The notes beneath the pieces are model-generated. The model was not told the DNA's origin. It worked only from the letters and a program-made list of their open reading frames with translations, and searched no databases. Below, piece after piece: positions 1-40,962 of a stretch of 40,962 nt of DNA. Source of the stretch: Kordiimonadaceae bacterium (lineage in GTDB: Bacteria; Pseudomonadota; Alphaproteobacteria; Sphingomonadales; Emcibacteraceae); assembly GCA_018675425.1 (NCBI GenBank), contig JABGYD010000023.1, positions 1-40,962 on the forward strand, in the 5' to 3' direction. Position numbers and translations under genes: made by a program. The stretch's first letter is position 1, and each line of letters begins with the position of its first letter.

Positions 1-1473
1 GTTACCAAAGATATCAACCCACACTATCGGCCCAAGAACCACCAGTATAACTGAAGTGAACAATCCCAATGACCCTCCTATAAGCGCTCCTCTAGTTGTT
101 AAGCCGCGCCAGAACATAGATAGAAATAACACGGGGAAGTTTGTACTAGCTGCAATAGCAAATGCCAATCCAACCATGTAGGCAATATTTTGTTTTTCAA
201 ATAAAATACCCAAACTTATAGCAACAAGACCCAAGATAACTGTTGTAATCTTGGAAACTCTTATTTCGTTTTTCTCATTCGATTTACCTTTTTTGAAGAC
301 ATTTGCATATAAATCATGTGAAACAGCAGATGCACCCGCTAAAGTTAGTCCAGATACAACTGCAAGTATAGTTGCAAACGCGACAGCTGAAATAAAGCCA
401 AGAAAAATATCTCCTCCTACAGCCTTTGCTAAATGAATTGCAGACATATTATTACCACCTAAGAGCCCACCAATTGGATCAAGGAATTCAGGGTTTGTTG
501 ATACTAAAACAATTGCACCAAAACCAATTACAAACGTAAGTATATAAAAATAACCAATAAAGCCTGTTGCATAGAAAACTGATTTACGTGCTTCCTTAGC
601 ATCTGAAACCGTAAAGAACCTCATCAATATATGTGGAAGGCCAGCTGTACCGAACATCAAGGCGAGCCCTAATGAGATCGCATCAATAGGATTAGAGATG
701 AACCCTCCAGGCGCCATAATATCAATACCATTTTCATGCACTTCAACCGCTTTAACAAAAAGTGCCTCAAAGCTAAAACTAAACATCTTAAGGACCATAA
801 ATGCCATAAATGTAGCTCCTGAAAGTAACATAACTGCTTTTATAATTTGCACCCAAGTTGTAGCAAGCATTCCTCCAAATGTTACATAAAGTATCATGAG
901 TAATCCAACACCCATAACAGCAGTATTATAATCTAAGCCAAATAGAAGTTGAATTAATTTCCCCGCCCCAACCATCTGTGCGATTAGGTATATCAACACC
1001 ACCATCAAACTCCCAATTGCAGATAGTGAGCGAATAGGTTTTTGTTTCAATCTATAAGATGCCACATCGGCAAATGTATACTTGCCGAGATTACGCAGAC
1101 GTTCCGCTATCAAAAACAAGATGATTGGCCAACCAACTAAAAATCCAATAGAATATATAAGACCATCAAACCCAGAAGCAAAAACTAATGCAGAAATACC
1201 CAGGAATGAAGCAGCCGACATGTAATCTCCAGCTATAGCTAGGCCATTCTGAAAGCCAGTAATATTTCCACCTGCAGCATAGAAATCTTTAGCCGACTTT
1301 GTTCGTTTCGAAGCCCAGTATGTAATGAATAACGTTCCAACTACAAACAATACGAACATACTGATGGCAGTGAAGTTGACCGGTTGTTTTCTAGCCACCC
1401 CATCTATGACATCAGCAGCAACAGAACGTTGTACGCAAAGTAAAAATATTAATAGGTAAATTACTTTTTTCAT
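1..1473 (-). CDS. actP: Cation/acetate symporter ActP (SSS family), 3' end outside window
   Basis: Sodium:solute symporter that imports acetate and similar short carboxylates across the inner membrane. The frame is open from ATG at 1473 down to position 1, giving 491 residues; E. coli ActP has 549, so about the last 55 are missing. An N-terminal signal-like stretch ([19 protein letters not shown]) is followed by many hydrophobic segments and SSS-type blocks such as [20 protein letters not shown] and [13 protein letters not shown]. The start overlaps the stop of the upstream DUF485 gene by four bases (ATGA), the usual yjcH-actP arrangement, so the two are translationally coupled. Family assignment is firm; acetate as the substrate is inferred from the family and the partner gene. 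Confidence 0.93.
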
Positions 1474-1784
1474 TTCAAACTTTCTTCTATAATCTCTCTG
1501 GTAAGCTTATCAAATTCACCATTAACTCGTCTTACATAGACGCCGGTAAGAATAATAGAAAAAATAATAATAAATAAGCCCATGGGTATACCTATGGTAG
1601 TTACCATTCCTTCCGCAACAGGTATTCCAAGAAACTTTGGATAGAATGCTATAATAAGAATGAATGCGAAATAAACTATTAAAATAATAGCTGTTAAAAA
1701 CCAAGAGAAAGTATTTTTTCTTTTGACGAGTTTTTGAAATTTAGGATTTTTTTGAATACTACTATATCTATCACTGATTAACAC
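1470..1784 (-). CDS. DUF485 family membrane protein (YjcH-like), actP partner
   Basis: Small inner-membrane protein of the DUF485 family, normally found immediately upstream of actP and thought to assist the symporter. I chose GTG at 1784 (104 residues) because an AAAGGA ribosome site lies six bases upstream and because the resulting N terminus ([20 protein letters not shown]) resembles the family start. A TTG at 1805 would add seven residues but would place the ribosome site inside the gene. Two transmembrane helices are visible, about residues 27-53 and 60-85 of this start, followed by a charged C-terminal tail. The stop overlaps the actP start by four bases. Confidence 0.88.
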
Positions 1785-1879
1785 AAACAATCCTTTCAAT
1801 TGCAATTAAGGCCTGATTTGCAGGCAGACAAGTATAAGCTACTTTTATATAAATAAACTAATGATATATTTTAGAGTAG

Positions 1880-1910
1880 AACAAGGCATGCCGAGGCACG
1901 CCTTGTTTTT
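1880..1910. terminator. Hairpin with T tail, probable intrinsic terminator
   Basis: Arms 1880-1891 and 1896-1907 pair over 12 positions with one A/C mismatch around a CGAG loop; the core arm is AACAAGGC. The plus-strand T run (1906-1910) favours plus-strand termination. The position just downstream of the minus-strand remnant at 1934-2068 suggests it once ended that gene, although the T tract is poor in that direction. Confidence 0.45.
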
Positions 1911-1933
1911 AAATCCTTAATTAAAAATATTAA

Positions 1934-2068
1934 TTAGAATTCATACACTACATCAATATAACCATATCTACCCATTGCATTTTGCAAACCGTTAAAGAAG
2001 TTCAAATTTTCATCATCAAGTGTTGGTGCCTTAGCAAAAGCTTTATACCCTTCATTAGATACCTCCAT
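1934..2068 (-). pseudogene. C-terminal remnant of an unidentified gene
   Basis: A 44-codon frame starting with MEVSNEGYKAFAKAP and ending with RYGYIDVVYEF reads like the end of a real protein: balanced composition, regular codon use and an aromatic C terminus. No ribosome-binding site precedes the ATG at 2068. The frame stays open further upstream without a start in good context. It sits just upstream, in the minus direction, of the hairpin at 1880-1910, as the 3' end of a gene would. I do not recognise the family. It may be a truncated gene left by deletion or by insertion of the flavoprotein gene; a genuine small protein is the alternative. Confidence 0.4.
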
Positions 2069-2247
2069 CAACACTACGCAGAAAAAAGCCTGTAAAAATT
2101 TGAACGTTTCGTATGTCTTTCTTCTCGGGTTAGCGAGATAGATTTTTAATTTATTGTTGACTTTGCTATCTAATGAATAGGGTTGAGATGATCGTCCCCA
2201 CCCTGTATATGTGTTAAAAAGAAAAATTCATATATGAGTAGGTAGCA

Positions 2248-4140
2248 ATGAGTGACATTACGAGAAGGAACTTCGTCAATGGTACTTTAATGGCTGCTGG
2301 GGCGTCTGTGCTTCCTATAGTTGGCACTGGCCAAGCCGTTATGGCTGCACTCACACCGTCCTATTATCCACCCACTCGGACCGGACTGCGCGGCAGCCAC
2401 CCAGGATCAAACGAACACGCTCACGCTCGCGCATGGGGTGGGCAGTCGAATTCGGGAGCACCCACGGCTTTGAACGAAGAATACGACCTCGTCGTAGTCG
2501 GAGGTGGTATCAGTGGGTTAGCGGCCGCTTACTTTTACCAACAGGAGTATGGAACAGACAAAAAAGTACTCATCCTCGATAACCACGACGATTTTGGCGG
2601 CCACGCTAAAAGGAATGAACATAATATTGATGGTGACATACGAATAGGGTTTGGTGGATCAGAGTCCTTGGAAGGTACGCGTGACTATGATGAGGTCATG
2701 TTAAATCTTTTAAAAGATATCGGCGTTGATTTGGAATTATTTAGTGAAGCCTATGATGTCGATTTTTATAAAAGACATAATTTAGGGGCTTCCACCTATT
2801 TCAACAAACGAATATTTGGGGAAGATAAAGTCGTAAAGCATCCTTTTTGCGGTTACCCCGCATTTATCGAAGGACTTTTACGTTCAAAATTACCGATGGA
2901 AAAGGCCGTGGAACAAACCCCTTTGAGTAAAAAAGGTAAAGAACAATTGATGCGCGTTTTAAAAGGCGGTGAACATGTGATTGATATCCCCAAAGAGGAT
3001 TTAAAAGAGTACATTCACACTCATTCCTATTTTGATTATTTGACCAATACTTTAGGTGTTGATGATCCACTTGTTTTAAGAATGGCACGACATACTTCTA
3101 TTGATTATACCGAGGGTGGTACAGACACCCTGAGCATTGCTGAAGTGCTAGAAAGTGGGCCACTGGGCATTGATCCCTCGATTTCGTGGAAAAATGCAAT
3201 TGGCGATGGCTCAGACCAAAAATATTTAAGAAAAGAAGGCGACACGTTTTCATTGAAAGACCCTTATATTCATCATTTTCCTGATGGGAACGCCACCATT
3301 GCACGTTTGCTTGTAAAAAAAATGATCCCAAACGTTGGCTCAGGAACAAATGCACAAGAAATTATATTATCGAAATTCAATTACGACGAGCTTGATAAAC
3401 CAAGCAATAATGTGCGAATTAGGTTAGATAGCACAGTTGTGAATGTAGTCCACGACGGGCCCCCTCATAATGCAAGCGGGGTTTATATAAATTATATTAA
3501 CAATAATAAAACCTATCAAATCAAAGCAAAAGGGGTCGTGATGGCGTGTTATAATATGATTATTCCTCATATAGTCCCCGACCTTCCCCAAGATCAATAT
3601 GTCGCCCTGCGGAGCCTCAACAAAGTACCGTTGCAATTATCTACTATTGGTGTCAGAAACTGGAGAGGCATGAAAGAATTAGGCATCGGCATGGTCATGT
3701 GTCCAGGCAACATGCATCAGGCCGTCAACTTGGACTTTCCAGTAAGTATTGGTGATTATGAATATACTAAATCGCCAGACGATCCGTGTATTCTACATAT
3801 GAGAAGTGCACCCCTTGGCGAAACCATTGGTGCGCCAGCAATTGAACAGTTCAAAGAAGTCAGGTACCGAATGCTTGGCCTTACATTTGATGATTACGAA
3901 CAAGAAATTAGAGAACATCTGAGTGGTATGCTCCCGAAAGAACTTTTTGATTTTGATAGGGATGTGCAGAGCATAATGGTAAATAGGTGGGCACATGGCT
4001 ATTCATACGGCGACCCGGGTGATATTGGACGACAACCATTCGGCCGAATTACCATCGCCAATAGCGACGCAAACGATACCTCGCTTGTGCAAAGTGCAAT
4101 CGGACAAGCTTACCGTGCCGTTAAGGAACAAATGGGATAA
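2248..4140 (+). CDS. Tat-exported FAD-dependent oxidoreductase, spermidine dehydrogenase-like
   Basis: A 630-residue flavoprotein of the type often annotated as spermidine dehydrogenase (SpdH), which oxidises polyamines. The N terminus carries a twin-arginine signal (T-R-R-N-F at residues 5-9, then a hydrophobic stretch to about residue 33), so it should be folded with FAD and exported to the periplasm. The dinucleotide-binding fold follows at about 79-110, with VVVGGGISGLAAA (82-94) and an acidic strand end (LILDNHDDFGGHAKRN) just after. The motif PPTRTGLRGSHPGSNEHAHA between signal and FAD fold is typical of this subgroup. Length fits the family. It is monocistronic: the next gene starts 340 bases later. 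The exact amine substrate is not provable from sequence. Confidence 0.82.
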   Translation: MSDITRRNFVNGTLMAAGASVLPIVGTGQAVMAALTPSYYPPTRTGLRGSHPGSNEHAHARAWGGQSNSGAPTALNEEYDLVVVGGGISGLAAAYFYQQEYGTDKKVLILDNHDDFGGHAKRNEHNIDGDIRIGFGGSESLEGTRDYDEVMLNLLKDIGVDLELFSEAYDVDFYKRHNLGASTYFNKRIFGEDKVVKHPFCGYPAFIEGLLRSKLPMEKAVEQTPLSKKGKEQLMRVLKGGEHVIDIPKEDLKEYIHTHSYFDYLTNTLGVDDPLVLRMARHTSIDYTEGGTDTLSIAEVLESGPLGIDPSISWKNAIGDGSDQKYLRKEGDTFSLKDPYIHHFPDGNATIARLLVKKMIPNVGSGTNAQEIILSKFNYDELDKPSNNVRIRLDSTVVNVVHDGPPHNASGVYINYINNNKTYQIKAKGVVMACYNMIIPHIVPDLPQDQYVALRSLNKVPLQLSTIGVRNWRGMKELGIGMVMCPGNMHQAVNLDFPVSIGDYEYTKSPDDPCILHMRSAPLGETIGAPAIEQFKEVRYRMLGLTFDDYEQEIREHLSGMLPKELFDFDRDVQSIMVNRWAHGYSYGDPGDIGRQPFGRITIANSDANDTSLVQSAIGQAYRAVKEQMG

Positions 4141-4480
4141 TAATAATTATCTGCAAATTTTTTATTTTCAAGTGTCTTCCTATAACCATTTCCTTTTGGA
4201 GTGTCTTGGCCGACTTTGCCTCAGGAACACAACAGAACTCTTAACTGAATATTCGGGTAAAGATACGACCTAGTACCAACAATATTTTCAGGGTTCCGCA
4301 TAAAGACCATATTGACATAAAAATTGATACGATATAGCGTATCAAAAAATAATCTTTAAGGGTTTAATTGTTTTAATAAACAATCTATAAATTATCATTC
4401 TTATTCGTGTTTACTCGAGTGTGAAAATGGATAAATTTGCAACGCACGGATCTGTATATAATTAATAAAAAGGTCATTTT
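4141..4480. other. 340-base intergenic region with promoter/operator
   Basis: No gene is supported here. Small open frames running out of the flavoprotein 3' end lack coding character. The stretch contains a TTGACA hexamer at 4312-4317 and a perfect inverted repeat at 4324-4345, listed separately, and a long AT-rich leader down to the AAAGGT ribosome site before the permease ATG. I saw no clear terminator for the upstream gene. Confidence 0.6.
4312..4345 (+). promoter_or_regulatory. -35 element with palindromic operator upstream of the permease-SPFH gene
   Basis: TTGACA at 4312-4317 is a consensus -35. Directly downstream, TTGATACG (4324-4331) and CGTATCAA (4338-4345) form a perfect 8+8 inverted repeat around a 6-base centre, lying where the spacer and -10 should be. 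The -10 is not clear; TATAGC at 4333-4338 is possible with a 15-base spacer. A dyad placed like this fits a repressor or activator such as an ArsR/SmtB- or MerR-type metal sensor, which is an inference from the downstream genes. Confidence 0.5.
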
Positions 4481-6598
4481 ATGGAATTTTTGCTAGCCAT
4501 TTATAATATTGCAGCCAGTATACTTAGTGAAACTGTTGGAATATTTTATGAGAGCTCAATATTTATTTTGATTGGATTATTATTTTCAGGGATCATGCAT
4601 GAATTTATCCCTATGAAACTGATTACTAAAAATCTGGGACAAAAGGGTATTAAAGGTATTTTCTGGGCTACCATACTCGGAGCACCACTACCACTTTGTT
4701 CATGTAGCGTGCTTCCTGCTGCTGCAACGCTCAGAAAAAAAGGAGCTTCAAAAGCTGCAACAGCTTCATTCATCGTTTCCGTACCTGAAACAGGTGTTGA
4801 TTCCGTGATCATTTCCTACGGCTTGCTTGGACCAGTCATGGCAATTTACCGTCCCATTGCAGCCATTGTGAGTGCTATCGCTGCCGGCCTTGCCTGTGCT
4901 TTTCTTACCCGCGATGAAAAAGATCAAGACCCACTTACCAATAACGATAAAAAACAACTTGAGGAATTAACGAAGCATCAGCATGGTCATTCCCATCATG
5001 ATCATGATCATGATGAACTTTCAGAGTCTAAAAATATAGGATTAAAGCAAAAAACAAAAGGTGTATTCGAATATGGTTTCGGCCCTATGCTGGATGACAT
5101 TGCTTTCTGGATTGTAGTTGGTCTAGTGATTACCGGTGTAATGTTAGCCCTAGTGCCAGATAATTTCTTTTTCTTCGGTGACAGTTTATTAGCTAGCATC
5201 CTCTCTATGTTGATAATGGTATTGATAAGTGTACCACTTTATACATGTGCCAGTATGTCCACACCCGTAGCTGCGGGTTTAATCGTTAGTGGTCTTTCAC
5301 CAGGAGCCGCACTTGTTTATCTTCTAACGGGACCCGCTACCAGCATTGCAACCATAAATATTGTTGGGAAAATGCTTGGCTACAGAGTGATGTGGGCGTA
5401 TTTGTTATCGATAATTATTGTGGCCATATGCTTTGGTTTAATGCTTGATTTCTTTGCCGCAGACATTGTCAGAGCAAGTGCCGTCGTTGCCCTAAACAGT
5501 GCGGACAGTACTTTCTGGATGATTGTGAAAACGGCTGCGGCAATTATATTCTCAGTTCATGTACTTTTCAGCTTCGGACGTAAAAGTTATCGCGCCCCTG
5601 TTCAGGACTTAAAAAACCAAGCTATCACCGTAGCTAACTTTTTAAAAACGCATCAAAGGAAACTGGTAAGCCCTAGCGCTTTAGCACTCGTTTTGGCACT
5701 TTACCCGTTTTATACTTTGCAAGTGCCACCAGGCAATCAGGGAATGATACTGAGGTTTGGTGAAATTATAGACAGGGATTTATCGCCCGGGTTTTATTTT
5801 AGACTGCCATCCCCCATCACAGAAACGGTAGTTATTGATACTGAAAATGTGCGGCAAATATCAATTGATGAAAGTTTGGGTGGTTTTACAACGGGTGGGG
5901 AACGAGTAAATTCGTATGAAAATTCAAACACATATTTGACAGCTGATGAAAACGTACTGTTAATTAAATCCGTAATTACATATGAAATTAATGATATCTA
6001 TAACTATCATTTCTTTAGTGAGAAAAATGAAAATCTTTTAATGGACATAGCACGACAGGTTCTAGTTTCAGAAACGGTTCAGCTTCCTATCGATGACGTT
6101 TTTACTATAGAACGAGGAAACCTTGAAGCCCGGTTTCGTGACCAACTAAAAAGTAGGGTTGATAAGCTCGAACAAGGGTTTAAGGTACTCGATGCTCGGC
6201 TAGTTTATGTGCATGCGCCAAACCGTGTACATGATGCATTTCGCGATGTTGCAAGCGCACTGGAGGATCTGCAACGAGAATTGTTTTTAGCCGACGGAGA
6301 TGCAATTTCGATGCTCAACGCAGCAAAAGGAAATTCAGAAACAATTAAAGCAACTGCAAGTGTAGTTGCGGCAAGGGAACTCGCATTTGCGAAAGGCCGG
6401 GCTGCCGCATTTAAACCGCTTTCTGAAGTTCATCAAGCCTATCCATATCTGACAGAAAAAAGACTGCAGATGGAGGCTCAGGAAAAATGGCTGATTTTAC
6501 CGACACTTTACCTCAACGGCTTAAAGAACTCTGACGGCGTTGATTTATGGCTAGACCCCAGTGCAGAAGACGTCGTCCGATTTAAATTTAAGGATTAA
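4481..6598 (+). CDS. Cu/Zn efflux permease (SO_0444/ArsP type) fused to an HflK-like SPFH domain
   Basis: A 705-residue fusion. Residues 1 to about 365 form a permease of the ArsP/DUF318 superfamily, close to SO_0444-type Cu/Zn exporters. It shows the paired-cysteine signature PLPLCSCSVLPAA (70-82), a second Cys256 in PLYTCASMSTP, about eight hydrophobic helices, and a cytoplasmic loop with seven histidines (166-177) likely to bind metal. After a linker and one more helix (about 398-413), residues 416-705 are an SPFH/band-7 domain of HflK type (PPGNQGMILRFG, then TADENVLL and DAFRDVASALEDLQRE). No frameshift or stop lies at the junction. The next SPFH gene begins 16 bases downstream, so the operon supplies three SPFH domains. 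Metal efflux organised by an SPFH scaffold is my inference. Confidence 0.85.
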   Translation: MEFLLAIYNIAASILSETVGIFYESSIFILIGLLFSGIMHEFIPMKLITKNLGQKGIKGIFWATILGAPLPLCSCSVLPAAATLRKKGASKAATASFIVSVPETGVDSVIISYGLLGPVMAIYRPIAAIVSAIAAGLACAFLTRDEKDQDPLTNNDKKQLEELTKHQHGHSHHDHDHDELSESKNIGLKQKTKGVFEYGFGPMLDDIAFWIVVGLVITGVMLALVPDNFFFFGDSLLASILSMLIMVLISVPLYTCASMSTPVAAGLIVSGLSPGAALVYLLTGPATSIATINIVGKMLGYRVMWAYLLSIIIVAICFGLMLDFFAADIVRASAVVALNSADSTFWMIVKTAAAIIFSVHVLFSFGRKSYRAPVQDLKNQAITVANFLKTHQRKLVSPSALALVLALYPFYTLQVPPGNQGMILRFGEIIDRDLSPGFYFRLPSPITETVVIDTENVRQISIDESLGGFTTGGERVNSYENSNTYLTADENVLLIKSVITYEINDIYNYHFFSEKNENLLMDIARQVLVSETVQLPIDDVFTIERGNLEARFRDQLKSRVDKLEQGFKVLDARLVYVHAPNRVHDAFRDVASALEDLQRELFLADGDAISMLNAAKGNSETIKATASVVAARELAFAKGRAAAFKPLSEVHQAYPYLTEKRLQMEAQEKWLILPTLYLNGLKNSDGVDLWLDPSAEDVVRFKFKD

Positions 6599-6614
6599 TG
6601 GAAAGATAGTTTAA

Positions 6615-7535
6615 ATGAACAAAAAAAGAACAATAATATTAATATCAGTTTTGATAGCATCTTATCTATCTACATCATTCTTTGTGGTAAATGAGGCGGA
6701 ATATAGCATTGTGACCCGCTTCGGAAGAACTATTGCCGTTCATGACGAACCCGGCTTAAATCTTAAACTTCCCATCCCATTTGAACGCGTTGTTCGCTTC
6801 GATAAAAGAAATATGTATCAAATTATACCGGAAGAAGAGTTTTTAACGTCGGATAAAAAGAACATTATTGTTTCGTCTTTTCTAACTTGGTACATTGTCG
6901 ATCCAGAGAAGTTTCTCACGTCGCTTAGAACCCGCGCCGCCGCAGAGGCCCGCATAGAAAATCTTGTAAAATCTCTATTTGGTGCTTCACTTGGTCAAAA
7001 ACCATTCACTGATTATATCCCAGCCGACATCAATCAAATAAATGACATTCAAGCGGCCGAAAATATTTCAGCAATGGAGCAAGAAATATTTACTGAAGCG
7101 TCGAACCTGGTGAGCCGCGACTACGGAATTAATCTTTCGAGCATAGGGGTATCAAAATTTAATTTTCCTGCTCAAAACCTGATTAGTGTATACGCTCGAA
7201 TGCGTGCAGAACGTGAACGGATTGCCAAATCATATCGGTCAGAAGGAGATGCTGAAGCAAAAAAAATTATTGCAGATGCTAGCAGACAGAGTGCAGAAAT
7301 TGTCGCGTCCGCAGAAGCAGAGGCAGAAATCGCACGTGGTAATGGTGAAGCTGAAGCGGCTCGTATATATGCGGAAGCATTTAAGGGCAAAGAAGAATTT
7401 TATGAATTCCTACGAACCCTTGATGTATATGGAAGTATTATTGATATGGATACAACAATAATTCTACCGGAAGATTCTCCGTTGCTAGAACTCCTTACCA
7501 ATCCGCCGCTCAAAAAAAAATCGGCGGTTAAGTGA
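6615..7535 (+). CDS. HflC-like SPFH/band-7 protein
   Basis: A 306-residue membrane-anchored SPFH protein most like HflC. One N-terminal helix (about 6-25) is followed by the SPFH domain (VNEAEYSIVTRFGRTI, then GLNLKLPIPFERV), a central EARIENLVKSLFG segment, the HflC-like RMRAERERIAKSYRSEGDAE stretch and an Ala/Glu-rich coiled coil to about residue 255. HflC normally pairs with HflK to cage FtsH. Here it sits 16 bases after the permease-HflK fusion, with a GGAAAG ribosome site, and its stop overlaps the next start. The natural partner is therefore the HflK domain on the transporter and/or the next gene. It may be a paralogue of a chromosomal hflC elsewhere, so I give no gene symbol. Confidence 0.9.
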   Translation: MNKKRTIILISVLIASYLSTSFFVVNEAEYSIVTRFGRTIAVHDEPGLNLKLPIPFERVVRFDKRNMYQIIPEEEFLTSDKKNIIVSSFLTWYIVDPEKFLTSLRTRAAAEARIENLVKSLFGASLGQKPFTDYIPADINQINDIQAAENISAMEQEIFTEASNLVSRDYGINLSSIGVSKFNFPAQNLISVYARMRAERERIAKSYRSEGDAEAKKIIADASRQSAEIVASAEAEAEIARGNGEAEAARIYAEAFKGKEEFYEFLRTLDVYGSIIDMDTTIILPEDSPLLELLTNPPLKKKSAVK

Positions 7536-8440
7536 TGATCAAGAAGATACTATATAGTTTAGGTGCACTTTTCATAACACTTTACGTCGCTTCCGGCTTT
7601 TACGCTGTAGAGCCTGAGGAGACAGCTGTCACTTACATCTTTGGCAAGATGATTGATAGAAATATCGAGGCGGGAATTCATTGGAATGTACCCTACCCAT
7701 TTGGCAGACAGACTGTTAAAAATACTAAGTCGAATTTATTTCTTTCCCTAGGTACTACAGCACCTTCACTGAGAAATTTTACTTTTAGTGGACGAAATTT
7801 ATGGATGACAGGAGGCGCAAGTTTAGTTGAAATTCAAATTGATATCCAGTACACGATTGCCCAACTGGATTTATATGAAACATCTCATGATAAGCCAGAG
7901 TTTTTCCTCGACTTTCTTGCACAAAAAATGCTAACCCGGTCGCTGATCGAACAAAGCGTCGATGATATTTTAACCACAGGCCGGCAACTTCTTGGAAGTC
8001 AAATCCAGTTGGCTATGCAAGCGGAACTTGACATTTCTAACATAGGAATTCAGATCCAGGATGTTATAGTTAAGTCACTCTCCCCGCCTAACAATGACGG
8101 TGTTGCTAACGCTTTTCAAACTGTTCAAAATGCCAATTCAGATCGATACAAGAGGCTTGAGGAGGCAGAGACAAGAAAAGATCAAATGTTATTTAATGCT
8201 GAAGCTGAGGCAAATAGAATTAGAAATGAGGGGCTTGCAGATCAATTCACCCGAATAGAAAAAGCCAGGGGTGATACTGTTCGCTTTGCTAGTTTGGCTG
8301 AGGAATGGCAAAAGTCCCCTGAAACAATGGAACGAAGAATTTATCTAGAAGAAATGTCGGAAATTTTAAACGGAGTAAAGGTTTATGTTGTGCCAGATAA
8401 AAGTAATCAAAATGATACAGTTCAAGTGATAGGTAATTGA
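7535..8440 (+). CDS. Second HflK-like SPFH/band-7 protein
   Basis: A 301-residue SPFH protein with an N-terminal helix (about 6-20), the domain entry VEPEETAVTYIFGKMIDRN and GIHWNVPYPFGRQ, and an HflK-like helix region (VANAFQTVQNANSDRYKRLE) leading into a coiled coil. I start it at ATG 7535, which overlaps the upstream TGA; a GTG at 7532 would add one residue. It differs from the SPFH domain of the fusion gene enough to be a separate lineage rather than a recent duplicate. Its place as third SPFH gene in the operon suggests a hetero-oligomeric scaffold of three subunits, one carrying the transporter. No protease or FtsH gene is nearby. Confidence 0.85.
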   Translation: MIKKILYSLGALFITLYVASGFYAVEPEETAVTYIFGKMIDRNIEAGIHWNVPYPFGRQTVKNTKSNLFLSLGTTAPSLRNFTFSGRNLWMTGGASLVEIQIDIQYTIAQLDLYETSHDKPEFFLDFLAQKMLTRSLIEQSVDDILTTGRQLLGSQIQLAMQAELDISNIGIQIQDVIVKSLSPPNNDGVANAFQTVQNANSDRYKRLEEAETRKDQMLFNAEAEANRIRNEGLADQFTRIEKARGDTVRFASLAEEWQKSPETMERRIYLEEMSEILNGVKVYVVPDKSNQNDTVQVIGN

Positions 8441-8466
8441 TAAGTGATTAATCGAATATAATAATA

Positions 8467-8495
8467 TTGACTGTTATAGTATAACATTATATTAC
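8467..8495 (+). promoter_or_regulatory. Promoter with embedded Zur-type box ahead of the ZIP gene
   Basis: TTGACT (8467-8472) and TATTAC (8490-8495) are 17 bases apart. Between them lies TGTTATAGTATAACA (8472-8486), a perfect palindrome around a single central base. It matches the zinc uptake regulator core GTTATnnnATAAC known from Proteobacteria. A repressor bound there would block RNA polymerase, so the downstream ZIP gene should be switched on when zinc is scarce. Confidence 0.7.
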
Positions 8496-8527
8496 TCTTA
8501 TTAGAAATAATAATTAAGAGAATTAAA

Positions 8528-9253
8528 ATGTCATTGTTTTTAAGCATAGTTTCAATGTTACTTGGACCGGTTGTTTATAGTGCCGCAAATTATGTAAAAA
8601 ATCTTCGTGAAATATTAGATGGCTATATATTTATCACGATCATCTGCCTCGTGTGCTTCCACATTATCCCTGAAGCCTATGAGATTGGCGGAAACCTTAT
8701 TATACCATTCATGCTAATTGGGCTGTTATTGCCTGTTACAATGGAATTTTTTTTCCAACGTGCACTAAAGAAGACCCATGTCGTTACATTGATGATTGCC
8801 ATGTTGGGTCTTGCCATTCACGCATTAATAGATGGCATTTCCCTCTCGCCAGATATTGTTATTCATAGCCATGACCATGGTGTGTTCAATAATCTTTTTG
8901 AAAACCATTTGGCACTGGGGGTAATTTTGCACCGATTGCCCGTTGGAATGGCAATCTGGTGGTCAATTCGCCTTTACTTTAGTACGCGCGTCGCCTTAAC
9001 CGTGTTTACCATTATCACACTTTTTACAACCATCGGATATATGTATACCGCCTTAGTTGTAGATATTCTTAACAGTGCTGCTATCGCCTATTTTCAAGCT
9101 TTTGTCGCAGGCTCACTTCTTCATATCATGAGCATGGGGACTGTTTACGAGCATAAAGCTTTTTCGACAACAAGTGAAACAAAACGAAATCCTGAATGGG
9201 CCCTAAGGGTGGGTTGTACCTTAGGTATCATCGCATTCATCGCCGTTTTTTAA
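8528..9253 (+). CDS. ZIP family metal transporter
   Basis: A 241-residue membrane protein of the ZIP family, which brings zinc or other divalent metals into the cytoplasm. Family hallmarks are present: FHIIPEAYE (44-52), HALIDG at 98-103 matching the HNxxDG motif of helix 4, and HRLPVG at 135-140 matching HExPxG of helix 5, with the Glu replaced by Arg. A loop HSHDH (113-117) may pre-bind metal. About seven to eight hydrophobic helices are visible. The gene follows the SPFH operon by 87 bases but has its own promoter with a Zur-like box, which supports zinc as substrate. The Arg in the second metal motif is unusual and could alter selectivity. Confidence 0.85.
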   Translation: MSLFLSIVSMLLGPVVYSAANYVKNLREILDGYIFITIICLVCFHIIPEAYEIGGNLIIPFMLIGLLLPVTMEFFFQRALKKTHVVTLMIAMLGLAIHALIDGISLSPDIVIHSHDHGVFNNLFENHLALGVILHRLPVGMAIWWSIRLYFSTRVALTVFTIITLFTTIGYMYTALVVDILNSAAIAYFQAFVAGSLLHIMSMGTVYEHKAFSTTSETKRNPEWALRVGCTLGIIAFIAVF

Positions 9254-9447
9254 GTAGCTTAATTAATTGGGTAAATAAAAATCAAGCAAGCCTGCCGTGC
9301 TAATGAGTATTAATTCTGATATAAAACAATAATCCTATACAAAGAACTCTATATAATTGAAGTTTAGTGGCAGCTTTTGGCCTTGTTTATAATGTAATTT
9401 GAGAGCCAACCTCCGAGCCAAAACGGCTATTTTTTAGTCCCAAAAAG

Positions 9448-9476
9448 TTGACTTGTAGCGATTGATTTTATATAGT
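9448..9476 (+). promoter_or_regulatory. Sigma70-type promoter for the PhyH gene
   Basis: TTGACT (9448-9453) and TATAGT (9471-9476) are separated by exactly 17 bases and lie 27 bases before the PhyH start codon. This is among the best promoter matches in the window. A weak AGCC/GGCT hairpin with a T run (9416-9435) just upstream may end readthrough from the ZIP gene. Confidence 0.65.
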
Positions 9477-9502
9477 CTCTGAAGATATTAAAAGAGACAA
9501 CA

Positions 9503-10297
9503 ATGATAAAAACACTTGATAAAAATTCTTCCATAGATGAAATCATGCTCACGTTAAACGATGATGGTGCGGTAATTATTGCCAATCTAGTCAGTGATAA
9601 TGTTGTGGACAAAATATCAAAAGAGCTTAGGCCTTATTATGATACGCAGGGTACTAAATTTCAGGATGATTTTAACGGGTATACGACACTAAGACTGTAT
9701 ACCGTACCAGGAAAATCGCGAGCGTCACTAGGATTGCTTGCTCATGAGAAAGTAATGGAAATTATCGGTGCTGTCCTGCTTCCTCATTGCGAAAATTTTC
9801 AAGTGGGTAGCAGTACCGCTATTGAAATATATCCAGGGGAAAAAGATCAGGAATTGCACCGTGACGATGATGATTACCCCAAAAGAATTCCCGGGGTTGA
9901 ATGGCAAGTGAGTGTTTTGTGGGCGTTTGATGACTTTACCAAAGAAAATGGAGCGACAAGGCTAGTGCCAAATAGCCATGATTTGCGCAATATTGAAAAC
10001 GTTAGGGAAGATGATATTGTCCAGGCAGTGATGCCAAAGGGATCGGCACTTATTTATATGGGAGCAACCATACACGGTGGTGGTGCCAATAAAAGTAACT
10101 TACCACGTGGATGTATGATCAGCACCTATAGTCTTGGCTGGCTTAAGCAAGAAGAAAACCATTTTTTGAGCATTCCTCGTGAAGTCGTTGATAGTTATCC
10201 AGATCATATCCGTCGATTATTGGGTTATCAGTCCCACGGCAAGAGCCTCGGAACTTATCCCGGCGTTCCAGGGGGTGTATGGCCCGAGGATGACTAA
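9503..10297 (+). CDS. Phytanoyl-CoA dioxygenase (PhyH) family Fe(II)/2-oxoglutarate oxygenase
   Basis: A 264-residue member of the PhyH family, non-haem iron enzymes that hydroxylate or halogenate small molecules using 2-oxoglutarate. The metal site is visible as H119-R-D121 in QELHRDDDD and the distal H191 in TIHGGGANKS; the block NGATRLVPNSH (149-159) is the family core strand. The extra acidic run after the HxD (Asp121-124) and an N-terminal helical cap are seen. It has its own promoter, and its neighbour downstream runs convergently, so it is a single-gene unit. Substrate cannot be predicted; many bacterial PhyH proteins act on amino acids or secondary metabolites. Confidence 0.88.
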   Translation: MIKTLDKNSSIDEIMLTLNDDGAVIIANLVSDNVVDKISKELRPYYDTQGTKFQDDFNGYTTLRLYTVPGKSRASLGLLAHEKVMEIIGAVLLPHCENFQVGSSTAIEIYPGEKDQELHRDDDDYPKRIPGVEWQVSVLWAFDDFTKENGATRLVPNSHDLRNIENVREDDIVQAVMPKGSALIYMGATIHGGGANKSNLPRGCMISTYSLGWLKQEENHFLSIPREVVDSYPDHIRRLLGYQSHGKSLGTYPGVPGGVWPEDD

Positions 10298-10372
10298 TAA
10301 TTTTAAGGTGGATGTGGACATTGGAATTATGAGTGATATTCAATTCGTTATCACAAAGTCTACATAGATTTT

Positions 10373-11593
10373 CTAATTTTTCATTCTTTGAATTTTTTGA
10401 TAAATAAAATAAGCTGCAGAAACGCCTATCAAACTAAAGAAGGAGACAAATAGAAACAGGTACTGATACCCAGAAGCACCTGGATAAGCATCTAAAATTA
10501 CCCCACCCAAGGTGGGCATAAATATATCTGGCGTGTACGCAATTACTGAAATAATTCCTGTTGCTGTACCTGTTACCGCTAGTGGAACGCTACCTTGTTC
10601 CAAGAGGGAAAAATAAGTTCCCCTGAGTGCATAGACAGCAGCCGTAAGAGCGGCGACATTGATTATCAGAAAAGGCAAGAGTGCTTGAGATCCGGGAACA
10701 AGACCAAACATTAAAAAACCGGAAGTCATTATGATACAAAATCCTAATATAGCTTTTGCAGGGCCAATTTTATCCGCAAAAAAACCTGCTGCTATGGCAG
10801 CAAAAGGCGTGACCCAGTATTTACCAACTCCAATGGCGCCACCGCCAACCTCACCCAATTCGAAAACTTCAGTCGCATAAGGGGTAAAAAAGATTGTTCC
10901 CCACATAGCTGTATTAGTAGCCATTATAATAAGTGCAATCAGCCAAATGATGGGTAATTTCAAAATATATTTGATTTCAGTGATCGTTACTTTTGGCTGC
11001 TTTTCGTGGTTAGATATCCCGACCTTCATAACTCGCCAAACTAAAAATGCCAAAACTAAAGTATAAGAAGATATCCAAATAATATTTTCAGAGACTGCCT
11101 TATCATCACCTCCGCTATATGCAAAAATTGTCAATAGGACCGTAGTGGAGATCACTTCTGAAATATTTCTTCCTCCCTCAAGTATGCCGTAGGTCTTTCC
11201 TTGATCCTCACTCGAGCCCCAACATCGTGTTGCTTTAATCATTGCTGACCATAATATGCCAGCGCTGGTTATGCCCCAAATTCCAAATAATATCAGACAA
11301 ATTTCAAAAGAAGGTAAAGTGGAGAAAACAAAACCTGCAAGGGCAGTAATCACAAGGGCAGTAGTTATTAGTTTTCGTGGTGAAAAACGATCTGCTAACC
11401 ATCCTCCTGGAAAATAGGCGATTAAAGACACAGCTCCGAAGGTACTTAAAAGAAGTCCCATTTGGGTTTTTGTAAATCCAAAAGCATTCTGCATAGGAAT
11501 ATAAAAAATATCTGAAAATAAAGGCAGCCAAAAAATAACGCTACCTGATAAACATAATAAACTCATGGTTAGCCATTTTTCAACACCTGACAT
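10373..11593 (-). CDS. MFS transporter
   Basis: A 406-residue major facilitator protein with twelve predicted helices. The loop 2-3 signature appears as GGWLADRFSPRKL (about residues 63-75), with its second-half counterpart GFFADKIGPAKA. The start at ATG 11593 follows a GGGAGGG ribosome site. It is the last gene of the minus-strand run metC-like lyase, ada, MFS, 54 bases after ada, and could be cotranscribed with ada. No motif gives the substrate; the overall look is that of anion:cation symporter-type or sugar-phosphate-type MFS carriers. Confidence 0.85.
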   Translation of the reverse strand: MSGVEKWLTMSLLCLSGSVIFWLPLFSDIFYIPMQNAFGFTKTQMGLLLSTFGAVSLIAYFPGGWLADRFSPRKLITTALVITALAGFVFSTLPSFEICLILFGIWGITSAGILWSAMIKATRCWGSSEDQGKTYGILEGGRNISEVISTTVLLTIFAYSGGDDKAVSENIIWISSYTLVLAFLVWRVMKVGISNHEKQPKVTITEIKYILKLPIIWLIALIIMATNTAMWGTIFFTPYATEVFELGEVGGGAIGVGKYWVTPFAAIAAGFFADKIGPAKAILGFCIIMTSGFLMFGLVPGSQALLPFLIINVAALTAAVYALRGTYFSLLEQGSVPLAVTGTATGIISVIAYTPDIFMPTLGGVILDAYPGASGYQYLFLFVSFFSLIGVSAAYFIYQKIQRMKN

Positions 11594-11647
11594 TCAACCC
11601 TCCCTTATAAGACCATAAGAGATATTTAAAAAAATGCAATTCGAAGT

Positions 11648-12688
11648 TTATGAGACGGCTTTTCTTTCCGCATCGATAAGCGCACGTTTACGTTCTAAAC
11701 CCCAGCGGTAACCACCTAGTGAACCATTACCCCGCAATATTCTGTGGCAAGGTATAAGAACGCCAATTTTATTGCGAGCATTTGCAGAAGCAACAGCCCT
11801 CACTGCTTTTGGTTTGCCAATGCCCGTTGCTTGTTCTTTATAACTAAGAACATCCCCTTCTTTAACACTCATCAAAAACCGCCATACGCGAATTTGAAAT
11901 GCTGTACCATTTAAGTGAAGCGGCACATCCGGTCTTGGAGCGCCATGGCTAATATGATCATCAAGTGCTTCTATCCAAGAAGAAAGCTCGCTTGATGGCG
12001 GGGTTTTATATAAATTCGCGTGTGGATATTCCGTTTTTAACATCTCCATCAATTCCTCTTCTGTGTCTCCGAACTGTACCATACATACTCCACGGTCAGT
12101 TGCCGCCATCATTATTAGACCAAGAACGCATTGACGAATTGCATAGGAAATATCCTCACCTTTACCACCTGCTCTATAAGCAGCAGGTGTCATTCCGATA
12201 CGTCCATCTATTTGTTCATATACTCTGCTAGATGAACCGAAACCTGCTTCATAGATTGCGCCTGAAATATCATCACCTTCTTTTAAGGAACGTTTTAGAT
12301 TATTGAACCTCAGGCCGTTGTGGTATGCTTTTGGACTTATACCGAATTGTTTTTTAAATTTACGTTGCAGATGATGAGGACTTAAGCCTGATAATTCAGA
12401 AAGATTATTTAATGAAATTGGCTTATCCGAATGTTCCGAGATGTAATTTTTTATAAAAAATAGAGGATTTAATTCATCTGGCTTGCATCTTTTACAAGCT
12501 CGTAATCCCTCTTTCTGTGCGGTTTCAGTATCATAAAAAATACGCATATTTTCGACAAGCGCGGGACGTGCGCCACATGATGGTTTGCAGTAAACTCCTG
12601 TAGTAATTACGCCATAATAGATTTTACCATCAAATGAAGCATCTCGGTCTCTAATTGCATTTAAATTTGTATTCGAAATTTCAGTCAT
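11648..12688 (-). CDS. ada: Bifunctional Ada: methylphosphotriester/O6-alkylguanine transferase and activator
   Basis: A 346-residue adaptive-response protein that removes methyl groups from DNA irreversibly and, once methylated, activates its own regulon. The N-terminal Ada_Zn domain has the four zinc cysteines C34, C38, C65 and C68 (GVYCKPSCGARPA, RACKRCKP), with C34 as the phosphotriester acceptor. An AraC-type helix-turn-helix follows (about 85-172). The C-terminal methyltransferase domain carries the active-site PCHR at 313-316. All catalytic parts are intact and length matches E. coli Ada (354). A long inverted repeat at 12705-12733 lies directly upstream and may be involved in control. 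Confidence 0.95.
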   Translation of the reverse strand: MTEISNTNLNAIRDRDASFDGKIYYGVITTGVYCKPSCGARPALVENMRIFYDTETAQKEGLRACKRCKPDELNPLFFIKNYISEHSDKPISLNNLSELSGLSPHHLQRKFKKQFGISPKAYHNGLRFNNLKRSLKEGDDISGAIYEAGFGSSSRVYEQIDGRIGMTPAAYRAGGKGEDISYAIRQCVLGLIMMAATDRGVCMVQFGDTEEELMEMLKTEYPHANLYKTPPSSELSSWIEALDDHISHGAPRPDVPLHLNGTAFQIRVWRFLMSVKEGDVLSYKEQATGIGKPKAVRAVASANARNKIGVLIPCHRILRGNGSLGGYRWGLERKRALIDAERKAVS

Positions 12689-12704
12689 AATTTTTTCCAG
12701 CTTT

Positions 12705-12733
12705 ATTATTTATATAATAATTATATAAATAAT
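12705..12733. repeat. Perfect 29-base AT inverted repeat upstream of ada
   Basis: Arms of 14 bases (12705-12718 and 12720-12733, left arm ATTATTTATATAAT) pair perfectly around a single A, ending 17 bases before the ada start codon in the leader. It is entirely A/T, so it could be an operator, a cruciform or a weak leader hairpin. It is unlike the A-box sequence bound by E. coli Ada. Confidence 0.6.
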
Positions 12734-12913
12734 CTTCGGCCAATAACTCCGTTTGTTGCGGTGATATAAAATAATCATTGTTGATTTTTAATCATTATAC
12801 AATAATTTTTTTTCATCTAATTCTTGAACGTCCGCTTTGGGTCAAAAGCAGATACTATAAAAATAAATAGGTTAGGCCGGAGTGTAAACTATGAGAGCTG
12901 GAAATAATTTCGT

Positions 12914-14065
12914 TTATTTTAAGGATGAGAACGCATTACTTAAGTCGTCTAACAAATCATCTTGATGCTCTAATCCTGTCTGAAAACGTATCATCGGAAG
13001 GGATGTGTTTTCCGGTTTGTATTTACGATTCTTATAGGGTTCGATCGGCATTACTAAGCTTTCGAAACCGCCCCAAGATGTTCCAATGGAAAATAAAGTG
13101 AGGCTATCCATAAAGTCATCTGCGGCAAAGCTCAACTTAAACTTAACGCTAAACATCCCATTGCAACCACTTGCATCACGTTTCCAAATTTCACTTCCTG
13201 GATGACTTGAAAGGCCAGGATGAAGGACTTCAACCACCTCATCTCTCATTAATAGCCAATTGGCTAAAGCAAGCCCGGTTTGTTCGTGGCGTTCTAAACG
13301 AAGGTTTAAAGTTCTCATGCCACGCAAACATGCATATGCTTCGTCAGGCGCAAGGATTTGACCCGTGTTATGTACCAATTGGCGCAGTGGTGCAGATATC
13401 TCTTGCCGTGAGGTGGCTATGCCCATCATTACGTCAGCGTGACCGCTAAGATATTTAGTACCCGCTATCACAGACACATCGCAACCGAATTCTAGTGGTC
13501 GGTAATACCATCCAGAGCCGTAGGTATTATCAGCAATGATGATTACGTTATGTTTTTTTGCATTTTTACAAAATTTTGACAAATCCATTATATCAAATGT
13601 ATTTGAGCCAGGTGTTTCTAAAATTACAACTTTCGTATTAGGCTTTACCCATTCATCAATATCAATTGCATCTGCTGAGAAATAATCAATTTCAACACCA
13701 TTCCTTCGAAGCTGGTTTTCACAATAGGTGCGCGTTGCAGGGAAAATGCTATCAACGATTAATACATGATCCCCGGAACTGGAATAAGCTGAAATTGCCC
13801 CGGCGAGTGCGGCTATTCCCGTTGGAAATAAAAAGCTAGCGTCTCCGCCTTCTAAATCACAAACGGCATTCGCAAGGGCATATGCAGTCGTCGTACCCCT
13901 TCGTCCGTAGGATAAGACAGTATCGTCCTTTTCCCTACGCTTATTGGTATCGCGAAAACTTGCCACAGTTTCATGCAATATAGTTGATGCTCTTACTACA
14001 GGTGGATTGGCAGGTCCTGGTTTTGGAGACCTCCCATAATGCATTAGCTTGGTTTCGCGTTTCAT
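12914..14065 (-). CDS. metC: Cystathionine beta-lyase-type PLP enzyme (Cys/Met metabolism family)
   Basis: A 383-residue fold-type I PLP enzyme of the Cys/Met-metabolism family. It would cleave cystathionine to homocysteine, pyruvate and ammonia, or act as a related C-S lyase. The Schiff-base lysine is K204 in AGTKYLSGHADVMMG, the PLP-pairing aspartate is D179 in IIADNTYGSG, and the phosphate-side SYGRRGTTT motif is at 52-60. The start follows AAAGGA. The region 225 bases downstream leads to ada, so cotranscription is uncertain. The TSWGGFESL motif near the C terminus is the form usual in MetC. Gamma-lyase activity cannot be excluded. Confidence 0.85.
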   Translation of the reverse strand: MKRETKLMHYGRSPKPGPANPPVVRASTILHETVASFRDTNKRREKDDTVLSYGRRGTTTAYALANAVCDLEGGDASFLFPTGIAALAGAISAYSSSGDHVLIVDSIFPATRTYCENQLRRNGVEIDYFSADAIDIDEWVKPNTKVVILETPGSNTFDIMDLSKFCKNAKKHNVIIIADNTYGSGWYYRPLEFGCDVSVIAGTKYLSGHADVMMGIATSRQEISAPLRQLVHNTGQILAPDEAYACLRGMRTLNLRLERHEQTGLALANWLLMRDEVVEVLHPGLSSHPGSEIWKRDASGCNGMFSVKFKLSFAADDFMDSLTLFSIGTSWGGFESLVMPIEPYKNRKYKPENTSLPMIRFQTGLEHQDDLLDDLSNAFSSLK

Positions 14066-14373
14066 TTATATTCCTTTAAAATTGTCCATACCAATGTGTA
14101 AATGTTAGAGATTAGCTAAATTCACAACGAATCTAGAGCCAACTTTACTATGCGTGATGTTAGCGTAACTCTAAATAGTAAGCAAAAAAAAATTATACTT
14201 CAACATTTTGTATAATATTTACGAATATAAAAATCGTTTAAATATAGTAATTTATAACTTTTTATATGTGTTATTTCAACACTATTTTTTAAAACTTCAA
14301 ATTATAGTATAAGTTTATTGACATGCTAATATGTCAACGATACCTTCATAAAATACTCAAAGAAGCGAGAAAC
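14066..14373. other. Divergent AT-rich intergenic region
   Basis: This 308-base region separates the minus-strand metC-like gene from the plus-strand regulator gene and is strongly AT-rich. It must contain both promoters; candidates such as TATAAT near 14211 exist, but no pair with a good spacer stands out. The one clear structure is the inverted repeat at 14318-14337. Confidence 0.5.
14318..14337. promoter_or_regulatory. Perfect inverted repeat, candidate operator of the YheO/DauR-type regulator
   Basis: TTGACAT (14318-14324) and ATGTCAA (14331-14337) form a perfect 7+7 dyad with a 6-base centre, 36 bases before the regulator start codon. A position in the leader of a regulator gene heading a transporter operon suggests autoregulation; which protein binds is an inference. 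Confidence 0.5.
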
Positions 14374-15033
14374 ATGAAAAGAACGAACATAATAGATATG
14401 TTAATTGCAACCGCTGATGGCCTTCAGCGGTCATTGGGTGACAGTTGTGAAGTAACCGTTCATGATCTAACAGATTTACGGTATTCTCTTGTGCATATAG
14501 CAGGAAATATAAGCGGCAGGAAGCTAGGCGCACCAATTACTGACCTGATATATAAGCGATTGGTTCAAGAAGATAATACTATAAGTGACAGCTCCGAAAA
14601 TTTATTCAATTACCGTAGTGCTACAAAAGATGGTCGAGTAACAAGAAATACCACTCTTTTTTACAGAAATGGAGATGGTAAAATTGTTGCCTGTATGAGT
14701 TTAACTTTTGATCTTACAAATTTGATTGTTGCAAAAGAAACACTTGAAGAAATTGTTGGTCTGGGCATGGATTTCTCTTCCCCAGCGGAAGAAAATCTAG
14801 CAAATAACTTTCACGAGACAATGGACTCTGTAATCTTGGAAATAATCGCAACTGTTGGTAAAGGAAAAGAACCAAATCAGCTAAATAAAAAAGAAAAAGT
14901 GAAAGTTGTTGAAATGCTCGAGTTGCGTAAAGTTTTTGAATTTAGAGGTGTGGTTTTACAGGTTGCTCGCATCCTCGATATGTCACGTCACACTGTGTAT
15001 AACTATTTAAAAGAAATCAGATCAGACAAATAA
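14374..15033 (+). CDS. YheO/DauR-family PAS-HTH transcriptional regulator
   Basis: A 219-residue regulator of the YheO/DauR type: an N-terminal PAS-like sensory domain (about 5-115, with SCEVTVHDLTDLRYSLVHIA and the central FYRNGDGKIVACMSLTFD) and a C-terminal helix-turn-helix (LQVARILDMSRHTVYNYLKE). I start at ATG 14374 because AGAAGCGAG lies just upstream. An ATG at 14323 would add 17 residues but falls inside the inverted repeat and lacks a ribosome site. It is the first gene of the cluster and lies 30 bases before tctC, so it probably controls the transporter and enzyme genes in response to their substrate. DauR itself responds to D-arginine catabolism; the ligand here is unknown. Confidence 0.85.
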   Translation: MKRTNIIDMLIATADGLQRSLGDSCEVTVHDLTDLRYSLVHIAGNISGRKLGAPITDLIYKRLVQEDNTISDSSENLFNYRSATKDGRVTRNTTLFYRNGDGKIVACMSLTFDLTNLIVAKETLEEIVGLGMDFSSPAEENLANNFHETMDSVILEIIATVGKGKEPNQLNKKEKVKVVEMLELRKVFEFRGVVLQVARILDMSRHTVYNYLKEIRSDK

Positions 15034-15063
15034 AACGTCAGAACCAGGAAAAGGAAAAATAGG

Positions 15064-16038
15064 ATGAATATAACCAGAAATACAGTCATTTTAGTCTTGG
15101 GGTTAATACTGGGCGCATGTGGCGAGAAGGATGTCAGCGTATCAAGTGATGATTTTGAAAGTTTTCCCACCAAAGAGTTAACCGTTATTGTTCCTTATTC
15201 ACCCGGTGGGGGCGTTGACACAACAGTAAGAATGCTTGCCGCAGTTGCTCCAAAGTATTTAAATGATAATAAAATAGTCGTGCGCAACATGCCTGGTGGC
15301 GGTGGCGTAATAGGTCAAACTGCTGGAGCAAAGACCGATGCAGATGGATATAATCTCCTTGCATTTTCCTCCTCAGTACTGTCAAATCCTTTCACAAAAA
15401 ACGCATCTTATAATCACTTATCTTTCGCACTGATTGGAATGTATGGCTATGATCCAGAAGTATTGATTGTCCCGGCGGGATCACCTCATAATTCTATCAA
15501 AGATTTTTTAGAAGCGGGAAAAGTTAAAAAAATTACAATTTCCACCTCCGGCCATTCAACATCCCATCATATAGCGAGTTTGGTTCTTTCCGAAAAAACG
15601 GACGTTGATTTTACATATTTGCACAACAAGGGCGCTGCAGAGCAAATTCAACAAATTTTGGGCGATCACGTAGACGCAACCATGATGGGTATTTCAGAAG
15701 CTAGTGAATATATCAAAAGCGGCTCTCTAAAAAGCTTAGGTATTATGACAGCAGAACGAGACGCGTCTTTTCCGGATTTACCAACATTTATTGAGCAAGG
15801 TATTGATATTGAATGGGGTGCGTTGAGAGGTCTTGCAGTGCCCGCCTCAACCCCCCTAGGCATTCAGCAGAAACTTGCCGAGGCATTTAGAGGTATCATT
15901 CAAGATCCTGAGAATGCTGAAAGAATGGCAATTGCAGGTTATCCAATTAGCTATAGATCGCCAGAAGAGTTTAGGGAATATGTAGTTTCAGTTGTTGATA
16001 ATTTAGAGCAAATATTACCAAGCCTTAAGGCACAGTAA
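15064..16038 (+). CDS. tctC: Tripartite tricarboxylate transporter substrate-binding lipoprotein (TctC/Bug family)
   Basis: A 324-residue extracytoplasmic solute receptor of the TctC/Bug family. The signal ends in a lipobox LGAC at residues 16-19, so the mature protein would be lipidated at C19. That is less common than a soluble Bug protein. Family motifs are PYSPGGGVDTTVRMLA and VVRNMPGGGGVIGQ, the two loops that grip a carboxylate of the ligand. It is followed 39 bases later by tctB and then tctA, completing a tripartite importer. The ligand should carry carboxylates; the enzymes downstream suggest a branched or N-linked di-/tricarboxylate. Confidence 0.92.
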   Translation: MNITRNTVILVLGLILGACGEKDVSVSSDDFESFPTKELTVIVPYSPGGGVDTTVRMLAAVAPKYLNDNKIVVRNMPGGGGVIGQTAGAKTDADGYNLLAFSSSVLSNPFTKNASYNHLSFALIGMYGYDPEVLIVPAGSPHNSIKDFLEAGKVKKITISTSGHSTSHHIASLVLSEKTDVDFTYLHNKGAAEQIQQILGDHVDATMMGISEASEYIKSGSLKSLGIMTAERDASFPDLPTFIEQGIDIEWGALRGLAVPASTPLGIQQKLAEAFRGIIQDPENAERMAIAGYPISYRSPEEFREYVVSVVDNLEQILPSLKAQ

Positions 16039-16077
16039 CAATATAATTTTGGCCAAACTTAATTTTAAGAAGAGGAC

Positions 16078-16518
16078 GTGATATTGAAAGCAGTACGATT
16101 AGATACTTATCTATCCATTGTATTATTGGTAGCAGGTACGTTGGTTTTTATGGAAGCTAAAAGCTTCCCTCAGACACCGGGCGAGTTTCCTGTTTGGATC
16201 AGTACGATATTAATTGGTTTATCGGCACTACTTTTTATTCAATCTGTTACAAATAGGCATGATGATAAAAAATTAGACATCAATAATAAAGTCCTTATTC
16301 AAATCGGAATTACTGCTGTAGCGATCGGCACATATATTATATTATTGCCCTACTTAGGATATATTATAGCATCATTTATATTGGTTTTATCTTTATCAAT
16401 TTTATTTGGGTACAGATCAATTAAATATCTTGCAATGACACCATTGGCTGCCGTTTTGCTATGCTGGGTCGTGTTCTTATTTATTTTAAACATTCCGTTG
16501 CCCGGCTTTGCTGAATAA
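16078..16518 (+). CDS. tctB: Tripartite tricarboxylate transporter small membrane subunit TctB
   Basis: A 146-residue membrane protein with four hydrophobic helices (about 12-25, 38-54, 75-93 and 97-140, the last covering two), matching TctB. An AGAGG element precedes the start. GTG at 16078 is very close to it, whereas TTG at 16084 has better spacing and would remove two residues, so the exact start is uncertain. The motif KSFPQTPGEFPVWISTILI (29-47) is characteristic of the family. It lies between tctC and tctA. Confidence 0.87.
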   Translation: MILKAVRLDTYLSIVLLVAGTLVFMEAKSFPQTPGEFPVWISTILIGLSALLFIQSVTNRHDDKKLDINNKVLIQIGITAVAIGTYIILLPYLGYIIASFILVLSLSILFGYRSIKYLAMTPLAAVLLCWVVFLFILNIPLPGFAE

Positions 16519-16530
16519 GGGAAACAAATT

Positions 16531-18033
16531 ATGGAAAATTTAATTTTAGCCTTTAGTCAGATCATGCTGCCTTCTGTGTTTATTTTTCTTTTTGCGGGCG
16601 TTTTAATTGGTCTCGTTGTTGGGTCTATTCCCGGTATTAACGATACTGTAACTTTGGCAGTACTTATTCCTATTTCTTTTACACTTGAGCCATCGAGTGC
16701 CTTGATGCTGCTAGTAGGTGTTTATTGTTCCGCCTGTTATGGTGGTTCTATTCCAGCAATTTTATTAAAAATTCCAGGAACTGCTTCTTCTGTTGTCACA
16801 TTGCTTGACGGATACCCAATGACCAAACGTGGGCAAGCCGGAAAGGCGCTTGGTATATCGACTATTAGTTCAGTTTTTGGTGGCCTTGCTAGCTCTCTCG
16901 TGTTGATGTTCTTCGCACCTGCACTTGCTATTTATGCTCTTAAATTTGGGCCAGCGGAATATTGTGCCTTGGCTATCCTTGGCTTTAGTACAGTGGCAGG
17001 CTTAAGTGGAAAAAATATAATTAAAAGCCTTATCGTTTGCGCACTAGGTCTATTTGTATCGACCATCGGCTTAAGCCCGCAAACTGGATTTCCACGATAT
17101 GATTTTGGCAGCGTTTGGCTTTATGAAGGTGTTCCCTTCGTACCAATGCTTATTGGATTATTCGGCGTTGCTAGCGTTTTCCACATGGTAGAGAAAATGG
17201 TTAAGCAACGTATTGAAGGCACAGAAGAGACCATTGTGCCAGAAGTCGGTCGTATATTGCCAAATTGGAAAATGGTAAAAAGACTGCTTCCTACATGGTG
17301 CACTTCAACAGCAATCGGAAACGTTATGGGGATCATCCCCGGTGCAGGCATGCTTATGGCAATTTACCTATCTTACGGTCAGGCCGTAAGAAGCAACAAG
17401 GACAAGGAATTTGGAACCGGTGTTCCAGAGGGAATTGCTGCACCTGAAGCCGCTAATAATGCAGTGGTCGCAAGTTCTATGGTTCCCCTATTGTCATTAG
17501 GAGTTCCAGGTAATGCGACGTCAGCATTATTTCTAGGTGCTCTTATGATCCAAGGGTTAAGACCTGGCCCAGCACTTTTTGAAAAGTCACCTGACATTGC
17601 GTACTTGATCATCGTTGGTTTTTTTGTTGCCAACTTAATTATGGGGCCATTAGGGTTATTGTTCGGTAAATTTTTATCCAGAACAGTTTTTAAAATACCC
17701 CAAGCATTCCTTGCGAGTATTGTTATTTTACTTTGCTGTACAGGTGCCTATGCCATTGATAATAGTTTGTTCAATATATGGGTAACATTAGCCTTTGGTA
17801 TTATCGGCTTTGGGTTTGATAAAGTTGGTTTGCCTCACGCGCCGTTTGTATTGGCAATCATACTTGGCGCAATGTTAGAAAGAGGGTTTTCTCAGGCACT
17901 CGCGATCTCAGATGGGTCGTATATGATATTCATCGAAAAACCTATTTCTTTGGGTTTGCTTATAGCATCGGCATGCTTTGTATTGTTCCCAATTATAAAA
18001 TTCCTACTAAATAAAACTCAAAAACAGCGATAA
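16531..18033 (+). CDS. tctA: Tripartite tricarboxylate transporter large permease TctA
   Basis: A 500-residue multi-pass permease of the TctA family. Family blocks are the early VGSIPGINDTVTLAVLIPIS, the NVMGIIPGAGMLMAIYLSYG block and the GIAAPEAANNAVVASSMVPL block, followed by SLGVPGNATSALFLGALMIQ. It has around twelve hydrophobic segments. It forms the cation-coupled channel with TctB, fed by TctC. It sits 12 bases after tctB and five bases before the MmgE/PrpD gene, so transporter and enzymes are one transcription unit. Confidence 0.93.
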   Translation: MENLILAFSQIMLPSVFIFLFAGVLIGLVVGSIPGINDTVTLAVLIPISFTLEPSSALMLLVGVYCSACYGGSIPAILLKIPGTASSVVTLLDGYPMTKRGQAGKALGISTISSVFGGLASSLVLMFFAPALAIYALKFGPAEYCALAILGFSTVAGLSGKNIIKSLIVCALGLFVSTIGLSPQTGFPRYDFGSVWLYEGVPFVPMLIGLFGVASVFHMVEKMVKQRIEGTEETIVPEVGRILPNWKMVKRLLPTWCTSTAIGNVMGIIPGAGMLMAIYLSYGQAVRSNKDKEFGTGVPEGIAAPEAANNAVVASSMVPLLSLGVPGNATSALFLGALMIQGLRPGPALFEKSPDIAYLIIVGFFVANLIMGPLGLLFGKFLSRTVFKIPQAFLASIVILLCCTGAYAIDNSLFNIWVTLAFGIIGFGFDKVGLPHAPFVLAIILGAMLERGFSQALAISDGSYMIFIEKPISLGLLIASACFVLFPIIKFLLNKTQKQR

Positions 18034-18038
18034 TAAAA

Positions 18039-19376
18039 ATGAACCAAAGTTACGCAGAAATACTAGCTCGTCATATTTTTGAGTTAAAATACGAACACCT
18101 ATCAAGCAGTACTATACAAAAAACTAAACAGTGCCTGCTGGATTATATAGGCGGAGTATTCCATGCTTCTAAATCAGATACTGCTATTAGCTATATAAAT
18201 TTAGCAAAAGAGTTGGGTGGTGATGGCACTGCAGAAATCTTAGGCAGTAAAGTTAAAACAACCGCCTCTTATGCAGCGTTTGCGAATGCGGCGCTTGGTC
18301 ATATTGCGGAGACCGATGACGGTCATCGAGCGTCTATTATGCATATAGGGACGGTTGTTTTTCCAGTTATTTTTGCTCTCAAATCAGAAACTCTAATTGA
18401 TGGTAAAGATATTATTGAAGCTGCCGTAGTCGGATATGAACTGGCAATACGCGTGGGCGAATGCCTTAACCAAAGTCATTATAATACATGGCATACAACC
18501 GCAACTGCGGGCACATTTGGTGCCGCTGCGGCTGCTGCAAAAATTTTAAAACTAACTGAAGAACAAACGGCATGGACACTTGCTCATGCTGGCACACAAA
18601 TGGCAGGCCTTTGGCAGTTTTTAGATGATAGTTGCTTAACTGCGAAAGTCTTACATCCAGCAAAAAGTGCCCAAAATGGCATAATTGCGGCGTTTACGGC
18701 AAAAGCAAATATTCCAGGCCCTTCACATATTTTTGAGGGCAAAAGAGGTGTCGCCAATGCATACAGCACAAATAGTGATTTATCTTATTTAATTAAAGAT
18801 TTGGGTAAAACATATAAAGTTGATGAAGCAAATTTCAAAGCATATCCAACCTGCGGTCAAACTCATTCAATGATAGATGCTCTGCGTAAAATTCAGGACG
18901 AGCACAACTTTGAACATAATGATGTTAAAAATATTAATGTCTTCGTTTATCAAAAAACTATTGATATCGCTAATATTGAAAACCCATCAACCGTTGCACA
19001 GGCCAAATTTAGTGTAAAATACTGCCTTGCTCTGTTGTTAGTGAAAGGGTCTATCAGCTTTACCAATATCGATGAAGAAACATTAACCAATCCGGACATC
19101 ACCACACTAATGCAAAAAATAAACGTGCTATTCGATGAAGACATCAATAAAGGTTTTCCCCGTTGTAGACCATGTAAGGTTACCCTTACGACTTCAAATA
19201 ATGAATATAAAGCGGAAAATTATTATCGCCGCGGGGACCCGGAAACACCAATGAGCCAGGGTGAAGTTGAAAATAAATTTCGCGAATTAACTAAGGGTTT
19301 TTTACCAAAATCCGACCAAGAAAAATATATTAAGTGGGTTGGCTTAATCGAAACCACAACCGAATGGCCACTCTAA
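18039..19376 (+). CDS. MmgE/PrpD family protein (first copy)
   Basis: A 445-residue MmgE/PrpD-family protein. The family includes 2-methylcitrate dehydratase, cis-aconitate decarboxylase and iminodisuccinate epimerase, all acting on polycarboxylates by proton abstraction next to a carboxylate. Family features seen are GHIAETDDGHRASIMHIGTV near residue 90, the helix block NTWHTTATAGTFGAAAAAAK, SAQNGIIAAFTA, and KAYPTCGQTHSMIDAL in the C-terminal half. It lies five bases after tctA and is followed by two lyases. The pairing of an MmgE/PrpD protein with a fumarase-superfamily lyase parallels bacterial iminodisuccinate breakdown, so an epimerase or dehydratase preparing the substrate for the lyase is a reasonable hypothesis. 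Confidence 0.88.
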   Translation: MNQSYAEILARHIFELKYEHLSSSTIQKTKQCLLDYIGGVFHASKSDTAISYINLAKELGGDGTAEILGSKVKTTASYAAFANAALGHIAETDDGHRASIMHIGTVVFPVIFALKSETLIDGKDIIEAAVVGYELAIRVGECLNQSHYNTWHTTATAGTFGAAAAAAKILKLTEEQTAWTLAHAGTQMAGLWQFLDDSCLTAKVLHPAKSAQNGIIAAFTAKANIPGPSHIFEGKRGVANAYSTNSDLSYLIKDLGKTYKVDEANFKAYPTCGQTHSMIDALRKIQDEHNFEHNDVKNINVFVYQKTIDIANIENPSTVAQAKFSVKYCLALLLVKGSISFTNIDEETLTNPDITTLMQKINVLFDEDINKGFPRCRPCKVTLTTSNNEYKAENYYRRGDPETPMSQGEVENKFRELTKGFLPKSDQEKYIKWVGLIETTTEWPL

Positions 19377-19405
19377 CCATCCTATAATTTATAAAGGAAT
19401 AATTG

Positions 19406-20785
19406 ATGACACATGTTATTGATAGTGAATTTTACAAACACGTATACGCTACTGACGAAATGCGTGACGTATTTGATCCCCAGAGGCGACTTCAACGCTG
19501 GCTTGATATCCAGGCGGCATTGACAACAGTGCAAGCGATAATGGGCCTTGTCCCAAAAGTAGACGCTGATAAAATAGTTAAATGCTGCGACTTGGGTCAA
19601 CTTAACTTTTCTCCTAAATCAAATGATTTCTGCGGCTCTGATCAACTTTTTTCATCTCTAATGAATGCTGTAAAAACAGAATGCGGGAACAGCGCTGCTG
19701 ATCATGTAAACCTTGATGCTTTTGCTCAAGACATTCAGGATACAGTGACGGTACTTGAGATAAAAGATGCTTACATGATCATGTTAAGAGATTTACTAAA
19801 AATCGAAAGCATACTAATTCCTTTGATTGAAAAGTATAAATCGCAACCAATGGCAGGCCGTACACATAAACAACACGGTCCACCTATTACCATAGGCTTT
19901 AAGTTTGCTGGTTTTGCGGCAGAAATTCGTCGGGAAATAGAACGCATGAAGGATATGCATAAACGTATTTTTTGTGGATCTTTGCATGGCGTTTCGGGCA
20001 CGATGCTTGAGGGTGGCGCAAAGGCATATGAAATGTATGAAGCATTGATGGACCAACTTGGACTTGATGTTGCACCTGCTGGACTTGGCTCAGCACGGGA
20101 TAACATCGGAGAATTTCAAGTGATCACTGGTATGATTGCAGGATCAGTCGGGCGTATCGTCAATGAAATTTACGAACTTAGTGGCTCTGAATTAAGTGAA
20201 CTTCACGAACCGCTGAGTAGGACTTATGTTGGATCAAGTGCGATGCCGCATAAAAGAAATGCGGAAGTTTGCGCGTTTGCTGTCGCGCAGTGTCGTATCG
20301 TACAACAAAACACTGCCCTTGGTTTGCAATCAATGACTGGCGAACATGAAAGAGATGCGCGCGCCCTTAATCTTGATTTGCATAATTTACCCGAAACATG
20401 TGTGATTATGGCTCGTGCTCTTGCAGCGACCATACAAACGTTGGACGGTATTGATGTTTTTGAAAAAAATATTACCCGAAACCTTGATGCCTTAGACGGC
20501 ATGCTCTTTTCAGAAGCTCTTATGTTTCATCTTGCCCCAAAAATTGGCAAGCAAACGGCACATGACATAATTCTTTTTGCATGTAAGGAAGCTCATGACA
20601 CTCAAACACCGATTAAAAATGTTTTGCTTGCTCACCCAGAGATTTTAAACGTCGCAACAGAAGCAGACTTTGATGAGGTTATGGTTTACGCCAAGCATAT
20701 TGGAAAATGTGTGGAGCAATCAGATGATGTTGTTAGGATTTCAAGAGAATTCAGCGTCAATGATCACTATTTTCTTCAAGCATAA
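19406..20785 (+). CDS. Fumarase/aspartase-superfamily lyase, subunit A (region 1 degenerate)
   Basis: A 459-residue lyase related to adenylosuccinate lyase and 3-carboxymuconate cycloisomerase. It keeps conserved region 2 as GRTHKQH (151-157) and region 3, the lyase signature GSSAMPHKRN (276-285), with the catalytic serine loop. Conserved region 1, normally H-Y-G-x-T/S-x-Q/T-D, has become NLDAFAQD (102-109) although the flanking QDIQDT is kept. ATG 19406 is chosen over TTG 19403 because AAAGGA is six bases upstream. It aligns with the next gene almost residue for residue over the first 275 positions, so the two arose by duplication. Likely forms a heteromer with it; see findings. Confidence 0.87.
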   Translation: MTHVIDSEFYKHVYATDEMRDVFDPQRRLQRWLDIQAALTTVQAIMGLVPKVDADKIVKCCDLGQLNFSPKSNDFCGSDQLFSSLMNAVKTECGNSAADHVNLDAFAQDIQDTVTVLEIKDAYMIMLRDLLKIESILIPLIEKYKSQPMAGRTHKQHGPPITIGFKFAGFAAEIRREIERMKDMHKRIFCGSLHGVSGTMLEGGAKAYEMYEALMDQLGLDVAPAGLGSARDNIGEFQVITGMIAGSVGRIVNEIYELSGSELSELHEPLSRTYVGSSAMPHKRNAEVCAFAVAQCRIVQQNTALGLQSMTGEHERDARALNLDLHNLPETCVIMARALAATIQTLDGIDVFEKNITRNLDALDGMLFSEALMFHLAPKIGKQTAHDIILFACKEAHDTQTPIKNVLLAHPEILNVATEADFDEVMVYAKHIGKCVEQSDDVVRISREFSVNDHYFLQA

Positions 20786-20814
20786 TTCAGATATTTAATA
20801 TTTAAGGAATACTA

Positions 20815-22182
20815 ATGGCTCACATACTTACCAATCCATATTATCAAAATATTTGGAGCACCGACGAGATGCGGGATGTTTTTACAGACCGTCACCGCTA
20901 TCAACGCTGGCTTGATGTGGAAGCAGCACTCGCGCGTGTACAAGCTAGACTTGGAATAATACCACAAGATGCAGCAGATGAGATTTGCAAAAAAGCACAC
21001 TTAGAACTTCTCGACGTAGAGGCTTTAAAAAAACATCTTGTTCAAGCGCAGCATACATTTGTCCCCCTTTTAAAGCAGCTTGAAAAAGCCTGTGACAATG
21101 GCGCGGGCGAATTTATCCATTATGGAACTGCAACCCAAGATATCCAAGACACAGCAACGTCGCTTGAACTGAAAGATGCCTTTAAAATCATTTTCCGAGA
21201 CATGGTCATTTTAGAAAAAAAATTAATCGAGATGGCGCAAAAACATAGTAGGCAACCCATGATCGGTCGATCAAACAATCAACATACCTTACCAATCACG
21301 GTCGGATTAAAAGCGGCCGGATGGGCGGCGGAAGTTCGTAGAAATATCGAACGCATGAAGGATATGAGAAAATATATTTTTGTTGGCCTTATTCACGGGA
21401 GTACCGGGACAATGAGCGGTCTTGGCGAGCGTGCTTACGAAGTCGTAGAAGGCGTTTTGGAAGAATTAGGCCTCGAAATGCCCGCTTGTGGTTGGACGGG
21501 GATCCGTGACAACTACGGACATTTTACTGTATTTCTTTCGCAAGCGGCAGCGACGATTAGCCGCATTACCAATGAGATTTACCAGCTTTCACGCTCTGAA
21601 ATTAACGAGTTTTCTGAACCAAACTCTAATCCTTCAGTAGGCGATAACAGAGCAAAGCATTCGATATCTGCTCAGGTAACTTCCATGTGTCGCATCGTTG
21701 TAAATAATGCTCCTCTAGCGTTACAGGCAATGATCGTGGAACACGAAAGAGACACACGAAGCTGGCGCTTAGATTGGCATCACATTCCTGAAAATAGCAT
21801 ATTGCTGAGCAAAGCCCTACTAGACACGATCTACCTAATCGATGGCTTGAAAATTAACGAACATAAGATCAAGAAAAATCTGAACCTTTTAAATGGTCAG
21901 GTTTTATCAGATATAATTGTATCTCGTTTGCAAAAAAATGCTGGTAGAAAACTTGCTGAAGATTTAGTAAATGAATGTTTATTGGATGCTAAAAATAGTA
22001 AGATAGCTTTTAATGAAATTCTTTCTTCAAATGAAGAAATTAAGAATTTTATGTCAAAGCAGGAAATCTCCAATTTATTCGACTATTCAAATTATACTGG
22101 ACAATCGGCACGTCAAATTGACGAAGTTATTAATCTGTCTAATTCTCAATCCGTAAATGATAGTTTATTTTTAACTTTCTAG
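20815..22182 (+). CDS. Fumarase/aspartase-superfamily lyase, subunit B (regions 2 and 3 degenerate)
   Basis: A 455-residue paralogue of the preceding lyase, 29 bases downstream with its own ribosome site (AAGGA). It keeps region 1 as HYGTATQD (102-109), but region 2 reads GRSNNQH (151-157), so the catalytic Thr-His pair is Ser-Asn. The region-3 signature GSSxMPxKxN is replaced and shortened by four residues (NSNPSVGDNRAKHSIS, 270-285). The protein is otherwise full length, ending FLTF where subunit A ends FLQA, with no stops or frameshifts, so it is under selection rather than decaying. On its own it should be inactive. Together with subunit A it could supply the missing region 1 in a mixed tetramer. 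Confidence 0.86.
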   Translation: MAHILTNPYYQNIWSTDEMRDVFTDRHRYQRWLDVEAALARVQARLGIIPQDAADEICKKAHLELLDVEALKKHLVQAQHTFVPLLKQLEKACDNGAGEFIHYGTATQDIQDTATSLELKDAFKIIFRDMVILEKKLIEMAQKHSRQPMIGRSNNQHTLPITVGLKAAGWAAEVRRNIERMKDMRKYIFVGLIHGSTGTMSGLGERAYEVVEGVLEELGLEMPACGWTGIRDNYGHFTVFLSQAAATISRITNEIYQLSRSEINEFSEPNSNPSVGDNRAKHSISAQVTSMCRIVVNNAPLALQAMIVEHERDTRSWRLDWHHIPENSILLSKALLDTIYLIDGLKINEHKIKKNLNLLNGQVLSDIIVSRLQKNAGRKLAEDLVNECLLDAKNSKIAFNEILSSNEEIKNFMSKQEISNLFDYSNYTGQSARQIDEVINLSNSQSVNDSLFLTF

Positions 22183-22209
22183 ATTGAAATTTAAATATCA
22201 TAAAAAAAG

Positions 22210-22284
22210 TGGTGCCGCTAGAGAGAATCGGACTCTCGGCCTCGTCATTACCAATGACGCGCTCTACCACTGAGCTATAGCGGC
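22210..22284 (-). tRNA. tRNA-Thr(GGT)
   Basis: A 75-base cloverleaf on the minus strand including an encoded CCA (22210-22212). The acceptor GCCGCTA/TAGCGGC, the T arm GAGAG/CTCTC and the anticodon stem GTCAT/ATGAC are intact; the loop TTGGTAA carries anticodon GGT (complement of 22250-22252). A run of T follows the CCA in the transcribed direction and may end the transcript. Confidence 0.96.
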
Positions 22285-22434
22285 TATGTAAAGCTTTAGA
22301 ATAAAAGCCGTAGATTGGAGCGGAACTTGACATAACACTCTCTTATTCGCAAGTCTAATTAGTATTTAATTGCGGTTTTTTTAATATCCCCTTAAAAAGG
22401 TCATAATGTTTGTTAAAGTGACTTATAATTTAAG

Positions 22435-22575
22435 ATGACCCAAAATAATCAAAACTCTAAATCAAATAACAATAAAGATAAAACTGAGCATTTATCTGAG
22501 GCCCTGAGAGACAACCTCAAACGGCGCAAGGCTCAGGTTAGAAAAGCCACAAAAAATGAAAGCAAGGAAGACTAA
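22435..22575 (+). CDS. Small basic conserved-type protein upstream of dcd
   Basis: A 46-residue frame starting [16 protein letters not shown], continuing into [20 protein letters not shown] and ending NESKED. The C-terminal half is a charged amphipathic helix of the [13 protein letters not shown] type, which I recall from short alphaproteobacterial hypothetical proteins. The N-terminal third is Asn/Lys-rich and likely disordered. The stop lies two bases before the dcd start, and its last codons contain the dcd ribosome site (AAGGAAG), so the two are cotranscribed. Function unknown; RNA or nucleic-acid binding is possible from the charge. Confidence 0.65.
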
Positions 22576-22577
22576 TA

Positions 22578-23132
22578 ATGGCAATTATGTCAGATAGATG
22601 GATTAGAGAAAAAGCACAAAGCCATAATATGATCGAACCATTCGAAGATAGGCAAAAAAGAGACGGTGTAATCTCTTATGGTCTCAGTTCATATGGTTAC
22701 GATGCACGCGTCTCTGAGGAATTTAAAATTTTCACCGATGTTGATTCTGTAACTGTGGATCCGAAAGATTTTAACAAAAACAGCTTTGTTGACCGACCAG
22801 GAAAAGTATGCATCATTCCCCCAAATTCATTTGCTTTAGCACGTACAGTTGAATATTTTCGTATCCCAGAAGACGTTCTTGTAGTGTGTCTTGGCAAATC
22901 TACATACGCCCGGTGCGGCATTATTGTGAACGTCACTCCTCTTGAGCCAGGGTGGGAAGGTCATGTGACTTTGGAATTTTCAAATACAACTCCATTACCT
23001 GCCAAAATATACGCCAACGAGGGCGCCTGTCAGTTTCTGTTTTTCGAAGGAAACGAGCCATGCGAAGTTCCTTACAATAGTCGTTCTGGTAAATATATGG
23101 GCCAGACCGGCGTTACTCTGCCTAAACTTTAG
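22578..23132 (+). CDS. dcd: dCTP deaminase
   Basis: Deaminates dCTP to dUTP, the first step to dTTP. The protein has 184 residues, the usual length for the homotrimeric enzyme. It has the conserved start SDRWIREKA, the nucleotide loop [10 protein letters not shown], the catalytic region [19 protein letters not shown] with the active-site Glu, and the C-terminal [12 protein letters not shown] that closes over the ligand. The ATG at 22578 is well spaced behind AAGGAAG. It is followed by murA nine bases later. Confidence 0.96.
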
Positions 23133-23141
23133 AGATTTAAA

Positions 23142-24440
23142 TTGGATAGAATAGCAATTACCGGCGGGTACCGCCTTGAAGGAGAAATACCCATTAGTGG
23201 CGCCAAAAATGCGGCGCTGCCACTTATGTGTGCCAGTTTGCTTACTAAGGACCCATTTATATTATCTAACTTACCTCAACTCGCTGATATTAGTACTCTA
23301 AAACTTCTTCTTAAAGGTCACGGCGTAAGAGCGAAAGTTTTAAACTGTGGAAAATCTCTGGATCAAGGGCGAACTATTTCCTTCACTACAGAAGTCATCA
23401 CTAGCACCGTCGCCCCTTATGATATTGTTCGTAAGATGCGCGCAAGTATTCTTGTACTAGGCCCACTTCTTGCTCGAATGGGAGAAGCAACCGTATCGCT
23501 ACCCGGCGGATGTGCTATTGGAAATCGTCCCATAGATCTTCACCTTAAAGGGTTTGAAGAAATGGGTGCAACGATTGAATTAGAAGAAGGTTACGTGCGT
23601 GCTGTAGCCCCTGGCGGACGTCTCAAAGGTGGAAACGTTCATTTTCCTATGATATCCGTTGGTGCAACCGAAAATATTCTTATGGCTGCCACACTTGCTT
23701 CTGGAACGACCACAATTGAAAACGCAGCTCGGGAGCCTGAAATTTCAGACTTGGTCAATTGTCTGAACGCAATGGGAGCCAATATAAAAGGTATAGGCAC
23801 CAAGACCCTTGAAATTGTGGGTGTAGATAACCTTCACGGCGCTGAATATGCAGTTATGCCTGATCGGATAGAGGCCGGGAGTTACGCAATTGCCGCTGCT
23901 ATGACGCGAGGGGAAATTGAACTTAAAGGTAAAGACCTAATGGACGCCATGAGAGGGACCATAGGCATTCTTCGCGAAGCCGGACTTCGGTTTCAGGAAA
24001 CTGAAGGAGGCATAGTAGCTACACTTGGCACTGATAAAGTAAAAGGCATTAACGTGTCGACCCAACCTTATCCTGGCTTTCCAACAGATATGCAAGCACA
24101 AGTCATGGCGATGATGACACTTTGTGACGGTGCATCGGTTATAAATGAAACAATTTTTGAAAATCGCTTCATGCATGTACCTGAACTAACACGAATGGGT
24201 GCAGATATTACCGTTCATGGCTCAACGGCGACCTTACGAGGTATTGATCAGCTTTTAGGTGCGCCAGTGATGGCTACAGACCTTCGTGCGTCCATGTCTC
24301 TTATTCTTGCAGGATTGGTTGCAGATAGACAAACTTTTGTTAACCGTATCTATCACCTTGATCGCGGCTATGAAAGACTAGTAGAAAAGTTGAGTGCCGT
24401 AGGCGCAAAAATAATACGCGATGCTAATTTAGGAATTTAG
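23142..24440 (+). CDS. murA: UDP-N-acetylglucosamine 1-carboxyvinyltransferase
   Basis: Transfers enolpyruvate from PEP to UDP-GlcNAc, the first committed step of peptidoglycan synthesis in the cytoplasm. The 432 residues begin at a TTG start ([19 protein letters not shown]). The substrate-binding K22-N23 lies in [10 protein letters not shown], and the loop cysteine that reacts with PEP and fosfomycin is C124 in [17 protein letters not shown], so the enzyme should be fosfomycin-sensitive in principle. Late motifs GFPTDMQAQ and ADLRAS-type ([15 protein letters not shown]) are intact. It lies between dcd and the DUF2948 gene, tightly packed. Confidence 0.97.
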
Positions 24441-24448
24441 AGGGTTGT

Positions 24449-24916
24449 ATGACTAAAGGCTTAAAATTAAAAGCACAGGATAAAGATGATCTGACAATTA
24501 TTTCTGCTTATTTGCAGGATGCTATTACTATTGTTGCTGATTTTAACTTTAATCCCACCACTCGAATTTTTGCCACTATGCTAAACCGGTACTTATGGGA
24601 AGAGCATAAAAATTCCACCAATAAAGATGGTAAAAGAAGCTGTCAGCGTATCCGAACAGGATTTCATTTTGAAAATATAATTAGAGTAAGTAGCTATAAT
24701 TTTAGTCATAAGGATAAGCAACGAGTGCTTGAGTTGCTGGTTATTGATACTAAAGTTCTTGTAAATGGAAATGTTGCAATTGATTTTATATTTGCGGGTG
24801 ACGAAGTTATTCGCCTTGAAGCTGAGTTAATTGAGGCAAGTATGCAAGATATAGGGAAACCCTACCCTGCAGCCTGTCATCCGAAGCATAAGGTTCTGGA
24901 TAATTTAACAGAATAA
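24449..24916 (+). CDS. DUF2948 family protein
   Basis: A 155-residue cytoplasmic protein of the alphaproteobacterial DUF2948 family, commonly found between murA and the his genes. Typical features are the opening LKLKAQDKDDLTIISAYLQD, an ADFNFNPTTRIFATMLNRYLWE block, a GFHFENI strand and the LELLVIDT segment. No signal peptide, membrane helix or catalytic motif is visible. It starts eight bases after murA and is followed by a 69-base gap before hisG. Function is unknown for the family. Confidence 0.85.
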   Translation: MTKGLKLKAQDKDDLTIISAYLQDAITIVADFNFNPTTRIFATMLNRYLWEEHKNSTNKDGKRSCQRIRTGFHFENIIRVSSYNFSHKDKQRVLELLVIDTKVLVNGNVAIDFIFAGDEVIRLEAELIEASMQDIGKPYPAACHPKHKVLDNLTE

Positions 24917-24985
24917 AACTAGCCAATCCCTCTACCTTTCGCTAAAACAACTCATAATATTAAATTGATCCTCAGGAATAAGAGT

Positions 24986-25645
24986 GTGACAACGAACGAA
25001 CCGATGATTTTGGCGCTTCCAAAAGGACGTATTCTTAAAGAAGTAATGCCTATTATTCGCTCCGCAGGGATTGAACCTGAGGCTGATTTTGATGATCCAA
25101 AATCGCGTAAACTCAGCTTTAACACTAATTTACAAAATTTTAAAATCATCCGCGTACGTAGTTTTGATGTAGCAACGTTTGTTGCTTTCGGCGCAGCGCA
25201 TATGGGGGTTGCTGGTAATGACGTTTTACTAGAATTTGACTATCCTGAAATTTACGCTCCACTTGATCTTAACATTGGCCATTGCCGTATTTCTGTAGCC
25301 GAGCTTTTGGAGATGAGTAAGACTGACGATCCCAGCCGCTGGAGCCATGTTCGCGTTGCAACTAAATATCCTAACCTCACAGCAAAGTATTTTGCCAAGC
25401 GCGGCGTACAGGCAGAATGTATTAAGCTTAATGGTGCCATGGAACTTGCACCAAGCCTTGGTTTATGCCGTCGTATTGTTGACCTTGTCAGCACTGGTGA
25501 TACGTTACGCGCAAATGGGCTTGTTGAAGTGGAAAAAATACTTGATATTACTTCAAGGTTTATTATTAACCGCACCGCTTTTAAAACTCGTAGCAGCGAA
25601 ATAGGTAAAATACTTGAGCGTGTGAGAGAAGCCGTCGATGGTTAA
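24986..25645 (+). CDS. hisG: ATP phosphoribosyltransferase, short form
   Basis: First enzyme of histidine synthesis, joining ATP and PRPP. At 219 residues it is the short HisG form, which lacks the C-terminal regulatory domain and needs HisZ; no hisZ lies in this window. Features are [11 protein letters not shown] near the N terminus, VGVAG-type [14 protein letters not shown], and the PRPP loop region [21 protein letters not shown] start at GTG 24986, eight bases after AGGA, rather than at TTG 24965, which lacks a ribosome site. Its 3' end overlaps hisD by eight bases. Confidence 0.95.
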
Positions 25646-26939
25646 ACACCTAAATACCACTAACATAAATTTCGAGCAGGATTTTAATGATCTTCTTTTA
25701 CAGAACCGTTGTGTCCAAAATGATGTATCTGGCGTTGTTAAGGATATTCTGCAAAATGTTAAAAATCACGGCGATCAAGCCCTGTTTGATTACACCAAAA
25801 AATTCGATAAATTTCTAATAGATAATTATACTATTCGGGTGAGAAAGCAGGAAATTGAAGACGCACTTTCTAATTGTAATGAGGATACCTTAAAAGCACT
25901 CAAACTCTCCGCAAAACGAATAACTGATTTTCATATTCGTCATATTCCAGAAAATGATCAGATTACGGACGATATTGGCGTAGGATTAGGTATACGCTGG
26001 AACGCCGTTGAGGCAGCGGGTATATACGTTCCTGGCGGTAAAGCCGCATATCCGTCCTCAGTATTAATGAACGCCATACCAGCCAAAGTGGCTGGTGTTG
26101 AACGCATCGTAATGGTTGTTCCATCTCCTAATGGATATTTAAATCCGCTTGTCCTCGTAGCCGCCCATATATCTGGAATTAGTGAGATTTATAAAATTGG
26201 GGGAGCACAAGCAATTGCTGCACTTGCTTACGGCACAGAAACAGTCAAATCAGTGGATGTAATCGCTGGCCCCGGCAACGCTTATGTTGCGGCAGCAAAG
26301 AAAGAAGTTTTTGGTACAGTCGGTATCGATATGATTGCTGGGCCATCTGAAATTTTAGTTCTTGCAGATAATAAAAATGATCCAAGTTGGGTAGCAATAG
26401 ACCTTCTATCCCAAGCGGAACATGATGAAATGTCGCAGAGTATCCTTATTACAGATAGCGAGGCCTATGCTGATAAAGTTGTTGATGAGATTGAAAAGCA
26501 TTTAAAAACTATGCCCCGAGCAGATATAGCGCGGGTAAGTTGGCAGAACCAAGGCTGTATAATAATAGTCAGTGACCTAAACGATGCACCCGTACTTATA
26601 AATCAGATAGCACCGGAACATCTTGAGCTAGCAATTGAGTACCCTAAAAGGGTTCTTACTAAGATAAGAAATGCTGGTTCTATTTTCATCGGGCGATACA
26701 CGCCAGAAGCTATCGGCGATTATATTGCTGGTCCTAATCACGTTTTACCTACTTCTGGCAACGCGCGGTTCTCTTCTGGTCTGAGCGCCCTTAACTTTAT
26801 GAAAAGAACCACACTTATTCAGTGTGATGCGAAGAGCCTTGCTAAAATAGGTCCTTCCGCGATGATCCTAGCCGGCGAAGAAGGCCTAGACGCTCACAAA
26901 GCATCAATCGCAATTAGGCTTGAAAAAAAAATTACATGA
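25638..26939 (+). CDS. hisD: Histidinol dehydrogenase
   Basis: Last enzyme of histidine synthesis, oxidising histidinol to histidine with two NAD+ and a zinc ion. The protein has 433 residues, full length. Visible are the NAD-site region [35 protein letters not shown], the zinc ligand region [13 protein letters not shown], and the catalytic IAPEHLELA (Glu-His) followed by [19 protein letters not shown]. The start overlaps hisG and the stop overlaps the next gene by four bases, so all three are translationally coupled. Confidence 0.97.
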
Positions 26940-27427
26940 CAGAAGAAAAATGCACTCAACGAATATCTTTCATAGAACTCGACGATAAAACTATTATCAG
27001 TCGCAATGAAGATATCGAAAATGAACGTAGGGTTGCTATTTTTGATTTACTAGAAAATAACTACTTTGCTCCAAAGTCTAGTATATCTGGTGATTATCTA
27101 GGTCCTTATAATATACTTATAAGGATGGAAGATAATCGTCTCGCTATCGACCTATATACAGAAACTAATAACATGTTGTCCACGGTCGTTGTCCCACTTA
27201 GCCCTTTACGTGCTATCATTAAGGAGTATTTTCTCATCTGTGATAACTATTACACAGCTATTAAAAAAGCGAGCACGCGCCGCATTGAAGCCATTGATCT
27301 AGGAAGACGTTCACTCCACGATGAGGGGGCGGAAATTTTACGTTCTCGTATTATGGATAAAATTGACATTGATTTTAATACAGCTCGGCGTCTTTTTACT
27401 CTTATATGTATAATGCAAATTAGGTAG
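26936..27427 (+). CDS. UPF0262 family protein
   Basis: A 163-residue cytoplasmic protein of the UPF0262 family, which sits directly behind hisD in many Alphaproteobacteria. Family blocks are NEDIENERRVAIFDLLENN, DYFLICxxYY-type EYFLICDNYYTAIKKA, RRIEAIDLGRRSLHDEGAE and the closing IDIDFNTARRLFTLICIM. No catalytic motif or membrane segment is seen. Its start overlaps the hisD stop by four bases and its stop lies three bases before the phosphatase-like gene. The role is unknown; its fixed position suggests a link to translation or histidine genes, but this is only context. Confidence 0.9.
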   Translation: MTEEKCTQRISFIELDDKTIISRNEDIENERRVAIFDLLENNYFAPKSSISGDYLGPYNILIRMEDNRLAIDLYTETNNMLSTVVVPLSPLRAIIKEYFLICDNYYTAIKKASTRRIEAIDLGRRSLHDEGAEILRSRIMDKIDIDFNTARRLFTLICIMQIR

Positions 27428-27430
27428 TCC

Positions 27431-27886
27431 ATGATTAAAAATAATAAAACAAATTCAAATGATTTACCGAGCAGTGTTTTATTCATTTGTAATTTTAATA
27501 CTATCCGTTCACCGATAGCAGAAGCTATCGCCAAATATCATTGCAACAATAAAATTTATATAGATAGTGCTGGAGTAGCTGAGAAAATTGGAAAAGTTAA
27601 TCCTTTTGCAGTTTCAATCATGGAGGAAGTAGGCATTGATATCGCCAGGCATAAAACGAAAAAACTTGAGGGACTAATTAATACATCATTTGAACTCATC
27701 ATTGCATTAAGTTCAGAAGCCTATAGAGAAGTTCAAGAACTTGCAAAAGGTAATTCTGTTATGATTGAATATTGGCAAATAAAAGATCCAACTGAGATCA
27801 GCGGAAACCGTGAAACTATTATGTCTGCATTTAGAGACCTACGCGAGGAACTCTATGAAAATATTAAATTACGTCTGAGTAATTGA
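27431..27886 (+). CDS. Low-molecular-weight phosphatase-like protein
   Basis: A 151-residue member of the LMW protein tyrosine phosphatase / arsenate reductase fold. The phosphate loop C-x5-R is C20-N-F-N-T-I-R26 followed by S27, differing from the usual CxGNxCRS mainly at the loop middle. The general-acid loop is present as KDPTEISG. These alphaproteobacterial copies between the UPF0262 gene and infA are a conserved but poorly characterised group. A second active-site cysteine needed by some arsenate reductases is not seen in the loop, so a phosphatase role is more likely than arsenate reduction. Confidence 0.85.
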   Translation: MIKNNKTNSNDLPSSVLFICNFNTIRSPIAEAIAKYHCNNKIYIDSAGVAEKIGKVNPFAVSIMEEVGIDIARHKTKKLEGLINTSFELIIALSSEAYREVQELAKGNSVMIEYWQIKDPTEISGNRETIMSAFRDLREELYENIKLRLSN

Positions 27887-28003
27887 AGTAATCCCAATTA
27901 AAAATTAATTTATTCGAAAATTTTAATGAACATTTATCTTGAATTTTGCTGAGTTTTCTCTATTTTTCCCATTATTCTTGATGAATTCAATAAAGGAGCC
28001 AGA

Positions 28004-28222
28004 ATGGCTAAAGAAGAGTTATTAGAAATTCGTGGCAAAGTCACAGAACTTCTACCCAATGCAATGTTTAGAGTTGAACTTGAAAATGGTCATGAAGTAC
28101 TTGGTCACACAGCTGGTAAAATGCGTAAAAATCGTATCCGTGTTCTTGCTGGTGATGATGTACTTGTTGAAATGACACCTTATGATCTGTCCAAAGGCCG
28201 GATCACATATCGCTTTAAATAA
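28004..28222 (+). CDS. infA: Translation initiation factor IF-1
   Basis: A 72-residue OB-fold protein that binds the 30S A site with IF-2 and IF-3. The sequence [40 protein letters not shown] and the ending KGRITYRFK are standard for alphaproteobacterial IF-1. A strong AAAGGAG ribosome site precedes it. The 117-base gap upstream, in an otherwise packed operon, probably holds its own promoter, although I could not fix the elements. Confidence 0.98.
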
Positions 28223-28236
28223 GCGTATCCGGTCGG

Positions 28237-28821
28237 ATGGTACATAAAGACCAAAACCTTATTTTAGCTTCCGCATCTCCGCGACGTCTGGAACTCCTTA
28301 AACAGGTTGGAATTTCGCCTAATCTAGTTATCCCTTCAAATATTGATGAAACACCTCTAAAAAGGGAACTCCCACATGAACTGGCAAAACGCCTCTGTCG
28401 CCTTAAGGCAGAGAAGGTGGCTAGTACTAACAAGGGTTCATTTATTCTTGCTTCGGATACAATAGTTGCATGTGGAAACAGAATGCTTGGAAAAGCAGAA
28501 AACTCCAGTGAGGCCGAAAAATTTCTCAAACTACTCAGTGGGCGGCGTCATAATGTTTATACTAGCATCTACCTCATAACACCAAGTGGTGACACAAGTA
28601 TAAAATGTGTCAAGACTGTCGTTAAGTTTAAATCACTAGAACGAAGTGATATTGAATTTTATTTGCGCAACGACGAATGGCAAGGAAAGGCCGGCGGTTA
28701 TGCTATACAGGGGCTGGGAGCACGCTTTATAAAAGCAATTAATGGCTCTTACAGCAATGTTGTAGGTCTCCCATTATTTGAAACAGTAAATATGTTAAAG
28801 GGGCGCGGTTATCCGCTTTAG
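28237..28821 (+). CDS. maf: Maf family nucleoside triphosphate pyrophosphatase
   Basis: House-cleaning pyrophosphatase that hydrolyses non-canonical or m7G/dTTP-type nucleotides to monophosphates. The 194 residues carry the signature ASASPRRLELLKQVG near the N terminus, the catalytic Asp in LASDTIVACGNRMLGKA, LSGRRHNVYTSI, and the GKAGGYAIQG loop; the later GSYSNVVGLPL block is also standard. It lies 14 bases after infA and five bases before the RNase gene. Sub-family (dTTP/UTP versus m7GTP type) is not decided here. Confidence 0.94.
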   Translation: MVHKDQNLILASASPRRLELLKQVGISPNLVIPSNIDETPLKRELPHELAKRLCRLKAEKVASTNKGSFILASDTIVACGNRMLGKAENSSEAEKFLKLLSGRRHNVYTSIYLITPSGDTSIKCVKTVVKFKSLERSDIEFYLRNDEWQGKAGGYAIQGLGARFIKAINGSYSNVVGLPLFETVNMLKGRGYPL

Positions 28822-28826
28822 ATATT

Positions 28827-30215
28827 ATGCCCGTCAACAAAAAATTAATAATAAATTGTAATGTTGGCGAAACTAGATTTGCGTTACTCGAAGATGATCA
28901 AGTTAGTGAAATTCGTCTTTTTCGTGATCATAAACCTTCTTACGTTGGAGCAATTTATTTAGGACGGGTAATCAGGGTATCAAGGGAATTTCAAGCGGCT
29001 TTTGTCCAACTCAGTAAAGAACTTACTGGATTTTTACCAATAAAAAATATGCCTAAAAGATCAGATAAGAAAATAAAAGATCTGACTACTGCCCTTCATG
29101 AAGGCGAACGGATTATTGTTCAAGTAACAGCGGATGCAGCGCCCGAGAAGTCTTTAAAACTTAGCGGCCGAATTGAATTAATCAGTACAGCTCTAGTTGT
29201 TCATCCTTTTCGCAGTGGTTCATTTGTTTCAAGTCGAATAAAAAATCCTGCAAAACGCGAGGAACTGAAAAAATTTGGTGCTAGTCTCTCAATTGATAAT
29301 ATTGGCATAACATTTAGAACTGACGCAGAAAGTCTTCCACTAGAACAGCTAAAAGACACCGCAAATAATTTAATAAAAAACTGGAATGATATTAGTAAAA
29401 ATCAAGCAAGTAAAAAATGCCCTAAATTACTCACGCAAGGACCTGATCCCATAGAGCAAATTATGCGGGACTATTCAACTACTGATTTAACAGAAATTCT
29501 CATTGACCATGCCGGTGCGCTAAAAACAGGTATCTTTTGGGCTAAAACATTTGCACCGAGCCTTATTAATAAAATTACGCACTACACCGATAAAGAAAGT
29601 ATCTTTAGTCATTATGACGTCGATGATGCCCTTGAACAAATCAGTGCAGTGAATATTTCAACAAAATCGGGCTCATGGATTACCTTCGAAAAAACAGAAG
29701 CTATGACGGTCATTGATGTCAATATGGGAAACGCTCAAATTTCCGGTGATAATGAGGTGCAAATTTTTGCAATTAATCGTGAAGCCGCTCGGGAAATATT
29801 TCGACAATTTCGCCTCCGTGGAACTGGCGGAATTATCATCATCGATTTTATTAATATGATAAATAAAGGTAATATTAAAAGCCTTCTTCAGTTTATTGAT
29901 GAATTGATATTAAGTGATCCTATGCCATTACAAAGAGGTAATATTTCATCCCTCGGTCTTCTCGAAATATCTCGAAAATCCCGTCAGCAAGACCTAGATA
30001 GTTATTTACTAAAAAAAATAGATCCAAAAGAAACTATTTCAACAAAGTGTCTTTTTCTTTTACGAAACGCTGAAAAAGACGCCGGTAAAAATCCAGGCAA
30101 GCCAGTTATAATTTTAGTTACTAAACAACAAAAAAAATGGTTTGAGAAACACTCAATTATTTTTGATCAATTTCAAAGGCGAACACACGCCTCATTAAAA
30201 ATGGAGTTATCATGA
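28827..30215 (+). CDS. Ribonuclease E/G family endoribonuclease lacking the zinc-link
   Basis: A 462-residue RNase E/G catalytic-core protein that would cut single-stranded A/U-rich RNA in rRNA maturation and mRNA decay. An S1-like domain (about 36-115, [20 protein letters not shown]) is followed by the DNase-I-like half. Magnesium ligands D297 and D340 ([17 protein letters not shown]) and N299 are kept. The aspartate three residues after D340, usual in IDFIDM, is N343. The CPxC zinc-link motif that joins protomers should follow [16 protein letters not shown] but is absent. Position between maf and yacG is typical of Alphaproteobacteria. It is shorter than E. coli RNase G (489) and has no RNase E scaffold tail. 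Confidence 0.88.
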
Positions 30216-30397
30216 AAGCTGCTAATAACAACAATAAATGTCCTATTTGCAAGGGAGTTTCAACAGAGAAATATCATCCGTTTTGCAGTAATCGCTGTAG
30301 TGAGATTGACCTTGGTCGATGGTTTAAAGGTAATTACATTATTCCAGGTGAAAAGACATCCCAAGGTCAAAATGAAAATGAAGATTCTGAAGGTTAA
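30212..30397 (+). CDS. yacG: DNA gyrase inhibitor YacG, zinc-binding
   Basis: A 61-residue zinc-ribbon protein that binds GyrB and inhibits gyrase. The four zinc cysteines are C10, C13, C25 and C29 ([22 protein letters not shown]), with the typical GNYIIPG following and an acidic, disordered tail. The start overlaps the end of the RNase gene by four bases. It closes the core operon before tRNA-Phe. Confidence 0.95.
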
Positions 30398-30494
30398 ATC
30401 TAGTGCTTTTATAACTTTATTGTTTTTAAAAAGAGTGCTGGACAGCGCCTCTCTTATTTTCTATAACCCACGCACCTCGAATGATTTTTCCCAC

Positions 30495-30569
30495 GCCCGG
30501 GTAGCTCAGGGGTAGAGCAGCGGATTGAAAATCCGCGTGTCGGTGGTTCAAATCCGCCCCCGGGCACCA
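30495..30569 (+). tRNA. tRNA-Phe(GAA)
   Basis: A 75-base cloverleaf with encoded CCA (30567-30569). Acceptor GCCCGGG/CCCGGGC, D-arm GCTCAGGGGTAGAGC, anticodon stem CGGAT/ATCCG around loop TGAAA with anticodon GAA at 30527-30529, and T arm GGTTCAAATCC are all standard. It lies 97 bases after yacG and is transcribed in the same direction. Confidence 0.97.
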
Positions 30570-30615
30570 TTAAAATCAATTAAGTAATTGATTTATATTT
30601 ATTATTTATATAATT

Positions 30616-30650
30616 AAAAAGGCTCCCGTATTTCTACGGGGGCCTTTTTT
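30616..30650 (+). terminator. Strong intrinsic terminator after tRNA-Phe
   Basis: Arms 30616-30630 and 30635-30649 (AAAAAGGCTCCCGTA and its complement with one G-U pair) enclose a TTTC loop and run into six T residues. It ends the tRNA-Phe transcript, and since the stem starts with five A residues it also works in reverse, terminating the convergent beta-propeller gene. Confidence 0.9.
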
Positions 30651-30670
30651 GTTTTGTAAAGTGGCTAAGA

Positions 30671-33600
30671 TTATTCGCTGGCTAAAATCACCTTATTACG
30701 CTTGGCAAAATAAGCATCATTGAAGGCCGCAACAGGACCAGTTAATATTGCCTGATACTCAGGCTTTAATGCCTGCCAACGGTCATTGATGTGTCCAAAG
30801 CGGTCACGCATACGTTGGTTCATTGGTGGTACGATATTATCAACGATACGGTAGATATCCTGCATATCCGCGAATACCATATCCGGCCAGTTTAGCGTAT
30901 CTTGGAAATATGTCCGGTCCGCGCTTACGACTTTTTCTTCCCATGCATCAACCGCATTAACGATATCTTGCGCTAACTTCTTAAGATCTTCGTCATTAGC
31001 ATCGTTCTTGACTTCCGCTTCGGCTTGATTGCGCGCATCACGGGCCGTTTTAATGCTATAGGTTAAATCACGCAGTGATCCATCAATCTGATCCGTCAGC
31101 TCATACTTTTCCATGAGCTGATCGTTTGTGACTTCAACGCGTGGATCGTACTCAATGGTCAACGGTTGTTCCATCACTTCACCGTCAAAACTTAAACGTA
31201 CGGTATAATCGCCCGGACGTTGTTTTGATCCTTCCGTGATGTTGTCACCACCACCAGAAAGAACATAAAGGTCCTTAATTTCCGAATAGTTTTCACTACG
31301 GTAATCCCACGTTGCTTTATTCAGTCCTTTATTTGCTGGAATTTTATAAGCACTCGCTGAACCGCTGCCATCACGGTTTTCTGTATCAGATTTTAATGTA
31401 CGAACAACATTTCCTGAACCATCAAGAATTTCCATTTTAACTGGATTTTCTTTTAAGTCTGGTTCTGACCCAAGGGTATAATAAATTACCGCTTGCATGG
31501 TCATGTTACCAACACGCGCGTCATAGGCCACTTCTGGTTTATAAAGATGCGCTTTATCTTCGTCGTGATCCTCTGCTCCTTGACGAAGCGGCGAAAGATC
31601 GTCAAGAACCCAAAACGCACGCCCTTGAGTTGAAATCGCAAGATCAGCATGCTTCACCTGAATATCGGTGATCGGAACCACAGGTAAGTTTTGTTGATAT
31701 GCTTGCCAATTATCACCACCATCGACGGAGAAATACATTCCCGTTTCCGTACCCGCATAAAGAAGGTTTGCGCGAACTGGGTCTTCACGAACTACGCGTA
31801 CAAATGCGCCTTCAGGAATGCCGTCTGTAATTTTAGACCATCTGCGGCCATTGCTGGTTGTTTTATAAATATAGGGCTCATGATCATCATATTTATAACG
31901 CGGTGTCGCGATATAAACGGTGTTTGCATCATGCGGTGAAATTTCAATTGAATTTACCATTCCATCTTTATTCGCGGATGGGGTTACGTCTTCCCATGTT
32001 GCGCCGCCGTCTTCTGTTTTAGATAACATCCCATCATCAGAACCCGCCCAGATTACATTTGCGTCATACGGGCTTTCCGTAACCGTAAGCAGCGCATTAT
32101 AACTGTCCGTTACTTCACGAGTAATCGTATCAGGGTGTGTTTGCTGATATTCCGTTTGGTTCTTTGTAAGATCAGGACTGATATCCGTCCATGTTACACC
32201 GCGGTCTGATGATTTATGGATCACGTTACTCGCGTGATAAATCACACTTGTATCATGGGTCGATACAAGCACAGGCGCATTCCATTTCCAGCGATAACGA
32301 CGCTCATTCGGGTTAACACCGAAACCAAGTTCACGGTATGGCTCAACATTTCTGCGTACGCCCGTTTCGCTATCAAATTCATTAAGCTGACCAAGGTAAC
32401 AACCGCCGTACATATAGCGTGGATTATCACGGTCCATGGCAACATGAGCATTTTCACAGCCTGCTACGGAAATATAAGCATCTTCGCCCATATCGCCTGA
32501 CACCCCTTTACTGGCAATACCAACCGATGAATTGTCCTGCTGTCCGCTGAACATGCGATAAGGAAAACTGTTATCCGTATTCACGCGGTAGAACTGTGCG
32601 GTTGGTTGGTTATGAATGGATGACCATGTTTTACCACCGTCAAACGTCACTGTACCACCGCCATCATTGGCGTTAATCATGTTAAGGCTGTTGTCTGGAT
32701 TGATCCAGTGACCATGATGATCACCATGGGGCGTACGAATTCGTTCCCAGGTTTTACCGCCGTCCGTTGAGCGGTTCATTGGTGCGTTTAGCGTATAAAG
32801 CGTATCCGCATTATTTGGGTCCGCATAAATATGCATATAATACCAAGAACGGGAAACCAGTTGACGGTTTGCCGTCACATGTGTCCAGTTTTCACCGCCG
32901 TCCACGGATTTATAAAGTCCACTGTCTTCGCCCGTGCGTTCATCATCACCCGCTTCCACGAGCGCATATAATAGCCCGTCTTGTGCACCGGACGGGGTAA
33001 TACCCATTTTACCAAGTTTTTCCGGAAGGCCGTTCACAATTTTATCCCAAGTTTCGCCGCCGTCATTGGATTTATAAAGTCCGCTACCCGGACCGCCACT
33101 GCGCATGCCCCATGGGTTACGATTTTGATCCCACATGGACGCATAAATAATCCGTGGATTATTCGGGTCCATCTTCATATCAACGCCACCAGACGTTTCA
33201 TTGGTGAAAAGTTTTTGCTCCCAAGTATCGCCGCCATCGGTGGTTTTATAAATGCCGCGCATTTCGGTTGGCTGCCACGGACTACCTTGCACGGATACGA
33301 GGACCGTGTTCGGGTCCCCTGGCATCACGATCACTTCTGAAATCTGACGCGCATCTTTTAAACCAATATGTTTCCAGTTTTTACCAGCATCGGTCGAAAG
33401 GTAAACCCCGTCACCATAACTTGATGCCACATGACGGTAGGGGCTTTCCCCCATACCAACCACAACAACATTCGGGTCAGTTTTTGAAACGGTCACGGAA
33501 CCAACCGACGCTGTACCAAAATGACCATCAGAAACATTTTCCCATGTGTGTCCTGCATTCACGGTTTTAAAAACACCGCCAACAGCCCCCATATAATAAG

Positions 33601-33799
33601 TTTGATCATCACCGATCACACCCGACACCGTGGTCACGCGGCCACCGCGAAATGGACCAACTTCGCGGTATTCCATCGCTTTTAGATTATCTTCGTTAAT
33701 GATACCATCAACCGCACTCGCAGTTGTAGCCATAAGCCCCGCACCAACGATCCCAGTCATATAATATGTTAATAAATTAGATTTGAATTTAAATCCCAT
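30671..33799 (-). CDS. Exported Asp-box/VPS10-like beta-propeller protein
   Basis: A 1042-residue exported protein. I start at ATG 33799 behind GGGAGAG, which leaves a clean signal peptide (MGFKFKSNLLTYYMTGIVGA through TTASA); a further-upstream ATG at 33865 has no ribosome site. The body contains at least nine Asp-box motifs of SxDGGxTW type (for example STDAGKNW, TTDGGDTW, SNDGGETW, SVDGGENW, STDGGKTW, VDGGDNW), marking sialidase/sortilin-like beta-propellers, probably two. After about residue 800 come a beta-sandwich-like part (RPGDYTVRLSFDG) and a helical C terminus. Such proteins are often labelled glycosyl hydrolase, but no catalytic residues can be assigned; a scaffold or peptidase-associated role is equally likely. 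Base composition looks richer in G+C than its neighbours. Confidence 0.85.
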   Translation of the reverse strand: MGFKFKSNLLTYYMTGIVGAGLMATTASAVDGIINEDNLKAMEYREVGPFRGGRVTTVSGVIGDDQTYYMGAVGGVFKTVNAGHTWENVSDGHFGTASVGSVTVSKTDPNVVVVGMGESPYRHVASSYGDGVYLSTDAGKNWKHIGLKDARQISEVIVMPGDPNTVLVSVQGSPWQPTEMRGIYKTTDGGDTWEQKLFTNETSGGVDMKMDPNNPRIIYASMWDQNRNPWGMRSGGPGSGLYKSNDGGETWDKIVNGLPEKLGKMGITPSGAQDGLLYALVEAGDDERTGEDSGLYKSVDGGENWTHVTANRQLVSRSWYYMHIYADPNNADTLYTLNAPMNRSTDGGKTWERIRTPHGDHHGHWINPDNSLNMINANDGGGTVTFDGGKTWSSIHNQPTAQFYRVNTDNSFPYRMFSGQQDNSSVGIASKGVSGDMGEDAYISVAGCENAHVAMDRDNPRYMYGGCYLGQLNEFDSETGVRRNVEPYRELGFGVNPNERRYRWKWNAPVLVSTHDTSVIYHASNVIHKSSDRGVTWTDISPDLTKNQTEYQQTHPDTITREVTDSYNALLTVTESPYDANVIWAGSDDGMLSKTEDGGATWEDVTPSANKDGMVNSIEISPHDANTVYIATPRYKYDDHEPYIYKTTSNGRRWSKITDGIPEGAFVRVVREDPVRANLLYAGTETGMYFSVDGGDNWQAYQQNLPVVPITDIQVKHADLAISTQGRAFWVLDDLSPLRQGAEDHDEDKAHLYKPEVAYDARVGNMTMQAVIYYTLGSEPDLKENPVKMEILDGSGNVVRTLKSDTENRDGSGSASAYKIPANKGLNKATWDYRSENYSEIKDLYVLSGGGDNITEGSKQRPGDYTVRLSFDGEVMEQPLTIEYDPRVEVTNDQLMEKYELTDQIDGSLRDLTYSIKTARDARNQAEAEVKNDANDEDLKKLAQDIVNAVDAWEEKVVSADRTYFQDTLNWPDMVFADMQDIYRIVDNIVPPMNQRMRDRFGHINDRWQALKPEYQAILTGPVAAFNDAYFAKRNKVILASE

Positions 33800-33952
33800 C
33801 AGTCTCTCCCATTCTTTTGTGATTCTTATGGAAGAGACCTTACAAGCTGATTTTATATCTGACAATCCGCTTTTTAAAAAGAGGGCCTTACTCAGGAGCC
33901 GGCGGGCACCGAGACTTTCAATGACTTAACTGAATTTTTAGGTTTTAAAAAA

Positions 33953-35365
33953 CTATAATAATTGTGATAACTGGTTGATATCTTCCATTATGGAAATCTT
34001 TTTACCAGAATTTATTATTTTTTGGCACTGTTCTGGGCTAAAATGCCCTTTCGTAAGTTCAAAAAACTTATCCTCGATATCATCCCATGACATAGGACGC
34101 TGAGAAGAACCCATAGGATAATCAACACGTTTCACATATTTTTCACTACCGCTATAAATTTCTATTTGTGCAGGAAAACCTCCAGTTTGAATATGAAAGT
34201 CTGTCAATTCCTGATCAGCTATAATCTCTACCTTATCCATTAATTTAATAATTATTTGATCAAAAATCGCCGGTTCTTCAAAATCATGCATGGAGATATT
34301 GTCTTGTTTAACAACGGCTAATGCAACCGCATAAGGAAGACTAAAGCGTGCGGCCATATGATTTGATATTTTTCTTGTCGAGAGCGTTTTGGCACTATCT
34401 GCTTTTACGCGTACAATAATTTTATCTAAATCATCTGGCGATAGTTGCTTTTCTATACAAAGAATTGCAGCTGCATCCATTGCACTATGGACGCCATAAC
34501 AACACGCATATTTTTTTAATGATATTTTAACAATACTCGGCGTTCCTGAATTGGGCACGATGAGTGCTTGTCCATCACCATGACTATGGCTTGCAACAAT
34601 TCCCATTTCGCCCGTGACGACCCGCTCACTTGCTGTCATTCCCCGTTTAGCAAGATCCGCAGCATTAACCCCAAGCTGTGCGGCTTGCCCATTAACCCAA
34701 TCCTTATCCATACCAAAGGAGCCATTGGCCGGTGCCAATGATGGCATTAATCCATTTGGGGAACAAGCTCCGGCAATCCCCAGCGCATATAATACTTGTT
34801 CAACATCTACTTTAAGCAATTTTGCACAAGCCACCGCCGCCCCAAGCGGCCCTGCAAGGCTAGTTGTACGAAAACCCCTACCACCACTTCTATGTTTGCG
34901 ACCCACGGCTCTCAAAACGGCAATTGCAACCTCTAACCCCGCAGCAATCGCAGTGATTAAATCTGCACCACTACTCTTTTCTCGTTCTGCAACGGCGAAC
35001 GCTGCAGGAATAATAGTAACCCCTAAATGTCCATTATTACGGGGATCAACAACAACATCTTGATAATCAAGAATTTCTGCCCATGTCCCATTACAAAGCG
35101 CGGCAGTGTTTGCCGGCATTTTACCGCGCCCCGACCATAATGATGAACCCGTATCACTTTTATTATATTCCAGATTAAAATCTTCGTTAATCTTCCCCGA
35201 TTGATGATTTCTATTATAGGCACCAATTGAAATAATAATCACATCAAAAATCATTTTTGAAATATGATGTCGCGCTTTTTCATCTATGTCTGAAAACGAA
35301 AGATCATGTGCATATTTCGCCAATGCCCACTCTGGAGCAGAATTATCAATCATATTATCAGCCAT
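33953..35365 (-). CDS. MmgE/PrpD family protein (second copy)
   Basis: A 470-residue MmgE/PrpD protein, only distantly similar to the copy at 18039. Family blocks are WAEILDYQDVVVDPRNNGHL, the Ala/Gly-rich helix GPLGAAVACAKLLKVD, ANGSFGMDKDWVNGQAAQLG and a CCYGVHSAMDAA segment equivalent to the usual YPxCxxxHxxxDA. It starts three bases after the ABC ATPase stop, so it is the last gene of the amino-acid transporter operon. That position suggests it acts on the imported compound, as a dehydratase, epimerase or decarboxylase of an amino- or polycarboxylate; the reaction is not known. Confidence 0.87.
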   Translation of the reverse strand: MADNMIDNSAPEWALAKYAHDLSFSDIDEKARHHISKMIFDVIIISIGAYNRNHQSGKINEDFNLEYNKSDTGSSLWSGRGKMPANTAALCNGTWAEILDYQDVVVDPRNNGHLGVTIIPAAFAVAEREKSSGADLITAIAAGLEVAIAVLRAVGRKHRSGGRGFRTTSLAGPLGAAVACAKLLKVDVEQVLYALGIAGACSPNGLMPSLAPANGSFGMDKDWVNGQAAQLGVNAADLAKRGMTASERVVTGEMGIVASHSHGDGQALIVPNSGTPSIVKISLKKYACCYGVHSAMDAAAILCIEKQLSPDDLDKIIVRVKADSAKTLSTRKISNHMAARFSLPYAVALAVVKQDNISMHDFEEPAIFDQIIIKLMDKVEIIADQELTDFHIQTGGFPAQIEIYSGSEKYVKRVDYPMGSSQRPMSWDDIEDKFFELTKGHFSPEQCQKIINSGKKISIMEDINQLSQLL

Positions 35366-35368
35366 TTT

Positions 35369-36136
35369 TTACATACTCATCCTCTTGAGGAAGGATTGTA
35401 AACGCTCAGATTTAGGATGACTGAAAAATTCCTGTGCCGACGCTTGCTCGACAATTACACCCTCATCAATAAAAATTGCTCTATCCGCTGTATCTCTCCC
35501 AAAATTAAGCTCATGCGTCGCTATAATCATTGTATGTCCCTTCTCGGCCAATTCTTTCATCACCTCAATGACTTCCCCGACACGTTCAGGGTCAAGAGCT
35601 GATGTCGGCTCGTCAAAAAGCATCACTTCGGGCTCCATAGCAAGCATTCGGGCAATGGCCACTCTTTGCTGCTGCCCACCTGATAAAGTGTCTGGGTATT
35701 CATCCTTCCAATCCAATAGGCCGACTTCCGTAATTCTATCAATCGCTATTTTTTCAGCATCCGCATTATTCATCTTCTTTACAATTTTTAGAGCTTCAAT
35801 CACATTACCCAATACGGTACGGTGAGGCCATAAATTAAATTGTTGAAATACATATCCGATGCGGCTTCTTTGGCTAGCAAGCGTCGTTTGGTTTGCTTTT
35901 TTCAATTCCCCGGTCTCTGACAATAAATTGCCAATAGGATCACCATTAATATAAACCGTTCCTTCATCAGGAATGCTAAGTTGGTTTATACATCTCAACA
36001 GGGTGGATTTACCGGAACCAGAAGCTCCTAGAATGCAAACCACCTCGCCCTGCGCGACATCCAAATCGATCCCTCTTAATACTTTTAGGCTCCCAAATGA
36101 TTTATGCAAATTTTTAATTTTAACGGCAGAAGTCAT
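35369..36136 (-). CDS. Amino-acid ABC transporter ATP-binding protein (GlnQ/HisP type)
   Basis: A 255-residue ABC ATPase of the polar-amino-acid class. Walker A is GASGSGKST (37-45), the Q-loop is YVFQQFNLWPH, the signature is LSGGQQQRVAIAR, Walker B is VMLFDEPTSALD, and the H-loop follows in IIATHE. The class marker is the GlnQ/HisP-like start KIKNLHKSFGSLKVLRGI. It lies two bases after the permease gene and three before the MmgE/PrpD gene. With a single permease gene in the operon, the importer is expected to be a permease homodimer with two copies of this subunit. Confidence 0.95.
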   Translation of the reverse strand: MTSAVKIKNLHKSFGSLKVLRGIDLDVAQGEVVCILGASGSGKSTLLRCINQLSIPDEGTVYINGDPIGNLLSETGELKKANQTTLASQRSRIGYVFQQFNLWPHRTVLGNVIEALKIVKKMNNADAEKIAIDRITEVGLLDWKDEYPDTLSGGQQQRVAIARMLAMEPEVMLFDEPTSALDPERVGEVIEVMKELAEKGHTMIIATHELNFGRDTADRAIFIDEGVIVEQASAQEFFSHPKSERLQSFLKRMSM

Positions 36137-36138
36137 AA

Positions 36139-36882
36139 TTATAAATTCCCCTGCGGTTTTATCTGAAAAGATGTCTTACTAATTTGTTTAAATTTTTGCC
36201 AAAATGGAACTTTTTTTCGCCTTATCCATGCGAATTTCCATTCAAGATACATCATAAATAATGACGTCGTGTAAGCCATAATTAAATAAATAACTGCAAC
36301 AACAGTGAAAACTTCAATCGGTCTAAAGAAATTAGCAATAATGATTTGCCCCTGATACATCAATTCGGCCATACCGAGTACAGAGCAAAGCGATGATAAC
36401 TTAATTGCAGAAACAAAAACATTTCCAATTGCAGGTATCATTCGGTAAGCAGCTTGAGGAACAATCACACGGCGTATTATTTGGCCGGGTTTAAAACCTA
36501 CTGCTGCAGCGGCTTCAATATGTCCTTTACTAACACCCTGAATGCCTGCACGAAATACTTCAGAGAGATATGATCCAACATTTAACGCCATCGCAATCAC
36601 CAGCGATGTAAGCGCATCCAATTGAAGTCCCGTTAAAATTGGTAAACAATAATAAATCCAGACTATTTGTATAAGACCGGGTGTTCCCCTAAAAACTTCG
36701 ACATAAACGACCAAGGGAAGAGCAAATATCTTACGTACTCTAAGCCTAACAATAGCAACAAAAAGTCCAATAATTGTGCCAAGAACCATTGTCAAAAGTG
36801 ATAGTAGAATAGTTGTTTGAACGCCTTCTAATAAAAGCGGTAAATTATTCCAGACAATATCAAAGCGAAATTCAAATTCCAT
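36139..36882 (-). CDS. Amino-acid ABC transporter permease (HisM/GlnP type)
   Basis: A 247-residue inner-membrane permease with five hydrophobic helices. The N-terminal GVQTTILLSLLTMVLGTIIG is characteristic of the polar-amino-acid permeases, and the EAA loop contacting the ATPase is seen as EAAAAVGFKPGQIIRRVIVP. VFRGTPGLIQIVWIYY is the other family marker. It lies between the binding protein (34 bases upstream) and the ATPase. Confidence 0.94.
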   Translation of the reverse strand: MEFEFRFDIVWNNLPLLLEGVQTTILLSLLTMVLGTIIGLFVAIVRLRVRKIFALPLVVYVEVFRGTPGLIQIVWIYYCLPILTGLQLDALTSLVIAMALNVGSYLSEVFRAGIQGVSKGHIEAAAAVGFKPGQIIRRVIVPQAAYRMIPAIGNVFVSAIKLSSLCSVLGMAELMYQGQIIIANFFRPIEVFTVVAVIYLIMAYTTSLFMMYLEWKFAWIRRKKVPFWQKFKQISKTSFQIKPQGNL

Positions 36883-36916
36883 ATTTATTGCTCACACAAT
36901 TTTTCCTGTTTTGATC

Positions 36917-37777
36917 TTATCGGGGAACATCACCAATTAAACGTGTTGGCGCCACAACGGAATCAAGAACAAAATCTGGGTATATTTCTGCCTGCTTAGC
37001 CATAAAGTTGGTTTCAATGATGGTATCAACAAATGTATTCATATAGTGAAGAAGGTTATGCTGACATTGCGGCATCACAAATCCTGCACCAACTGAACGG
37101 GGAGATTCTGATAAAACGACAACTTCTGCCCAATCTGAATTGGCTCGGGCGATCTGTTGAGTTTCAATTGACCCTGCTCCCATGGCTATGGCACGACCAC
37201 TCGCTACTTCTTGTTCCGGTAACGCGGGTGGTGCTACAGATTTTATCGTCGCGTTTGAGAAAAATTCTTTGTCATTTTCAGTATAGGTAATATGAGCAGC
37301 ACTACCCAACCGAACAACAATATTTGATCCCTGTTTATCAATGTCTGATAGTTGTATGATATTTGCGTCTTTTCTTACTAAAAATGTTTGTGAGCCAATA
37401 ATAACAGGCTTCGTAAACCATACAGATGCGGCCCTATTCGGACGACGAGCCACATTTGAAATTACGATATCAAATTTTTTTGATTGCAATCCAGCTATAA
37501 AAGTGTCCCATTTGGCTTCAACCCATTCAACTTCAACTTTTAAAAGCTCTTCGCCTAACATATTGCCTGCATTGACTAATGCGCCTTCAAGCTCACCTCT
37601 AATATTTCGATATTGAAAGGGTTTTGAATTGATCCAGCCAATACGAATTTTTCCACGTTTTAATATTTCTTCCAGCATATCAGGCGCGGTGCTACAATTT
37701 GCTGCAAACACAGGCGCATTTATTATAAAAGATATAAGAACACTCAAAATCATAATTATTTTAGTAACGATTTTCAT
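36917..37777 (-). CDS. Amino-acid ABC transporter substrate-binding protein (SBP family 3)
   Basis: A 286-residue periplasmic binding protein. The signal peptide ends at APVFA (residues 21-25), after which the mature chain starts ANCSTAPDML. The family-3 motif is GKIRIGWINSKPFQYRN, then GELEGALVNAGNMLGEEL and KWDTFIAGLQSKKFDIVISN, which is the LxxGKxD-type block. The lobe-hinge VVRLGSAAHITYTEN is the usual GVQxGTxxE-like position, although it lacks the G-T and may bind an altered amino acid. First gene of the minus-strand ABC-MmgE/PrpD operon. Confidence 0.9.
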   Translation of the reverse strand: MKIVTKIIMILSVLISFIINAPVFAANCSTAPDMLEEILKRGKIRIGWINSKPFQYRNIRGELEGALVNAGNMLGEELLKVEVEWVEAKWDTFIAGLQSKKFDIVISNVARRPNRAASVWFTKPVIIGSQTFLVRKDANIIQLSDIDKQGSNIVVRLGSAAHITYTENDKEFFSNATIKSVAPPALPEQEVASGRAIAMGAGSIETQQIARANSDWAEVVVLSESPRSVGAGFVMPQCQHNLLHYMNTFVDTIIETNFMAKQAEIYPDFVLDSVVAPTRLIGDVPR

Positions 37778-38004
37778 TCGACAATTCCCTTACTGAAAAA
37801 TCTTGAAAATAGGTTCTAACATATCAGTCATCATTGCAAGAAATTTTAGGAAATACTATTTCTTATTCGCCTTTATTTAGCTTCCAAAGCCACCCTAAAA
37901 TACACATCAGCTTTTTTTCTCTAGCTTTTTTTAAATTAATTCTGGGATATCGACCTATACATTTCAATTAAAATTACTTACAGTTGCTTATAGGTAAAAA
38001 TTTA

Positions 38005-39369
38005 ATGATAGGTAATTTTTCAAAAAATATCACTGAGTTTATAGCCGACCTCAAAGGGCCGGACGGAAAAATTTATTATGGTTGGTGGAATATCCTTGCT
38101 TGCTATCCAGTCATTATGTTTGTCTTTGCTTCTCCGCTTGTCTTACTTCAATTTATATATGTTGATATCGAAAATGAATATGGCCTTCCCCGCGGCGATA
38201 TTTTAACAATTGCTACTTTTAAATTTACTGTTGCTGCAATCATCGCAATGTGTGCAGGTTTTTATATTGATAAATTTGGTGCTAAAAGGGCCGTTTATAT
38301 TTGCGGAACCGTCACGGGTTTTGGATTTATATATTGGCATTTTATAGGTCAAATTCCTACTATGGACATAACCACTTCGATCTGGATTGCCGGAATACCG
38401 CTTGGGTTTTCATCCATGCCACTGCTGGTCGCCACTAAAACTATATGCGCAAAATGGTTTAATAAAAGACTAGGTCTTGCCATGGGAATACTTGCCGGAG
38501 CATCCAGCATATCAGGAATTTTATTCACACCATTTTATGCTTGGCTGGTTGAAACTGTAGGCTGGCGTGATGCGCTGCCGCTAGTGAGCCTCGCAATATT
38601 TTTTATTGGCTTTCCCGTCTTTCACTTCTTAGTGAGGGACAACCCGTCATCAGCAGAAATCCAACATGAGTTTGCCGATAGTGATGCTAAGAATAAAGCC
38701 ATTAAAAGTAACCTTCTCGAACCTGAAAAATATGGCAACGTCCCAGAATTTATTGATTATGTCAAAAAACCGCAATTCCTTATCATCTGCTTGGTACTTG
38801 TTATAGTTGGCTTTGTTGACCAGGGCTTTGGTAAAAATATTTCATTTTACATTATGAATGATCTAGGATTCACTCGCAGTGAACTGGCATGGACAACGGT
38901 ATATTCATTTGTGCTTGGCTTCGGTTCAAGATTAGCTTTTGGCTGGATGTTCGACAAATATTCTTTTAAAGGTATTACCATTTGCTACCTGTTAATTGTC
39001 GTCTCAATCGCCATGGCCTTCGGCGTACAAGGTATTGTCACTTTATATATTTTTCAAATGGCTCGTGGGTTCAGTCAAAGTGGAATATTAGTTGAAACAC
39101 CTGTTTTTGCTAAACATTCATTTGGATCTAATCATCTAGGAAAAATGCTTGGTTTCTTTTCCGCAACCTCTGGCGTTGGCCTCGCTATGGGCCCGAGAAC
39201 TATTGGTATGATGCATGACACCTATGGTAACTACGAAAATGCTTTTTATCTATGCATTGGTCTCATGTTGTTTTGTAGCGCCATAGTTTATACCTTAAAA
39301 CCAATTTACTGGCTCAAACTTCAAGAAGAAAAGGTGATGATGGCGAACGTTAAATTTAGTAAAAAATAA
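38005..39369 (+). CDS. MFS transporter, monocarboxylate/OFA-like
   Basis: A 454-residue major facilitator protein with about twelve helices. The YYGWWNILACYPVIM opening and GFYIDKFGAKRAVYICG (loop 2-3 motif) recall the OFA/monocarboxylate-type carriers, which import or exchange organic acids. I start at ATG 38005, nine bases after AGGT, instead of TTG 37984 in front of it. It is transcribed away from the ABC operon and convergent with the Rieske gene (18-base gap). Substrate unknown; an organic acid would fit the neighbourhood. Confidence 0.84.
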   Translation: MIGNFSKNITEFIADLKGPDGKIYYGWWNILACYPVIMFVFASPLVLLQFIYVDIENEYGLPRGDILTIATFKFTVAAIIAMCAGFYIDKFGAKRAVYICGTVTGFGFIYWHFIGQIPTMDITTSIWIAGIPLGFSSMPLLVATKTICAKWFNKRLGLAMGILAGASSISGILFTPFYAWLVETVGWRDALPLVSLAIFFIGFPVFHFLVRDNPSSAEIQHEFADSDAKNKAIKSNLLEPEKYGNVPEFIDYVKKPQFLIICLVLVIVGFVDQGFGKNISFYIMNDLGFTRSELAWTTVYSFVLGFGSRLAFGWMFDKYSFKGITICYLLIVVSIAMAFGVQGIVTLYIFQMARGFSQSGILVETPVFAKHSFGSNHLGKMLGFFSATSGVGLAMGPRTIGMMHDTYGNYENAFYLCIGLMLFCSAIVYTLKPIYWLKLQEEKVMMANVKFSKK

Positions 39370-39387
39370 TCCACGTCAAAATGAACT

Positions 39388-40692
39388 CTAAATGTCTGAT
39401 CCATCAGGCCAGATAGCCTGGTCTTCAATTTTTTTCACTTCTTCTTGCCACTTAAGATCACGATCAATAATCATCCCACCCGAACGTGCGGTATGGTATA
39501 TTTCGGGATTATTAACACCAGGAGGAATAGTGCCGTTTTTAAGTAGTTCTTTAGCTGCATTTATTAGACGCCTTCGGGTGGCAGTGATCATTTGATCACT
39601 AGTTCCAAGGTGCTCTTTAGTACGATCAGTGATACTTCCCATACTTTCAGTGATCATTTGATCCTGAAGGTGGATACCTTTGACGCCCGTATAGCTGCTG
39701 TTGCGCTGTTCTTCCCGATCTACCATATAATCGTTAGTGTTATTTTCCTTCAACCTCCAACGGTCTAAAAATCCATTGCCAGGATTTTCTTCAAAATTCA
39801 AGCCGCCGTCAATGCCCGGTAGCGACGCACCCTTCTTTACATTAACAACCGGTGAACGTCCGGCCTCACTCAGGCTAACAAACATTGTATTATGATCATC
39901 TATTGGGATCCATGCCCTAACAATGATATGGTCTATTATTTCCCCACCCGGTGGCATTGTCCAGCAAGGCATAAGGAAGCGAGCTACACGCCAATAATAT
40001 GTATCTTCTTGAGCCTCGCGATAAGCCCCATACATGGTTCCATTTTTAGTATCAGTGATTTCGTATTTAGGTGATTTATTCTCAGATAGATATTGTTCTC
40101 TAGTTTTTTTATTAAAGCTTGATGAACTCACAGACCCTAAATGCAAAAAGCCTAAATGAACAGTATCAATGTCACCTTCGAGGGACTGTAAATAATTACA
40201 TTCACGAAGCACCATTCTAACGCTTAGCTTTTCTTGACTTAGGCGCATACTATCAAAATCTGGTAGTTTGGGTATCGGATCTTGGTTACCCATGTAAACC
40301 CAGATCATTTCAATTTTTTCGACTGCTTTGTAGGCCTTTATGTTCACTTTTTGTTTAAAATCCGTCTCGATTGGTTCACTTGGCATATCCACGCAATTAC
40401 CATCTACGTCAAATTTCCAGCCATGATAAACGCAGCGAAGGCCACATTCTTCGTTTCGTCCAAAAAAAAGTTCCGCGCGCCGGTGTGGGCAATATGGTTC
40501 AATGATACCAACCTGACCTTCGCTATCCCTGAATGCAAGCAAATCCTCACCAAGCAGGCGAAAACGTAACGGTGAGCCGTCAGCTTTTAATTCATCCGAT
40601 TTTAAAATTGGAAACCAGTAATGACGCATTAAATTACCCATCGGAGTTCCCGGACCAACCTTCGTTAAAAGTTCATTATCTTCTGTGCGCAT
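39388..40692 (-). CDS. Rieske ring-hydroxylating oxygenase alpha subunit, phthalate dioxygenase-like
   Basis: A 434-residue oxygenase component of the phthalate 4,5-dioxygenase-like class. The Rieske [2Fe-2S] ligands are C68, H70, C87 and H90 (CPHRRAELFFG, CGLRCVYHGWKFD). The mononuclear iron site is D176 (bridging), H179 and H184 in EGDIDTVHLGFLH. The C-terminal half has the family block RNSSYTGVKGIHLQDQMITE. A reductase partner is not in the window. It is read away from allA, from which it is separated by 136 bases including a palindrome. Substrates of this class include aromatic acids and N- or O-methyl groups, so demethylation of a small N-compound is an alternative to ring attack. Confidence 0.9.
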   Translation of the reverse strand: MRTEDNELLTKVGPGTPMGNLMRHYWFPILKSDELKADGSPLRFRLLGEDLLAFRDSEGQVGIIEPYCPHRRAELFFGRNEECGLRCVYHGWKFDVDGNCVDMPSEPIETDFKQKVNIKAYKAVEKIEMIWVYMGNQDPIPKLPDFDSMRLSQEKLSVRMVLRECNYLQSLEGDIDTVHLGFLHLGSVSSSSFNKKTREQYLSENKSPKYEITDTKNGTMYGAYREAQEDTYYWRVARFLMPCWTMPPGGEIIDHIIVRAWIPIDDHNTMFVSLSEAGRSPVVNVKKGASLPGIDGGLNFEENPGNGFLDRWRLKENNTNDYMVDREEQRNSSYTGVKGIHLQDQMITESMGSITDRTKEHLGTSDQMITATRRRLINAAKELLKNGTIPPGVNNPEIYHTARSGGMIIDRDLKWQEEVKKIEDQAIWPDGSDI

Positions 40693-40758
40693 TTTTATTT
40701 CCTAATATTGAACTTTTTACGTTAAACTTTAACCCCTCCCCTGTAAACCCAGCCATAG

Positions 40759-40775
40759 AGTTAGTTTGACTAACT
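40759..40775. promoter_or_regulatory. Palindromic operator between the Rieske gene and allA
   Basis: AGTTAGT (40759-40765) and ACTAACT (40769-40775) form a perfect 7+7 inverted repeat around TTG, in the middle of the 136-base divergent region. A looser half-site CTAAC recurs at 40807-40811. It is suited to a regulator acting on one or both genes; the regulator is not in the window. Confidence 0.5.
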
Positions 40776-40828
40776 TAATGCTATTTGGTTAGAGTAATGA
40801 TGAAAACTAACTTATTAAAGGACGCGCT

Positions 40829-40962
40829 GTGAAAACTATTACTCTTTCGAAATTAACGCCGGAAACCTTTTCCGGCTTTGGTAGAGTTATCGATACCACC
40901 GACCCTGAAGGCCATGGGTTTTCTGTAAACGAAGGGCGCGCAGAACGATTTAATTACCCCCA
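40829..40962 (+). CDS. allA: Ureidoglycolate lyase, 5' part only
   Basis: The first 44 codons of a ureidoglycolate lyase, which splits ureidoglycolate into glyoxylate and urea at the end of allantoin breakdown. The opening MKTITLSKLTPETFSGFGRV and the later NEGRAERFNY match the AllA N terminus, including the Asn-Glu-Gly-x-Ala-Glu-Arg-Phe motif. GTG start with AAAGGA 8 bases upstream. The gene runs off the window end. Its presence suggests a purine/allantoin utilisation locus to the right. Confidence 0.85.
   Translation, partial: MKTITLSKLTPETFSGFGRVIDTTDPEGHGFSVNEGRAERFNYP

Follow-up and report, generated by a model that had tools for sequence, protein, structure and literature searches.

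A tandem pair of lyase paralogues with complementary active-site losses: a candidate obligate heteromer of the fumarase/aspartase superfamily

The window, by which we mean the whole 40,962-nucleotide stretch of DNA analysed here from a Kordiimonadaceae bacterium, contains a co-directional run of genes at 14323-22182 on the forward strand. The run opens with a YheO-like PAS/HTH regulator (14323-15033, +; Pfam PF08348 and PF13309), continues with the transporter receptor TctC (15064-16038, +; PF03401), TctB (16078-16518, +; PF07331), TctA (16531-18033, +; PF01970) and a protein of the MmgE/PrpD family (18039-19376, +; PF03972 and PF19305), and is closed by two lyase genes, here called A (19406-20785, +) and B (20815-22182, +). 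The gap between these two is 29 bp long, and a Shine-Dalgarno-like TAAGGAA can be read ahead of B (20803-20809, +). A cystathionine beta-lyase-like PLP enzyme, above the cut-off of TIGR01324, is encoded divergently (12914-14065, -), and directly past the operon lies a tRNA-Thr(GGT) gene (22210-22284, -) that is also present in four examined congeners without the operon. The surroundings of these four (G020, G024, G028 and G030) contain tRNA-Thr, dcd, murA and hisG, and none of the operon genes was found in their examined stretches; dcd was detected in 10 of the 13 congeners at the threshold used. An orthologue of the PLP gene (92%) sits beside the same operon in a single congener, G023; the best match is 39 to 42% in ten other congeners, and at most 29% in G030, whose genome is half-complete. 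As the operon is absent from the same tRNA-Thr surroundings, and the PLP orthologue is confined to G023, the operon is a sporadic unit adjoining tRNA-Thr.

Both A (459 aa) and B (455 aa) are open from ATG to stop, as the sequence-only reading of this DNA had held, and both exceed the Pfam cut-offs for Lyase_1 and ADSL_C, thereby meeting the domain test for the fumarase/aspartase superfamily. They share 39% identity, and their alignment, first described as residue for residue over 275 positions, is in fact gapless across the first 288 columns. The nearest solved relatives of A and B by sequence are 3c8t, trans-aconitate decarboxylase (Tad1), CMLE and PurB; unlike A and B, the PurB-like fumarate lyases CMLE, Tad1 and 3c8t are each the product of a single gene, and those that were aligned keep both motifs. 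The top two profiles for each protein are XcbD and PRK08937, and among the NCBIfam lyase families listed both proteins fall below the cut-off of every one: A and B score 218.1 and 246.8 bits against PurB (TIGR00928, cut-off 326.2 bits), 176.7 and 215.7 bits against 3-carboxy-cis,cis-muconate cycloisomerase (TIGR02426, cut-off 355.75 bits), 168.3 and 214.1 bits against nitrosuccinate lyase (NF052556, cut-off 650 bits), and 351.5 and 374.4 bits against XcbD, the 3-sulfopropionylcysteine synthase (NF052536, cut-off 600 bits). With all of these scores below cut-off, A and B can be ruled out as PurB, CMLE, nitrosuccinate lyase or XcbD in the NCBIfam sense. The D125/H253 fingerprint of nitrosuccinate lyase is not met either: position 228, equated with H253 through its spacing of 49 to the first Ser of the loop, is occupied by Gly in A and by Thr in B. 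Elsewhere in the window's genome, ArgH and a separate PurB (502.5 bits) score above their cut-offs, and one ArgH-like and one CMLE-like protein score under theirs. A and B are sister genes with support of 100/100, which remains at 100 with the motif columns removed, and from this sister relationship we infer that a single ancestral lyase gene was duplicated and then split into the two.

What has happened to each copy becomes apparent against a panel of 36 homologues (33 initial rows, with L058, L062 and L064 added), which excludes a locus with fragmented frames (L042), tblastn matches shorter than 300 aa and duplicate loci of the A/B pair itself; the genome's two ArgH-like proteins (L001 and L003) gave no tblastn match and are absent from it. 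In this panel, region 1 is conserved at His (35/36), Gly (36/36) and Thr (36/36), region 3 at the first Ser, Lys, Asn and Pro (36/36 each), and the N-terminal Glu, at residue 36, in 35/36. The claim that A lacks region 1 and keeps regions 2 and 3 is borne out by the alignment and the panel: residues 102-109 (19709-19732, +) form a degenerate NLDAFAQD, with Asn102, Asp104, Phe106 and Ala107 on top of Gln36, yet A has an intact region 2, GRTHKQH (residues 151-157; 19856-19876, +), and a complete region 3, GSSAMPHKRN (residues 276-285; 20231-20260, +). B, which had been said to retain region 1, does carry HYGTATQD at residues 102-109 (21118-21141, +), with His102, Gly104, Thr107 and Asp109 all present, but the panel-invariant Thr is Ala106. 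Where region 3 and its GSSxMPxKxN were rightly reported missing from B, a remnant four residues short stands at residues 275-288 (21637-21678, +), reading VGDNRAKHSISAQV and followed by a 4-residue gap. A by-eye reading of B's other two frames at region 3 revealed no hidden GSSxMPxKxN, and the gap is the same in the congener, so two mutually compensating frameshifts do not seem to be the cause, and we ruled this explanation out. The region 2 of B, GRSNNQH (residues 151-157; 21265-21285, +), had been counted as a third motif difference; the sequence is correct, but it carries no weight, as intact regions 1 and 3 occur in the panel alongside GRSN (L043) or GRTN (L032), and Tad1 has RSN in region 2. 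We have consequently dropped this His-to-Asn change as evidence of damage. A separate observation, absent from the earlier note, concerns the N-terminal Glu: at codon 36, A has Gln (19511-19513, +), as does the congener, and B keeps the Glu (20920-20922, +) according to the panel alignment.

Neither consensus is met in each chain. The region-1 motif HxGxT[ST]QD fails in A for want of His and Thr, and in the window of Gly as well, and in B for want of Thr only; the region-3 Ser loop GSSxMPxKxN is present in A and absent from B. A test for two paralogues, each without conserved site residues kept by the other, is met except for Thr106 and the Pro after the loop (Pro286), which are absent from both; position 279 is altered in both. 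Beyond these motif columns, A and B have Gly and Thr, respectively, in place of the His at 228 (28/36 in the panel), and A has Ala instead of the Glu that lies five residues past the loop (28/36). The reciprocity holds when counted over the 83 columns in which at least 85% of the panel agree, whether a column is scored as lost in either species or in both. On the first count, losses confined to one protein number six in A and none in B for the N-terminus and region 1, and none in A and seven in B for region 3 (Fisher p 0.0006); when loss is required in both species, the figures are 4 to 0 and 0 to 7 (Fisher p 0.003). Outside the motifs they stand at 6 to 5, i.e. they are not one-sided.

The second species mentioned above is the congener G023, which carries A and B in tandem within the same operon gene order, spread over two contigs broken within TctA. 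Its A shows the same Glu-to-Gln and His-to-Asn replacements as in the window, with a region 1 of NSGVCSQD from which His and Thr are gone and in which residues 103-107 all differ from the window's, and its B has the identical gap at the region-3 loop. A homologous pair without the reciprocal pattern would have refuted the proposal, and the sole other pair found displays that pattern. Gly104 and a Ser at 107 are retained in the congener's A, so region 1 is less damaged there, and its complete degeneration as seen in the window's A is not common to both species. Matches to B were confined to the window's genome and G023 in 32 genomes of the family (E <=1e-60) and 296 of the order (E <=1e-90). 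Within the class, 29 of 385 genomes, the window's included, have a match to B at 1e-60, with no second tandem pair among the matches listed, and a search with A at 1e-30, which hit 201 of the 385, gave no other tandem pair among the matches listed, at most four candidates being scored per genome. Only three of 398 genomes of the phylum match B at 1e-75, again counting the window's; the other two have one match each, and in one of them (G966) no second lyase was seen near the match. These family, order, class and phylum samples overlap. A scan of genome contigs with two peptide patterns returned the congener's locus alone, and close-peptide scans of viral contigs found no relative; with only two patterns scanned, more distant pairs are not excluded. 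The pair is known from only two species. Single lyases occur in an E. coli plasmid record, where a PLP enzyme, one lyase and an MmgE/PrpD protein lie in fragmented frames near one end, and in Cupriavidus, where one lyase with all motifs is found near TctC and PrpD homologues. Pieced together across separate frames, the plasmid lyase has HFGPTTQD, GRTLALQ and GSSTMPHKRN, motifs that appear as expected for the unsplit state.

Comparison of the two species also shows that both genes are under purifying selection. The ratio of dN to dS is 0.08 for A (0.042/0.524) and 0.09 for B (0.042/0.450), akin to 0.095 for the neighbouring PrpD (0.065/0.682 over 336 codons), and these low values rule out A and B as pseudogenes. 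Change is nonetheless unevenly placed: of the 27 residues in the damaged motifs of A and B together, 14 differ between the species, against 2 of the 31 in their intact counterparts (Fisher p 0.0002), albeit in windows picked after the motifs had been seen. No residue differs around region 2 of A (0/21, residues 145-165), region 3 of A (0/17, 274-290), region 1 of B (0/16, 98-113) or region 2 of B (0/22, 147-168), and the whole of B from 70 to 127 is unchanged (0/58). The lost region 3 of B, by contrast with these kept motifs, differs at 9 of 19 residues (270-288) and holds the densest 15-residue window of change in the protein, a density reached in 1 of 5000 permutations; the C-terminus of B is also fast (11/55 residues in 401-455). 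In A, the 6-residue windows richest in change begin at residues 102 and 103 (26/5000), the 15-residue maximum is common to several windows (358/5000) and the 20-residue maximum falls at 34 (29/5000). Since the N-terminus of A is fast overall (23/109 residues), the signal at its region 1 is less distinct than that at region 3 of B.

How could two such damaged proteins make an enzyme? Active sites in this superfamily are each composed from three subunits, so that an A2B2 tetramer can hold two complete sites and the homotetramers none. We envisage that one lyase gene would have been duplicated within the operon, that A would then have lost key residues belonging to the region-1 donor (Glu36 and His102, together with Gly104 and the Thr/Ser at 107 in the case of the window), and that B would have lost the contribution of the region-3 donor, namely the Ser-Ser loop and its Lys and Asn. 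In a D2 tetramer of composition A2B2, two sites could then be complete, B providing region 1 and A region 3, and the other two would be blank, whilst a homotetramer of either protein would have no complete site. We enumerated the D2 tetramers on the assumption that B can supply region 1 and A region 3. No complete site forms in A4 or B4 and a single one forms in A3B1; A1B3 yields none unless B may also contribute region 2, in which case it yields one. The outcome for A2B2 depends on the arrangement: two sites are complete when the axis of the region-2 and region-3 donors relates like subunits, two also with the axis of the region-1 and region-2 donors provided that B may contribute region 2, and no site is complete in the remaining arrangement. 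The symmetry enumeration therefore upholds the original suggestion that a mixed tetramer could form complete sites, but such sites would be composite and not canonical, judging from the alignment: neither chain retains Thr106 or the Pro that follows the loop, the position of His228 is altered in both, and that of the post-loop Glu is altered in A. Because both chains are without Thr106 and His228, the composite site may have shifted away from the canonical pocket and substrate. AlphaFold2 monomer models built from four sequences were too poor to use (mean pLDDT 55.8 for A and 60.6 for B).

Mutants of the relative CreD offer a guide to what these losses would cost. In one study, where activity was measured as hydronitration of fumarate, ScCreD S302A, K308A and N310A had no activity, H118N kept 0.2% and was impaired in assembly, E49Q kept 2%, T122A kept 5%, and the T122A_S123A double mutant was inactive (PMC13411527). 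The correspondence with A and B is by spacing only: His118, Thr122, Ser123 and Asp125 are spaced as in region 1, the intervals between Ser302, Lys308, Asn310, Arg341 and His253 suit region 3 and its surroundings, and it is probable that Glu49 corresponds to residue 36. On this footing, H118N and, by that probable correspondence, E49Q would be the very replacements that A carries in the window and in the congener, T122A would mirror the loss of the invariant Thr from region 1 of B, and S302, K308 and N310 would fall in the loop absent from B; the equivalents of T122 and S123 are both lost in the window's A and are Cys and Ser in the congener's. By analogy with these mutants, the A-type and B-type losses would be fatal or nearly so. 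As H118N assembles poorly, we infer that a pure A tetramer may be unstable too.

Several other explanations need to be weighed. B keeps exactly the Glu36, His102 and Gly104 that A is missing, and a merely structural partner would not need its unchanged stretch from 70 to 127; for this reason we find it improbable that A is active alone, forming a homotetramer whose carboxylate pocket has changed, with B a stabilising or regulatory partner in a complex that is real but whose sites are unshared, even though A does retain the catalytic loop and region 2, and the congener's A its Gly104 and Ser107. This possibility has a precedent in inactive paralogues that activate a weak enzyme (PMC3663545), against which stand the 0.2% residual activity and poor assembly of CreD H118N (PMC13411527). 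We hold it to be more doubtful still that A and B are separate enzymes for successive steps, like XcbC and XcbD of the coenzyme M cluster. Clusters with two superfamily lyases certainly exist, and XcbD is within the top two profiles of both A and B; however, the XcbC-like and XcbD-like proteins examined retain an SxxMPxK-type loop, of which B has none, loop mutants of CreD are dead (PMC13411527), and A and B, unlike XcbC and XcbD, are operon sisters with complementary losses. Gene decay in A and/or B, or an assembly error, is scarcely credible, for although the loss of motifs resembles decay, this explanation is contradicted by open frames, by a loop gap shared by two species that were assembled independently, by dN/dS values close to that of PrpD and by intact motif counterparts that are unchanged or nearly so between species. 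Membership of a known family with both motifs is contradicted by the results as well.

An obligate heteromer remains the simplest reading, with co-assembly and activity inferred. We consider it likely that a single obligate heterotetrameric lyase in the CMLE/PurB-like branch of the fumarase/aspartase superfamily has A and B as its two kinds of subunit, though co-assembly, stoichiometry, activity and substrate are all inferences: each gene lacks an essential part of the active site, not the same part in A as in B, and the two probably work only when mixed in one complex. The second pair, the selection on both genes and the drift at the damaged motifs all support the obligate heteromeric lyase proposed by the sequence-only reading, whose co-assembly and activity remain inferred. 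Perhaps the two blank sites are free to evolve, for example as binding or regulatory sites. As to the substrate, the presence together of TctCBA, an MmgE/PrpD protein and a CMLE-like lyase suggests that a substituted succinate or a tricarboxylate is taken up and cleaved; this compound is probably imported by TctCBA and handled with the MmgE/PrpD protein, although this too is inferred. Among MmgE/PrpD proteins, iminodisuccinate epimerase acts alongside a lyase of this kind. A substrate with a sulfur or amino substituent would be in keeping with the PLP enzyme close by; these points are leads only.

Intragenic complementation is known for alleles of human argininosuccinate lyase. That enzyme belongs to the same superfamily, has sites shared between subunits, and can form intact sites from differently damaged chains; it involves, however, alleles of one gene in patients rather than two fixed genes (the complementation work is represented in the accessible parts of PMC2779060 and PMC4701392 by titles cited there). 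The deoxyhypusine synthase of trypanosomatids offers another parallel, since its DHSc and DHSp are likewise a paralogue pair in which residues have been lost from one or both copies, and two reports describe a heterotetramer in which two of the sites are active and the other two dead (PMC7581365, PMC3663545). The fold and the reaction are unrelated to those of A and B, and the complex is demonstrated there, whereas for A and B it is inferred. Among the matches listed from the open-access literature, in the parts accessible, we recognised no natural heteromeric lyase of the fumarase/aspartase superfamily. We lean, with some reserve, towards regarding A and B as the first natural, fixed split of an active site of this superfamily over two genes, in the form of an obligate A2B2 lyase for which only one or two of the three arrangements of like subunits would be workable, co-assembly again being inferred.

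Subunit complementation within this superfamily is a classic of human genetics, through the argininosuccinate lyase alleles. If our reading is true, the A/B pair would show how duplication followed by complementary loss can convert a homotetramer into an obligate heteromer, with symmetry dictating which arrangements are workable, and the question of how heteromers evolve would become directly testable on two soluble bacterial proteins.

At window 12914-22284, the lyase operon is adjoined by a tRNA-Thr(GGT) gene, and in all four congeners examined (L069-L072) the operon was absent from the stretch taken, in which tRNA-Thr, dcd, murA and hisG are present. Within lyase B, the second of the paired paralogues, C-terminal residues 401-455 (window 22015-22179) differ from the B protein of the congener carrying the same pair at 11 of 55 positions, which is above that segment's share and remains unexplained.

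Elsewhere in the window, a single 705-aa frame on the forward strand joins an ArsP_1-like permease to an SPFH/Band 7 domain, and two more SPFH proteins lie downstream of this fusion (4481-8440, +). At 33953-40692, the window's second MmgE/PrpD protein has as neighbours an amino-acid-type ABC transporter, a further gene that resembles a transporter, and a Rieske oxygenase whose C-terminus is LigXa-like; the transporter names here were assigned by reading the sequences.

Among the homologues, the XcbD-like lyase of plasmid pNOCA01 (L064, 6781-8133) reads YYGATVQD in region 1, with Tyr replacing the near-invariant His, and its region 3 loop is intact (GSITMPHKVN). A related set of PLP, lyase and MmgE/PrpD genes was found in a plasmid record labelled E. 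coli (L042; NZ_CP069439.1, 1201-16519), with fragmented frames and a position near one end of the record; this stretch may be foreign or chimeric.
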